A model generated the notes under the pieces. The model saw only the letters and a program-made list of their open reading frames with translations, was not told the DNA's origin and made no database searches. A stretch of 64,000 nt of DNA from Paragyromitra xinjiangensis (taxonomy: Eukaryota > Ascomycota > Pezizomycetes > Pezizales > Discinaceae): positions 620,001 through 684,000 of the forward strand of contig JBCAMK010000022.1 of the NCBI GenBank assembly GCA_038503065.1. Direction: 5' to 3'. Shown in pieces: positions 1-64,000 of the stretch (the first letter of the stretch is position 1; the number at the start of each line of letters is the position of its first letter). A program made the position numbers and the translations under genes.

Positions 1-866
1 GGTTGATAACCAAGCTCCCACGTTTCACCAAAATTACCCGCCTCTTAAGGGAAGCGGGTATGCCTCCTCTAGACCTTTTCCTCGATTACCGTTCACGAAA
101 ATACGGCACACGCATCCTTTGCGGGCCCGAAGATCACCCCCTTAAACGAATACTAGTAAACCATCCGGTTGCCCCCCTCCGAACCACCAAGTTCCAATGC
201 GGAATAGCAAGAATTAAACAACTCCTCCTCCCCTTCCAGACAGAAGGAAACATAAGACAAAAATTCGAGCAGATAGACGCCCTGAAGAAAGATATGCTAG
301 ATCGATGGGCCCAAAGGGTAGCAAATGATGCTTACATCCCAGTGGAATGGGATCTCCCCAAAAGCATCAAGAACCTCACCCCTAAGAAAGCTTTTCACAT
401 GATGTTAATACGAAGCCAAATGACCAACTACGACCCCGAGTTAGGTCGCCCTCGCTTACCTTGCGAATGCGGAGCAGAAATAGGAACGAAACACCTCCTG
501 ATAGAATGCCCGAAGTGGTCTTCCCAACGACGAGATCTGATAGATAAGTTCAAAGGAGACCTGACATGGGAAAACCTCATGTACGGAAATAAGTTGGAAG
601 TTGATTTGATAAAGAAATTGGCAAAATGCGTCGGAATAATATTTCCTTGGTAAAATCTTGAGATGGTTTTTGTTGTTTGGATTGAAAAATGTTTTCGGAT
701 TATATGTTTGAAAGAAATGTTGGAGGATGATTTCATTTATGTTTGTTTAGTTAGTTTGGATTTGGTGCGTATTGTTTGTTTGTTTGTTTTGGGGTGAGGG
801 GTTGCGCCATAAGTATTTTAGTACTTCAATGCGATAAAATATTAATTGAAAAAAAAAAAAAAAAAA
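1..866 (+). mobile_element. LINE-E, 3' end of a Tad1-like non-LTR retrotransposon
   Basis: The window opens inside ORF2 of a plus-strand LINE. After the ORF stop there are about 195 nt of T-rich 3' UTR and a poly-A tail at 849-866. The tail abuts a gypsy LTR remnant, so this LINE was probably inserted into that LTR. The 5' part lies outside the window, so truncation cannot be judged. Family assignment rests on the C-terminal protein similarity to the other LINEs here and on the poly-A end. Confidence 0.75.
3..653 (+). CDS. LINE-E ORF2 C-terminal fragment (post-RT region and C-terminal zinc motif)
   Basis: This is the last 216 residues of a LINE ORF2, entered from beyond the window edge, so the true start is not visible. 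The segment LLREAGMPPLDLFLDYRSRK aligns with the post-RT region of LINE-A and LINE-B ORF2 (for example LLPEAGLPPLNLLLDMRTQ). Near the C-terminus is a cysteine/histidine motif, CECGAEIGTKHLLIECP, equivalent to the last motif of the other ORF2 proteins. No RNase H sequence (YSDGS, DNQNA or WTPSH types) lies between the two, so this family appears to lack RNase H, unlike A, B and D. The frame is open to a TAA stop. Confidence 0.7.
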   Translation: MITKLPRFTKITRLLREAGMPPLDLFLDYRSRKYGTRILCGPEDHPLKRILVNHPVAPLRTTKFQCGIARIKQLLLPFQTEGNIRQKFEQIDALKKDMLDRWAQRVANDAYIPVEWDLPKSIKNLTPKKAFHMMLIRSQMTNYDPELGRPRLPCECGAEIGTKHLLIECPKWSSQRRDLIDKFKGDLTWENLMYGNKLEVDLIKKLAKCVGIIFPW

Positions 867-873
867 TTGAAAA

Positions 874-991
874 TTGAGCCCTTAAGATTCTTGAGTAGTT
901 TGCACAAAAGAATCGGATTCTGAACCTGATCTATATCCATTTCGCAACGGCCGTACACCTAGCCTATCAGCCTAGGCCTACCCCCGTTACA
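874..991 (+). repeat. 3' end of a Ty3/gypsy LTR (fragment)
   Basis: The 118 nt from TTGAGCCC to CCGTTACA match the last part of the gypsy-2 LTR (43268-43393) with a few differences. The LTR terminus GTTACA is intact at 991. Its left side is replaced by LINE-E and its right side joins the RNase H region of LINE-D1. It is therefore the right edge of a plus-oriented gypsy LTR that had landed in LINE-D1. Whether it was a solo LTR or a whole element cannot be seen. Confidence 0.8.
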
Positions 992-3900
992 GTAGGATTT
1001 GTTGACCACAGCGTGACCTCTGCGGAAACCAGCAACTCCAGCTCCTGTTTTGCCTTCCAGGAGGGAGCCATCAGTGTAGAATACTAGGCGATCAGTCCTA
1101 GTACTGTCTCCAGCTGTGTGGTTCCGATGATTTTCTGCTGCTGCGTCTTTGTCTGCAGGGTCAATGTAGATGTCTATGATGTTTTGTTGCCATGGCGGGC
1201 ATGCCAGATTGTCTACGCATTCAATCTCTGATTGTGGCTGGACCTATTTGTTGGTAGATGCCAGTATCCTATGTAGTCTTGTTTTGTATTTGGGGGAGGT
1301 GGTGGTTTGGTGCCATGGAGTGTTGTTGGAGCTATCTGGGTTGTCGTTTTCCTGGGTTGAAGGCCAGGAGTCAGGGCAGAGGGAGGTGATGGGATGGGTG
1401 TTGGGTAGGGAAAGGACTCGGAGTGCATATTTCCTTTGCAACTCGTCCAATCTGATTGGGGTAGGGAGGAGTCCTGTCTCTGCTTCCAGGGCATGGACAG
1501 GTGAGGTTCTGAAGGCTTCAGCAATCTTGCGCATTGCTTGATTTTGGATTTTCTGGATGGTGTTGCTGAGTCCAATCTGCCCGTTCCACCATACTTCAGC
1601 TCTGAAGTCACTGATGGTGGCTACACAGGTTTGGTAGAGTTGGCGAAGTGCTTTGTAACTCAGTCCTTTTTCTGTGCTTGCGAGACGGGAGATAGCCATG
1701 AAGGCTCGAAGTGCGGAGGCAGCTTTGGTCTTCACATGATGCTTGAATGTGAGTTTGCGGTCAAACCAGACACCCAGCCATCGCTGGACATCTGCAGCCT
1801 CAATCACGTTGCCATCAGGCATTGTGACTTTGGCTTCATCAGAGGTGTCAGTTGTTCGTCTGGAGTGGAAGTGAGTGAGTTCTGTCTTTGGATTGTCAAA
1901 GTACAAGGCATTTTTCTCACCCCATTCGGAGGAGGTGAGTGCCATTGCTTCCAGTGTTCGAGAGTTTTCTGCTTCAGACTTTCCTGTAACCAGAAGGCCC
2001 ACATCATCAACATAGCTGGGGCAGGTGGAATCAGGATATTTTTCTTCTAGCTCGTTGAACAATGGAGCCAGGTAGAGGAGGAAGAGGATAGGGGAGGTGG
2101 GGGATCCTTGTGGGATGCCAGTTTGAATGGGTGCCATGGATTCAATTTCACCGTCGAATGCCATGTAGGCTGTTCGATTGCTGAGGAAGGAGTCCACCCA
2201 TCGGCAGATGGGAAGTGGGAGGTCCAGTTCTATCATGGTCTTGATCAGTCGTCGTTTGAATACAAAATCATATGCACCTTTCACGTCCATACAAAGTGCA
2301 GAGAGTGTTAGGCCTTTCTTTTTGGCTGCATCGGCAAGCGTGCTGATAAGCATGCAAGCATCCACAGCTGATCTTTTTGGTCGACCTCCAATTTGCCATC
2401 TATGGAGAAGGTGATATCTTTCTGCCATAAATGCTAATCGGGTTGCTATGATCTTTTCTGAGACTTTGCCAAGGCAGTTGAGGAGTGATACTGGTCTGTA
2501 GGCTTTTGCTATCGTATAGTCAGGTTTATTGGCCTTGCTGATGATTGCAATTGTAGCTTCACGCCATATGGTTGGGTGGTATCCTGCTTTCATGGTGGCT
2601 TTGTAGAAGGAATTGAACTGCGTTGGGTCAACTTGGTATGCTTTTTGAATGCATAGGAAGCCAATTCCATCAGGTCCAGGGGCTTTCTTTGGTGCTGAGG
2701 TCATGATTGCTTTCCGAATCTCGTCGTTGGTGAGGTCTTTCCATGGGATCTTGTGTTTTCCTGTTGGAACAGGTTCATCAAGTTCCACTGAGGGAGGGGG
2801 AGGGAATAGAGTTGCTCAGAAGAGATTGGCTTTCTCTTCAAAGGTTTTGGACTCTTGGAGGGTGGTGGGATTGTGTAGGGTGGGGGTGCGTTCACATCTG
2901 CGAGGCTTGGTGTACCTCATTGCTGTGAAGACATCTTTGCCGTGAGCTTCTTCTAGGAATGTATTCCAGTGTTCACTTTTTGCTGTTCTGATTCGTCTGA
3001 AGTAGGATATTCGCAGGTTTTTGAATCTTCGCCACATGGCTGGAGTCTGATCTGTTCTCCAGTCCCTGAGGGCTGTCTTCATATGTCTGCGTCCTTCTTT
3101 GATGTCTTCATTCCACCAAGGTTTGGCGAAGGGCGATGGTTTTCGTTTGGGCACATGGATGTTAGCAGCTGCTATGATTGAATCTTGTAGGTGTTGAGCT
3201 GCTTCGTCTAGGTTTGAATGGGTTGGGTGGGAGTGTAGGAACTCCCAGGTGTCTTTAGTAGTGATGGAGGAAAGGGTGAAAGTTTGTTGGAAGCCGTCCC
3301 AGTCCGCCTTGGCCCAATTAAATTGTTCCGTTGATGGTGGGGGGGCACATTCCAAAGAGTCGGAAGCAATTTCAAACTGAACCACTTCATGGTCGGATCC
3401 TGTTGCAAGGTCTTCCATGACTGCCCAGTTCATAATCAAGTCTGTCATCGGTGAGGAGGAGAAGGCAAGATCCAAAACGGATCTGCCAGTGCCTGTTGGG
3501 TAGTTGTAGGTATAAATGTCAGGTTCGTTAATGAGGGTGTAATTGAATTCTTCTAGTATAGCTAGAAGAGCTTCATGTCGTTTTGGTGAACGGACTCGTG
3601 AGTCCCAGAGAGGATGGTGGGCATTGAAGTCACCTGCCATGATACAGCGTTCTGGTAGCTTTAGTCCCACAAGTACACGTTCAACTGTGTATTGGGGGTG
3701 GCTGTCAGGAGATCGTTGTGATGCTGCAGGTTGTTCATTGTAGATGTTGAGGAGGGTAAAGGAAGGAATGGAGGGGGTTGACAGCTCTATGGCCTGTACA
3801 TCTTCGTTATTGATGATGTCGGGCCTTGGCTGATATTTCAGGAAGAGGTTGGATTTTGATATAAAGGTCATGGTTCGAGGGCGGTTAATACAGCTTGGAA

Positions 3901-4108
3901 TCATTCTTGCGAATGACCCATGAGATATTGATGTCCAGGAGTTTGGTGGTGCGTCAGGGGAAGTATCGGGCATAACAAAGGGTTCTTGAATAATAACTAT
4001 ATCAGCCGTTTCTGAGGCTGAGTCGAGGAGGGATAACATAACATTTTGGTTTCTTCGGCAGTTGTGTTGCATCAGGCGAATCTTGTGTGGGTTTGGTTGC
4101 GCAATCAT
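992..4108 (-). pseudogene. LINE-D1 ORF2: AP endonuclease, reverse transcriptase, partial RNase H
   Basis: The endonuclease part (4108 down to 2819) shows NCRRNQNVMLSLL, IIQEPFV, GDFNAHHPLWDS and a GSDHEVV-type end, as in APE-type LINE nucleases. RT motifs follow: APGPDGIGF, RPVSLLNCLGKVSEKI, CMDVKGAYD, GIPQGSPTSP and YVDDVG. One TGA at 2816-2818 separates the endonuclease and RT blocks in one frame. A second stop at 1244-1246 is a TAG where copy D2 has TGG (STNKW). Reading continues past it into the RNase H start (FYTDGSLLEGK) until the gypsy LTR cuts it at about 992. Both stops look like single transitions. The product would be non-functional. Confidence 0.85.
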
Positions 4109-4497
4109 TGTTCCACCATGATGTCTTTTTCAGTTCAGGAGAGGTCTGGGCGTGCAACACAGGATCTGTCAGTGGCTTTATGTGTGCCACCACAGTTGAT
4201 GCATTTGGGAGGCATGTGGGCGCAGGAGTCAGTGGCTCTGCAAGTCCCGCAGAAGTGCTTGTTGGTAGCATGGTCGTGTCCACAATAGGCACAGGCTGGC
4301 TTGGTGGAGGGGCATCTCTGGAACTTGTGTCCAAACTTTTGACAGTTAGAACATTGGTCCCCAGGGCGCGCAGTCAAGTAGGCTCCGGTCCTGTGTCTTT
4401 GGCCGAAGATGAGGATTCCGTTTTTGATCAGTTTGTTGTACATGCTTTTGCTGGTGATGGCAATCATCACTGAGCTGTGGGACTTTCCGTTTCTCTT

Positions 4498-6830
4498 ATG
4501 CGCGACCCTTGCTGGCTCACAACCGACAACAACAACGCCAAAGTGACTTTTTGGTCACAACTCCACCAATACTACTCCGATTAACGAGATTTTTGATTAT
4601 TCGGAATCAGCTCGCTGCCCTCGTTCGATCCTGCTATTGTACGTCGAGGTCGCTCTCGATTTGCAAAAGTTGTTGTCGAATTCGCTGTTTTACCCCTCTT
4701 TTCCCCCCCAACAACAAAAACCTCACCAAACTTTGGCAATCTGCATTTTGCCATAACTCCACCAGTTTTCGTCCGATTAGCTCGACCCCGGGCTTTTTGG
4801 AACCGCCTCAGCGCGCCCGTTCGATCGCCCTCTCGTTCGTTCGGATCCGACCAGAACTGCAGAAGTTCTGATCGATTTCCCACCTCCCTCCGCCAGGGAC
4901 CCCCTCCAGGGCCCAGCAACCCCCCCCACAACACACTCCACCTCCTCCTGTCGGTTCAGGATCCTTCTCTATGTCTTCCTCTTTGTCTAGAGGCAGAGGG
5001 AGAGGCAGAGGCTTCAGGTCTCCCTCTTCTGTGACCAGCTCACCTCAAAACTCGCTCCAAACGCCGTTTGGCGCCCCTACAACACCCCCAAACACCCGTT
5101 TTTCGCCTCTGCTCCATGGAGACCCAGAGCAAACACCTACTCAAGCCCTGCCACTTCGCCCAGCAGTCCCCCTACCTCACTATGCCTCCCTGCCCGCCAC
5201 AGAGCCCACAGAGAGTGGCTCTGTCCTCCTGGAAGAGTCTGACTCTGACATGACGGACACTGAGGGACCCCTCACCTTCTCCACCACCCTACCTCCAGTC
5301 ATCCAGATGGATGATTCTAACAGCAATTTGGATCGCCTTGGTGCCATTGGTACTGGGGAGAACTACAACCCCTCCCTCTTCGCAGTGATGGATGAGCAGA
5401 ACAGGCTCATCAAAGCACTCACCAAACGCGTCAAACAGCTTGAAAAAGCTATCAACACACCCCCTCCAGCCCCTACCTTCCACAACGACCCAGCTCTAGT
5501 GGAAAAGGTGGCTACCCTCACTTCCAAGGTAGCAGACTTGGAACAGAAACAGACTCTCACAACCATTCTGACCTCTGCCAACCTCCCTCTACCTCCAGCA
5601 GCCGCTCCCCCCCCAGCCACCACCTCCTGGGCTCAGGTTGCCTCCAAAAAGGCTCCCAGACCCGCCAGCAAGGCCTCCAAGCCTACCAAACAACCTGCAA
5701 ACCCCCCAAAACGCGACCGTACCCTCATCATCACCAGGAATGGTCTACCCATTCCTGATGACATCACCCCACTCCTCATTCGCAATGCAGTCAATGCTGC
5801 TCTGGAAAGGCCATTGATTGCAGAGGTGCGATTCACACCAGCTCAACATGTGCAGCTCATTGCTGTCACCTCCACCACCTCTGACTCCCTCCTTAAGCAA
5901 AGACAGAAGCTTGAGGAAGTTGTTCGCAACACCATCCCCAATGCCAACAGCATGGAAAAGGAAGCAGTCCTGACCCAGGTTGTTGTACACAACATCCCCA
6001 CCTCCATTCCCTCTGGCGAAGAGGGCTTCCAACAAGTCAGATCTGAGGTTGAGCAGTTTAACCCAGGCACCACCCTACTCCGCGACCCCCGCTGGCTCAC
6101 CAGACCTGAGCAGAGAGAGGGGAAACAGGCATCCTCCATGGTTCTTACCATTGTGGGGAAGCAGCCTGCCACCACTGCCCTTGAGAGAGGGCTCTCCATG
6201 TTTGGACTTCGTCACAAAGTCACCAAATACCTTCGCTTTGGGCCAGACACCCAATGCACCACCTGCCTGGCCTTTGGCCACCCACAACAACGCTGTACCA
6301 GCAAGACACCCTTCTGCAACATCTGTGCTGGGCCTCATACAGCATCCTCCCACTCCTGCGCAACCTCCTCTTGCACCATCAAGGGAGCTCCTTGCCTCCA
6401 CACCATCATCCATTGCAAGAACTGTAATGAACCGCATCGTGGTAACTTCTCTGGTTGCCTCAAACTCACCCAAGCCAGACTTAGTGCCAGCGAACGTCAG
6501 GATCGCATGGTAACTTAAGTTACACCCCACCCTTATTGATGTATCCAACCTTCAGGGGTCTTCGGACCTGGTGGAAGGAGTGCTATAGGCACAAAGCAAG
6601 CGATGGTAAAGGAAGAATGCCCAGGGTAGTCTTGACACTGTGAGAGGGAGTCACTAGATCGGGGTATTAACACATTCACTGATGACAAGCCTAGAAGAGG
6701 CTGAGTTGGAACTGGCGGAGGATTAATTAGTTTTGTTTTGTTTTCTTTATGTTCCTGTTGGGTTTTCTTCTGCTGTACGCCATATCCGTTTCGGATGCAT
6801 GCGAGTATGAACAATAAATAAATAAATAAA
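4498..6830 (+). mobile_element. LINE-C1, ORF1-only non-autonomous LINE
   Basis: This 2.33-kb insertion sits in LINE-D1 between copies of the 14-bp duplication TTTCCGTTTCTCTT. A 473-nt 5' region (4498-4970) precedes one long ORF. A 312-nt 3' UTR follows, with CCATATCCGTTTCGGATGCATGCG and an (AATA)n tail at about 6812-6830. No endonuclease or RT sequence is present. C2 and C3 have the same architecture. The 3' UTR resembles that of LINE-D2, including the GCCTATAG-type block and ATCCG.AACGGATATGGC, so the D machinery could mobilise it in trans (inference). Confidence 0.88.
4971..6518 (+). CDS. LINE-C1 ORF1, Gag-like RNA-binding protein
   Basis: An intact ORF of 515 residues starts at ATG 4971, the same start used in C2 and C3. 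The N-terminus is arginine/glycine and serine rich (SRGRGRGRGFRSPS), followed by a long proline-rich and acidic low-complexity stretch. A helical, probably coiled-coil segment lies at about 145-195 (LIKALTKRVKQLEKA; VEKVATLTSKVADLEQK). The central region is RRM-like in position (RTLIITRNGLPIPDDITP). The C-terminal knuckles are CTTCLAFGHPQQRC, CNICAGPHTASSHSC and CKNCNEPHRGNFSGC. The expected role is nucleic-acid binding in a LINE RNP. It is closely similar to C2 over its whole length. Confidence 0.88.
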   Translation: MSSSLSRGRGRGRGFRSPSSVTSSPQNSLQTPFGAPTTPPNTRFSPLLHGDPEQTPTQALPLRPAVPLPHYASLPATEPTESGSVLLEESDSDMTDTEGPLTFSTTLPPVIQMDDSNSNLDRLGAIGTGENYNPSLFAVMDEQNRLIKALTKRVKQLEKAINTPPPAPTFHNDPALVEKVATLTSKVADLEQKQTLTTILTSANLPLPPAAAPPPATTSWAQVASKKAPRPASKASKPTKQPANPPKRDRTLIITRNGLPIPDDITPLLIRNAVNAALERPLIAEVRFTPAQHVQLIAVTSTTSDSLLKQRQKLEEVVRNTIPNANSMEKEAVLTQVVVHNIPTSIPSGEEGFQQVRSEVEQFNPGTTLLRDPRWLTRPEQREGKQASSMVLTIVGKQPATTALERGLSMFGLRHKVTKYLRFGPDTQCTTCLAFGHPQQRCTSKTPFCNICAGPHTASSHSCATSSCTIKGAPCLHTIIHCKNCNEPHRGNFSGCLKLTQARLSASERQDRMVT

Positions 6831-7253
6831 TTTCCGTTTCTCTTGTCGGGGTGGGTCATGTAGCGAGGAGGTGCGGCCAGTTTGAGATCACTGTTTTGGT
6901 ATTCCAGTTCATTTTGCAGGTCGCTCATGCCGGTACGATTGTCGGGGTATTCCATGATTGGGACTCCGTGGATGGCAACCTTGTGCCAGGACTCCTGTTT
7001 GGAGAGAAAGAGAGCTTTCTCATCGCTTTCCTTCACAACTTTCTCAATGGTGGCCTTGTGCAGGTCAAAGTCAGTGCTGGTGAATCCATTGCGAGTGTAG
7101 AGCAGGAGATTTGCTTTCAGGTTCCAGGAGATTCCTGAGATCTGGAGGCTTTCTGGTGCTTTGGCAGTCAGGAGTTCTTTGTTGATGGTGTTGCGCAGGA
7201 CAAGGAGGTTGAGGCTTTCTTCTTTCTGATCACCACTGCATTGGACAATCATG

Positions 7254-7986
7254 TGTAACGGGGGTGGTCCTCTAGACAACTACTAAGGCTAGGTAGGAAA
7301 ACGGCCGTTGCTTATACTAAAGTCAGGCTGAGATCTTAAAGTATTTTCGTGCAGTATACTCAATAATCTTAAGGGCGGAACTCGGTAATTCTCGTCACTA
7401 GGTCTCCGGTTGATGATGGAGAAGAGCAACTGGTGGCGGGGCTCGCCAGTACTTGTAGTACTGCATGCTCGCCGCCTCTACTCAGTTCTACTCAGCTGGG
7501 GGATCCGGTTAACCCTGAATCCTGTCAGTGATCATGGGCGGTTCCCTTTGGAAGTGTTCTCTCACATTCCGCTGGAGTTCTGCACCTCATGTGCAACCGC
7601 TCCTCATGCACTGCTCTACCAGTCAGGACTCTATGATCCGCCAGCCTAGTCCTGTAGGACTACTTGCATGGCGCTGATCAGTCCATAGTTGCGTCAGGTG
7701 TCCACTAGAATAGTTCTCCCAGTTGCGCCGCCTATCAGCCATAGCTGGTGGGGCATGCACAGGTGGATTTGGAACTCAACCACATCTCTAAGTGTTTGAT
7801 GTCATCGGAGATCTGCTACAGGCCCGTCAGCCTTAGCACCTCCGGATGTTCCTAACCACCAGGTCAGCGGGGTACTGGTGTTCCCTAGCATGTGGTAGCT
7901 ACTCCACTCATGCTGGTCCTTGTACCTCTCCGTCTGCCCGGGTCTATTCTACCTTTCGCATGTAACAGCCTTGTGGGTCCGTTACA
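7254..7986 (-). repeat. gypsy-1 3' LTR
   Basis: This 733-bp LTR has TGTAAC/GTTACA termini and matches 38936-39668 along its whole length with scattered substitutions. It directly follows the polypurine tract of gypsy-1 (minus sense). Its far end (7254) joins LINE-D1 ORF1. Confidence 0.9.
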
Positions 7987-8001
7987 GTACCTCCCTCTCC
8001 T
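7987..8001 (-). other. Polypurine tract of gypsy-1
   Basis: In minus sense the sequence AGGAGAGGGAGGTAC lies immediately before the 3' LTR start TGTAACGG. This is the expected place and composition for the plus-strand primer of LTR retrotransposon reverse transcription. The stretch 8002-8160 between it and the pol stop shows nothing else recognisable. Confidence 0.75.
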
Positions 8002-8160
8002 AGATCCTGTCTTCGGGATCTTTTACTGCTTGAGTTCTATAGTCTAGTCTATTCTTCTAAACTTCTAGGTCTACTACTCTAGTACTTCAAATAGGAAATT
8101 CTCGTGTACATAGCGGAAATGAATTTGAACAAAGGAAAACAAGAACTATAAGGAAATGGG

Positions 8161-8304
8161 CTACTCTGGCCCCGCAATCCTCCTGTCTCGGGGCTTCTTA
8201 GGGTACCTCCTGTGGAAATCCGAAAGGGCCTCTTCGGCACTATTCCTAAGATGTTCCCAGGGTTCCCATGTAGCCTCTTCCTGATCATATCCTTCCCACA
8301 ACAC
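8161..8304 (-). pseudogene. gypsy-1 pol C-terminus: second half of the chromodomain
   Basis: In minus sense this piece reads LWEGYDQEEATWEPWEHL and then a basic tail (RRYPKKPRDRR) before the stop at 8161. It is the C-terminal half of a chromodomain, which in chromoviral integrases binds modified histones and steers integration. The N-terminal half (KRVEYLV) ends at 23926, on the far side of four LINE units. The two halves join in frame when the array and one target copy are removed (15,622 nt excised). The split falls between the VEYLV strand and the LWEGY motif. Confidence 0.88.
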
Positions 8305-8454
8305 CGTCCTCGCGACTGAAATAATCCCTGCAAAACTCCAAAATCTACGTTGCAACGGCGTTACACACACCCAAAAGTCTTTAACTCTCGCGCTTCATTT
8401 ATCACCACCTCTACCCCGCTTTCACAAAGCACGGGCGCATTGCCCCACAACACA

Positions 8455-10023
8455 CTGGATCCTCCTCAAACTCCACCGAGGCATTCCAGAACCCCATCCC
8501 CATCTCCTGTGAAGCTTGTAGGCCTTGGCCCCAGCTTCACCCTCCCCATTATCGGCCGCAAAAGAGAACTCTCAAACCCCTCACCTGCCCCAGCTCGCTC
8601 CGGATCACCTACCAAGATGTCCCTTCCAGGATCTACTGGCCTCTCCATGTTTGGCGACCCTGCTACCGCAGGACCAGCCAATCTCACCACTGATTCTCAA
8701 TACATCGACGAGGAGCACATGGGAGAAATCCCAGTTGACTCCACCCCCAACTGGCTAAAAGACTTTGACTCTGCTGAAGACTACATGCCCGAACTCCCCT
8801 CTGGCGAAGACTGTGGCCAGTATCAATCCTGGCTCATGAAAAGCAGTTTCGCCCGCATTGACGCCAAAATGGTTGAAGACAACCAGTTCCTCCTCCACAA
8901 AGTCTCTGAACAAAGGGACAACATTGACGCTCTCAAAAAAGAGACTCAACACTTGCAACAAATGGTCGCCTCTTTATCCACCGCCATGAATGGCATGTCC
9001 TCCCTTCTTCACAAGATGGACAAGAAACTCAACACCACCCCCCCTCACCAAAACACCAACACCAATACAACCCCCCCTCCAGCGCGTAATATTCCCTTGG
9101 TCAATAATGGCAAACCCATCACCTATGCCCAGGCAGCCCAAAAACCTGCAGCACCACAAACCAAAAACAATGGCCGCAAGAAGAAAGCCCCAGTGCCAAA
9201 GCTCTTTCAACCTCAATTCACAACCATCAATCGTCAAATTGTCATAGAAACCTCTGGTGACATTCCTGAAGAACTCACCAATGGCGCAATCCTCACAGCC
9301 ATAAACAAAGAACTTGCCCCCCGCAACACCTCCCTCCTCATCTGCACCAAAACAGCACGACAAAACCTCGTGCTCACCACCAGACCTGATGAATCCGCAG
9401 AACAAATCTGCTCCGCCTATTCCAAAGAAATTGAAAAGGCATGCACCCTCCTCAAGGTGCCCATCACAGAAGCCCGTCCTAATTCCCGCTGGTCCAAATT
9501 CATCATCCACAACGTCCCCACCACCGTCACCATGCCAGACATCGTCACCGCCCTCACAACAGCCATCCCCACAATCATCCTCGCTCAAACCCCAAGATGG
9601 CTCACAACCCCAGAAGCAAGGGCCAACAAAACCCACTCTGCCATCGTCATCTCCCTCCCTCAGAAATTCACCACAGAAACACTTGGTTTCTCACAAATCC
9701 CCCTCTTCAACTCCATGTGCCGCATCCAAGAATATTTCTCCGTCACTCCCACCACCCAATGCCGCAAATGTCAAGCCTACGGCCACCATCAACAAACCTG
9801 CAAAAAGGACACTGTCTGCGCAATCTGCGCGGAACCTCATGAAACCTCCAAGCATCCATGCAACACTCCCAACTGCCCCACCGGCACCAAATGCTCCCAC
9901 CCCCCAATCAGGTGCATTAACTGCAACCAATCCCACAAAGCTTTCGAACGCAACTCTTGCACACATTATGCAAAAATCATTGCCAACATCCGCTCTACCA
10001 ATAAAGACACCCCCACAGTTTAA
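8455..10023 (+). CDS. LINE-A1 ORF1, Gag-like CCHC protein, probable CTG start
   Basis: From the in-frame CTG this is 522 residues. The frame is open further upstream, but there is no ATG until 8617. The conserved block LDPPQTPPRHSRTPSPSPVK starts exactly at the CTG, which has A at -3 and G at +4. The alternative start is ATG 8617 (MSLPGSTGLSMF). Order: proline/serine-rich N-terminus, acidic YIDEEHM segment, coiled-coil-like region (DNIDALKKETQHLQQMVASL), basic linker, central fold (RQIVIETSGDIPEELTNGAI), then CRKCQAYGHHQQTC, CAICAEPHETSKHPC and a third knuckle. The stop overlaps the ORF2 start (TAATG). Expected role: RNA-binding RNP protein. Confidence 0.87.
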   Translation: MDPPQTPPRHSRTPSPSPVKLVGLGPSFTLPIIGRKRELSNPSPAPARSGSPTKMSLPGSTGLSMFGDPATAGPANLTTDSQYIDEEHMGEIPVDSTPNWLKDFDSAEDYMPELPSGEDCGQYQSWLMKSSFARIDAKMVEDNQFLLHKVSEQRDNIDALKKETQHLQQMVASLSTAMNGMSSLLHKMDKKLNTTPPHQNTNTNTTPPPARNIPLVNNGKPITYAQAAQKPAAPQTKNNGRKKKAPVPKLFQPQFTTINRQIVIETSGDIPEELTNGAILTAINKELAPRNTSLLICTKTARQNLVLTTRPDESAEQICSAYSKEIEKACTLLKVPITEARPNSRWSKFIIHNVPTTVTMPDIVTALTTAIPTIILAQTPRWLTTPEARANKTHSAIVISLPQKFTTETLGFSQIPLFNSMCRIQEYFSVTPTTQCRKCQAYGHHQQTCKKDTVCAICAEPHETSKHPCNTPNCPTGTKCSHPPIRCINCNQSHKAFERNSCTHYAKIIANIRSTNKDTPTV

Positions 10024-13000
10024 TGAATCAACAACCAAACACGAACGGCAACACCCTGGTACAGCAGTTGAACTGTGCCAAAGGACAGGCCTCCACCCTT
10101 TCAGCAATCACTGACGCGAATAACAATTCTTCAATTATTTTTCTTTTACTTCAGGAACCATGGCTAGATCACAACAACCTTCCCCCGCTTGCTCGGCAAT
10201 TCGATGTCTTTTTCCCTTCACATCCAAATTTACCCCCCAAAGTAGCAACTTACGTTCGCAAACATCGGGGCATCAAAACTATAGTCACCGCTCAACCGAA
10301 CCCCAACCTCATGATAACTCGTTGCACCCTCAGCCTCACCACTTTGGACCTTTGCAACCTCTACCTACAACCAACAAAGAATCTACATCTTCCTATCTTC
10401 AAATATCACTTTCACCGTAACACCCTCCTTGTAGGGGATTTCAACCTCCATCACCCTTGGTGGTATGGACCCAATTCTGAAGCCTACCAACATTTGTTTC
10501 CCAAATATGGAAGCACCACCCAAACCCTCATCGATTTCCTGGAAGACAACCATTTCACTCTCCTCAATAAGCCAGGCACCCTAACTCACTTTCCCAGGAA
10601 TGGCTCCTCTCCCACGGCCATCGATCTTTCCTTTGCGAAAGGATTAGATGCCCAGCTGGGTCAATGGGCTGCCATAGCAAACAATCAACACAATTCTGAT
10701 CACCTTTTAATTCAAAATATCCTAAACCTACAACCACCTTCTTACATATCTCGATTCCTCTTTTCCAAAACGAATTGGCCTGCATTTCACGAAGCCATCC
10801 GCAATGCGAATCTCCACTTATCATATTCCACACCCGAAAGCACCTTAACATCTCTCCAATCCATAATGCAATGCCTACAAGAGGCGATTCAAATTGCTGT
10901 ACCAATGTCCAAACCGGCAACTCACACCAAAAACTGGTGGACGCCCACACTCACAAACATCAAACGAAAGCTCGCATGGCTTCTAAGGCAAGCACGGAAA
11001 CCTAATGCCCCCCTTCATTGGAAAGACAAAGCCACCGCCCTCCGCGCCACTTGGAAACAAGAAGTCAGGCTCGCACAATGGAACCATTGGCACACCTCTT
11101 TGAAAAACGCAACAGCTTCCTCTGCCTACAACCTCATCAAGGGCTCACAAGCCCGGAACAAACCCTCAATACACAATATTGAAGGAAACACATCCACTCA
11201 TGACATAGCACAAGCCTTCCATGCTGCATTCTTTCCTCGACACACAGAAGATCCCCCTCCTTTTCCTCAAAACTTTCTTCCCCCCCCAATGAGGGACACA
11301 TCCAACACTCCCCTCAATATTTCCGCGCTAGAAATAGAAAAATTCCTGCAGAAAGCCAATCTTTCCACCGCAGTAGGTCCAGATGGCATCAACTACCTAT
11401 CACTCAGAGAACTCCATCGAGCGAGACCACAACTTCTCACATCATTATTCAGCGCACTCCTCACTCATGGCATTATGCCAAATGAATGGAAACACGCACA
11501 TTGTGTTCCCATACCCAAAGCCAATAAACCCGATTATACACAAGCCAAGAGTCATCGACCGGTTTCCCTTCTCTCTTGCCTAGGGAAACTACTCGAGAAA
11601 CTCATGGCCAGAAGACTCGAATCAATAGCTTCCCAAAACGGAGCACTCCAACCCCATCACACGGGCGCAAGATCAGGCATTTCTGCCTCTGATTCCCTTC
11701 TTTCTCTCCTTACCAATGCCACAAAACACATTTCAATACCACAACAATTTCAAGTCAAACATGGACAAGTCTTACGTCCCACCTTACTTGCAACAGACAT
11801 AGAAGGCGCCTTCAACTGCGTCTCTTATCCTAGATTTTTAGATATTTTAAAACATTACACTTTTCCCACATGGTGCATCCGATGGCTCACCAGTTTTACT
11901 TCCAACCGCACAATTGCCTTTCGCATCAATGGAGAAATAGGCCCCACCAACACCTTATCAACGGGCCTTCCTCAAGGCTCTCCAATATCATCCATAGCCT
12001 TCACCATATATGCAAGCGCACTAGATTCTCCAACTGCGTCACAAACAAATACAGAGCTTTCAACCATCTATATTGACGATGACACCATGCTTCAAAATGC
12101 ACGCACCCGCCCCTTTGCTGTCAAAAGACTGGAAGAGCGCTTCAAGTGTAAGCTCAATAGGGCCTCACATCTCAACATTACGTTCTCCCCTCCAAAAACT
12201 GAACTCATGCACATCATCCCAACCCAAGCCAAGCTTTCACAAGCAGGCATGGATACCCCAATCAATATCCTAGGGAACAGCATAACTCCCTCCACGCACA
12301 TCAAAACCCTAGGCATCATCGTTGATCAACGCCTTCTTTTTCACAAACATGCCTTTAAAGCGGCATCTCGTCTTCGCTCCACCACTGAATTAATCCGAAA
12401 ATTGGTTCGAAACAAAGGCCCAACCCCCAACCTCCTTCATCAACTGTCAAATTCTATTGCCCTTCCCGGAGCCCTATATGGGGCCGAAGTCTGGTGGACA
12501 GGAAGTCAATCAATTCTCGACCGTCTCAATCCCGCCTACCACAAATTGGCTCGCCTAATTACAGGCCTCCCCCGGTGGACCCCAATCAACAAACTCCTCC
12601 CCGAATCAGGCCTACCTCCACTTCACCTCTTATTGGATATGCATTCCCAACGCTATGGCATCCGACTCTTAAGGAATGCGCAACACCCCCTACACCAATC
12701 CCTCCTCACATACCTGCATCCTTCTAACAAACAAGGAACAGGCCTACAACGTATTGGCTCCCTCATAACAAGATTTCTTAATGGCCCCCCACTGGAAACT
12801 CTTACCCCCCCTACTTCTCCTTACCTTGCAAACACCAATATTCACATATCAGGCACGAAACAATCTGCCTCCCTCACTCACCTTGATTGGCTCCAAACTC
12901 TGCATGGCGCATGGGTACTATATTCTGACGGTTCCAAACAAGAAAATGGCATCACCTCGGCAGGATGGAACATCCTTCGGTACCAGAATGGCACCCCCAT

Positions 13001-13766
13001 ATCCTCCTACGCAGATTCCTGCTGCCTTGGCCCTCACTGTGAAAATGAGGATGCCGAAATACATGGCATACAGGAAGCTCTTTCATATCTGCTGAAAAAT
13101 CTTATCGATCTTCCTCTCCCGGTTTACCTCTGCGTTGATAATCAAAATGCACTCCTGGCCCTAGCAGGCAATCCCACTTCCAATAGACAATTTTTGTCAG
13201 CCGCACTCAGTCACATCCAAACACTTCACAATTTACAATGCGACATCAATGCAATCTGGACCCCATCTCACATGGGCATCCCAGGCAATGAAACCGCCGA
13301 CACCCAAGCAAAAAAGGGAGCAAATTCCCCCCCCTGCAGGCACACCGTTACCACCTTAGGATGGCTCACACTTCAACCAAAACTTCACCTCCTACACGAA
13401 TGGCAATCACAAAGCGCCCTTCTAGTATCCTTGCATCCTCCACAAACTACCCGCTTCCTAAGACGTTCACAAGCGAGAGCCATTTCCCTCCTGCGCACTG
13501 AACTCACCAACGCAGATCCAAATCCTCTCCGCCCAGCAGCAACATGCAACTGCGGCGCTCTTTTATCCTCTCGGCATTTGGCACTACACTGCCCTCTCAA
13601 CGCAACAACACGGCCCAACTTTTCTCAAAGTTGGACTCAATCCATCTTACATAATTCTGATGTTACTGCCTTGTTAGCCTTCATCCGAGACAATAATCTG
13701 GCAACTCTTTCTTCAAATCTTTATTATGACCGTGTATCGGATTTAAATTTGCTTGATTATATGTAG
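10023..13766 (+). CDS. LINE-A1 ORF2: AP endonuclease, reverse transcriptase, RNase H
   Basis: An intact 1247-residue polyprotein begins at the ATG of a TAATG overlap with the ORF1 stop, suggesting termination-reinitiation. The APE domain (about 1-235) has LLQEPWLDH, GDFNLHHPWWYG and NSDHLL. The RT domain (about 440-760) has AVGPDGINYLSL, RPVSLLSCLGKLLEKL, LATDIEGAFNCVS, GLPQGSPISS near 648 and YIDDDT near 683. RNase H (about 960-1095) has YSDGSKQENG, CENEDAEIHG, DNQNALLAL and WTPSHMGIPGNETAD, giving a D-E-D-D set. A CNCG...RHLALHC motif is near the C-terminus. The protein nicks target DNA and primes reverse transcription. All catalytic motifs are present. Confidence 0.93.
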   Translation: MNQQPNTNGNTLVQQLNCAKGQASTLSAITDANNNSSIIFLLLQEPWLDHNNLPPLARQFDVFFPSHPNLPPKVATYVRKHRGIKTIVTAQPNPNLMITRCTLSLTTLDLCNLYLQPTKNLHLPIFKYHFHRNTLLVGDFNLHHPWWYGPNSEAYQHLFPKYGSTTQTLIDFLEDNHFTLLNKPGTLTHFPRNGSSPTAIDLSFAKGLDAQLGQWAAIANNQHNSDHLLIQNILNLQPPSYISRFLFSKTNWPAFHEAIRNANLHLSYSTPESTLTSLQSIMQCLQEAIQIAVPMSKPATHTKNWWTPTLTNIKRKLAWLLRQARKPNAPLHWKDKATALRATWKQEVRLAQWNHWHTSLKNATASSAYNLIKGSQARNKPSIHNIEGNTSTHDIAQAFHAAFFPRHTEDPPPFPQNFLPPPMRDTSNTPLNISALEIEKFLQKANLSTAVGPDGINYLSLRELHRARPQLLTSLFSALLTHGIMPNEWKHAHCVPIPKANKPDYTQAKSHRPVSLLSCLGKLLEKLMARRLESIASQNGALQPHHTGARSGISASDSLLSLLTNATKHISIPQQFQVKHGQVLRPTLLATDIEGAFNCVSYPRFLDILKHYTFPTWCIRWLTSFTSNRTIAFRINGEIGPTNTLSTGLPQGSPISSIAFTIYASALDSPTASQTNTELSTIYIDDDTMLQNARTRPFAVKRLEERFKCKLNRASHLNITFSPPKTELMHIIPTQAKLSQAGMDTPINILGNSITPSTHIKTLGIIVDQRLLFHKHAFKAASRLRSTTELIRKLVRNKGPTPNLLHQLSNSIALPGALYGAEVWWTGSQSILDRLNPAYHKLARLITGLPRWTPINKLLPESGLPPLHLLLDMHSQRYGIRLLRNAQHPLHQSLLTYLHPSNKQGTGLQRIGSLITRFLNGPPLETLTPPTSPYLANTNIHISGTKQSASLTHLDWLQTLHGAWVLYSDGSKQENGITSAGWNILRYQNGTPISSYADSCCLGPHCENEDAEIHGIQEALSYLLKNLIDLPLPVYLCVDNQNALLALAGNPTSNRQFLSAALSHIQTLHNLQCDINAIWTPSHMGIPGNETADTQAKKGANSPPCRHTVTTLGWLTLQPKLHLLHEWQSQSALLVSLHPPQTTRFLRRSQARAISLLRTELTNADPNPLRPAATCNCGALLSSRHLALHCPLNATTRPNFSQSWTQSILHNSDVTALLAFIRDNNLATLSSNLYYDRVSDLNLLDYM

Positions 13767-14028
13767 CTGGTTATCCGGGCGGGGGAAGTTTTTCCTTTGT
13801 ATCCGGAAAGGTTTCAAAATCTTTTATGAATTATTATTTATTATTGTTGTTTGTTTTGTGTTTTATGTTTTGTTTTGTATTTCCTTTTACGTTTATGAGT
13901 TTTCATGGGGATGTTATGAGGTTGGTGGTGGATGAGGCCATGTATTTTTGTATACCGTGCCATTTTTGCTAGCTAGTAGGTAGATAGCAAATCTAAATCG
14001 ATTCAAAAAAAAAAAAAAAAAAAAAAAA

Positions 14029-14035
14029 ACAACAC
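14029..14035. repeat. Target-site copy ACAACAC at the A1/h1 junction
   Basis: ACAACAC lies between the A1 poly-A tail and the 5' end (CGTCC) of h1. It equals the gypsy sequence at 8298-8304 and recurs at 16108-16114 and 21832-21838. It marks tandem insertion at a reused site. Confidence 0.85.
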
Positions 14036-16107
14036 CGTCCTCGCGACTGGAAAAGATCCCTGCAAAACACCAGAAACTCCGTTGCAACGGCGTTACACGC
14101 ACCCAAAAGTCTTTAACTCTTTGGCTTCGTTTATCACCACCCTTACCCCGCTTTCAGTTTTCACGGTCGCAACCCGTGGAAATCACACTGGATCCCCCAC
14201 AAACACCTCCCAGACGTTCAGCTTCACCCTCCCCATCACCTGTTAAGTTGGTGGACGTGCGCCTGCCACCCATCTTTGGGAAAGGAAACGGTCACAAGAA
14301 GGCCGACCTTCCCAGGAAGCGTCAGCTATCCAACCCCTCACCTCAACCAGCCAGAATACCATCTCCCTCAAAAGACATGGCTCTCTTTGGCTCCACTGCA
14401 TTGTCTGCTTTTGCAGAAGATCTTGACATGGGGGAATCCTCCGCCTCAGCCCTCCCACCCCAGCAAACCAATGCCCCCCCTTCACACCTCCCTTTCTCCC
14501 CCGACCAGGACTACGCTCCCGAAGTCCCAGCAGAGGAGGACGGCAAAGACGTCCAGCAATACATGCTCTGGACCATTCAGAACAGCTTTGCAGCCTTAAC
14601 AGAGCAAATGCAACTCAACCAGCAAGCACTCATCAACAGACTGGATCACCAGGCATCCGACATTCTTACCCTCACCTCCCGCATCAACGAGCTCTCCAGA
14701 GCCAACAATGCCCTCTCCTCCTTGGTTAGAGATATCTCTACCAAACCTAACACCCCTCTTGTCCCGCACCCAGCCCCCGTCCCTCCAGAGGTCCCTGGCC
14801 CAAAACTCACCACATATGCGCAAGCTGCTGCTGCTCCCGTCAACACAAACAAGACCAAGAAGCCTAAGGTCACCCCCCTCTACAACCCCGAGTACACAAA
14901 GATCAATCGCGAAATCATTGTTGAAACCTCCACTTCCTCTCATGAAATCACCAGTGATGCCCTCCTAAAGGCTGTCAACATCACTCTCGCCCCTCGCAAT
15001 TCCTCCATCCTCATGTGCACTAGAACAGAGAGATACAACTTTGTCCTTCTCACCCGACCCACAGAATCTGGCGAACAGGTCTGCTCTCTCTACCAAAGAG
15101 AGATTGAAGATGCCTGCAACCTCCTTCACCTCCCCATTTCTGATGTGCGGCCCAATTCCAGATGGTCCAAGTTCATCATCCACGGCGTCCCCACAACCAC
15201 CACCATGAAAGAAGCACAGGAGGCCATTGCCACTGCTGCTCCCTCCCTCACTCTTGCCCAAATCCCACGCTGGCTCACAACAGAAGCCCAGAGAGCTGGG
15301 AAAGCAGCCTCAGCTATTGTTATCGCCCTTCCCAAAAAATACACCATGGCAACCCTTGGGCTGACCTACATTCCCATGTTCAACAAATCCTGCCGCGTTC
15401 AGGAATACTTTTCCATTTCCCCTACCACACAATGTCGGAACTGTCAGCAATATGGTCACCATCAGCAGACCTGTCCTAACACCACCGCCTGTGCGATCTG
15501 CGCTGAGCCCCATCCAACGGCTCAACATCCATGCAGTACCAAAGGATGCCAAAAAGGAGCCAAGTGCACCCATCCTCCCATCAGATGTGTCAACTGCAAG
15601 CAGGGACACCGCGCCTTTGAGCGTTCCTCTTGCACCCACTTTGCCAAACTTACTCTGGCGAAACGCACCCCTCGTCCGGCGAATGCCTGATCCGCCTACT
15701 TCGCCTACCTCCTCTCACCAACAACAAAGAACTCCTGCCTGTAATAAGGATGTGCGGTTGGTAAGATACCATACTTACTGTTTTCTTGTTGCATTGTTTC
15801 TTTATATTTTCATTTGGCAAGTTTCGTCAACCTTGATCAAGTTTTCTTTTAGCCTACCTTTTGTCTTATTTTCTCATTCGTTAAGCTTGAACTTCCCCTT
15901 GTGGTGTTCTTGTACGCTTTTTTGTGCTTCTTGGTGGCCTGTCCTGTGACGGAATGTGCGGTTGGTCATGTACCATAATGACTGCAACTCGGAAGTGTAG
16001 GGGTTGTGAGGTTGGTGGTGGATGAGGCCATGTATTTTTGTATACCGTGCCATTTTAGCTAGCTTGTAGGTAGTTAGTTAATCTAAATCGATTCAAAAAA
16101 AAAAAAA
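14036..16107 (+). mobile_element. LINE-A-related h1, ORF1-only non-autonomous LINE (second array unit)
   Basis: This 2.07-kb unit has the same 5' start as LINE-A (CGTCCTCGCGACTGG...GTTGCAACGGCGTTACAC). It also shares the A 3' end (GGTGGATGAGGCCATGTATT, then AAATCGATTC and poly-A to about 16107). In between there is only ORF1. The roughly 400 nt after ORF1 (15691-16096) are T-rich 3' UTR without ORF2 remnants. It is very similar to h2 (21839-23920). LINE-A enzymes probably mobilise it (inference). Confidence 0.9.
14188..15690 (+). CDS. h1 ORF1, Gag-like CCHC protein of an ORF1-only LINE
   Basis: An intact frame of 500 residues from the conserved CTG (context ACACTGG). It begins LDPPQTPPRRSASPSPSPVK; the frame has no upstream ATG. 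The first ATG is in KDMALFGSTALSAF. Features: proline-rich N-terminus, helical segment (DHQASDILTLTSRINELS), central fold (REIIVETSTSSHEITSDAL), and knuckles CRNCQQYGHHQQTC, CAICAEPHPTAQHPC and CVNCKQGHRAFERSSC. It is diverged from A1 ORF1 but has the same plan. No ORF2 follows. An uninterrupted ORF in an otherwise enzyme-less element implies the protein matters for its own propagation. Confidence 0.88.
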   Translation: MDPPQTPPRRSASPSPSPVKLVDVRLPPIFGKGNGHKKADLPRKRQLSNPSPQPARIPSPSKDMALFGSTALSAFAEDLDMGESSASALPPQQTNAPPSHLPFSPDQDYAPEVPAEEDGKDVQQYMLWTIQNSFAALTEQMQLNQQALINRLDHQASDILTLTSRINELSRANNALSSLVRDISTKPNTPLVPHPAPVPPEVPGPKLTTYAQAAAAPVNTNKTKKPKVTPLYNPEYTKINREIIVETSTSSHEITSDALLKAVNITLAPRNSSILMCTRTERYNFVLLTRPTESGEQVCSLYQREIEDACNLLHLPISDVRPNSRWSKFIIHGVPTTTTMKEAQEAIATAAPSLTLAQIPRWLTTEAQRAGKAASAIVIALPKKYTMATLGLTYIPMFNKSCRVQEYFSISPTTQCRNCQQYGHHQQTCPNTTACAICAEPHPTAQHPCSTKGCQKGAKCTHPPIRCVNCKQGHRAFERSSCTHFAKLTLAKRTPRPANA

Positions 16108-16114
16108 ACAACAC
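16108..16114. repeat. Target-site copy ACAACAC at the h1/A2 junction
   Basis: ACAACAC lies between the h1 poly-A tail and the A2 5' end (CGTCCCCGCGACTA). It is the third of the left-type copies in the array. Confidence 0.85.
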
Positions 16115-16264
16115 CGTCCCCGCGACTAAAATAATCCCTGCAAAACACCAAAATCTACGTTGCAATGGCGTTACACACACACAAAAGTCTTTAACTCTTG
16201 TGCTTCATTTATCACCACCCTTACCCCGCTTTCATAAAGCACGGGCGCATTGCCCCACAACACA

Positions 16265-17833
16265 CTGGATTCTCCTCAAACTCCACCGAGGCATTCCAGA
16301 ACCCCATCCCCATCTCCCGTGAAGCTTGTAGGCCTTGGCCCCAGCTTTACCCTCCCCATCATTGGCCGCAAAAGAGAACTCTCCAACCCTTCACCTGCCC
16401 CAGCACGCTCCAGCTCACCCACCAAAATGTCCCTTCCAGGATCCACTGGACTTTCCATGTTCGCTGACCCTGCTACTGCAGGCCCAGCTGCCCTCACCAC
16501 TGACTCCCTCTACATCGACGAAGAGCACATGGAAGAAATCCCAAGTGACTCCACGCCCAACTGGCTCAAGGACTTCGAACCTGGCGAAGATTACATGCCC
16601 GAACTCCCATCTGAAGAAGACTGTGGCCAGTATCAATCCTGGCTCATGAAAAGCAGCTTCGCTCGCATCGACGCCAAAATGGTTGAAGACAACCAATTCC
16701 TCCTGCAAAAAGTCTCTGATCAAAGAGACAACATCGATGCACTTAAAAAAGAGACCCAACATCTGCAGAAAATGGTTGCCTCTCTCTCCACTGCGATGAA
16801 CGGCATATCCTCTCTCCTGCACAAAATGGACAAAAAACTCGCAACCACCCCTCCTCCCCAAAATCCCAACACCCATACCAACCCACCCCCAGCACGTGAC
16901 ATTCCCCTTGTCAATAATGGCAAACCCATTACCTATGCCCAAGCAGCTCAAAAACCTGCTGCACCACAAGCCAAAACCAACGTGCGCAAGAAGAAAACAC
17001 CAATTCCCAAACTCTTCCAGCCCCAATTCACCACCATCAATCGCCAGATTATCATAGAGACCTCCGGGGACATTCCCGAAATACTCACCAACGGCGCAAT
17101 CCTCACTGCAATTAACAAGGAACTTGCCCCTCGCAACACTTCCCTCCTCATCTGCACGAAAACAGCAAGACAAAACCTCGTCCTAACCACCAGACCTGAC
17201 GAATCCGCAGAACAAATCTGCTCTGCCTTCTCCAAGGAAATTGAAGCAGCTTGCACCCTCCTCAAAGTACCCATCACCGAAGCTCGCCCCAACTCTCGCT
17301 GGTCCAAATTCATCATTCATAACATCCCCACCACCGTAACCATGGAGAACGTCACGGAGGCCCTCACCACAGCAATCCCCACCATTGTTCTCGCTCAGGT
17401 CCCCAGATGGCTAACCACCCCAGAGGCCAGAACCAAGAAAACCCACTCTGCAGTCGTCATCGCCCTCCCACAGAAATTCACCTCTGAAACCCTTGGTTTC
17501 TCCCAAATCCCTCTCTTCAACGCAATGTGCCGAATCCAGGAATACTTCTCGGTCACCCCCACCACCCAATGCCGCAAATGCCAGTCATACGGACACCATC
17601 AGCAGACTTGCAAAAAGGATTCCGTCTGTGCTATCTGCGCGGAGTCACATGAAACCTCCAAACACCCTTGCAACACCCCCAACTGCCCCATGGGTACCAA
17701 ATGCTCCCACCCTCCAATCCGCTGTGCTAACTGCAACCAATCCCACAAGGCATTTGAGCGCAATTCTTGCACTTACTACGCCAAAATCATTGCCAACATC
17801 CGCTCAATCAATAAAGAAACCCCCACTGTTTAA
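16265..17833 (+). CDS. LINE-A2 ORF1, Gag-like CCHC protein, probable CTG start
   Basis: 522 residues from the CTG in ACACTGG, the same length as A1 ORF1. An upstream in-frame TAA (16234-16236, in the sequence TTTCATAAAGC) closes the frame before the conserved block, so initiation must lie between it and the conserved N-terminus. Only a non-ATG codon is available there. Otherwise the first ATG is in TKMSLPGSTGLSMF. Coiled-coil-like segment DNIDALKKETQHLQKMVASL. Knuckles CRKCQSYGHHQQTC, CAICAESHETSKHPC and CANCNQSHKAFERNSC. The stop overlaps the ORF2 ATG. Confidence 0.87.
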   Translation: MDSPQTPPRHSRTPSPSPVKLVGLGPSFTLPIIGRKRELSNPSPAPARSSSPTKMSLPGSTGLSMFADPATAGPAALTTDSLYIDEEHMEEIPSDSTPNWLKDFEPGEDYMPELPSEEDCGQYQSWLMKSSFARIDAKMVEDNQFLLQKVSDQRDNIDALKKETQHLQKMVASLSTAMNGISSLLHKMDKKLATTPPPQNPNTHTNPPPARDIPLVNNGKPITYAQAAQKPAAPQAKTNVRKKKTPIPKLFQPQFTTINRQIIIETSGDIPEILTNGAILTAINKELAPRNTSLLICTKTARQNLVLTTRPDESAEQICSAFSKEIEAACTLLKVPITEARPNSRWSKFIIHNIPTTVTMENVTEALTTAIPTIVLAQVPRWLTTPEARTKKTHSAVVIALPQKFTSETLGFSQIPLFNAMCRIQEYFSVTPTTQCRKCQSYGHHQQTCKKDSVCAICAESHETSKHPCNTPNCPMGTKCSHPPIRCANCNQSHKAFERNSCTYYAKIIANIRSINKETPTV

Positions 17834-20800
17834 TGAATCCACAACATAATACACCCGGCGTAACCCTTGCACAGCAACTGAACTGTGCCAAAGGACAAGC
17901 CTCCACCCTTTCAGCAATTCTAGACGCGAACAATAATCCTTCCATTATTTTTCTATTGTTACAAGAACCTTGGTTAGACCACAACAACCTCCCCCCGCTC
18001 GCACATCAATTTGATGCTTTCTTCCCCTCAAACACAAATTTTCCTCCCAAAGTAGTAACCTACATCCGCAAACACCTGGGCATAAAAACCCTAGTCACTA
18101 TGCAACCAAACTCAAATCTCATCACAACTCGCTGCACCCTCAGTCTTACAACCATAGATCTATGCAATCTCTACTTGCAGCCCACAAAAGATCATCACCT
18201 TCCAATTTTCACTCATGCATTTCACCGCAACACCATTCTCACAGGTGACTTCAACCTTCATCACCCCTGGTGGTATGGACCCAAAGCAGATTCATACCAA
18301 CACCTCTTTCCCAAATACAACAGCGTCACCACACACCTCATCGACTTCCTGGAAGATAATCATTTTTCCCTCCTCAACAAACCAGGCACCCTAACTCACT
18401 TTCCCAGAAATGGCTCCTCCCCCACAGCAATAGACCTCACCTTCGCGAAAGGACTAGATGCTCAGCTAGGAAACTGGGCGGCCCTCGCGAAAAATCAACA
18501 CAATTCTGACCACCTCCTCACCCAAACCATCATCAATCTGCAACCACCTTCATACATAGCACGACCCCTCTTTTCTAAAACAGATTGGCCTGCCTTTCAC
18601 AAGTCCGTCCAAGACGCCATCATACCTCTACACTTTGGCACACCCGAAAACACCCTATCATCTCTCAATTCAATCACAAAATGCCTACAACAAGCCATTC
18701 ATATCGCAGTCCCCATGTCCCAACCAAAAACACACACCAAGAACTGGTGGACACCTACCCTCACCAACATCAAACGCAAGTTAGCACGGCTACTCAGACA
18801 ATCAAGGAAGCCTAATGCTCCCCCGCACTGGAGAAACCGAGCCAATTCCCTGCGCTCCTCCTGGAAACAAGAAATCAAACTCGCACAATGGAACCATTGG
18901 CACATTTCCCTTCAAAATTCAACTGCAAGTTCAGCCTACAACCTCATTAAAGGCTCTCAAGCAAGGAACAAACCCACCTTACATAATATCGAAGGTCAAA
19001 CCACCACCAGTGGCATTGCTCAAATCTTTCATTCAACCTTCTTTCCACCCAAAACAAATGATCCTCCCCCCTTTCCATTAAACTTCCTACCTCCTCCCAA
19101 AAGAAATACCCACGACATCCCTTTGAACATCTCGGCAAGTGAAATCGAGAAGTTACTTCAAAAAGCCAATCTTTCAACTGCAGTAGGGCCGGATGGAATA
19201 AACTATCTTTCACTTAGAGAACTTCATCGAGCCAGACCAGAACTTCTTACTTTACTTTTTACAGCGCTCCTCACCCATGGCATTATGCCAGAGGAATGGA
19301 AGCTAGCTTATTGCGTCCCTATACCCAAATCCAACAAACCTGATTACACCCAGGCCAAAAGCTATCGGCCGGTATCCCTCCTATCATGCCTGGGCAAACT
19401 GTTAGAGAAGCTCATGGCAAAACGACTTGAACACATAGCTTCGTTAAACGGAGCCCTCCAAAGCCATCACACAGGCGCCAGATCAGGCATTTCTGCCTCT
19501 GATTCTCTCCTGCTACTTCTATCCAATGCACGCAACCAGCTTGCAATACCGCATAGATTCCAAGTCAAACATGGCCAACCCCTTCGTCCCAGCCTACTCG
19601 CCACGGACATAGAAGGTGCCTTCAATTGTGTTTCTTACCCCAGATTTTTAGATATTCTCAGGCATTACACCTTTCCGGACTGGTGCACACGCTGGTTTAC
19701 CTCTTTTACCTCCAACGGTTCCATTGCTTTCCGAATCAATGGCGAAATGGGTCCCACCAACATCCTAGCAACAGGCCTCCCACAAGGCTCTCCAATATCC
19801 TCCATAGCCTTCACGATATACGCAGGCGCCCTGGATTCTCCCTCTTTACAACAGAGAGACACTGAACTTTCCACTATATACATCGACGATGATACAATGC
19901 TACAAAATGCACGTACTCGCCCCTTCGCAATCAAAAGATTAGAGGAAAGGTTCGCAATTAAGTTGGACAGGGCCTCCCACCTCAATATCACCTTTTCCCC
20001 CCCCAAAACCGAACTCATGCACATAATCCCAGTCCAAGCCAAATTGCAGCAGGCAGGGCTGGACACCCCCATCAAAATTCAAGGAAACCTTGTGCATCCA
20101 TCAACGCACATCAAAACTTTGGGCATAATCGTTGACCAACGCCTACTCTTCCACAAACATGCAACCAAAGCGGCGACTTCCCTCCGACATACCACTGAAC
20201 TAATCCGAAAATTAGTTCGGAACAAAGGTCCAACTCCTAATTTAATCCACCAACTGGCGAATTCAATTTCCCTTCCTGGCGCTCTCTATGGAGCCGAAGT
20301 CTGGTGGACTGGCAGTCAAGGAATTCTAGACCAACTCAGCCCCGCCTATCATCGACTTGCACGCCTAATTACAGGCCTCCCCCGATGGACTCCAATAAGC
20401 AAACTTCTCCCCGAAGCGGGTCTCCTCCCGTTACATCTCCTCCTTGATCTTCGCTCCCAACAATATGGCATCCGGCTTTTAAAGAACCCACAAAATCCCC
20501 TACACACATCCCTCCTGGCAAATCTACATCCTTCATCAACACAAGGCACAGGCATCCAACGCATTGGCTCCCTCATTGCAAACCTCATTCCTGACTCTCC
20601 CCTGGAAAGTCTAAACTTACCTACTTCTCCTTTCTTGCCAATCGAAAACATTCATATCTCTGGCACAAAACTTTCCGCTTCTCTCACTTACCTAGATTGG
20701 CTTCAATCCCTACAAGGAGCATGGCTTTTATATTCGGACGGCTCAAAACAAGAAAATGGCGTCACCGCCGCAGGATGGAACATCCTACGTTATCAAAATG

Positions 20801-21576
20801 GCACCCCCATTTCCTCTTATACGGGCTCCTGCTGTCTCGGCCCACACTGCGAAAATGAGGACGCCGAAATACACAGCATACAAGAAGCCCTATTTTTTCT
20901 CCTGCAGGAACTCGTCACTCTGCCCCTCCCAGTTTACCTATGCGTCGATAATCAAAACGCACTCTTAGCACTTGCAGGTCACCCCACTTCAAATAGACAA
21001 TATCTTTCTGCCGCACTAAATCACATTCAAACCCTCCACAACCTACAATGCGATGTCCATGGACTCTGGACCCCATCTCACACGGGAATCCCAGGTAATG
21101 AAACTGCAGACAGTCAAGCAAAAATGGGCGCAAATTCTCCTCCCTGCCGACAAACAGTAACCACCCTAGGCTGGCTCACCCTTCAACCTAAACGCAAGGC
21201 CCTAAATGAATGGCAACGTCAAACCGACTCGCCAGTCTTTCCACATCCGCCACAAACCACCCGCTTTTTGAGACGGTCCCAAGCGAGAGCTATATCTCTG
21301 CTGCGCACTGAACTCACTAATGCAGATCCAAATCCCCTTCGCCCTGCAGCAACTTGTGGCTGCGGCACTCTTCTTTCCTCACGACATTTAGCTTTGCATT
21401 GTCCGCTAAATATTTCAACACGTTTAAACTTTCCTCAAGATTGGTCCCAAGCCATATTACAAAATCCTGACACCACAGCCCTGCTTGCCTTTATTCGAGA
21501 CAACAACTTAGCAACCCTCACTTCCAAAAACTTCTTCGATCGACTTACAAATTTGAATCTGCTTGATTACATGTAA
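17833..21576 (+). CDS. LINE-A2 ORF2: AP endonuclease, reverse transcriptase, RNase H
   Basis: Intact, 1247 residues, the same length as A1. APE motifs LLQEPWLDH, GDFNLHHPWWYG and NSDHLLT. RT motifs AVGPDGINYLSL, LATDIEGAFNCVS, GLPQGSPISS and YIDDDT. RNase H motifs YSDGSKQENG, CENEDAEIHS, DNQNALLAL and WTPSHTGIPGNETAD. C-terminal CGCG...RHLALHC. It starts in the TAATG overlap at the ORF1 stop. All catalytic residues expected for target-primed reverse transcription are visible. It is a plausible source of enzyme for h1 and h2. Confidence 0.93.
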   Translation: MNPQHNTPGVTLAQQLNCAKGQASTLSAILDANNNPSIIFLLLQEPWLDHNNLPPLAHQFDAFFPSNTNFPPKVVTYIRKHLGIKTLVTMQPNSNLITTRCTLSLTTIDLCNLYLQPTKDHHLPIFTHAFHRNTILTGDFNLHHPWWYGPKADSYQHLFPKYNSVTTHLIDFLEDNHFSLLNKPGTLTHFPRNGSSPTAIDLTFAKGLDAQLGNWAALAKNQHNSDHLLTQTIINLQPPSYIARPLFSKTDWPAFHKSVQDAIIPLHFGTPENTLSSLNSITKCLQQAIHIAVPMSQPKTHTKNWWTPTLTNIKRKLARLLRQSRKPNAPPHWRNRANSLRSSWKQEIKLAQWNHWHISLQNSTASSAYNLIKGSQARNKPTLHNIEGQTTTSGIAQIFHSTFFPPKTNDPPPFPLNFLPPPKRNTHDIPLNISASEIEKLLQKANLSTAVGPDGINYLSLRELHRARPELLTLLFTALLTHGIMPEEWKLAYCVPIPKSNKPDYTQAKSYRPVSLLSCLGKLLEKLMAKRLEHIASLNGALQSHHTGARSGISASDSLLLLLSNARNQLAIPHRFQVKHGQPLRPSLLATDIEGAFNCVSYPRFLDILRHYTFPDWCTRWFTSFTSNGSIAFRINGEMGPTNILATGLPQGSPISSIAFTIYAGALDSPSLQQRDTELSTIYIDDDTMLQNARTRPFAIKRLEERFAIKLDRASHLNITFSPPKTELMHIIPVQAKLQQAGLDTPIKIQGNLVHPSTHIKTLGIIVDQRLLFHKHATKAATSLRHTTELIRKLVRNKGPTPNLIHQLANSISLPGALYGAEVWWTGSQGILDQLSPAYHRLARLITGLPRWTPISKLLPEAGLLPLHLLLDLRSQQYGIRLLKNPQNPLHTSLLANLHPSSTQGTGIQRIGSLIANLIPDSPLESLNLPTSPFLPIENIHISGTKLSASLTYLDWLQSLQGAWLLYSDGSKQENGVTAAGWNILRYQNGTPISSYTGSCCLGPHCENEDAEIHSIQEALFFLLQELVTLPLPVYLCVDNQNALLALAGHPTSNRQYLSAALNHIQTLHNLQCDVHGLWTPSHTGIPGNETADSQAKMGANSPPCRQTVTTLGWLTLQPKRKALNEWQRQTDSPVFPHPPQTTRFLRRSQARAISLLRTELTNADPNPLRPAATCGCGTLLSSRHLALHCPLNISTRLNFPQDWSQAILQNPDTTALLAFIRDNNLATLTSKNFFDRLTNLNLLDYM

Positions 21577-21831
21577 CTGGTTATCCGGGCGGGGGAAGTT
21601 TTTCCTTTGTATCCGGAAGTGGTTTCAATTAAATTGCTTTAAAATTTTTATTAGTATTTGTTTGTTTTTATGGTATAGTTTTGTATTTTCATTTATGTTT
21701 AAGTTTATGTTTTGTGTTTATCGGGGATGTTACGAGGTTGGTGGTGGATGAGGCCATGTATTTTTGTATACCGTGCCATTTTGTTTAGCTAGTAGGTAGT
21801 TGATCAATCTAAATCGATTCAAAAAAAAAAA

Positions 21832-21838
21832 ACAACAC
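21832..21838. repeat. Target-site copy ACAACAC at the A2/h2 junction
   Basis: ACAACAC lies between the A2 poly-A tail and the h2 5' end. The final right junction at 23921 reads TAACACGAGAT, so the last target copy is AACAC preceded by T instead of AC. Confidence 0.85.
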
Positions 21839-23920
21839 CGTCCTCGCGACTGGAAAAGATCCCTGCAAAACACCAGAAACTCCGTTGCAACGGCGTTACA
21901 CGCACCCAAAAGTCTTTAACTCTTTGGCTTCGTTTATCACCACCCTTACCCCGCTGTCAGTTTTCACGGTCGCAACCCGTGGAAATCACACTGGATCCTC
22001 CACAAACACCTCCCAGACGTTCAGCTTCACCCTCCCCATCACCTGTTAAGTTGGTGGACGTGCGCCTGCCACCTATCTTTGGGAAAGGTAACGGTTGCAA
22101 GAAGGCCGATCCTTCCAGGAAGCGTCAGCTTTCCAACCCCTCACCTCAACCAGCCAGAATACCATCTCCCTCAAAAGACATGGCTCTCTTTGGCTCCACT
22201 GCACTGTCTGCTTTTGCAGAAGATCTTGACATGGGGGAATCCTCCTCCTCGGCCCTCCCACCCCAGCAAAGCAACGCCCCCCCATCCCACCTCCCATTTT
22301 CCCCTGACCAAGACTACGCTCCCGAAGTCCCAGCAGAGGAGGATGGCAAAGATGTCCAGCAATACATGCTCTGGACCATCCAGAACAGCTTTGCAGCCTT
22401 AACAGAGCAAATGCAACTCAACCAGCAAGCACTCATCAACAAACTGGACCACCAGGCGTCCGACATTCTTACCCTCACCTCCCGCATCAACGAGCTCTCA
22501 AGAGCCAACAATGCCCTCTCCTCCCTGGTTAGAGATATCTCTACCAAACCCAATACCCCTCTCGTCCCGCACCCAGCTCCCGCCCCCCCAGAGGCCCCTG
22601 GCCCAAAACTCACCACATATGCACAAGCTGCTGCTGCTCCCGTCAACACAAACAAGACCAAGAAGCCTAAGGTCACCCCCCTCTACAACCCCGAGTACAC
22701 AAAGATCAATCGCGAGATCATTGTAGAAACCTCCACCTCCTCCCATGAAATCACCAGTGATGCCCTCCTAAAGGCTGTCAACATCACTCTCGCCCCTCGC
22801 AACTCCTCCATCCTCATGTGCACCAGAACAGAGAGATACAACTTTGTCCTTCTCACCAGACCTACAGAATCCGGCGAACAGGTCTGCTCTCTCTTTCAAA
22901 GAGAGATCGAAGATGCCTGCAACCTCCTTCACCTTCCCATTTCTGATGTGCAGCCCAACTCCAGATGGTCCAAGTTCATCATCCACGGTGTTCCCACAAC
23001 CACCACCATGAAAGAGGCACAGGAGGCTATTGCCACTGCTGCTCCCTCCCTTACTCTTGCCCAAATCCCACGCTGGCTTACAACTGAAGCCCAGAGAGCT
23101 GGGAAAGCAGCTTCAGCCATTGTTATCGCCCTTCCCAAAAAATACACCATGGCAACCCTTGGGCTGACCTACATTCCCATGTTCAACAAATCCTGCCGCG
23201 TCCAGGAATATTTTTCCATTTCTTCCACCACACAATGTCGGAACTGTCAGCAATATGGCCACCATCAGCAGACCTGTCCCAACACCACCGCCTGTGCTAT
23301 CTGCGCTGAGCCCCATCCAACGGCCCAACACCCATGCAGTACCAAAGGATGCCAAAAAGGAGCCAAGTGCACCCATCCTCCCATCAGATGTGTTAACTGC
23401 AAGCAGGGACACCGCGCCTTTGAGCGTTCCTCTTGTACTCACTTTGCCAAGCTCACCCTGGCGAAACGCACCCCTCGACCGGCGAATGCCTGATCTGCTC
23501 ACCTCGCCTACCTCCTCTCACCAACAACAATGATTTCCTGCCCGTAAGAAGGATGTGCGGTTGGTAAGAGACCATACTTACTGTTTTCTTGTTGCATTGT
23601 TTCTTATTTTTATTTGGCAAGTTTCGTTTACTTTGATCAAGTTTTCTTTTAGCCTACCTTTTGTCTTATTTTCTCACTCGTTAAGCTTGAACTTCCCCTT
23701 GTGGTGTTCTTGTACGCTTCTTTTTGTGCTTCCTTGTGGCCTGTCCTGTGACGGAATGTGCGGTTGGTCGTGCACCATAATGACTGTAACTCGGGAGTGT
23801 AGGGGTTGTGAGGTTGGCGGTGGATGAGGCCATGTATTTTTGTATACCGTGCCATTTTGGCTAGCTTGTAGGTAGTTAGTCAATCTAAATCGATTCAAAA
23901 AAAAAAAAAAAAAAAAAAAA
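21839..23920 (+). mobile_element. LINE-A-related h2, ORF1-only LINE (fourth array unit)
   Basis: Nearly the same sequence as h1, including the 5' UTR, ORF1 and the roughly 400-nt 3' UTR (23494-23896). A longer poly-A tail runs to 23920. Gypsy-1 integrase sequence resumes at 23921. The h1/h2 similarity is much higher than A1/A2, so the h units are younger or were amplified from one source. Confidence 0.9.
21991..23493 (+). CDS. h2 ORF1, Gag-like CCHC protein of an ORF1-only LINE
   Basis: 500 residues from the conserved CTG (ACACTGG), colinear with h1 and differing at only a few residues (for example KADPSRKR for KADLPRKR). The same helical segment, central fold and knuckles (CRNCQQYGHHQQTC, CAICAEPHPTAQHPC, CVNCKQGHRAFERSSC) are present. 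No stop or frameshift. No ORF2 follows. Confidence 0.88.
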   Translation: MDPPQTPPRRSASPSPSPVKLVDVRLPPIFGKGNGCKKADPSRKRQLSNPSPQPARIPSPSKDMALFGSTALSAFAEDLDMGESSSSALPPQQSNAPPSHLPFSPDQDYAPEVPAEEDGKDVQQYMLWTIQNSFAALTEQMQLNQQALINKLDHQASDILTLTSRINELSRANNALSSLVRDISTKPNTPLVPHPAPAPPEAPGPKLTTYAQAAAAPVNTNKTKKPKVTPLYNPEYTKINREIIVETSTSSHEITSDALLKAVNITLAPRNSSILMCTRTERYNFVLLTRPTESGEQVCSLFQREIEDACNLLHLPISDVQPNSRWSKFIIHGVPTTTTMKEAQEAIATAAPSLTLAQIPRWLTTEAQRAGKAASAIVIALPKKYTMATLGLTYIPMFNKSCRVQEYFSISSTTQCRNCQQYGHHQQTCPNTTACAICAEPHPTAQHPCSTKGCQKGAKCTHPPIRCVNCKQGHRAFERSSCTHFAKLTLAKRTPRPANA

Positions 23921-24886
23921 TAACACGAGATATTCCACTCTCTTCTTTTTGCGGTTCACCCTGGAGTCCGCTATCTCCCTCATCACCCAGTTCTCTTCCT
24001 GATCTACCATCTCCATCTCTGGTGGGGGTTCTCTTCTCAGTGAGTCTGCTGGCGCTCTATAAGGTTCCAAGAGGCTGATGTGGAATACCGGGTGTATCTT
24101 CATACCCGGAGGCAAGACAAGCTCAAAGGCTCGCTTCCCCACTGCCTTCTTGACCTTAAAGGGCCCAAACTTCTTCTGATCCAGCTTGTTCATCAGCCGC
24201 TTTGTCTGTACATTGCGCCGATCAAGCATAACCTCATCACCTGGCTTGAATTCCGGTCCCTTCTGGTGATGCTTATCATACCAGCGGGCCATCCGGACCC
24301 TAGCCTTCCCCAGGTTCTCCTGCATGGCATGCCAAATGGCTTCCCACTGAGATACCTTAACTTGACTCGCCGGGTTATCCCAATCTGCTCTTGGCTTTGC
24401 ATTTGGCCAATTGGTCCGAGGTTTAAACCCATAGTTTGCACAAAAGGGTGATACCTTGGTGGACTCAGAGATAGCAGAGTTGTAGGCATACTCGGCGAGG
24501 GGGAGGAGATCTGACCAATCATCCTGTTGGAAGGAACAATAGCTCTGCATATACTGCTCCAGAACCTGGTTAACCCTCTCGGTTTGACCATCGGTTTGTG
24601 GATGAAATGTGGTAGACAAATTCAACTTCACATTGAGGAGATCCATCAGTGACTGCCAAAAGTGGGAGATGAATTTGCTATCCCTATCCGAGACTATGTC
24701 ATCAGGGAGACCATGAAGCTTCCAGATTTCTTTCAGGAAGAGTTTTGCCATGTCCTCAGTCTTATTCTCGCTAGGAAGCGGAATGAAGTGAGCCATCTTT
24801 GAAAACCGGTCAACTATGACCCAGATCTTGGTATTCCCATCGGATTCAGGCAATCCCACTATGAAGTCCATAGAGATTGAGGTCCA
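23921..24886 (-). pseudogene. gypsy-1 pol: integrase catalytic core and first half of chromodomain
   Basis: Minus-sense reading starts where LINE-B3 ends: SISMDFIVGLPESDGNTK, then DRFSKMAHFIPL, LPDDIVSDRDSKFISHFWQS and HPQTDGQTERVNQVLEQY, which give the D-D-E catalytic set. The C-terminal GPFKVKKAVG and HPVFHISLLEPY region follows, then VNRKKKRVEYLV, the first chromodomain strand. The N-terminal zinc domain lies beyond LINE-B3 (32594-33348). The frame joins on both sides when the insertions are removed. Integrase inserts the cDNA copy in the nucleus. Confidence 0.9.
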
Positions 24887-25140
24887 ATTTCCAATTTCCA
24901 ATTTCATTTAATTTTAGACAATCGCTAACCTAACTAGCTACTGAATGACGCGCGTATATGAAATACATGGTCTCATCCACCGCCATCCTCAACATCCCCG
25001 TAAAATAACATAACATAAAGAAAATACAAAACATAACACATAACTGAACCAACCAAATCATCTTATAAGGAAATTTTATAACTAAACTAAAACCATCCGG
25101 ATACAAAAGAAAAACTTCCTCCGCCCGGATTGCCTTATGA

Positions 25141-26295
25141 TCAATTTATATTTAGCAAATTCGTATTCGATACGCCATAGAGATATTTGTTTGTTGAAAT
25201 CGTGGCCAGATTGTTCTCGCGGATGAAATGCAAGAGGTCAATGTGGTTGTTATTGAGAAGGATGGCTGAGTACCAATCGTGGCCCCAGTTTGGTCGGGTA
25301 GTGCCATTGAGTGGGCAAGCAAGAGCTAAGTGTGGAGAAGAGTTGATGGCTCCACATTGACATACGGTGGGGGGGTTAAGGGGATTTGGATCCACTTTGG
25401 TTTGTTGCGTGCGAAGGGTGGAAATTGCTTGCGCTTGGTTTCGGCGAAGAAATCGCACGACTGGAGGGGGGTGGAGGGCAACGGGGGTTTCAGTTGTGAG
25501 TTGCCATAGCTTAAGGAGGTTGAGTTTGGGTTGGAGGCGAAGCCAACCCAGTGTGGAGCAAGTGTGTTTGCATGGTGGAAGGAGAAGGCCTTGTTTGGCC
25601 ATTTGGTCCGCGATTTCATTGCCAGGAATGTTTGTGTGGGATGGGGTCCATCGGCCAAAAACTTTTGAGTTAAGATTATTTAATGTGGATATGTGTGCCA
25701 GTGTATCTTTTAGATATTGGCGGTTGGAGGTGCTGTTGCCCGAAAGGGATAGAAGGGCGTTCTGGTTGTCAACGCACAGGTATATGGTGGAATTGTCCGC
25801 AGGTAGATTGTGGATTAGAAAATATAGGGCTTCTTGGATGCCATGAATTTCCGCGTCCTCGTTTTCGCAGTGATGTCCCAGGTTGCAATTGCCCTGGTGA
25901 GAGGAAGTGGGGATTCCATACTGGATGTGCTGAATGTTCCATCCTGAAGCGGTGATGCTGCTTTCGGCGCGGGATCCGTCGGAGTATAAGATCCAGGCAT
26001 CCGTTAAACCGTGCAGCCAATCCATATGAGTTAATGATGCTGATTGTTTCGTGCCTTGGATGTGTATGTGGGATGGGTGTAAGAAGGAATGAATGGGTAG
26101 GGAAAGATCTTCGAGTGGGGCACCAGTTAAAAGTCTGGCAATCAAGGAGCCAACCCGTTGGAGGCCAGTGCCTTTGAAGTCGGTGGGGTGGAGATAATTT
26201 AATAATGTGTGGTGTAGGGGGTGTTTGGGATTGCGGAGGATGCGTAGTCCATAATATTGGGTGCGCATATCGAGTAACAGATGGAGCGGAGCTAG
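25141..26295 (-). pseudogene. LINE-B3 ORF2, C-terminal part (RNase H and zinc motif) cut off by LINE-D2
   Basis: This is the distal third of the B3 ORF2. It begins with LLLDMRTQYYGLRILRNPK and contains RNase H motifs YSDGSRAESS, CENEDAEIHG, DNQNALLSLSG and WTPSHTNIPGNEIAD, then CQCGAINSSPHLALAC. It has no start of its own; the upstream part was separated by D2 and is now fused to D2 sequence. Removing D2 and one 14-bp duplication (CCCGGCTTCAGGTA) rejoins it after the PEAG residues. Confidence 0.85.
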
Positions 26296-26309
26296 CCCGG
26301 CTTCAGGTA

Positions 26310-28284
26310 TTTATTTATTTATTTATTGCTCATATTGCATAAATCCGTAACGGATATGGCATACAATGAAAGGAAACCCCATGACCGTACAATAACTAAC
26401 AAAAGAAAATCCTCCGCGAACATGAACCAACTAATTAGTAGATATCCACATCAGATATCCTTTTGCGAAAACAAAACATAAATCAAAACAAAATAACAAA
26501 AGGAAAATAACAAAAAAGGAAATAACAATTTTTATCTCAAAGTTCTACCGAACAGTAGAAACGAACGGATTATCAGTTGACAGGGTAAAATCATAGGGAA
26601 ATACTCTAACAGTTTTTATAATCAGAAATCCTCCACGCAGTCATGTTCCATCTCACCCCACTTTCAGGGTATTCATCAGTTTTCTATCATCCTTCACCAT
26701 CACATGCTTTGGGCCTATAGCCCGTTCTTACTAGCCGTTCTCTCTTTCTCTTTCGCTCTCTTCCTCTTCGTCATTGTAGAGGTATATTCCTTGGTGGGAG
26801 TACCTGTTGTCTTCTTGTCGTTCCAGGGTCCAATTTCTGGTAGCGATTTGGGTTGGTGTGAGGAATGTTTCAATGGTGGCAGCCAGGCCAGCATTGGTAT
26901 GCATCGCAGTTCTCCATGTGAGTGGCATTGGTTTGAGGGCTGCTTTGAGTGCTTTGCGATAGGTAGGAAGTGGTTCCTGGCCACACTCTAGCAGTAGGTG
27001 TTGAGGTGTTTGGTTATCGAAGCCACATTTGCATTTGGTGTCTTCAATGTTGTTGGTGGGGATTCTGGCAAGGTAGGATTTGGTGTATCCATGTCCGGTT
27101 CTCATTTGAGTGATGGTGGAGGCTGTTCTTCTGGGGATGTTTCCCCTCAGCGGGGCACTTGGTTTCAGTGCTGGTTGTCCGTAGTAGCTGCGGCCTTTCT
27201 TTGCCTGCTTCCATTTGGCTTTCCATGCCGTCAGGGAGTGTTCCTTGATGTTTCTCTTGAGGTATGTGATGGAGGTGAGGACATCTGATTCTATCCTGGT
27301 TCCTTGGGCTCCTATCTTGGCAAGCTTATCAGCTAGCTCGTTGCCGGCAACATTGACATGTCCTGGTACCCAATAGACATGGGTTTTTATGCCACTGTCT
27401 TCGAGTTGAAGCAAGTTGTTGCGCGCTTCAATGACCAGGTGTTGGCCAGGCATGGGGAGGGGTGTGGTCATTCGTTGCACTGCTGCTTGGTTGTCACAGT
27501 AGATGTAGACATCGTTCGTCAGGTGAGGTGATCGCTGTACTTGTAGGATTGCATGCTTAGTGGCTTTTGCAATACCATAAAGTTCTGCGTCAAAGACTTC
27601 GTTTTCTTTGCCGAGGTGGTAGGATTTGTTGACGACAGAGTGACCTCTGCGGAAACCAGCAACTCCAGCTCCTGTTTTGCCTTCCAGGAGGGAGCCATCA
27701 GTGTAGAAGACTAGGCGATCAGTCCTAGTACTGTCTCCAGCTGTGTGGTTCCGATGGTTTTCTGCTGCTGCGTCTTTATCTGCAGGGTCGATGTAGATGT
27801 CAATGGTGTTTTGGTGCCATGGTGGACAAGCCAGATTATCTACGCATTCAATCTCTGATTGTGGCTGGATCCATTTGTTGGTAGATGCCAGTATCCTATG
27901 TAGTCTTGTTTCATATTTGGGGGAGGTGGTGGTGGCTTGGTGCCATGTAGTGTTGTTGGAGTTATCTGGGTTGTCGTTTTCCTGGGTTGAAGGCCAGGAA
28001 TCAGGGCAGAGGGAGGTGATGGGATGGGTGTTTGGTAGGGAAAGGACTCGGAGTGCATATTTCCTTTGCAGCTCGTCCAATCTGATTGGGGTAGGGAGGA
28101 GTCCTGTCTCTGCTTCCAGGGCATGAACAGGTGAGGTTCTGAAGGCTCCAGCAATCTTGCGCATTGCTTGATTCTGGACTTTCTGGATGGTGTTGCTGAG
28201 TCCAATCTGTCCGTTCCACCACACTTCAGCTCCGAAGTCACTGATGGTGGCTACACAGGTTTGGTAGAGTTGGCGGAGTGCCTT
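26310..28284 (-). mobile_element. LINE-D2, 5'-truncated LINE inserted in LINE-B3 ORF2
   Basis: The 14-bp duplication CCCGGCTTCAGGTA (26296-26309 and 28285-28298) flanks a minus-strand fragment of the D family. It starts in the post-RT region (KALRQLYQTCVATISDF) and runs to a (TTTA)n-type 3' tail at 26310. Its 421-nt 3' UTR (26310-26730) resembles those of LINE-C1 to C3. 5' truncation is the normal outcome of incomplete target-primed reverse transcription. Confidence 0.9.
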
Positions 28285-30864
28285 CCCGGCTTCAGGTAAT
28301 AGTTTGTGTATGGGAGTGAATTTGGAAAGGCCAGAAATTAGTCTTGCAGTGCGGTGATAGGCTGGTGATAATCGATCCAAGACGCTTTGTGACCCAGTCC
28401 ACCATACCTCGGAGCCATATAGGGCCGCTGGGAGAATGATGGTGAGGGTAAGTTGGTGAAGTAGGTTAGGAGTGGGTCCCTTATCTTTGACTAGGTTATT
28501 CACCAGGTATAGGGAAGTTCGTAGCCGAGACACGGCTTGTTGGCAATGTGCATGGAAGTTGAGTCTTTGATCCAGTACGATGCCTAAAACTTTAATCTGG
28601 GGCAGGGGGGAAAATGCCTTGTTGTTTAGTGTTGTAGCTTGAGTTGGGGGGTGACTGGTGAAAGGAGTGATGAGATGAATTAGTTCCGTTTTTGGTTCGG
28701 AAAATCTAATGTTGAGGTAGGAAGCCCGTTGTTCCTTTGCTTTGTATCTTTCCGCTAAGCGTATGATGGCAAAGGCAGGTTTCTTGCTCATTTGTAGAGC
28801 GGTATCATCGTCTATATAAATGGTGGAAATTTCAGAAGGATGTGGAGTGGGCGGGTCAAGTGCTGCAGCGTAAATAGTGAATGCAATGGATGAGAGCGGT
28901 GAACCTTGTGGGAGTCCAACTGTAAGTGGTTGGGGTGCTTGCAGTTCATTATTGATTCGGAAAGCAAGTGTACGGTTGGAGGTAAAACTTTGCATCCATT
29001 TGATGCACCATGGGGGGAAAGTGTAGTGTTCCAAGATTTTTATTAAGTGAGGATGGGAAACGCAGTTGAAGGCTCCGTCGATGTCCGTTGCCAAAATGGA
29101 AGGACGGGAGGGGCGCTTTATTGCCCTTTTATCGTTGTGTGGAACAGGTATCAGCAACTGTCTTTGTGCGGGAGTGAGAATAAGATGAAGGGAATCGGTG
29201 GCAGAAATGCCTGTCCTGGCTCCTGTGTGATGTGATTGGATAGCGCCATTTTTTGTTGCGCATGTTTCTAGTTTTCGAGCAACTAGTTTTTCCAATAGTT
29301 TGCCAAAGCAGGAGAGGAGTGAAACAGGGCGGTAACTTTTGGGGGATGAGTAGTCCGCCTTGTTTGATTTGGGGATGGGAACGCAGTGGGTTATCTTCCA
29401 AGAAGTTGGCATGATACCCAAGCGAAGGAGATTATTGAAGAGAGAGGTGAGGATGGAAGGGCGAGCGCGGTGGACTTCTCTGAGGGTGATGTAATTAATT
29501 CCATCTGGGCCAACTGCGGTGCGCATGTTCGATTTTTGGAGGAGGGAATCAATTTCTTCTTCCGTAACTAAAAAGGGGATAGATTCGGTATTGGCGGAGG
29601 GAGGAGGTAAGAAATTTGGAGGGAAGTTAGGTGGAGTGAGCTGGGGAGGGAAGAAGGTGAGGTGGAAGGCTTTGCCGATTTCCTCATTGGTTTCTTGTTT
29701 TTCAATGGGAGGGATGTTGGGCTTGTTGCGAGCCGTGCTTCTATTCATGAGATTCCAGGCGGAGCTGGGGGTGATGTCTTTGAGGGTACGGTGCCAGTGA
29801 TCCCATTTCGCTAGCATTATTTCAGTTTTATATTCCTTCCTTGTGGAGTTGGCTAGGGTGCGCCAGTGAGGAAGGGCATTGGGTTTCCGTGCTCGTGATT
29901 CAGCCCATGATAACTTTCTTTTTAGGGCTTTGAGGTGTGGTGTCCACCAAGATTTGGAGTGTGATCGAGGTTTGGAAAGGGGTACCGTTGAGTCTACGGC
30001 TAGGTTGATTGTGTTCGTAATATAGGTAAGAGTGAGGTTGGCTTTCTCTTCATTGGAATAGTTGAAGGGAATGGCTGCTTCTTGGATGATGTTGTGGAAT
30101 AATGGCCAATTCGTTTTTGAAAATAAACGTCGACTGGAATATTCCGGAGGGTGGATGTAGAGTGTTGTGTTTAAGGAAACATGATCAGAGTTGTGTGGGC
30201 AATTGGGAGGAGCTGACCAGGGTCCACAAATATCAGTGAGCCCTCTGACCATGGTGAGGTCGACGATGCTGGGTCTTTGTCCGTTTCTGGGAAAGTGGGT
30301 TAAAATGCCTGGTTTGTTGAGGAGGTGGAAGTTGTTGTTTTCCAGCCAGTTTGTGATTTGTTCCGTTAACGCAATGCGGTGCGAGAGGAGGTGTTGGTAG
30401 TTTTCGGTGATGGGTCCGTACCACCAAGGGTGGTGGAGGTTGAAGTCCCCTGCGAGAATTGTGTTTTGGTGGAAGTGATGTGAAAGAAGTGGGAGGTGGT
30501 GGTCGTTGGAGCTGCTTCGTGGTTGAATGTATATGTTGCAGATCTCAAGAGTAAGATGGGGGATTTTTAGGAGGATTGAAATTATATTTGGGTTGGGCGA
30601 AAGTGTAGTGATTATTTTTGTATTTTTTAAATTTTTCTTAATGTAAATAATAACTTTGGGTGACGAGGAGGGATAGTATGCATCCGCAGTTTTGGAATTA
30701 GGGGGAAGTAAATTGTGGTCAAGCCATGGTTCCTGTAACATAAGGATGAGAGTATGTTGAGAGCGGTCGAATGAAGAGATGACTGAAAGGGTAGAGGCCT
30801 GTCCTTTGGCGCAGTTCAGCTGCTGTGCCATGGCTATGCCTGTTGTGGGAGGTTGTGCCTCCAT
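26731..30864 (-). CDS. Chimeric ORF2: LINE-B3 endonuclease and RT fused in frame to LINE-D2 RNase H
   Basis: An uninterrupted 1377-residue frame starts in the TAATG overlap with B3 ORF1. The first part is LINE-B: NCAKGQAST, MLQEPWLDH, GDFNLHHPWWYG, AVGPDGINYITL, ATDIDGAFNCVS, GLPQGSPLSS and YIDDDT. At the D2 insertion the reading passes from LLPEAG directly into KALRQLYQTC of LINE-D. It then continues through D RNase H motifs (FYTDGSLLEGK, DAELYGIAKA, YCDNQAAVQRM, WVPGHVNVAGNELAD) and CKCGFDNQTPQHLLLEC to the D stop. The D2 part has TGG where D1 has a stop. Whether the fusion is expressed or active is unknown. Confidence 0.85.
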   Translation of the reverse strand: MEAQPPTTGIAMAQQLNCAKGQASTLSVISSFDRSQHTLILMLQEPWLDHNLLPPNSKTADAYYPSSSPKVIIYIKKNLKNTKIITTLSPNPNIISILLKIPHLTLEICNIYIQPRSSSNDHHLPLLSHHFHQNTILAGDFNLHHPWWYGPITENYQHLLSHRIALTEQITNWLENNNFHLLNKPGILTHFPRNGQRPSIVDLTMVRGLTDICGPWSAPPNCPHNSDHVSLNTTLYIHPPEYSSRRLFSKTNWPLFHNIIQEAAIPFNYSNEEKANLTLTYITNTINLAVDSTVPLSKPRSHSKSWWTPHLKALKRKLSWAESRARKPNALPHWRTLANSTRKEYKTEIMLAKWDHWHRTLKDITPSSAWNLMNRSTARNKPNIPPIEKQETNEEIGKAFHLTFFPPQLTPPNFPPNFLPPPSANTESIPFLVTEEEIDSLLQKSNMRTAVGPDGINYITLREVHRARPSILTSLFNNLLRLGIMPTSWKITHCVPIPKSNKADYSSPKSYRPVSLLSCFGKLLEKLVARKLETCATKNGAIQSHHTGARTGISATDSLHLILTPAQRQLLIPVPHNDKRAIKRPSRPSILATDIDGAFNCVSHPHLIKILEHYTFPPWCIKWMQSFTSNRTLAFRINNELQAPQPLTVGLPQGSPLSSIAFTIYAAALDPPTPHPSEISTIYIDDDTALQMSKKPAFAIIRLAERYKAKEQRASYLNIRFSEPKTELIHLITPFTSHPPTQATTLNNKAFSPLPQIKVLGIVLDQRLNFHAHCQQAVSRLRTSLYLVNNLVKDKGPTPNLLHQLTLTIILPAALYGSEVWWTGSQSVLDRLSPAYHRTARLISGLSKFTPIHKLLPEAGKALRQLYQTCVATISDFGAEVWWNGQIGLSNTIQKVQNQAMRKIAGAFRTSPVHALEAETGLLPTPIRLDELQRKYALRVLSLPNTHPITSLCPDSWPSTQENDNPDNSNNTTWHQATTTSPKYETRLHRILASTNKWIQPQSEIECVDNLACPPWHQNTIDIYIDPADKDAAAENHRNHTAGDSTRTDRLVFYTDGSLLEGKTGAGVAGFRRGHSVVNKSYHLGKENEVFDAELYGIAKATKHAILQVQRSPHLTNDVYIYCDNQAAVQRMTTPLPMPGQHLVIEARNNLLQLEDSGIKTHVYWVPGHVNVAGNELADKLAKIGAQGTRIESDVLTSITYLKRNIKEHSLTAWKAKWKQAKKGRSYYGQPALKPSAPLRGNIPRRTASTITQMRTGHGYTKSYLARIPTNNIEDTKCKCGFDNQTPQHLLLECGQEPLPTYRKALKAALKPMPLTWRTAMHTNAGLAATIETFLTPTQIATRNWTLERQEDNRYSHQGIYLYNDEEEESERERENG

Positions 30865-32444
30865 TAGACATTGGTAGTGTTAATTCGGGAGGATTTAAGG
30901 CTCTCAGTGAGCTTGGTGTAAGCGATGCAGACTTTGCGCTCATAGGCTTTGTGGCCTTGGTTGCAGTTTGCGCAGCGGATAGGAGGGTGGGTGCATTTGG
31001 TTCCAGCCGGGCAACCTGCTGAAGTGCAGGGGTGTTTGATGGTTTCGTGGGCTTCTGCGCAAATGGCACATTTGAAGTCCTTCTTGCAGGTTTGTTGGTG
31101 GTGGCCAAATTCTTGGCACTTTCGGCATTGGGTGGTGGGGGAAACAGCAATGTATTCCTGGATGTGGCAGAATGAATTAAAAAGGGGAATTTGGTGAAGA
31201 CCTAGGGTCTCCATGGTGAATTTCTGGGGTAGGGCAATGACAATGGCTGAGTGGGTTTTGTTGGCTCTTGCTTCCGGTGTGGTAAGCCATCTGGGAACTT
31301 GAGCAAGGGTGAAAGTGGGGACTGAGATGGCCATTTGCTCCGCTACTTCAGCCATGGTGTTCTTGGTGGGGATGCCATGGATGATGAACTTGGACCATTT
31401 GGAGTTAGGTCAAACTTCGGAAAGAGGGATGTGTAGCAAGGTGCAGGCTGTTTCGATTTCTTTGTTGTAGGCCGAACAGATTTGTTCGGCAGATTCATCA
31501 GGGCGAGTGGTGAGTACAAAGTTATGTCTTGCAGTTTTGGTGCAGATGAGGATGGATGTGTTTCGTGGAGCGAGTTCCTTGTTGATAGCGGCGAGGAGGG
31601 AGTTGTTGGTGAGGGCTGGAGGAAGGTCACCAGAGGTTTCAAGAATGATCTGGCGATTAATTGCCGTGAACTGGGGTTGAAAGAGTTTGGGGGGGAGGGC
31701 CTTCTTCTTTTTATTGCCTTTGTTGACTTTGGTGAATGGGTCTGCGGGGGCGTTGGCTGCTTGAGCGTAGGTCATGGGCTTGCCATTGTTTAGCAGTGGG
31801 ACCTGAGGCTTCTGGGCTGTTTGGGGCGGCTTTTGTTGTTGGTTATTGACAGGTGCAGGAGTACGGGTGGGTTGGCTGGTGTTCTTGTCGATGGTTTGCA
31901 AAGACCTAGCCATGTTGTTGAGGGTGGTGGATAGCTTTCTGACCATTTCTTGAAGGATCTTTGTTTGATCCGTGAGCCTGAGGATGTCGTTCTCCTGCAT
32001 GGCTACTTTGGCGAGGAGATGGGTGTTGTTTTCCTCAGTTTGCGTGTTGAGGCGTGCGAAACTAGATTTTAGTAGCCAGGCTGTGTATTGCTCGGTGTTG
32101 CCTTCATCAGGGATTTCCGGCATGTAGTCTTCAGTGATTGAAAATTCACGGAGCCAATTGGGGGTGGAATCATCAGGGAGCTCCTGCATTAGAGCTTCAT
32201 CGATGTATTGTGAGTCTGTGGAAAGGCCCTGAGGGCCAGTGTCAAAGAGGGACTGCGCGGTGGAGGGTCCAGGTTGTGCCATCTTAGTGGGAGATCCTGA
32301 GCGAGCGGGTGCTGGGGAGGGGTTTGAAAGGGTTCTTTTCTTGCCGATGAGGGGGAGGGTGAAGTTGGTGCCAAAGGTCACCAGCTTCACAGGAGATGGG
32401 GATGGTGTGCGGGATCTCCTGGGAGGAGTTTGGGGCGGATCCAG
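30864..32444 (-). pseudogene. LINE-B3 ORF1, Gag-like CCHC protein with one in-frame stop
   Basis: Read from the conserved CTG at 32444 (the first ATG is in TKMAQPGPSTAQSLF). It has the usual plan: proline-rich N-terminus, YIDEALMQELPDD, helical segment (ENDILRLTDQTKILQEMVRK), central fold (RQIILETSGDLPPAL), knuckles CRKCQEFGHHQQTC, CAICAEAHETIKHPC and CANCNQGHKAYERKVC. A TGA at 31410-31412 replaces the arginine codon of the EARPNSKWS motif seen in B1 and B2, the same frame continuing beyond it. It is a single-base lesion. The ORF1 stop overlaps the ORF2 ATG. Confidence 0.87.
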
Positions 32445-32593
32445 GATGATTTGGGGCAGAGCGCCCGATGAAAAGGTGCGAGTGCGGGGAAGTGGTGAGA
32501 AATGAAGCCGAAGAGTTAAAGACTTTTTGCAGTGTGTAACGCCGTTGCAACGTAGAATTGGAGTTTTGCAGGGATCTTTTTGCTCGTGCAGGA

Positions 32594-33348
32594 TGAGGTC
32601 CAGGGACGGTATGGCACCTCCAGAGGTAATAACTCGCCGTACTTCTTGTGGCGGGCGGTTTTGTTCCTCTGGCAGCTATCACAGCTCCGCACATACTCTT
32701 CAATGTCCTTATCGATGTTGGGCCAGTAGAAGTTGGACTTGATTTTCTCAACTGTCTTGAACTGCCCGAAGTGACCGGCCATCTTGCTATCATGGCACTC
32801 AGTGAAGATTTCCTGGCGGAGGTCTCTGCCTTCCGGGACATACCATCGGTTCTTGTAGAACACTAAACCATCCTTGAGGGACAGTGACGGGTCTGATCCT
32901 TCTTTCTTCTCCTGTAGTGCCTGGCGGATGCCTTGCCACTGGATATCTTGAGCTGCCGCAGCTTCAAGCCTCTGCAAGAATGTAGACTGGAGTTGGTGAA
33001 CTCTGATGGCCGCTAGCCTAGCAGGGTTCAACACCAATTGCCAAGGACGGAAAAACAACTGCGGTTCTGCAACTGCAGGTTCACCTCCCTCTCCTAGGCG
33101 GTGATCCCACCGTCTGGATAGGACATCTGGCTTCCCATTCTTGTCACCGGATCTGTAGACCACCTTAAAGTTGTAACCCGCCAGGTCTTCAGACCATCTG
33201 GCCTGCCGGCGGGTTAAGACCTTGGTACTGTTGAAGTACTCGAGGTTCTTATGGTCCGTGAACACAGTGACTTCTCCCTCTACTGACTTCAAAAGGTGCT
33301 CCCACTCTCGGAAAGCAGCCACTATGGCGCCCATTTCCTTGTCATGGA
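32594..33348 (-). pseudogene. gypsy-1 pol: end of RNase H and integrase zinc domain
   Basis: In minus sense this reads DKEMGAIVAAFREWEHLL and VFTDHKNLEYFNSTKVLTRR, the distal RNase H part. It then reads DVLSRRWDHR, the linker, and the H-H-C-C zinc domain (GHFGQFKTVEKIKSNFYWPN, CDSCQRNK), ending LPLEVPYRPW at the LINE-B3 insertion. Its start is cut by element X inside the NYDIH/DKEM stretch; removing X and the 2-bp duplication keeps the frame. Confidence 0.9.
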
Positions 33349-33885
33349 CATCAGTAAAAAAAAAAAGGCAACCAGAAGGGTAACATTGTATAATGGCATT
33401 TTGACCCTCCAGAGGACAGGCATTGCCTCTTGAACCCCTCCTGACGGCCTGCCTGCGCCTGTGCTGCATCCAGATGCGCACTGACCAACTCTTACCGCCA
33501 GCTAACGCCAGAGAGCCCTTCCAGAAGCCCGACCGACCTGTGTGCGTCTGACACCCTCCCGATGCGTGTAGCTGCCGGAACTTTTTTTTATTTCGCTAAG
33601 TCAAAACCCTGACCCTAGGCACTTAGCGATTTTCAAAATCTTCAAGCTTCGCTTAGGTGTCGCCTAAGCAACGCCTAAGCAACACCTAAGCAACGCCTAC
33701 TAAGACACCTTCCCCTATTCCTTCCCATCTGCTTCCCCCTATTCTCTCCCACCCATTCTCTACTAACATCGTGAGATTTAGGCCTCGAGCAATAAGCTCT
33801 GCTTCCGAAGAACCTTCTAGGTAACGTCTTGCTTCCGTTTATTTGACTCCCGCTGATATGCCTCCTAGACTCGGTTCGATTTACA

Positions 33886-33917
<32 letters not shown>

Positions 33918-34713
33918 CTGCTTCCGCCCAAGCGAGCTCAGGAGGCAACTAAATTCGCTGCCAGCCTCTAGCAGGTCGTCGATTCGCTGCCTGCGCTGCC
34001 TGTGCCTGCGCCATATGGTCGATTCGCTGCCTGAGCTTCCGCCATATGGCCGATTCGCTGCTGCAGCTTCCGCCATATGGTCAATTCGCTGCCTGCGCCA
34101 TATCGTCGATTCGCTGCTGCAGCTTCCCCCATATGGTCAATTCGCTGCCTGAGCTTCCTCCACCTCCGCCACATGGTCGATCCGCTGCCTGAGCTTCCGC
34201 CGCCTCTGCCATTTGGTCGATTTGCTGCTGCAGCCTCCGCTGCCTCCGCTGCCTCCACCATATGGTCAATTCACTGCTGCAGCTTCCGCCACCTGTGCCA
34301 GTTGGCCGATTCGCTGTGGGTAGTAAATGTTTGTACATATATATAGATAGATCCGTAGAATAGTAAATAAATCAATAGAACGAATTCGAGCCATACAAGC
34401 CATACAAGCCATACAAGCCATACACGCAAAGCGTGCAATTCCAAACCTACCAAAATGTGCTGGCCCCGCAAGAGGTTCCCCCGGACGTACAGAGGTCGAC
34501 AGGCTTCGTCCAGACGACCAGAGCCCGCCAAGGCGACCAGAGCTCATCCAGACGATCAGAGCCTACAGCGCTGCCTTTCAGACGGCCAGAGCTCCTACCC
34601 CATGTCTTCTGGACGACATGTAGTTGGACCACGCTGCGTCCAGAAGGGTAGGTTTCCGCCATGGCATTTTGGCGTCTAGAGGGACTTTACGGCATTTCCG
34701 TTTTTTGCTGATG
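33349..34713. mobile_element. Element X, CATCAG-ended non-coding DNA element
   Basis: A 1365-bp insertion in gypsy-1 with inverted ends CATCAGTAAAAAAA and (reverse) CATCAGCAAAAAACGG. The dinucleotide GA is at both borders, and its removal restores the gypsy sequence exactly. The interior has no convincing gene. It holds a CGCTAAGT/ACTTAGCG inverted pair (33595-33630), a (CCTG)n run near 33885-33915, and a purine/pyrimidine-biased repeat field at 33955-34315. That field repeats units like GCTGCCTGAGCTTCCGCC and CATATGGTCGATTCGCTGC. ACAAGCCAT repeats are at 34390-34425. No transposase was seen. Confidence 0.75.
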
Positions 34714-36513
34714 GATGTCATAGTTTATCTCGGCGGGGGAAAACTTCTTGGAGTAGAAGGCCACAGGGTGTAGCTTCCCATCCTCGCCATACTGAGATAG
34801 CACTGCACCTTTCGCAAAGTCACTTGCATCAGTTTCTACAACTGTGCGCCTGCTGGGGTGAAAATGAACTAGGACTGGCTCACTTGTGAACAGCTGCTTG
34901 AGTTCCTCGAAAGCTCTGTCACAAGCGGCAGTCCAGAACCACTTCTTGTCTTTCATCAGCAGATCCGTCAAGGGCTTGCAAACCCGACTGAAACCTGCTA
35001 TGAATCTCCTGTAGAAGTTGGCGAAGCCTAAGAAGGCCTGCACATCCTTCACAGTTCTAGGTACCGGCCACTCCCTGACAGCATTGACTTTCTCTTTGGA
35101 CATAGAGATGCCATGCTCGGAGATGTTGTACCCCAAATATTCCACTTCTTTCAAATGAAAGAAGGACTTGTCAATGTGGGCATGGAGGTTGGCTTCTCTC
35201 AACCTTCCTAACACCTTCTTGACGAGGAACTGGTGTCCTTCCATGTTCTCGGAGTATATAAGTATATCATCTAAGTATACTATAACTCCGAGATATAGGA
35301 GGTCATGTAGAACCTCATTGATCATAGCCTGGAATGAGGAGGGTGCATTGCACAGACCAAATGGCATGACATTGTACTCATACAAGCCATATCTGGTCCG
35401 GAAAGCTGTCTTCCACTCGTCCCCTTTGGCGATCCTTAGCAGGTTGAACCCATCCTTCAGGTCTATCTTGGTAAAGACCCTGGCGGTGGTCAACCTGTCT
35501 CTCAGTTCTGACATCAGCGGAAGTGGGTACTTGTCCTTGATTGTGATCTTGTTCAAGCCCCGGTAATCCACACAAATGTGGAGGGTACCATTTGGCTTGG
35601 GCACAAACAGGATAGGAGCGGCGGCGGGGGAATTGGACCTGGAGATCTTTCCGGAGGGTAGTGCTTTGTTCAGAAACTCCCGGAGGGCCTTCAGCTCACT
35701 CTCAGAGCATGGATAGAGAGGCCCAAAAGGTGGTTTCGTTCCGGGCTGCAATCTGATATGGTGGTCAAATGCACTATGCTCCGGTAGCTTTGAGCTCTTC
35801 TCATTGCTGAACACATCTGCCCATTCCCGGTACTCTGGCGGTAACCTCAATCCCACATCTCCGCCCTGCTCATCATGCCACACTGCTGATCCAATCTGAT
35901 GTACATTGGCCCTATCTTCGGCCAACTTCTCCCAGTCTTCACATACTTCAATCGTGACATCGGCGGGAATGCAATGCTTCTTGCAATAGTCACTCCTCCA
36001 CCTGACGCGGCCAGTATGCCAATCAAAGTCTGGGTTGTGCTTCTGAGCCCATGAGATGGGAAGATATCCGGAGATGCCTTCTTCTAAAGGTCCCACCTCC
36101 CACCGGATCAACTCCTCATGTTTGCCCATCACCATGTCGAGGGTGGCAGTAAAATACTCGCCAGCTCCCATCATGAGGTCACCTTGGGCATCAAACATCT
36201 GAATAGGAGAATCTCGGCGCTCCACAGGTATCTTCTCTTTCTTCACAAACTCTTCGCTGAGGATAGGCCCGGTGCATCCAGTGTCAAACAGGAACCTTCC
36301 ATGGCACCTGCTGATGTGGTTCCGCACCTTCCAGTTCAACTCAGCCTTCAGGATGGGTCTCTGCCCATGGACGGGTTCTGGCGGGGGTTCTTCCATTCTT
36401 CTCTTTGTTGGTGTGTGGTCTTCATGACTGGGACTTCTCTGGCGCTTTGCCACTGACCTCTCGGGTCTGGTCTTACTTATGCCGCCTTGAAATGGAGTGT
36501 AGCCTGTAGACAT
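34714..36513 (-). pseudogene. gypsy-1 pol: protease, reverse transcriptase, start of RNase H
   Basis: The ORF starts at ATG 36513 (MSTGYTPFQGG), matching gypsy-2. Protease FDTGCTGPILSEEFV is at about 75. RT motifs: SNSPAAAPILFVPKPNG, DYRGLNKITIKDKYPLPL, TKIDLKDGFNLLRI, MPFGLCNAPSSFQ and VYLDDILIYSE. RNase H starts with VVETDASDFAKGAVLSQYG. The frame is open until element X at NYDIH. It is separate from gag, 188 nt downstream of its stop, with a hammerhead-like sequence between. No internal stop was seen, so the only damage is the insertions. Confidence 0.92.
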
Positions 36514-36597
36514 AGTGGTTGAGGTTTTCTTTTCGATCGCAGGGTATCAATGATCGCTAGCGATGGCTATATCTGTGTCTGGGTATAGCTTGGGAGA

Positions 36598-36650
36598 ACT
36601 GGCATATTTGACCCGCAAATTTCGGGATATTATCCCTCCTCAGTACCAGT
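36598..36650 (-). ncRNA. Type I hammerhead ribozyme in the gypsy-1 gag-pol spacer
   Basis: Minus sense, 53 nt. Stem I is ACUGGUA (36650-36644) with UGCCAGU (36604-36598), seven pairs with one G-U. The core CUGAGGA is at 36643-36637. Stem II is GGGAU-AAU-AUCCC, five pairs. GAAA follows at 36623-36620. Stem III is AUUUG-CGGGU-CAAAU, five pairs including the A15.1-U16.1 pair. Cleavage is predicted after A17 (36605) in the triplet AUA. It lies 51 nt after the gag stop; 91 nt would remain before the pol ATG. CUGANGA, GAAA and NUH fit the hammerhead consensus. Six base pairs covary with the gypsy-2 copy. Activity is untested. Confidence 0.85.
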
Positions 36651-36701
36651 AGGAGCAATAGGGTCCTGCCCAACGAAATATATTTCTAAAGAATGACTAG
36701 G

Positions 36702-38895
36702 CTAGATGATTTCAGGTCCACTGTCATCATCTACTGCCGTAAATACACCAGTCTCCTGTTTGAGACTGCCGGAACTCTGTCCTGATCTAGATACAGTGGC
36801 AACTTTTCCCTTCTTAGATTCCGGAGGATCACTGGCCTCTAGCTCAGTTCCTCTCTTCCTCTTTCTTACTGCCGCAACTCTAACAGTTACCGGTTCAGCA
36901 GTCCAACACTTAAACCATGCATGTCCACCCTTTCCGCATTTCAGGCACTTATCTGCCTTTTTTCTATCGGAAAAGATACCCTCGGGTATTCCTATCAAGG
37001 GGTGGTTAGCATGTGGTGTCTTATCAAGGGAGGTTGGACTCTGCCATACCTTTTAGCTCCACAGCTTTATCTTTCTTCTCCTGCGGTGGGTTACTACCCC
37101 CGGGAGTGGACTTGTTCTCAGGGGAGGCGGCGGTACTCTGACCTTTGCCTCTACCTCTGGATCTCTTCTTCTTCTCACCTCCTTCTCCTGTTGCCCTGGA
37201 CTCCGGGGCTCTGACCTTCCTGTGTCTTTCCAGGACATGTCCCATGTGGCGGATCATCTGTATCCTCTCATGGAGGGACTGAGGTTTGACTGCAACCTTA
37301 GCCCAGTCCAGAGCCAGTTCAGCGGTGAGGCCTTGGGATATTTTATCATCCACAACCTCGCCAGCATAACCGGTTTTCCACATGAGTTGGACTATCTGGT
37401 CCAGGAAAGCATCGATTCCGGCAGTCTGGGAGAGTTTATCCCACTTAGCTACCGCTTCTTCTCTGGTGACTCTGTCACCAAAGGATGATCGGAAGGAACT
37501 GGAAAAGGTGACCCAATGGTTCCAGTGAGGGTCTAGCTGAACAGGTCGTCCTGCAGCTCTATCGGCAGCACCTTGGTCTATGAGGTTATGGTAGGCCTCT
37601 TACCAGTTGACTGCTGCATGTCCTTCGAGAAGGTTGCCAGTGTAGCGGATCTTGATTGATTCCTGCTGGAAACTGGAAGCTTCAATGGTGAAGACATTTT
37701 CGCATTGCCGGAGGAATCGGTCCACATCAGTAGCTTCTCCCTTGAACTTGCTGGGTTGAGGTGCCTTGGGTTCTTGTCCCCTGAGGCTCCCAGTAGAGGT
37801 GGGACCAGTGCCACTGCTGAAAACTGTAGCCATCATCTCCAACATCTTCTTCTCTGCTTTCCGCTGCTTCTTGCGGAAATACTTCTTCCACTCCTTCGGA
37901 TCCCTCTCTGCCCCTCCTCCACTACTGCTGCTGCTACTATCACCGGGGTCTCCTCCTCCTCCTACTCCTATATTTCCATCACCTCCTCCTGCTCCTCCTC
38001 CCTGGTTCTCGTTTCCCTGCCCTTGCTGTTCACTGGTTTCTCTTCCTGTTCTTCCTCCACTACTCTCTCCTTCCTCCTTCCTTTCTTCCGAGGGCCTTGG
38101 GTATGTTCCTCTTGGTAGCCATGAGCTACCACTATCGAGGGGTGGTGGTGTATAACCACTGCCACCTGCAAGGGACCAAGGTCCATAAGAAAAGGGACCT
38201 CTAGGTGTCTGTGGAGGTATTGGAGTAGAGGATGAGCCTGAGGGCGCAAAACTAACTACTGGTTTTTGAACTGCGGGGGGTAACGATGGGGGGTCTGCTT
38301 TGTTGATAGGTGTGGTAGGTAGGGTGATTGGGAAGCTATCTGAGAGAAAGACACTACTGGATCTTTCTCTTCCTGCCGCTGGTTTTGGGGGTGCGGTGAT
38401 GTGTAGTCGGCCTTCTGTAATGGCCTGCTGTAGTGCTCCGATGTAGTCAGGAATTCCAACTGCTTCGGGGGGGTCTATATCCATGGGATCAGTTGCGAGG
38501 TCGTCTTTGTCCGTCAGCAACTGTTGTAAATGCTGCTGGAGATTGAGGACTTTCTGGTCCAAATACTCAGCAGCCTCCCGCAACAAGGTATTCTCCACTT
38601 CTTGCCGTTCCTGTAGCATTCTCATGGTCTGTGTGGTATCCCCAACCGATAGGTTGATCTGGGACATGAGATGGTCTTGAAATGCGTCGAAGAAATTGGC
38701 TATGGTGACTTTTGATGTGTCTGTCCATGGGGTGGAGATGCCTGGGATATGTCTTTGGATAGTGGATTTCGGGCGGTGGACTAATTGTGTCATGTCTGTC
38801 TCCCCTACTGCTAGTTCCTTCTTCTCCCAAGTAATCTGAAGGGGAAGCACCGGGGCATTGATCGCCGGGGTTTCGGATCTGCGGGAGGATCTCAT
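36702..38895 (-). pseudogene. gypsy-1 gag (two exons, one premature stop)
   Basis: Starts at ATG 38895 (MRSSRRSETPAI), 40 nt after the 5' LTR. A proline-rich N-terminal domain with glycine/serine-rich linker precedes the capsid region (EPKAPQPSKFKGEATDVDRF, FLRQCENVFTIEASSFQQ, FGDRVTREEAVAKWDKLSQT). A TAA at 37600-37602 replaces the tyrosine codon of NWYEAYYN in gypsy-2. Exon 1 ends at 37050 and exon 2 runs 36991-36702, giving KGIPEG across the junction, then the zinc knuckle CLKCGKGGHAWFKC and a basic tail. Gag packages the element RNA in virus-like particles. The stop probably inactivates this copy. Confidence 0.87.
36992..37049 (-). other. Predicted 58-nt intron in gypsy-1 gag
   Basis: Minus sense: the donor GTATGG follows AAAAG, a TGCTAAC branch site lies about 18 nt from the acceptor, and the acceptor is GATAG. 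Unspliced, gag ends ESNLP before the zinc knuckle. Spliced, codons join as K-G-I-P-E in frame with CLKCGK. Gypsy-2 has an intron at exactly the same codon. Confidence 0.82.
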
Positions 38896-38935
38896 GATGG
38901 GTGATCTCAAGGTGACTGAGTTCTTAAGATTATAC

Positions 38936-39668
38936 TGTAACGGGGGTGGTCCTCTAGACAACTGCTAAGGCTAGGTAGGAAAACGGCCGTTGCTTATACT
39001 AAAGTCAGGCTGAGATCTTAAAGTATTTTCGTGCAGTATACTCAATAATCTTAAGGGCGGAACTCGGTAATTCTCGTCACTAGGTCTCTGATTGAAGATG
39101 GAGAAGAGCAACTGGTGGCGGGGCTTGCCAGTACTTGTAGTACTGCATGCTCGCCGCCTCTACTCAGTTCTACTCAGCTGGGGGATCCGGTTAACCCTGA
39201 ATCCTGTCAGTGATCATGGGCGGGTCTCTTTGGAAGTGTTCTCTCACATTCCGCTGGAGTTCTGCACCTCATGTGCAACCGCTCCTCATGCACTGCTCTA
39301 CCAGTCAGGACTCTATGATCCGCCAGCCCAGTTCTACAGGACTACTTGCATGGTGCTGATCAGTCCATAGTTGCGTCAGGTGTCCGCTTAAATAGTTCTC
39401 CCAGTTGCACCGCCTATCAGCCATAGCTGGTGGGGCATGCACAGGTGGATTAGGAACTCAACCACATCTCTAAGTGTTTGATGTCATCGGTGATCTGCTA
39501 CAGGCCCGTCAGCCTTAGCACCTCCGGATGTTCCTAACCACCAGGTCAGCGGGGTACTGGTGTTCCCTAGCATGTGGTAGCTACTCCACTCATGCTGGTC
39601 CTTGTACCTCTCCGTCTGCCCGGGTCTATTCTACCTTTCGCATGTAACAGCCTTGTGGGTCTGTTACA
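38936..39668 (-). repeat. gypsy-1 5' LTR
   Basis: 733 bp with TGTAAC/GTTACA ends, matching the 3' LTR with about 20 visible differences. In minus sense the internal sequence begins GTATAATCTTAAGAACTC right after the LTR. No obvious TGG-type tRNA primer site is seen there. Confidence 0.9.
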
Positions 39669-39967
39669 CCTATTCCTTCCCACCAATCCCCTATTCCCTC
39701 CCACCCATTCCCTACCTTGCTGTACCATAGTACTTTGCTAACATCGTGACTTTTAGGCTCGAAGTACTAGGCTCTGCTTGCAAAGAACCTCCTAGGTAAC
39801 GTCTTGATTCTGTTTATTTGACTCCCGCTGATATGACTACTAGATGCGCTGCTTCTGCTTCCTCTGCTTCTGCCTGAGCGAGCCTGAGCTCAATATGCTG
39901 ATCGATTCGCTGCCTGAGCTTCCTGAGCTTCCTCTGCCTCCTGGAGGTCGTCGATCCGCTGCCTAAG

Positions 39968-41661
39968 CATCAGCAAAACTGATTCTCGGCTCCCAGGCAC
40001 TCCCGGACCCTCATGGATGGCGCGGACCAGATGGAGGCAAGTGCCAATCCATGGAACAGCCATATCCCAAGGACCCTTGCACACGGTTCCCGGACCACAC
40101 ACCACTTCTCACAGACCCTCGTGGACCTCCCTGGACCACCTACCATAGATGGCGGACCTTCCTGGAGCTCTATCAATTCCTGTGGACCACACTGTCGCTT
40201 GTAGGTCCATCAGCAAAAAAAAAAATTGGCACCCAGTGCCTCTGAAGGAATGTGGCCTTCCAGAAGATCAGGATGCACTGGGTGCCAAAATGATACTGGG
40301 TGCCAAAAATATTGTTACCGGATTAGGCTGAATGATAACATACTAAAAGTGAAAAATTGCACCTGGTACTTCTGAAGGAATGTGGTCTTCCAGAAGATCA
40401 GGATGCACCTGAAGACCAAAACGCACTGGGTGACAATTAATTTTTTTGCTGATGTCGCTTATAGGGCGGCTGTAGGGCGCCAATAATACTACTACTAGGG
40501 GTACACAAATGTACATGATTATTGGTATCAATTCAGCTATGTATATTGAAAAGCTACACTATAGGATCTCTATGTACAAAATCAAGCAGTCGCCACTAGA
40601 GGCAAACCCCCCCCACACTAAACCCACCTGTGCCTAAATCAATCGTTTGGTCTGCTATTCAGCAGTTGTTTTAGGCGCTGGCACGCAGTTGATTCGGAGT
40701 CTATTCAGCAGTCAATTGAGCAGTCAATTCGGCAGGATTCGGAGGCTTAGTAACGGCCGATTCAGAGTCAATTCGGCAGTCAATTCGGCAGTCAATTCGG
40801 AGTCTATTGAGCAGCCAATTTGGAGTCTATTCAGGAGTCAATTCAGGAGTCAATTCGGAGGCTTAGAAACAGCCAATACGGAGGCTGCTCGGGAGGCTCT
40901 CACAAAGTCGATTCGGCAGGCTGTGGAAGCGAGCGAGGTCTGCTGCTGAAGGGGTCTGCGGCTAAAGAGGTCCAACCAAGCGAGGTCTAATGTAATAGGG
41001 TCCTATGTCTGCTGTCAACGATGTCTGAATGTATTTGGGAACTGAAGTCACGATGTTAGCAAAGTTCATGTAACTGCAAAGTAGGGAGGGAAGGGCAAAA
41101 GGGGGTGTGGGTGGGTGTGAATGGGTGGGAGTTGGAGAATAGGGGTAAGGTGGCAACAGTAGGGTACGGGTGGCAGCGAAAGGCATTCACCAAAAATTCG
41201 CTAAGTCCCTAAGGTCAGGGTTATTGATTGTCGCTTGCAAGCGAGGTCCAAGTCCTGCGATCTCCTGTCAGCGGGGTGCGCAATTCAGGGGTCTAATAGA
41301 GGGCAGGTACGTGCCTCAGGGCGCTGGTGGAGTGGGGGTACACACTTCAGTGGTATCCAGAGAGCACCATGGACCTAGAAAAGCGAACCCTGATTGGCAC
41401 CGGAGATGGGTACGAAACTCCAGAGAGGACCATGGACTGTGAAGCTGAGCTCCAGGAGCTCCAGGAAGGTCCATGGCCATGCAAGCGAGGTCCATGGGGT
41501 GTGCTGGAGCACAGTCCTTCATTCCTGCAGGTACCAGGGTGCGCCACAACACAGGTGGTTGATCCAGTTGCACTCAGGACCCTCCCACACCAATGCTCAG
41601 ACATCCTGGAAGATGCGGGACCAGGAAGTGCAAGCCTGGATCAGAATCAGTTTTGCTGATG
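39968..41661. mobile_element. Element Y, CATCAG-ended non-coding DNA element with perfect 19-bp inverted ends
   Basis: 1694 bp bounded by CATCAGCAAAACTGATTCT and its exact reverse complement. AG is at both borders, and deleting it restores the surrounding X-type repeat. The interior has no credible gene. It has a tandem field at 40685-40870 built on CAATTCGGAGTC/CAGTCAATTCGG units, and GC-rich non-repetitive stretches at 41200-41640. It contains the smaller element Z. Confidence 0.78.
40208..40454. mobile_element. Element Z, 247-bp MITE-like CATCAG element
   Basis: Ends CATCAGCAAAAAAAAAAATTG and (reverse) CATCAGCAAAAAAATTAATTG, with TC at each border. Inside is a direct repeat of about 40 nt (GAAGGAATGTGG.CTTCCAG, near 40236 and 40373), itself containing a CTTCCAGAAG palindrome. 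It is too short to code for a transposase, so it would be mobilised in trans. Confidence 0.75.
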
Positions 41662-41766
41662 AGCTTCCGCCGCTTCCGCCACATGGTCGATTCGCTGCTG
41701 CAGCCTCCGCAGCCTCCGCCATATGGTCAATTCGCTGCCTGAGCTTCCGCCGCCTCCGCCATATGG

Positions 41767-42276
41767 TGTCACGGCTCGGGTAGTTTAGCTGGTAAGTTAT
41801 TTGGTTGTTGACGTCTTGTATCCATGGGTCACGTGTTCAGTTCTTGTTGTGGTGGTTTTCGTTTGGGTTCTATGTTGTTCGGTTGTTAGGACTATGCGTT
41901 GCAGGCTTAGTGTTGGGATTTCCTTATTCGGTTATGGGTTCATGTCAGTTGGAAGGTTTCGCTTGCGTTGTGTTTCCTTATTTGGTAGTGTTTGTTCGGT
42001 TATGAATTATGCTGGCGAGAAGGAAGGGTTTAGGGTTGAGGGATTCAGGGGGGATAAATAGGCGAGCTGTTGGCGAGCGCTGGTGATTTCTTCCTTTCTT
42101 CTCCATCCTGTATCTTGTTTAATACACCTCGTATAAACCTTGACCCACGTTCCACCACGTCCGTAGCAATCCCTTGAACTTGGAGTATATTGTGTGACGG
42201 ATAGTCACCGTGCACTAAGTACCTGGTTGAGTTGCGTGATACCTGTGTTTCCTCGTCCCTGGGCTTGTCCGTAACA
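41767..42276 (+). repeat. 5' LTR of the third LTR element
   Basis: 510 bp, TGTCACGG to CCGTAACA, with imperfect inverted termini. No second copy is in the window, so LTR status rests on the ends, the length and the gag-like ORF downstream. Confidence 0.6.
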
Positions 42277-42512
42277 CTATACAGGATCTCCTGTATTCAT
42301 CCAACTCAACGCCATTCGACCAAAACGATACATGAACTGGACAACGGTCTGGACATTTATCACCTCTTGCGTAACGCGCCCCAAGGTTAGGAGCTCAAAA
42401 CCTAACACCGACAGTATCTCTGAGTGGACACCCGAGTGGTTAGACTCTGAATACTTAGCTTCCTCGTGCAGAATTTCACCTGCTACCACCCAAGAATTCT
42501 AGAAAGGACACC

Positions 42513-42687
42513 ATGGCCTCGTCATCCGGAACCACAGACCAGCCTTCCGTTTTTGAACGAGCCAGTGCATGGATAGCACTAGACCTCCCCACGGACGCTG
42601 CCGATTCTGCCCAAGTTCAACAAGGATGAGAAATCATCCGTGATCTTGTTCAAGCATGCAATAATTGGCAAACTTGGGCCAACGGGA
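42513..42687 (+). pseudogene. Gag N-terminal fragment of the third LTR element
   Basis: Starts at ATG 42513 in ACACCATGG context and reads MASSSGTTDQPSVFERASAW. A TGA at 42627-42629 interrupts it, but the same frame continues EIIRDLVQACNNWQTWA up to the gypsy-2 insertion. The product is tentatively called Gag from position only; no domain is recognised. Confidence 0.45.
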
Positions 42688-43393
42688 TGTAACGGGTATG
42701 CCGTTACTGCCTCTAGCATGTGTAGTAGAATAGGGTCGGACTGATGGGACAGTAGGAGCCTGCATCGGTGGGGTTGCTCCCACATGCAGAGAGATACCGC
42801 GTCCCACTGATCTGGTTGATACAGAGGAACCGCATGTGCATCAGTTGACGAGCTGACGGCACATAGACGGCTGCATCTACCACTCCAAGGAAGTGGTAGA
42901 GTTCTGAATCAACCTGTGCTGTATGCATCAGCGGAAGCTGATAGGCAAACGCACTGGCAGCGCTATCTACAGGTAATACACATGCGGATTAGACTGAACT
43001 GCGCCGTGCATGTAGGACTGCAGTGTGCAGGACTATGCCAGTGGTTCATAGAGTCTAGAGTGGTCAGATTGCTAATGGAGGTGCGGCAGCTCTTGGAGCA
43101 TAGCCCCCGGAAGTACGGAAGGTCTTCCGGAGTAGAACACCAGTCCATTTGGCAATGGGACTCCGGGTCAAACCCAGTCCCCCACTAGAGCACGGCAGAG
43201 CGAGGACTGCGGAACGCAGGTGTTAAATACATCGCGAATGCTCCACCCTGCTGCTCTTTTTCTTCAAGCGATAGTTGAGCCCTTAAAGATTCTTGAGTAG
43301 TTTGCAAGAAAGAATCGGATTCTGAACCTGATCTATATCCATTTCGCAACGGCCGTACACCTAGCCTATCTACCTAGGCCTACCCCCGTTACA
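42688..43393 (+). repeat. gypsy-2 5' LTR
   Basis: 706 bp from TGTAACGGGTATG to CCCCCGTTACA. It shares terminal bases with the gypsy-1 LTR and its 3' end with the fragment at 874-991. Its partner LTR is outside the window. The 237 nt between it and the gag ATG (43394-43630) form the leader; no clear tRNA-type primer site is visible. Confidence 0.85.
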
Positions 43394-43630
43394 GTAGAAT
43401 CTTTATCTCTCTACTTCACCTTCAGAATCACTTCCAGTAGCCCACCGGTACATGAGTTGGCTTTCGATCCTCTTCAGCTGTTTGAAGAGGAAACCTTCGA
43501 TTCCTGACCACATCTATTGGCAGGAGACCTACCCTGAGTGGCTGGACGAGCAGTATCTGCGAGATCACTGTTCCAGCACCAGTACAATCGAACTACCGGA
43601 GCGAGCACTCCTATACCCCAAGCTACAGCA

Positions 43631-45845
43631 ATGGCATCACGTTCTGGACGATCCTCCAGCCGCAACACCCCAGCATTAGGAGCACCCGCTCCTCCCCTTC
43701 AGATTCAATGGGAGAAGAAGACGCTGGCGGTTGGAGACGGAGAAGATGCACAGCTAGTCAAAGCCCCAAAGACAACCCTCGAGAAGTACATCCCAGGTGT
43801 CCAGACCAACTGGACAGACTGGTCCAAAGTCACCATTGCTGAGTTTTTTGAGCACTACCAAGAGCACATGAAGAGCTACATCAACAGCACGGTTGCCCAG
43901 GCAGGACATGCCTTACGGATGTTAGAGGAACGGCAGTCAGCTGAGCAAACCCTCATGAAGGATGCCATGAACTACCTGAATGATCAGGCCCAACACCTAC
44001 AGCAGCGAGTGCAACACCTGCTGCTGTCAAGGGACGAACTAAGCGGAACGGAACCTATGGACCTAGATCTACCGGAGCAGGCTGCTCCACCGGACTACCT
44101 AACCATTGTGCAGGAAGCTATCCGGAGTGGACAGCTACACATCAAGGCTCCGGAAGAAAGGATAGGAAGGCCAAGGTCTAACACTACGTTCCCCTTAGAG
44201 TCATTTCCCCTACCACTCGCACCCCCACCTCCAGCACCACAACCACGACGAAGAGCACGTTCCCAGGCTCCTGTAGATGAGTCCTGGATGCCCCTCGGCC
44301 TCTCTGGCGGATCCAGAACACCCCTACCCCCTTCACGCGGCTACGGTTCGAGTACCTGGGGACTTGGAGGATCTCAGCACTCTGGTGGTGGTGGTCTGCC
44401 TCCTGTAACCCCTCAGGGCACATCAGGACGGGCACCACAGAGAACACCACCTGCTAATTCACCTCCGCCCCCCTTCGACCGGCCGGCAACACCAAGGGAG
44501 GAGAATAGAGGACAAGGAGAAGCAGCGGGCAATGGAGGAGATAATGGTGGACAAGGAGGAGGTGGAGGAGGAGGCAGAAGGGTAGGAGGAGGTGGTGGTA
44601 GGGACCCGGATTCCAGTGATAGTGACTCTGAACCTGAGGGTGCAGATCCTAAAGCCTGGAAGAGGTACTACCATCGCAAGATGAGGAAGCAGGAGAAGAG
44701 GATGATGGAGATGATGGCCACGATGATGGGAGCAGGCGGTGGCATGTCCAACGCTGCCAACAGGACCCGAGAACCCAAGGCACCACAGCCTGCTGAGTTC
44801 AAGGGAGAAGCCCATGATGTCAATCGGTTCCTACGCCAGTGTGAGAACGTCTTCTCGATAGAAGCATCCTCCTTTCAACAGGATGTCATGAAGATTCGTT
44901 ACACTGGTAATCTCCTGGAAGGCAACGCAGTGCTCAACTGGTATGAGGCCTATTACAACCTCATTGACCAAGGAGCAGCTGATAGAGCCGCAGGGCGACC
45001 AGTAGTCTTGGATGCTCACTGGTTCTCTTGGGCCACCTTCACGCTTTCGTTCCGGTCTTCGTTTGGGGATAGAGTCACCAGGGAAGAAGCGGTAGCTAAG
45101 TGGGATAAGCTCTCACAGACCGCCGGTATCGATGCCTTCTTGGACCAGATTGTGCAGTTGATGTGGAAGACAGGCTATAGCGGCGAGGTAGTGGATGATA
45201 AAATATCCCAAGGTCTCAACGCAGAGCTAGCCCTCGATTGGGCTAAGGTAGCTGTTAAACCCGCCTCTCTCCATGAGAGGATTCAACTAGTCCGGCACAT
45301 GGGCCATGTTCTTGAGAGATACAAGAAGACAAGGCCCCCAGAACGGAAGGAAGAGAAGAAGGGTGGTGGCGAGAGTAGTGGAAAGAAGAGGGGTGAGCAG
45401 AAGGGTCAGAGTACCGCTGCTACCTCTGATAGAAAGGCCGCTGGTGAGAATAAGACTCCGCCAGCGAAGAAGGATAAAGCTGTGGAGCTAAAAGGTATGT
45501 CTGAGTACTACCTTCCTTTAAGACAAGTACCTGACTGACCCGTCCGCATTCACAGGAATACCAGAGAGTATCCTGGCAGAGAGGCGTAAGGCCGACGTCT
45601 GTTTAAAGTGTGGAAAGAAGGGCCATTCATGGGGAAAGTGTTGGACTCAGGTTCCTGTGGTAGCTAGAGTAGCAGCCACGAGGAAGAGGAAGAGAGCAGA
45701 AGAGCTAGAAGCCTCTGCTGTTCCACCGGAGTCTAAGAAGGGAAAAGCAGCCGCAGTAGCGGCAGTCCATAGTCCTGTTCCTCTCAAGGCAGAGCCTGAG
45801 AGATTGTTTGTAGTAGATGAGGATAGTGATCCTGAGATCTACTAG
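43631..45845 (+). CDS. gypsy-2 gag (two exons): capsid and zinc knuckle
   Basis: Start ATG 43631 (MASRSGRSSSRN) is chosen by match to gypsy-1; the frame is open 31 codons further up without need. Exon 1 (43631-45494) has an N-terminal domain (PPLQIQWEKKTLAVG, TDWSKVTIAEFFEHYQEH), a proline/glycine-rich linker, and the capsid region (FKGEAHDVNRFLRQCENVF, GNLLEGNAVLNWYEAYYN, FGDRVTREEAVAKWDKLSQT). Exon 2 (45556-45845) has CLKCGKKGHSWGKC, a basic NLS-like run (RKRKRAEE) and an acidic end. Splicing joins K-G-I-P-E. Unspliced, it ends at 45538 without the knuckle. The frame is intact. Confidence 0.88.
45495..45555 (+). other. Predicted 61-nt intron in gypsy-2 gag
   Basis: Donor GTATGT, branch-like CTGACTGAC about 18 nt before the acceptor, acceptor CACAG. 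Removing it joins exon codons at the same residue as in gypsy-1 and adds the zinc knuckle. Reading through it meets TGA at 45536-45538. Conserved position with different intron sequence supports function. Confidence 0.83.
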
Positions 45846-45886
45846 ATAGCCGTTCATTAGTCTTAATATCATCTCGTTCATACAAC

Positions 45887-45938
45887 AGTTGTACTGAGGA
45901 GGCCTGATAGGCCGAAATCGCTGGATCGATATGCAACT
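45887..45938 (+). ncRNA. Type I hammerhead ribozyme in the gypsy-2 gag-pol spacer
   Basis: 52 nt. Stem I is AGUUGUA (45887-45893) with UGCAACU (45932-45938), seven pairs with one G-U at the same position as in gypsy-1. Core CUGAGGA 45894-45900. Stem II GGCCU-GAU-AGGCC 45901-45913. GAAA 45914-45917. Stem III AUCG-CUGGAU-CGAU 45917-45930, including A15.1-U16.1. Cleavage is predicted after A17 at 45931 (triplet AUA). It lies 41 nt after the gag stop and leaves a 112-nt leader for pol. All invariant core positions fit (position 7 may be any base). Cleavage would separate gag and pol RNAs. Activity is untested. Confidence 0.86.
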
Positions 45939-46043
45939 TCTCCTAGTTAATACCCAGCTCAGAACCATAATCGATACCTGCACAGAAACCTGCTCAACGA
46001 TCATTGACATCGTTGGTTGCGCTACTATCACAGTACAATAGTC

Positions 46044-46818
46044 ATGTCCACAGGCTATACCCCATACAATGACGGCATGCGTAAGACCTTGTCCGAGAGA
46101 CAAAAGGCAAAGTGTCAGCGAAGCCATAGCCCTAGTGGAAACCCACCATCAAAGAGAAGACTAGAAGAACCGCCAGCACAGCCAGTACATGGTCAGAGGC
46201 CTATACTGAAGGCTGAGTTGAACTGGAAGGTGCGGAAGCACATCAACAGGTGCCATGGTAAGTTCCTGTTTGATACCGGCTGCACCGGACCTATCCTCAG
46301 CGAGGAGTTTGTGAGAAAGGAAGGGATACCAACAGAGAAGCGTGAGGTTCCCATTCAAATGCTTGATGCCCAGGGTGACCTGATGATGGGAGCTGGCGAG
46401 TATTTTACTGCCCCCCTAGACATGGTCATGGGCAAGCATGAGGAACTGATCCGTTGGGAGGTTGGACCTCTAGAGGGAGGCATCTCTGGGTATCTACCTA
46501 TCTCATGGGCACAGAAGCACAACCCAGACATCAATTGGCATACCGGCCGCATCCATTGGCGTTCCAATTACTGCCACAAGAACTGTATCCCCACTGACGT
46601 CCACATAGAGGTGTGCGAAGACTGGGAGATGATGGCAGAAGACCGGGCCAATGTGCACCAGATTGGAGCTGCGGTTTGGCATGATGATAGCGGAGGAGAT
46701 GTGAGCCTGAGGCTACCAGCAGAGTACAGGGAATGGGCGGATGTCTTCAGCAATGAGAAGAGCTCAAAGCTGCCGGAGCATGGTGCTTTCGATCACCACA
46801 TCAACCTACAACCAGGAA
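46044..46818 (+). pseudogene. gypsy-2 pol, part 1: protease and start of RT region
   Basis: Starts at ATG 46044 (MSTGYTPYNDGM), equivalent to gypsy-1. It carries FDTGCTGPILSEEFV (aspartic protease DTG), then EREVPIQM-like, GYLPISWAQKHNPD and EYREWADVFSNEKSSKLPEH. It is cut at NLQPG by LINE-C2. The same frame as gag is used, but stops in the 198-nt spacer (45846-46043) separate them, and the spacer contains the hammerhead. The rest of pol resumes at 49139. Confidence 0.9.
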
Positions 46819-49093
46819 AAACTCAAAACCGACAACAACAACGCCAAAGTGACTTTTTGGTCACAACTCCACCAGTTTTACTCCGATTGCTCTACTTTTC
46901 GATTATTCGGACTCGCCTCGCTGCCCTCGTTCGATCCTGCTATTGTACGTCTAGTTTGCACCGGATTTGCAAAAGTTGTTGTCGAATTCGCTGTTTTACC
47001 CCTCTTTCCCCCCCCAACAACAAAAACCTCACCAAACTTTGGCAATCTGCATTTTGTCATAACTCCACCAGTTTTCGTCCGATTAGCTCGACCCCGGGCT
47101 TTTTGGAACCGCCTCAGCGCGCCCGTTCGATCGCCCTCTCGTTCGTTCGGATCCGACCAGAACTGCAGAAGTTCTGCTCGCTTTCCCATTTCCCTCCGCC
47201 AGGGACCCCCCCCAACACACCCCACCTCCTCCTGTCGGTTCAGGACCCTTCTCTATGTCTTCCTCTTCGTCTAGAGGCAGAGGGAGAGGCAGAGGCTTCA
47301 GGTCTCCCTCTTCTGTGACTAGTTCACCTCAAAACCCACTCCAAACGCCCTTTGGCGCACCTACAACCCCCCCAAACACCCGATTTTCACCTCTGCTCCA
47401 TGGAGACCCAGAGCAAACACCTACCCAAGCCCTGCCACTTCGCCCAGCAGTCCCCCTACCTCACTATGCCTCCCTGCCCGCCACAGAGCCTACAGACAGT
47501 GGCTCTGTTCTCCTGGAAGAGTCTGACTCTGACATGACGGACACAGAGGGACCCCTCACCTTCTCCACCACCCTACCTCCAGTCATCCAGATGGACGACT
47601 CCAACAGCAATCTAGATCGCCTTGGTGCCATTGGTACTGGGGAGAACTACAACCCCTCCCTCTTCGCAGTGATGGATGAGCAGAACAGGCTCATCAAAGC
47701 ACTCACCAAACGCGTCAAACAGCTTGAAAAAGCTATCCTCACACCCCCACCAGCCCCTACCTTCCACAATGACCCAGCTCTAGTGGAAAAGGTGGCCACC
47801 CTCACCTCCAAGGTTGCAGACTTGGAACAGAAACGGACTCTTACAACCATTCTGACCTCTGCCAACCTCCCCCCACCTCCCCCACCAGCCACCACCTCCT
47901 GGGCTCAGGTTGCCTCTAAAAGGGCTCCTAGACCCGCCAGCAAGGCCTCCAAGCCTACCAAAACACCATCAAACCCCCCAAAACGCGACCGTACTCTCAT
48001 CATCACCAGGAATGGTCTACCCATTCCTGATGACATCACCCCACTCCTCATTCGCAATGCAGTCAATGCTGCCCTGGAAAGGCCATTGATTGCAGAGGTG
48101 CGATTCACACCAGCACACCATGTGCAGCTCATTGCTGTCACCTCCACCACCTCTGACTCCCTCCTCAAGCAAAGACAGAAGCTTGAGGAAGTTGTTCGCA
48201 ACACCATCCCCAATGCCAACAGCATGGAAAAGGAAGCAGTCCTGACCCAGGTTGTTGTGCACAACATTCCCACCTCCATTCCCTCTGGCGAAGAGGGCTT
48301 CCAGCAAATCAGATCTGAGGTTGAGCAGTTTAACCCAGGCACCACCCTACTCCGCGACCCCCGCTGGCTCACTAGACCTGAGCAGAGAGAAGGGAAACAG
48401 GCATCCTCCATGGTTCTGACCATTGTGGGGAAGCAGCCTGCCACCACTGCCCTTGAGAGAGGGCTCTCTATGTTTGGACTTCGTCACAAAGTCACCAAAT
48501 ACCTTCGCTTTGGGCCAGACACCCAATGCACCACCTGCCTGGCCTTTGGCCACCCACAACAACGCTGTACCAGCAAGACCCCCTTCTGCAACATCTGTGC
48601 TGGGCCTCATACAGCATCCTCCCACTCCTGCGCAACCTCCTCTTGCACCATCAAGGGAGCTCCCTGCCTCCACACCATCATCCGTTGCAAGAACTGTAAC
48701 GAACCGCATCGTGGTAACTTCTCTGGTTGCCTCAAACTCACTGAAGCCAGACTTAGTGCCAGCGAACGTCAGGATCGCATGGTAACTTAAGTTACACCCT
48801 ACCCCTATTGATGTATCCAACCTTCAGGGGTCTTCGGACCTGGTGGAAGGAGTGCTATAGGCACAAAGCAAGCGATGGTAAAGGAAGAATGCCCAGGGTA
48901 GTCTTGACACTGTGAGAGGGAGTCACTAGATCGGGGTATTAACACATTCACTGATGACGAGCCTAGAAGAGGCTGAGTTGGAACTGGTGGAGGATTAGTT
49001 AGTTTTGTTTTGTTTTGTTTTTTTTTTATGTTCCTGTTGGGTTTTCTTCTGCTGTACGCCATATCCGTTTCGGATGCATGCGAGTATGAACAA

Positions 49094-49122
<29 letters not shown>
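46819..49122 (+). mobile_element. LINE-C2, ORF1-only LINE in gypsy-2 pol
   Basis: Flanked by the 16-bp duplication AACCTACAACCAGGAA (46803-46818 and 49123-49138). It has a 436-nt 5' region, one ORF and a 332-nt 3' UTR ending in (AATA)n. It is very similar to C1 throughout, including the 3' block CCATATCCGTTTCGGATGC. No RT sequence. Confidence 0.92.
47255..48790 (+). CDS. LINE-C2 ORF1, Gag-like RNA-binding protein
   Basis: Intact, 511 residues from ATG 47255 (MSSSSSRGRGRGRGF). It is colinear with C1 apart from a short deletion in the alanine/proline run before TTSWAQVASK. Coiled-coil-like LIKALTKRVKQLEKA, RTLIITRNGLPIPDDITP, knuckles CTTCLAFGHPQQRC, CNICAGPHTASSHSC and CKNCNEPHRGNFSGC. High identity to C1 suggests recent spread of this non-autonomous family. 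Confidence 0.9.
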   Translation: MSSSSSRGRGRGRGFRSPSSVTSSPQNPLQTPFGAPTTPPNTRFSPLLHGDPEQTPTQALPLRPAVPLPHYASLPATEPTDSGSVLLEESDSDMTDTEGPLTFSTTLPPVIQMDDSNSNLDRLGAIGTGENYNPSLFAVMDEQNRLIKALTKRVKQLEKAILTPPPAPTFHNDPALVEKVATLTSKVADLEQKRTLTTILTSANLPPPPPPATTSWAQVASKRAPRPASKASKPTKTPSNPPKRDRTLIITRNGLPIPDDITPLLIRNAVNAALERPLIAEVRFTPAHHVQLIAVTSTTSDSLLKQRQKLEEVVRNTIPNANSMEKEAVLTQVVVHNIPTSIPSGEEGFQQIRSEVEQFNPGTTLLRDPRWLTRPEQREGKQASSMVLTIVGKQPATTALERGLSMFGLRHKVTKYLRFGPDTQCTTCLAFGHPQQRCTSKTPFCNICAGPHTASSHSCATSSCTIKGAPCLHTIIRCKNCNEPHRGNFSGCLKLTEARLSASERQDRMVT

Positions 49123-49124
<2 letters not shown>

Positions 49125-49945
49125 CCTACAACCAGGAACAAAGCCACCGTTTGGGCCCTTGTATGCTTGCTCTGAATCCGAGCTTAAGGCCCTCCGGGAG
49201 TTCCTGAACAAGGCACTACCATCTGGAAAGATATCCAGGTCCAATTCCCCCGCTGCTGCGCCTATCCTGTTCGTTCCTAAGCCTAATGGTACTCTCCGCA
49301 TCTGCGTTGACTACCGGGGCCTTAACAGGATCACAGTAAAGGACAAATACCCGCTACCACTGATGTCTGAGTTGAGGGACAGGCTGAGAACCGCTAAGGT
49401 CTTTACCAAGATTGACCTGAAGGATGGGTTCAACCTGTTGAGGATAGCCAAAGGGGACGAGTGGAAGACGGCGTTCAGGACCCGGTATGGCTTGTATGAG
49501 TACAATGTCATGCCCTTCGGCCTCTGTGATGCCCCTTCGTCGTTCCAGGCTATGATCAATGAGGTGTTGCATGACCTATTGGATCTGGGCGTGATAGTAT
49601 ACTTAGACGATATACTTATCTCCACAGAGACAATTGGGGAGCATCAACGCCTCGTTCAGAAGGTGCTGCAGAGGCTTCGAGAGGCAAGTCTGCATACACA
49701 CATAGACAAGACCTTCTTCCACTTGAAGGAGGTTGAGTACTTGGGATACCAGATCTCCGAGCGTGGCATCTCTATGTCTAAAGAGAAGGTCAACGCTGTG
49801 AAGGACTGGCCAGTCCCTAGGAATGTGAAGGATGTGCAAGCCTTCCTAGGCTTTGCCAACTTCTACCGCAGGTTCATCGCCGGGTTTAGCAAGGTGTGCA
49901 AACCATTGACCGACCTGCTGAGGAAAGAAGGGAAGTGGCACTGGA
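49123..49945 (+). pseudogene. gypsy-2 pol, part 2: reverse transcriptase
   Basis: Between LINE-C2 and LINE-C3. It shows SNSPAAAPILFVPKPNG, DYRGLNRITVKDKYPLPL, TKIDLKDGFNLLRI, MPFGLCDAPSSFQ, VYLDDILI (active-site aspartates) and FLGFANFYRRFI. It ends KWHW at the LINE-C3 target. It continues in frame on both sides when the LINEs are removed. Confidence 0.92.
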
Positions 49946-52209
49946 TTATTTATTTATTTATTTATTTATTTATATTTCATACTGCATAAATCCGAAACGG
50001 ATATGGCATACATATAGAGAAAACCAAACAGAAAACAAAATCAAAACGCAACTAACTACCCGATTCCTCCCACTGGGTCCAACTCAGCCCTCTACGGCTA
50101 TTCTTCAGTTTATGTGTTAATACCCCGATCTAGTGCCCTCTCCCACAGGACAAGACTACCCTGGGCATTCTTCTTTCACCAGCACATGCTTTGTGCCTAT
50201 AGCACGTCCCTCCAACAATCCGAGCACTGTCAAGGGAGATGAAGTCGTAAGGGTGGGGGGAGACTTAGATTTGCATGCGATTCTGTCGTTCGCTTGCAGC
50301 TAGTCTTGCTGCTGTGAGTTTGAGGCACTCAGGGGAGTTACCACGATGTTGTTCGCCACAGTTAGCGCAGCGGAGGATGGTGTGGAGGCAGGGAGATCCT
50401 TTGACATGGCAGGAAGGTTTGCCGCAGGTGTGTGTTGACACTGTATGAGGCCCAGCACAGATGGTACAGATAGGGGTCTTGCTGGTACAGCGCTGTTGGT
50501 GGTGGCCAAAGGCCAGGCAGTGGGTGCATTGGGTGTCCTGTCCAAAGCGAAGGTATTTGGAAACCTTGAGGCGGCGTCCGAAAAGGGAGAGCCCTCTCTC
50601 AAGGGCAGTGGTGGCAGGTTGTTTCCCCTGGATGGTAAGAACCATAGAAGAAGCCTGCTTGCCCTCTCTCTGCTCCGGTCTGGTGAGCCAGCGAGGGTCG
50701 CGCATGAGGGTGGTGCCAGGGTTGAACTGTTCAACCTCTGACCTGATGTGTTGAAATCCTTCTTCGCCAGAAGGAATGGAGGTGGGTACATTGTGCAGGA
50801 CAACCTGAAAGAGAGTGACCTCTTTCTCCAGGCTGTTGGCATTGGGGATGGTGGATCTCACAATCTCCTCAAGCTTTGATCTCTGCTTGAGGAGTGTGTC
50901 GGAGGTGGTGGTCGTGACAGCAATGAGCTGCACATGGTGAGCAGGTGTAAATCGCACCTCTGCAATCAAGGGGCTTTCTAAGGCTGCATTGACTGCGTTG
51001 CGAATGGTAAGTGGGGTGACATCCTCAGGAATGGGTAGACCATTCCTGGTGATGATAAGGGTGCGGTCGCGCTTGGGAGGGTTGGTGGGTGGTTTGGGGG
51101 CCTTGGAGGCCTTGGGGGCGGGTCTGGAGGCCTTTTTGGAGGCAACCTGAGCCCATGAGTGAGGTGCAGGTGCTGGGGCAGCTGCTGGTGGTGGGGGGAG
51201 GTTGGCAGTGGCCAGAATGCTAGTTAAGGCGCGTTTCTGCTCCAAGTCTGCCACCTTGGTTGTGAGGGTTGCTACCTTCTCCACAAGAGCTGGGTCGTTG
51301 TGAACGGTAGGGGGAGGTGGGGGGTTCCTGGCTGCCTTCTGGAGGCGTCTGATTTCCCTCTCCAGTTGCTTCACATAGAGGCGATACTGGTGGAGGTCTC
51401 TCGCAATTTGGATCACAGCATCTGCGATCTTGACAGTGGTGTTGAGGGTGGGAGCCACGAAGTCATCCATGCTCTCATGCTCTGACTCTGACTCTGTCAT
51501 CTCATGGTCTTGAGAATCTGGAGGGAGTGGGAGTGACTCATAGTCCTGAAGGGCAACAGCAGGACGCAGTGGGAGGGTTTGAGTAGGGGTCTGCTCTGGG
51601 TCTCCATGGTGGAGGGCAGAAAGTCGCGAATTGGGGGGTGTGGTGGGTGCTGTGGGTGTTGTGGGGGTGGTGAAGGGCGAAATTGCGCCAGGAGAGGGAG
51701 ACTGAAAGCCTCTGCCTCTCCCTCTGCCTCTGGACGTAGAGGAAGACATGGAGGAGGGTCCTGAACCGACAGGAGGAGGTGGGGTGTATGGGGGGGTTGC
51801 TGTGGGGCCCTGGGGGGGTCCCTGGCGGGTGGGGGAGGGTGTGAGCAGGAAGTGTCAACAACTTCTGCAAATCTGCTCCGATCCGGACGAACGAGAGGGC
51901 GATCGAACGGGCTCGGTGTGGGGAGTCCAAAAAGCCCGTGGTCGAGCTAATCGGACGAAAACTCGTGGAGTTATGAGGTCTTGCAAGATCTCAAGATTTG
52001 AGGTGTAGGGGGGAAAAGAGGGGTAAAATAGCGAATTCGACAACAACTTTTGCAAATCGAGAGCGACCTCGACGTACAATAGCAGGATCGAACGGGGGCA
52101 GTGAGGCGAGTCCGAATAACCAAAAATCTCGTTAATCGGAGTAAAACTGGTGGAGTTATGACCAAAAAGTCGTTTCGTGGTTGTTGTTGTCGGTTATTCC
52201 ATCGATGTT
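49946..52209 (-). mobile_element. LINE-C3, ORF1-only LINE, antisense in gypsy-2 pol
   Basis: 14-bp duplication GAAGTGGCACTGGA at 49932-49945 and 52210-52223. Minus-strand element with the C-type 5' region (51750-52209, CCGACAACAACAACC near its start), one ORF, and a 319-nt 3' UTR (49946-50264) ending in (AATA)n. It shares ATCCGAAACGGATATGGCAT and the GCCTATAGCACG block with D2. More diverged from C1 and C2 than they are from each other. Confidence 0.92.
50265..51749 (-). CDS. LINE-C3 ORF1, Gag-like RNA-binding protein
   Basis: Intact, 494 residues from ATG 51749 (MSSSTSRGRGRGRGF). Compared with C1 the acidic low-complexity part is rearranged (EMTESESEHESMDDF). A helical segment follows (QYRLYVKQLEREIRRLQKAA). 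The central domain is conserved (RTLIITRNGLPIPEDVTP, PNANSLEKEVTLFQVV), as are the knuckles CTHCLAFGHHQQRC, CTICAGPHTVSTHTC and CANCGEQHRGNSPEC. Divergence with an open frame argues that the protein is maintained by selection in this RT-less family. Confidence 0.9.
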   Translation of the reverse strand: MSSSTSRGRGRGRGFQSPSPGAISPFTTPTTPTAPTTPPNSRLSALHHGDPEQTPTQTLPLRPAVALQDYESLPLPPDSQDHEMTESESEHESMDDFVAPTLNTTVKIADAVIQIARDLHQYRLYVKQLEREIRRLQKAARNPPPPPTVHNDPALVEKVATLTTKVADLEQKRALTSILATANLPPPPAAAPAPAPHSWAQVASKKASRPAPKASKAPKPPTNPPKRDRTLIITRNGLPIPEDVTPLTIRNAVNAALESPLIAEVRFTPAHHVQLIAVTTTTSDTLLKQRSKLEEIVRSTIPNANSLEKEVTLFQVVLHNVPTSIPSGEEGFQHIRSEVEQFNPGTTLMRDPRWLTRPEQREGKQASSMVLTIQGKQPATTALERGLSLFGRRLKVSKYLRFGQDTQCTHCLAFGHHQQRCTSKTPICTICAGPHTVSTHTCGKPSCHVKGSPCLHTILRCANCGEQHRGNSPECLKLTAARLAASERQNRMQI

Positions 52210-53194
52210 GAAGTGGCACTGGACCGCTGCCTGTGACAGGGCTTTCGAGGAACTCAAGCAGCTGTTCATCAGCGAGCCTATCTTGGTCCACTTCCACCCA
52301 CAGAGACGCACAGTTGTAGAGACTGATGCTTCGGACTTTGCGAAGGGAGCTGTGATGTCCCAGTATGGCGAAGATGGCAAGCTGCATCCTGTTGCTTTCT
52401 ATAGCAAGAAGCACTCGCCAGCTGAGATCAACTATGACATCCATGACAAGGAAATGGGTGCCATAGTAGCTGCGTTCTGGGAATGGGAGCACCTTCTTAA
52501 GTCCGTTGAGGGAGAGGTTGTGGTCTTCACCGATCATAAGAACCTAGAGTACTTCAACAGTACAAAGGTTTTGACCCGCCGACAGGCCAGATGGGCTGAG
52601 GACCTGGCGGGGTTTGATTTCAAGGTCATCTACAGACCTGGTGAACGGAATGGCAAGCCTGATGTCCTATCTAGACGTTGGGATCACCGTCTGGGAGAGG
52701 GAGGTGAACCTGCTGCCCCACAGCCGCAGTTGTTTTTCCGCCCTGGACAGCTTGTCATGAACTCAGCCAGACTCAGTGCTGTGAGAGTTCACCAGCTGCA
52801 ATCGCCGTTCCTGCAGAAGCTGAGAGATGCGTCGTTAGGAGATGAGCAGTGGCAAGGGATCCGTAAGGCTTTGGAGGAGAAGAAGACTGGACTCGACCAG
52901 GCGTTGTCCCTTTCCGAGGGACTGGTGTTCTTCAAGAACCGCTGGTATGTCCCGGAAGGCAGAGACCTCCGGCAAGAGATCTTCTCAGAGAACCGTGATA
53001 GCAGGATCGCCGGGCACTTTGGGCAGTACAAGACCGCTGAAAGGATCAAGGCGAACTTCTACTGGCCCAACATGGACAAGGACATAGAGGAATACGTCCG
53101 CAGCTGTGATAGCTGTCAGAGGAATAAGACAGCTCGCCACAAGAAGTATGGTGAGCTGCTTCCCTTGGAGATTCCCTATCGTCCCTGGGCTTCA
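52210..53194 (+). pseudogene. gypsy-2 pol, part 3: RNase H and integrase zinc domain
   Basis: Resumes at KWHWTAACDRAFEELKQLF. RNase H motifs are VVETDASDFAKGAVMSQYG, NYDIHDKEMGAIVAAF and VFTDHKNLEYFNSTKVLTRR. The integrase zinc domain has H-H-C-C (GHFGQYKTAERIKANFYWPN, CDSCQRNK). It is cut at PYRPWAS by LINE-B1, at the codon equivalent to the LINE-B3 site in gypsy-1. Integrase core and chromodomain are not in the window. The frame then runs by chance into B1 to a stop at 53368. Confidence 0.9.
53186..53194. repeat. LINE-B target copy TGGGCTTCA (gypsy-2 side)
   Basis: The gypsy-2 sequence TGGGCTTCA just before LINE-B1 recurs at 58906-58914 between B1 and B2. It corresponds to TGGACCTCA in gypsy-1. 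Confidence 0.88.
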
Positions 53195-53342
53195 TCCTGC
53201 ACGCGAAAAAGATCCCTGCAAAACTCCAAAAGCTACGTTGCAACGGCGTTACACACTGCAAAAGTCTCTAAATCTTCGGCTTCATTCCTCACCACTTCCC
53301 CGCTCTCGCAACTCTTCATCGGGCGCATCGCCCCAATTCATT

Positions 53343-54917
53343 CTGGATTCGCCCCAAACTCCTCCTAGGAGATCCCGCACACCTTCCCCATCTCCCGTGA
53401 AGCTGGTGACCTTTGGCACCAACTTCACCCTCCCCCTCATCGGCAAGAAGCGAACCCTCTCCAACCCCTCACCAGCACCCGCTCGCTCAGGTTCCCCATC
53501 CAAACAAATGGCAGCCCCTGGACCCTCCACCGGTCAATCCCTCTTCGACTCAGCTCATGCTGGTCCCTCCACTGACTCCCAATACATCGACGAAGCACTC
53601 ATGCAGGAACTTCCCGATGACTCCACCCCCAACTGGCTCAGAGACTTCAACAAGAACGAAGATTACATGCCCGACGTTGAAACCGAGGACTCCACTGAAC
53701 AGTACCTCGCTTGGCTATCTAAATCCAGCTTTGCCAGACTACATTCTCAAATTGAAGAGAACAACACCCACCTCCTCGCCAAAGTAGCCATGCAGGAGAA
53801 CGACATCCTCAGGCTCACGGATCAAACCAAGATCCTTCAAGAAATGGTTGGAAAACTTTCCACCACCCTCAACAACATGGCCAGGTCCCTTCAAACCATC
53901 GATAAAAACACCAGCCAACCCACTCGCACCCCGGCGCCAGCCAGCAACCAGCAACAAAAACCACCTGCACAAAAACCCCAAACCCCCCTCCTCAATGATG
54001 GAAAACCCATGACATACGCACAAGCTGCAAACGCACCCGCAGCGCCATTCACCAAAGTTAACAAGGGCAAGAAGAAGAAGGCCCTCCCTCCCAAGCTCTT
54101 TCAACCCCAATTCACCACCATCAATCGCCAAATCATCTTGGAAACCTCTGCCGACATCCCATCATCAGTAGAAACCTCCTTCCTCCTAACTGCAATAAAC
54201 AAGGAGCTCGCCCCACGCAACACCTCTATCCTCATGTGCACTAAAACTGCCAGACACAACTTTGTCCTAACCACTCGCCCTGATGAATCTGCCGAACAAA
54301 TTTGCCAAGCTTATCAAAAGGAAATCGAAACGGCATGCGCCTTGCTCAAGGTCCCCCTCGGCGAAGCCAGACCAAATTCTAAGTGGTCTAAATTCATCAT
54401 ACATGGCATCCCCACCAAAGCAACAATGGCAGAAGTCACAGAACAAATGGCCATTTCCGTACCGACCTTCACCCTCGCCCAAACCCCCCGTTGGCTCACA
54501 ACTCCAGAAGCAAGAGCCAACAAATCCCATTCAGCAATCGTCATCGCCTTACCACAGAAATTCACCATGGAAACCCTCGGCCTCTCACAAATTCCCCTCT
54601 TCAATTCCTTCTGTCGAGTACAGGAATACATTGCCGTTTCCCCCACCACACAATGCAGAAGGTGCCAAGAGTATGGTCACCATCAACAAACATGCAAGAA
54701 GGACTTCAAATGCGCAGTATGCGCGGAAGCTCATGAAACATTTAAGCACCCCTGCACCACTTCTGGTTGCCCAGCAGGCACCAAATGCACACACCCTCCA
54801 ATCCGCTGCGCCAACTGTAATCAAGGACATAAAGCCTATGAACGCAAAGTTTGCATTGCCTACACTAAGCTCATTGAGAGCCTTAAATCCTCCCGAATTA
54901 ACACCAACACTGTTTAA
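53343..54917 (+). CDS. LINE-B1 ORF1, Gag-like CCHC protein, probable CTG start
   Basis: 524 residues from the conserved CTG (ATTCTGG, A at -3), beginning LDSPQTPPRRSRTPSPSPVK. The frame is open further upstream into gypsy sequence but without ATG. The first ATG is in KQMAAPGPSTGQSLF. YIDEALMQELPDD, helical ENDILRLTDQTKILQEMVGK, central RQIILETSADIPSSV, knuckles CRRCQEYGHHQQTC, CAVCAEAHETFKHPC and CANCNQGHKAYERKVC. The stop overlaps the ORF2 ATG (TAATG). Intact. Confidence 0.87.
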   Translation: MDSPQTPPRRSRTPSPSPVKLVTFGTNFTLPLIGKKRTLSNPSPAPARSGSPSKQMAAPGPSTGQSLFDSAHAGPSTDSQYIDEALMQELPDDSTPNWLRDFNKNEDYMPDVETEDSTEQYLAWLSKSSFARLHSQIEENNTHLLAKVAMQENDILRLTDQTKILQEMVGKLSTTLNNMARSLQTIDKNTSQPTRTPAPASNQQQKPPAQKPQTPLLNDGKPMTYAQAANAPAAPFTKVNKGKKKKALPPKLFQPQFTTINRQIILETSADIPSSVETSFLLTAINKELAPRNTSILMCTKTARHNFVLTTRPDESAEQICQAYQKEIETACALLKVPLGEARPNSKWSKFIIHGIPTKATMAEVTEQMAISVPTFTLAQTPRWLTTPEARANKSHSAIVIALPQKFTMETLGLSQIPLFNSFCRVQEYIAVSPTTQCRRCQEYGHHQQTCKKDFKCAVCAEAHETFKHPCTTSGCPAGTKCTHPPIRCANCNQGHKAYERKVCIAYTKLIESLKSSRINTNTV

Positions 54918-57900
54918 TGCAGCCACACCCAATCCCATCAGGCATAGCCATTGTGCAGCAACTGAACTGCGCCAAAGGACAGGCCTCTACCCTTTCAGTA
55001 ATTCGGGACATTGATTCATCAAACAACATCCTCATTCAAATGCTACAGGAACCTTGGCTAGATCATAATGGCCTACCCCCAGCAGCAAGCAACTTTGACA
55101 TTTATTTTCCTTGTATTTTTCCCAAAGTTGTTACTTATATTCGAAAGAACCTCAACATAAAGACCATTGTCACACTCAAACCGAATCCAAATATGATTGC
55201 GGTCACCCTTCAAACTGCACACACCAAATTGGAAGTCTGCAACATATATCTCCAACCTCGCGCTAATGACAATCATCATCTTCCATTATTATCACATTCT
55301 TTCCGTACAAATTCCATTTTAGCCGGTGACTTCAATCTACACCACCCGTGGTGGTACGGAGAAGAAGCCGAAACCACACATCGATACCCCTCTAGGCACC
55401 TACACCTCACAGAAACAGTAACGGAATGGCTAGAGGAAAATAATTTCAGACTTCTCAATAAACCGGGCACATTCACACACTTTCCAAGAAATGGAAATTC
55501 CCCCTCCATCATCGACCTAACCCTTGCTAGAGGCCTTACAGACATATTAGGCCCATGGTCAGCACCTGCCGCAGACGAACACAATTCTGACCATATCACA
55601 CTAAAAACCGTTTTATATTTATATCCCCCCTCTTATTTACCACGGCTTCTCTATTCAAAAACCAATTGGCCTATCTTCCACAAAACAATACAGGACGGAA
55701 TCATTCCCCTCGATTACAGCAACACACAGGCAACTGAAACCACTCTCAATCATATCGAGAGCCTAATCAACAAAGCCATCCAAAACGCAGTTCCCCTATC
55801 CAAACCCAAAATACAAGCCAAAGCCTGGTGGACACCTCACCTTTCCACTCTCAAGCGCAAGCTAGCCTGGTTAGAAAAACAACGACGAAAACCAAATTCC
55901 CCACCAATCATCCGACACCAAGCCAACGAAACGAGACGCATATGGAAAGCCGAAATCATCCAAGCAAAATGGAATCACTGGCACCTCACCCTCAAAGGCA
56001 TGAACCCAAGCACGGCATGGAACCTATTAAATAAATCCTCCGCCCGCAACAAATCCACAATCCCAGCCATACAAGGCAACACAACCAACGAAGACATTGG
56101 GGCATCCTTCCGCCAAACCTTCTTCCCTCCCCAGAATGAACCCCCACCCCTCCCGAATGATTTCTTACCCCCTCCCCTTTCAGACACCAGCAATCACATG
56201 CACATCATCACATCTCAGGAAATAGAAAATCTACTACAACATTCCAACATGCGCACAGCAGTGGGAGCGGACGGCTTCAACTACCTCACCCTTAGGGAGG
56301 TACACAGAGCCCGGCCAGCACTCCTCATTGCCCTCTTCAACAATCTCCTACAGTCAGGCCATATGCCCGACAGATGGAAAATCACACTGTGTCCCCATCC
56401 CCAAATCGAACAAGGCAGATTACTCAGACCCCAAGAGCTACCGCCCAGTATCCTTACTATCTTGCCTAGGGAAAATCCTTGAAAAAATAGTAGCAAAAAG
56501 CCTGGAACATTACGCCACTCTCAACGGAGCTATCCGACAACACCACACAGGAGCCAGAACAGGCGTATCTGCCATCGATTCACTCCACTTAATACTCACT
56601 CCCGCACAAAAACAACTCCTTATACCAATCACCAATAATGACCGAAAGACCCAGCGCCTACCCCCCCGACCCACCCTCCTAGCAACAGACATAGATGGAG
56701 CCTTTAATTGCGTCTCCCACCCCCATCTAATTCAAATCCTCCAGCATTACCGATTTCCAAACTGGTGCATCAAATGGATGTCCAGCTTCACCTCCAACCG
56801 CACCCTTGCCTTCAGAATAAATGGCAATCTGGAACCACCACTCCCGCTTAAAATTGGCCTTCCTCAAGGATCACCATTGTCATCAATCACATTCGTCATA
56901 TATGCAGCTGCATTGGACTGCCCATATGCCCCTGCCAACGAATTGTCAACCATATACATTGACGACGACACTGCACTTCAACTTGCAAAAACCCCACTAT
57001 ATGCCACGAAGAGGTTAACCGAAAGGCATGAGGCCAAAACCCAAAGGGCAAATTTCCTCAACATATCCTTCTCCGAACCCAAGACCGAGCTGCTCCACCT
57101 AATTCCTTCCAGCAGCAGCCTATCAATAAAGCAAAGCATACATCTTTTCAACAAAACCATTCATCCATCACCGCAAATAAAGGTCCTAGGTATCATACTG
57201 GATCAAAGATTGAACTTTCACACACACTGCCAGAAAGCAGCCTCCAGATTACGAACATCGCTATACCTAGTTAATAATCTCGTTAAGAGCAAAGGCCCGA
57301 CACCACACCTCCTACATCAATTAGCCCTCACCATCATCCTCCCAGCAGCCCTATTTGGCTCAGAGGTATGGTGGACAGGCACTTCAGACATCCTCAACCG
57401 ACTCAACCCCCCCTATCATAGGGTTGCCCGACTCATAACCGGCCTCCCCAAATTCACCCCCATCAACAAACTTCTGCCAGAAGCAGGATTACCTCCCCTC
57501 AATTTATTATTGGACATGCGCACACAATTGTATGCAATACGCATTTTACGCAACCCCAACAATCCCCTTCATTACATCCTACAACAACACATACAACACA
57601 ACAAATTCGTAGGCACAGGTCTACAAAGAGTTGGCAACATCCTCTCCAAACTCCTCCAAGGACCTCCACTTGAAGCCCTTTCCCTCCCCGCACATCCATT
57701 TCTCCCCCACAACAACATCCACATAGTGGGCACCAAACAATCGGCGACCTTATCCCATAAAGATTGGATAAACTCCCTTTCTAACGCCTGGGTAGTTTAT
57801 TCAGATGGATCCAAATCCGAAACAGGCACTACCGCAGCAGGCTGGAACATCCAACACATTTTTGCCGGAACAACCCTTCATTCACACTCAGGCAACTGTA

Positions 57901-58637
57901 ACCTCGGGCACCAATGTGAAAACGAAGATGCCGAACTCCACGGCATACAGGAAGCCACTTCATACCTTGTCAAGAATTTACCAATAGACAACGCCGACAT
58001 TTACCTCTGCATCGACAATCAAAACGCAATCAGAGCCCTAGCTGGAGGACCCACTTCTAACAGACAATTTTTAAATGATACCTTATCGCATATCAAAACC
58101 CTCCACAACCTAAATTGTTCGGTCACAGCACGCTGGACCCCATCCCATATGGGCATAGCAGGCAACGAAATAGCAGATCGCTTAGCCAAGGAAGGGCTAA
58201 CAAAACACCCATGCAAACACACCTGCACGACACTGGGCTGGCTATGTCTCCAACCCAAATTACAACTTTTGAGAGAATGGCAGCGGAATGCCCCCACCCC
58301 AGTCTCCCTACACCCTCCTCCTGTTATCAGGTTCCTCCGACGATCACAAGCACGAGCCATTTCCCTACTACGCACAAATCAAACCAAAGCGGACCCAAAC
58401 CCACTGACTCCTCCAACGACATGCGCATGCGGAGAAACATCATCATCAATCCACCTGGCCCTACACTGCCCGCTAAACACCTCTTCACGCCCACAATGGG
58501 GAAGCAACTGGCACACAGCAATATTGGATAATACCAACGCAACCGACTTACTCCACTTTATTCGTATGAATAACTTGGTTCAACTTTCCTCAAATTCATA
58601 TTTGGACGCAATTTCTAATTGCAATTTGCTTGATTAA
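54917..58637 (+). pseudogene. LINE-B1 ORF2 with a 2-nt deletion in RT
   Basis: The APE domain (NCAKGQAST, MLQEPWLDH, GDFNLHHPWWYG, HNSDHIT) and RT start (AVGADGFNYLTL) are read to about 56385. There a 2-nt deletion relative to B2 (ACACTGTG against ACACATTGTG) shifts the frame. The first frame ends at 56482. The second continues VPIPKSNKADYSDPKSYRPV, ATDIDGAFNCVS, GLPQGSPLSS, YIDDDT, RNase H YSDGSKSETG, ENEDAELHG, DNQNAIRAL and WTPSHMGIAGNEIAD, then CACGETSSSIHLALHC. All domains are present, but one protein cannot be made without a frameshift. Confidence 0.9.
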
Positions 58638-58905
58638 AGAATGAAAACTGGTAATCCGGGCGGGGGAAGCTTTTCTTTTGTTTCCGGTTATTGGGGATAT
58701 TTCATTTATTTTATTTTTGATTTAAAAGTTGTTCGAGTGTGTTTGTGTTTGTTATGTTTTGTTTTGAGTTTCCTTTATTATGTATGATGTTAACGGGGAA
58801 GAAGAGGCTGGCGGTGGATGAGGTCATGTATTCTTATACGCGTACCATTCGGTAGCTATTTAGGTTAGCGATCGTCTAAATTAAATGAAATTGGAAATTG
58901 GAAAT

Positions 58906-58914
58906 TGGGCTTCA
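58906..58914. repeat. LINE-B target copy TGGGCTTCA at the B1/B2 junction
   Basis: Nine bases identical to 53186-53194, separating the B1 3' tail from the B2 5' end TCCTGCACGCG. They show that B2 entered the same target site next to B1. Confidence 0.9.
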
Positions 58915-59063
58915 TCCTGCACGCGAAAAAGATCCCTGCAAAACTCCAAAAGCTACGTTGCAACGGCGTTACACACTGCAAAAAGTCTCTAAATCTTCGG
59001 CTTCATTTCTCACCACTTCCCCGCTCTCGCAACTCCCCATCGGGCGCATTGCCCCAACTCATC

Positions 59064-60641
59064 CTGGATCCGCCCCAAACTCCTCCCAGGAGATCCCGCA
59101 CACCCTCCCCATCTCCCGTGAAGCTGGTGACCTTTGGCACCAACTTCACCCTCCCCCTCATCGGCAAGAAGCGAACCCTCTCCAACCCCTCACCAGCCCC
59201 CGCCCGCTCAGGATCTCCAACAAAAATGACGACTCCTGGACCCTCCACCGGACAATCTCTCTTCATCTCAGCAGCTCCCGCTGGACCATCCACTGATTCA
59301 CAATACATCGACGAAGCCCTCATGCAGGAGCTCCCCGACGATTCCACTCCCAACTGGCTCAGAGACTTCAACAAGCATGAGGATTACATGCCTGATGTCG
59401 ATACGGAAGACTCTACCGAACAATATCTTGCCTGGCTCTCTAAGTCCAGCTTCGCCCGCCTCCACTCGCAGGTGGAAGAAAACAACACCCACCTCCTCGC
59501 CAAAGTCGCCATGCAGGAGAATGACATCCTCAGGCTCACGGATCAAACCAAGATCCTTCAAGAAATGGTTGGAAAACTTTCAACCACCCTTAACAACATG
59601 GCCAGGTCCCTTCAAACTATTGACAAGAACACCAGCCAACCCATTCGCACCCCGGCACCAGCCAGCAACCAGCAGCAAAAACCACCTACACAAAAACCTC
59701 AAACCCCTCTCCTAAATGACGGAAAACCCATGACCTACGCACAAGCTGCGAATGCCCCTGGTGCTCCCTTCACCAAGGTCAATAAAGGCAACAAGAAAAA
59801 GAAGCCCCTTCCCCCTAAGCTCTTCCAACCACAGTTTACCACCATAAACCGCCAAATCATCCTAGAAACTTCTGCCGACGTCCCAGCTTCCATTGACAAC
59901 TCTTCTCTTCTGGCTGCCATCAATAAGGAACTTGCCCCCCGCAATACCTCCATCCTCATGTGCACCAAAACTGCCAGACACAACTTTGTTCTAACCACTC
60001 GTCCCGACGAATCCGCCGAACAAATCTGTCAAGCATACCAAAAGGAAATAGAAACGGCGTGCACCCTCCTTAAAATCCCCCTTGGCGAAGCCAGACCAAA
60101 CTCCAAATGGTCTAAATTCATTGTCCATGGCATCCCCACCAAAGCAACGATGGCAGAAATCACAGAACAAATGTCCATCTCAGTACCCACCTTTACCCTC
60201 GCACAAACTCCCAGATGGCTCACCACCCCACAGGCAAGAGCCAACAAAACCCACTCAGCAATTGTCATCGCCCTGCCGCAAAAATTCACCATGGAGACAC
60301 TCGGTCTCTCCCAGATCCCTCTCTTCAACTCTTTCTGCCGGGTACAAGAATACATCGCAGTCTCCCCCACCACGCAATGCAGAAGATGCCAAGAATATGG
60401 CCACCACCAACAAACATGCAAGAAAGATTTCAAATGTGCAGTATGCGCGGAAACCCATGAAACTTCCAAACACCCTTGCACCACCGCTGGATGCCCCGCA
60501 GGCACTAAATGCACACACCCTCCAATCCGCTGTGCCAATTGCAACCAAGGGCACAAAGCCTACGAACGAAAAGTTTGCATTGCCTACACCAAGCTCACTG
60601 AGAGCCTTAAATCTTCCCGAATCAATACCAACTCTGCTTAA
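59064..60641 (+). CDS. LINE-B2 ORF1, Gag-like CCHC protein, probable CTG start
   Basis: 525 residues from CTG (ATCCTGG, A at -3), beginning LDPPQTPPRRSRTPSPSPVK. The frame is open from the element's 5' end but lacks ATG until TKMTTPGPSTGQSLF. Same plan as B1: YIDEALMQELPDD, ENDILRLTDQTKILQEMVGK, RQIILETSADVPASI, CRRCQEYGHHQQTC, CAVCAETHETSKHPC and CANCNQGHKAYERKVC. The TAA overlaps the ORF2 ATG. Intact. Confidence 0.87.
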   Translation: MDPPQTPPRRSRTPSPSPVKLVTFGTNFTLPLIGKKRTLSNPSPAPARSGSPTKMTTPGPSTGQSLFISAAPAGPSTDSQYIDEALMQELPDDSTPNWLRDFNKHEDYMPDVDTEDSTEQYLAWLSKSSFARLHSQVEENNTHLLAKVAMQENDILRLTDQTKILQEMVGKLSTTLNNMARSLQTIDKNTSQPIRTPAPASNQQQKPPTQKPQTPLLNDGKPMTYAQAANAPGAPFTKVNKGNKKKKPLPPKLFQPQFTTINRQIILETSADVPASIDNSSLLAAINKELAPRNTSILMCTKTARHNFVLTTRPDESAEQICQAYQKEIETACTLLKIPLGEARPNSKWSKFIVHGIPTKATMAEITEQMSISVPTFTLAQTPRWLTTPQARANKTHSAIVIALPQKFTMETLGLSQIPLFNSFCRVQEYIAVSPTTQCRRCQEYGHHQQTCKKDFKCAVCAETHETSKHPCTTAGCPAGTKCTHPPIRCANCNQGHKAYERKVCIAYTKLTESLKSSRINTNSA

Positions 60642-63600
60642 TGCAGCCACACCCGATCTTACCAGGCATAGCCATGGTGCAGCAACTGAACTGCGCCAAA
60701 GGACAGGCCTCCACCCTCTCAGTAATCCGCGACATAGATTCATCAAACAACATCCTCATTGAAATGCTACAAGAACCCTGGTTAGATCACAATGGGCTAC
60801 CCCCAGCAGCTAACAATTTCGACGCATACTTTCCTTGTGTTTTTCCTAAAGTTGTTATTTATATACGAAAGAATTTAAACATCAAAACAATCGTCACACT
60901 AAAACCCAATCCACACATGATTGCGGTCACACTCCAAACTGCACACATCAAATTAGAAGTATGCAACCTATACCTTCAACCTCGAGCCAACGACAACCAC
61001 CACCTTCCACTACTATCACACCCCTTCCACACCAACGCTATCTTAGCGGGCGACTTCAACCTACACCACCCATGGTGGTATGGAGCAGAAGCCGAAACAT
61101 CTCACCGATACTTTTCCAGACACCTACACCTCACCGAAACAATGACGGAATGGCTGGAGAACAACAATTTCAGACTCCTCAACAAACCAGGCATCTTCAC
61201 TCACTTCCCAAGGAACGGAAGCTCCCCCTCCATAATTGATCTCACTTTCGCAAGGGGCCTCACCGACACGCAAGGACCATGGTCAGCTCCCCCCTCAGAT
61301 GAACACAATTCAGACCACATCACAACAAAAACAATCCTATACCTCCAACCCCCTTCCTACATCACTCGACATTTATATGCGAAAACCAATTGGCCTGCTT
61401 TCCACAAAATCATTCAGGAAGGAGCAATTCCCCTTGATTATAGAAACATACAAACAACGGAGAACACCCTCAATCACATCGAAAATCTAATCAACAGGGC
61501 CATCCAGAACACGGTTCCCCTTTCTAAACCAAAAATCGGAGCCAAAAGCTGGTGGACACCTCAGTTATCCACCCTCAAACGCAAACTAGCTTGGCTAGAG
61601 AAACAACGACGCAAACCCAATTCTCCCCCCAACATCCGACAACAAGCCAACCAAGTGAGACAAACGTGGAAAGCCGAAATCACCATAGCCAAATGGAATC
61701 ACTGGCACCTCACCCTCAAAGGCTTAAACCCAGGCGCAGCATGGAACTTACTGAACAAATCCTCCGCCCGAAACAAATCCACAATCCCGCCCATACAAGG
61801 CAACGCAACCAACGAAGAAATAGGCACATCCTTCCGCCAAACTTTCTTCCCGCCCCAAAATGAACCTCCTCCCCTTCCAAATAATTTTCTTCCCACCCCT
61901 CTCATGGATACCAGCCACTTCACACACACAATCACTCCTCACGAAATAGAAAACCTGCTGCAACACTCAAACATGCGCACAGCAGTGGGCGCAGACGGCT
62001 TCAACTACCTCACACTCAGAGAAACACACAGAGCCCGCCCAGCCCTTTTATCCACCCTTTTCAACAACCTCCTCCAATTAGGACACATGCCTGACAGATG
62101 GAAAATTACACATTGTGTCCCCATCCCCAAATCAAACAAGGCGGATTATTCGGACCCCAAGAGCTATCGCCCAGTGTCCCTATTATCATGCCTAGGCAAA
62201 CTCCTGGAAAAAATAATAGCAAAAAGATTGGAACAATACGCCACCCTCAACGGAGCCATCCGTCCTCACCACACAGGTGCCAGAAGGGGTGTGTCTGCTA
62301 TAGATTTGCTACACCTAATACTCACCCCAGCGCAAAAGCAGCTCCTCATACCAATCACCAATAATGATCGGAAAACACAACGCTTACCACTTCGACCCAC
62401 TCTCCTGGCCACAGACATAGATGGCGCATTCAACTGTGTCTCACATCCCCATCTAACGCAAATCCTACAACACTTTTTATTCCCAAACTGGTGCATCAAA
62501 TGGATGTCCAGTTTCACAACCAATCACACCCTCACCTTTAGGATAAATGGGAATCTGGAAACACCACTCCCGCTCAAAATTGGCCTCCCACAAGGATCAC
62601 CACTGTCATCAATAGCCTTTGTCATTTATGCTGCGGCCCTTGATTGTTCTTACACCTCCCGAAACGAATCTTCCACCATCTACATTGACGATGATACAGC
62701 CCTCCAGCTAGCAAAAACACCAACCTTCGCCACCAAAAGACTCACGGAAAGACATGAGAACAAGGCACAAAGAGCCGCCTTCCTCAACATAACCTTTTCT
62801 GAACCCAAAACCGAACTGCTCCACTTAATCCCTTCCAGCAGCAGCCTCACGATCAAACAAGGCATACATCTTTTCAATAAAACCATAAATCCATCCCCAC
62901 AAATCAAGGTCCTAGGAATCATACTAGACCAACGATTAAACTTTCACACACACTGCCAAAAAGCAGCCTCCAGACTTCGAACATCAACATTTTTAGTCAA
63001 CAACCTTGTCAAGAGCAAGGGCCCAACACCACATCTCCTACACCAATTAGCCCTCACCATCATCCTCCCAGCAGCCCTTTTCGGCTCTGAGGTATGGTGG
63101 ACTGGCACCGCAGATATCTTCAACCGCCTCGCCCCCACCTATCACAGAGTAGCCCGACTCATAACCGGCCTCCCCAAATTCACCCCCATCAATAAACTTC
63201 TACCAGAAGCAGGTCTACCCCCCCTTAATTTACTTTTGGACATGCGTACACAGTTATATGCGATACGCATACTACGCAACCCCAACAATCCTATCCACCA
63301 CATCCTACAACAACACATACACCATAACAGCTTCATAGGCACAGGATTACAAAGAGTGGGCAGCCTCCTCTCCAAACTTCTCCGCGGTCCCCCACTTGAA
63401 GCCTTATCCTTACCCACACACCCATTCCTCCCACACAATAACATCCACATAATAGGCACCAAACAATCAGCAACTCTTTCACACACAGATTGGATAAATT
63501 CCCTCACCAACGCCTGGGTAGTCTATTCAGACGGCTCCAAATCTGAAACTGGCACCACCGCAGCAGGCTGGAATATCCATCACATTTTCGCCGGAATCAC

Positions 63601-64000
63601 CCTCCAATCATACACAGGCAATTGCAACCTGGGTCAACACTGCGAAAACGAAGACGCTGAATTGCATGGAATTCAGGAAGCCACCTCACACCTCATAAAA
63701 AATTTACCAATAGATAACATGGACATCTACCTATGCATCGACAATCAAAACGCGATCAAAGCATTGACTGGAGGACCCACATCTAACAGACAATTTCTGA
63801 ATGACGCCTTAGCACACATTCACACTTTACACAACCTCAATTGCTCGGTAACTGCGCGTTGGACTCCATCTCACATGGGTATAGAAGGCAACGAGGTAGC
63901 AGATCGCATGGCCAAAGAAGGCCTAACAAAACGCCCATGCAAACACACGTGCACAACCTTGGGTTGGCTTTGCCTACAACCCAAAATTCAGCTCTTAGCA
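60641..64000 (+). CDS. LINE-B2 ORF2 (partial at window edge): APE, RT, RNase H
   Basis: An open frame of 1120 codons with no stop to the window end, starting in a TAATG overlap. APE: NCAKGQAST, MLQEPWLDH, GDFNLHHPWWYG, HNSDHIT. RT: AVGADGFNYLTL, VPIPKSNKADYSDPKSYRPV, ATDIDGAFNCVS, GLPQGSPLSS, YIDDDT. RNase H: YSDGSKSETG, CENEDAELHG, DNQNAIKAL, WTPSHMGIEGNEVAD. The deletion seen in B1 is absent (ACACATTGTG). Only the C-terminal zinc motif is missing, beyond the edge. It is a candidate active copy. Confidence 0.92.
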   Translation, partial: MQPHPILPGIAMVQQLNCAKGQASTLSVIRDIDSSNNILIEMLQEPWLDHNGLPPAANNFDAYFPCVFPKVVIYIRKNLNIKTIVTLKPNPHMIAVTLQTAHIKLEVCNLYLQPRANDNHHLPLLSHPFHTNAILAGDFNLHHPWWYGAEAETSHRYFSRHLHLTETMTEWLENNNFRLLNKPGIFTHFPRNGSSPSIIDLTFARGLTDTQGPWSAPPSDEHNSDHITTKTILYLQPPSYITRHLYAKTNWPAFHKIIQEGAIPLDYRNIQTTENTLNHIENLINRAIQNTVPLSKPKIGAKSWWTPQLSTLKRKLAWLEKQRRKPNSPPNIRQQANQVRQTWKAEITIAKWNHWHLTLKGLNPGAAWNLLNKSSARNKSTIPPIQGNATNEEIGTSFRQTFFPPQNEPPPLPNNFLPTPLMDTSHFTHTITPHEIENLLQHSNMRTAVGADGFNYLTLRETHRARPALLSTLFNNLLQLGHMPDRWKITHCVPIPKSNKADYSDPKSYRPVSLLSCLGKLLEKIIAKRLEQYATLNGAIRPHHTGARRGVSAIDLLHLILTPAQKQLLIPITNNDRKTQRLPLRPTLLATDIDGAFNCVSHPHLTQILQHFLFPNWCIKWMSSFTTNHTLTFRINGNLETPLPLKIGLPQGSPLSSIAFVIYAAALDCSYTSRNESSTIYIDDDTALQLAKTPTFATKRLTERHENKAQRAAFLNITFSEPKTELLHLIPSSSSLTIKQGIHLFNKTINPSPQIKVLGIILDQRLNFHTHCQKAASRLRTSTFLVNNLVKSKGPTPHLLHQLALTIILPAALFGSEVWWTGTADIFNRLAPTYHRVARLITGLPKFTPINKLLPEAGLPPLNLLLDMRTQLYAIRILRNPNNPIHHILQQHIHHNSFIGTGLQRVGSLLSKLLRGPPLEALSLPTHPFLPHNNIHIIGTKQSATLSHTDWINSLTNAWVVYSDGSKSETGTTAAGWNIHHIFAGITLQSYTGNCNLGQHCENEDAELHGIQEATSHLIKNLPIDNMDIYLCIDNQNAIKALTGGPTSNRQFLNDALAHIHTLHNLNCSVTARWTPSHMGIEGNEVADRMAKEGLTKRPCKHTCTTLGWLCLQPKIQLLA

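Follow-up and report, generated by a model that had tools for sequence, protein, structure and literature searches.

A type I hammerhead ribozyme motif conserved between gag and pol in two families of fungal Ty3/gypsy-type retrotransposons

Sequence comparison indicates that a type I hammerhead ribozyme is kept by selection in two sister families (A and B) of autonomous Ty3/gypsy-type retrotransposons of Paragyromitra xinjiangensis. The motif lies in the spacer between gag and pol, and one copy from each family is found in the window, by which we mean the whole 64,000-nucleotide stretch of DNA that was analysed (contig JBCAMK010000022.1, positions 620,001 to 684,000 of the forward strand). We are nearly certain that this is a real hammerhead under selection, and we would expect with good confidence that it cleaves in vitro. 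As to what it does, the case for our best overall explanation, in which a selected hammerhead splits gag and pol RNAs by partial self-cleavage, seems to us evenly balanced.

Results

A complete hammerhead between gag and pol

The invariant core of the hammerhead has the form CUGANGA ... GAAA ... UH. All of these positions are satisfied in the family A copy of the window, and the same core is found in both families, where motif scanning and folding each place three helices around it and leave stem I open. The original prediction of a complete type I hammerhead was upheld by direct reading and by the scan, and so was its placement in the gag-pol spacer of a Ty3-like element, where the gag stop codon (TAG, 45843-45845) lies upstream and the pol ATG (46044) downstream.

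Features of the family A copy in the window. The basis of each assignment is given in brackets.
45887-45938, plus strand: type I hammerhead ribozyme motif (direct reading, motif scan and fold; kept in further copies)
45887-45893 with 45932-45938, plus strand: stem I, 7 bp including one U-G pair (motif scan, fold)
45894-45900, plus strand: core CUGAGGA, C3 to A9 (sequence read; same letters in family B)
45901-45913, plus strand: stem II, 5 bp with a 3-nt loop (motif scan, fold; two compensatory pairs relative to family B)
45914-45917, plus strand: core GAA (45914-45916) and A15.1 (sequence read, comparison with family B)
45917-45930, plus strand: stem III, 4 bp with a 6-nt loop and closing pair A15.1-U16.1 (motif scan, fold, comparison with family B)
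45931, plus strand: A17, with predicted cleavage on its 3' side (position read)
45600-45845, plus strand: end of the gag frame, from a CCHC zinc knuckle (from 45600) to the TAG stop (zinc knuckle by eye)
45932-46043, plus strand: predicted 112-nt leader of the pol RNA, without ATG (sequence read, landmark count)
46044-46803, plus strand: 5' part of pol, MSTGYTP... (open reading frame; end set by alignment to family B)
46822-49110, plus strand: insertion interrupting pol (94% identical to window 4516-6831)
49159-49989, plus strand: reverse transcriptase part of the same pol, past the interruption (RVT_1, E 3.4e-35)

The motif begins 41 nt past the gag-frame stop codon, and A17 is the first base of the sole ATG in the gag-pol spacer of this copy. 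The cleavage position and the 112-nt distance from it to the pol ATG are as originally predicted, the cut itself being a prediction from sequence. Scanning of the window returned two motifs with stems of at least 5/4/4 bp, one per element, while 200 mononucleotide shuffles, scanned with slightly different settings from the real window, yielded three loose motifs in total and none with stems of that length. The minimum-energy fold of the bare family A motif is exactly the hammerhead structure; its energy (-13.5 kcal/mol, z -0.86) is unremarkable for its composition, as is that of the family B motif (z -0.83). Natural hammerheads usually show a tertiary contact between stem I and loop II. None is evident here by eye, loop II consisting of 3 nt and stem I of an uninterrupted 7-bp helix.

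The second motif of the window occupies the same position, the gag-pol spacer, in a related element on the opposite strand.

Features of the family B copy in the window.
36598-36650, minus strand: type I hammerhead, stems 7/5/5 (motif scan, fold; cleavage expected after 36605)
36702-36704, minus strand: gag stop, TAG (sequence read)
34687-36513, minus strand: 5' part of the pol open reading frame, with its own ATG at 36513 (open reading frame list, sequence)

The host elements are coding and of Ty3/gypsy type

The zinc knuckle at the end of gag has no Pfam match. The open reading frame that starts at 46044 continues to 47318, into inserted sequence, and its pol part gives a weak aspartyl-protease match (21.1 bits, under the 28.2-bit cut-off). 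The family A window copy is damaged: an insert of some 2.3 kb, made up of other repeat sequence, breaks pol near 46803, and the alignment between the families stops near this point and resumes at 49129-49945. Among named proteins, those closest to the reverse transcriptase part come from Morchella sextelata (76%) and M. importuna (69%). RNase H ahead of integrase is the Ty3 order. Reverse transcriptase was matched in family A, and a minus-strand open reading frame downstream of the family B pol (32519-33481) contains RT_RNaseH before Integrase_H2C2, the zinc domain of integrase, in a domain search. The integrase catalytic domain had no match among the window proteins scanned; it is listed for a relative, P0124, whose domain order was read by eye. 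The window elements form a nest of fragmented copies, among which the window alignments resolve no LTR pairs. Retrozymes are defined as non-coding, with hammerheads in their LTRs, and these elements are coding with a single internal motif.

Two families share the motif throughout the genome

A 476-bp query from the spacer region gave at least 40 matches, of which 20 lie at 94-100% (family A) and 20 at 66-70%; when the second window copy was used instead, at least 25 family B places were found. The copy numbers of 20 and 25 are therefore lower bounds. The 52-nt family A motif is identical in 17 of its 20 copies; two others carry one C-to-T change each that leaves a G-U pair (L012 and L019), and the last (L016) has lost hammerhead pairs. 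For family B, 18 of 25 copies are identical in the motif. Variants here include a G-U pair (L039), loss of G12 (L045), one mismatched pair (L049 and L051), a truncated copy (L057) and a degenerate one (L058), and the window's own copy (L034) differs from the family majority in loop III.

A strict hammerhead pattern has 41 matches genome-wide, all but one of which belong to the two families (19 in A and 21 in B); its reversed control has none. All 40 sit at gag-pol spacer places, so that none lies in terminal repeats in strict form (diverged second copies are possible). With a permissive pattern there were 62 matches against 22 for its reverse, none of those beyond families A and B being convincing by eye. 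The classical pattern CTGATGAG...CGAAAC has one match in the genome, outside both families.

Core residues are invariant while stem pairs change together

Conservation in further copies had been set beforehand as a test of the original prediction, and it was found, with compensatory changes, in both families. Over the first 219 codons of pol the two window copies are 79% identical in protein (173/219), with dS 1.03 and dN 0.14 (Nei-Gojobori). Across this distance all 11 core positions of the hammerhead are identical, and the 16 stem pairs common to both families comprise six changed on both sides, ten unchanged and none changed on one side only; family B has one pair more in stem III. Helix covariation among relatives, a mark of type I membership, is hence present. 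In an automatic alignment of seven copies, which contains one misplaced gap in stem III, the covariation score was reached by none of 500 shuffles and by no slid register, and the count of doubly changed pairs was reached by 315 of 500.

Variation among copies was compared between the motif and the rest of the spacer. Sites at which the minor allele occurs in at least two copies number 0 of 105 in the motif (52 in A plus 53 in B) and 29 of 281 elsewhere (Fisher p 1.1e-4, for sites that have one common genealogy), and sites bearing singletons do not differ (15/105 versus 46/281, p 0.75). Variants found in two or more copies probably arose mostly in active lineages, and singletons mostly after insertion. 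Within family B, shared-variant sites amount to 1/51 in the 5' spacer, 2/121 in pol and 13/84 in the 3' leader; the first two regions vary hardly more than the motif does, and the contrast in this family therefore rests on the 3' leader. Taken together, the occurrence of copies in two families, a core kept at about one synonymous substitution per site, compensated pairs and the lack of shared variants argue that the motif is not a product of chance.

Folding in natural context and detection by covariance models

By nearest-neighbour folding, the hammerhead accounts for 7-16% of the ensemble of the bare motif and for less than 1% when natural flanks are included (seven copies in one run and 13 in another). 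For comparison, 20 flanked contexts of five putative viral hammerheads gave 10-52% in 15 cases and 0.06-4.4% in the remaining five. The original prediction had raised the possibility that cleavage may need to be suppressed during packaging. Natural flanks do make the hammerhead fold improbable, but no more so than 300 shuffles of the 25-nt flanks of each copy (P 0.13-0.45, seven copies). Built-in masking was accordingly rejected as evidence of a switch, shuffled flanks being equally disruptive; the low fold share reflects a thermodynamically modest motif more than regulation, and flank-shuffle folding revealed no regulator of cleavage.

Some words outside the core are conserved. Just 5' of the pol ATG (46031-46038), CAGTACAA is complementary to 8-10 nt of the hammerhead 5' strand and core. 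This complement is present in 18 of 18 family A copies compared and absent, by eye, from family B leaders, and it could refold the hammerhead after transcription. The CUGG of the stem III loop (45921-45924) is complementary to a downstream CCCAG (45953-45957), and both words are conserved in the two families, with CGGG in place of CUGG in the window's own family B copy. The word TTCTCC, 3' of stem I, is conserved in nearly all copies of both families.

The covariance score above threshold that the original prediction looked for was not reached with Rfam models in the window, the loci or the genome. In the window no family attains its gathering cut-off; permissive scans gave no hammerhead family in a 251-base stretch even at E<=10, and no hammerhead call above cut-off in three loci. 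Genome-wide, RF00163 and RF00008 gave nothing above cut-off, and their weak calls (two and one) lie outside the places of families A and B. A curated model match is a detection threshold and not a defining residue or helix. Since the Rfam models seem insensitive to this form of hammerhead, the missing match was not counted as a refutation.

Pol has its own start codon and no fixed frame relative to gag

In the window copies of both families pol starts with MSTGYTP right at its ATG. Landmarks could be placed in 41 of 45 copies (all but L009, L022, L057 and L058), and the pol ATG is kept in 40 of these, with ATC in L016. The distance from gag stop to pol ATG, taken modulo 3, equals 0, 1 and 2 in 5, 8 and 5 copies of family A (the eight including L023, whose gag stop is mis-anchored) and in 7, 3 and 13 copies of family B. 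The leader from the predicted cut to the pol ATG measures 107-113 nt in A and 90-92 nt in B. Some of the frame-shifting indels, such as an extra A in six family A copies, are common to several copies and would therefore have spread with active elements. All three offsets occur in each family, which makes a fixed frameshift or readthrough of the stop unlikely, and pol needs an entry of its own. Four database relatives of the pol N-terminus, their starts being the choices of gene callers, all begin with Met near the same place and none is a gag fusion.

All 41 copies have the ATG made up of A17 and the two bases that follow the predicted cut. In 35 of them the spacer has no other ATG; five family B copies have one extra at +35, and L023 is mis-anchored. 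The leader contains no AUG before that of pol in 36 of the 41. Depletion of other spacer ATGs is suggestive only (shuffle P 0.041 in A and 0.082 in B). A conserved upstream open reading frame starting at the cleavage-site ATG was considered and rejected, since its length and frame vary widely among copies; the conserved element at this place is the AUG alone.

A more distant Ty3-like element of the same genome (L304, 1108-1162) has overlapping gag and pol frames, with about 49 nt in common, the arrangement expected of a -1 frameshift. Its protein identity is 31% over a portion of the protease region, and its gag-pol junction contains no hammerhead core word (one locus).

Discussion

Partial cleavage as a proposed means of expressing pol

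Hammerhead cleavage leaves a 2',3'-cyclic phosphate on one product and a 5'-OH on the other. RNA with a 5'-OH resists Xrn1, uncapped RNA is translated poorly, and LTR elements need much less Pol than Gag. We propose that a fraction of full-length transcripts would cut themselves after A17, giving an upstream product that is a capped gag RNA with a 2',3'-cyclic phosphate end and a downstream product, the polyadenylated pol RNA, that starts with a 5'-OH and has 90-113 nt of leader. Translation of Pol from its own start codon would be inefficient on an uncapped RNA of this kind, which would keep Pol scarce relative to Gag, and uncleaved transcripts would be packaged as genome. The cut would also split the AUG that otherwise precedes the pol AUG, parting A from UG, such that the first AUG a ribosome might use on the leader would be that of pol in 36 of 41 copies. 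Cleavage destroys genomic RNA, and it must therefore be partial or regulated; a minimal hammerhead without evident loop contacts fits slow, partial cutting, which would supply stable but poorly translated pol RNA while uncut genomes remain.

We infer cleavage, translation from the cut RNA and control of the ratio from the arrangement of the element. The original suggestion that splitting of the transcript could set the Gag:Pol ratio gains indirect support from the conserved ATG of pol and from the lack of a fixed frame to gag, and our confidence that transcript splitting by the hammerhead sets Pol output falls just short of even. It is a more tentative thought, and one that we rather doubt, that ribozyme cleavage replaces frameshifting as the expression switch, with cut gag and pol messages, an AUG removed and the uncut RNA serving as genome. 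Were this true, packaging and translation would be divided by the RNA's own catalytic rate.

Alternative explanations

The separate pol ATG and the variable frame also fit a model in which Pol comes from a subgenomic mRNA, either spliced or started internally, and the hammerhead acts at another step, for instance by destroying full-length RNA that is unspliced or in surplus, or by releasing gag RNA from the need for polyadenylation. Both families have, immediately 3' of the motif, a pyrimidine-rich stretch and a conserved ACCCAG, joined in part of family A by a CTAAC word; by eye these form a possible splice acceptor. The end of gag, however, shows no clear conserved 5' splice site by eye, and the branch-to-acceptor spacing is short, which would be unusual. 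We regard this explanation as unlikely. It is somewhat less likely again that selection keeps the fold for something other than catalysis (packaging, dimer formation, reinitiation or internal entry), with cleavage incidental or absent. The weak predicted fold in natural context is consistent with such a role, as are the conserved words outside the core, for example CUGG in loop III and the downstream CCCAG, but the catalytic core and cleavage-site residues are kept at 11 of 11 positions while stem pairs changed with compensation.

That the motif is a chance occurrence, or an inert relic multiplied by copying, is hardly credible: its bare folding energy is indeed unremarkable in both families (z -0.86 in A, -0.83 in B), yet between-family compensatory changes, zero shared variants in the motif and 40 family matches against none for the reversed pattern all speak against it. 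A further proposal is that the hammerhead yields circular or unit-length RNA, cutting transcripts that come from read-through or from a circular template once per unit before ligation, as retrozyme hammerheads are described to act (PMC4918200, PMC7761336). This seems very improbable here, given one internal motif per element and strict matches that lie in spacers and, in that form, in no terminal repeat. Partial self-cleavage that separates gag from pol remains the explanation that we prefer.

Relation to known systems

A frameshift or stop-start recoding between gag and pol serves the same end in LTR elements, namely less Pol than Gag. Frameshifting needs a fixed frame relation, whereas in families A and B the frame varies. 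If cutting sets Gag:Pol, it would add one more answer to a difficulty that retroviruses and other LTR elements meet with recoding or splicing, and it would raise the question of how a genome that cuts itself gets packaged. Plant LTR retrozymes, as presented by Cervera et al. 2016 (PMC4918200), are likewise LTR-type retroelements with a hammerhead and a link to Ty3-gypsy; they are non-autonomous, have no coding capacity, contain their hammerheads within the LTRs and give rise to circles, whereas families A and B are coding with a single motif between gag and pol. Penelope-like elements and Terminons also contain type I motifs within an autonomous retroelement, but in the accounts available these occupy terminal repeats or sites close to the 3' end of non-LTR elements rather than the space between open reading frames (PMC6431247, PMC7761336). 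One of these accounts calls type I retroelement hammerheads minimal and their role a mystery (PMC7761336).

Yarrowia lipolytica offers another fungal hammerhead associated with interspersed repeats, for which the available text names no element and gives no between-gene placement (Perreault et al. 2011, PMC3088659). The R2 ribozyme similarly self-cleaves and processes a retroelement transcript; it differs in being HDV-type, in lying at the 5' end and in freeing R2 RNA from an rRNA co-transcript, according to the descriptions in PMC3520747 and PMC3088659. The ribozyme class is old, and its placement between gag and pol, together with its use if confirmed, is new in the sense that no description of a hammerhead there was found in the open-access papers searched. 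A gag-pol hammerhead under selection in elements with no fixed frame provides a concrete test of the biological role of a genomic hammerhead.

Additional observations

Among 106 stretches scanned for viral hammerheads, nine compact type I motifs with stems of 6/4/6-10 bp were seen in seven viral contigs (L100, L115, L144, L145, L149, L158 and L184, with two motifs each in L144 and L145); going by sequence, these are perhaps genuine phage hammerheads. No relative of the pol protein was found in the viral contigs. In a prokaryote collection there were 109 pattern matches, and among the 80 of these listed as loci one stretch passed the motif scan, with stems of 3/3/5 bp.

In the truncated family B copy (L057), family B homology starts within 2 nt of the predicted cleavage site, near position 1628, and a different repeat ends there. 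A trace of cut RNA was rejected as the explanation, the preceding sequence being the end of a repeat found elsewhere in the genome, and this single case is likely a coincidence. Short repeats in the window at 33950-34316 (in tandem) and 41660-41767 recur in L050 and L057, where they lie upstream of the family B portion. Elsewhere in the window, 8298-23913 holds two tandem copies of an element, 83% identical, with two open reading frames that overlap in TAATG (stop-start); this element is similar in DNA to a minus-strand EN-RT-RNase H open reading frame at 26731-30864.
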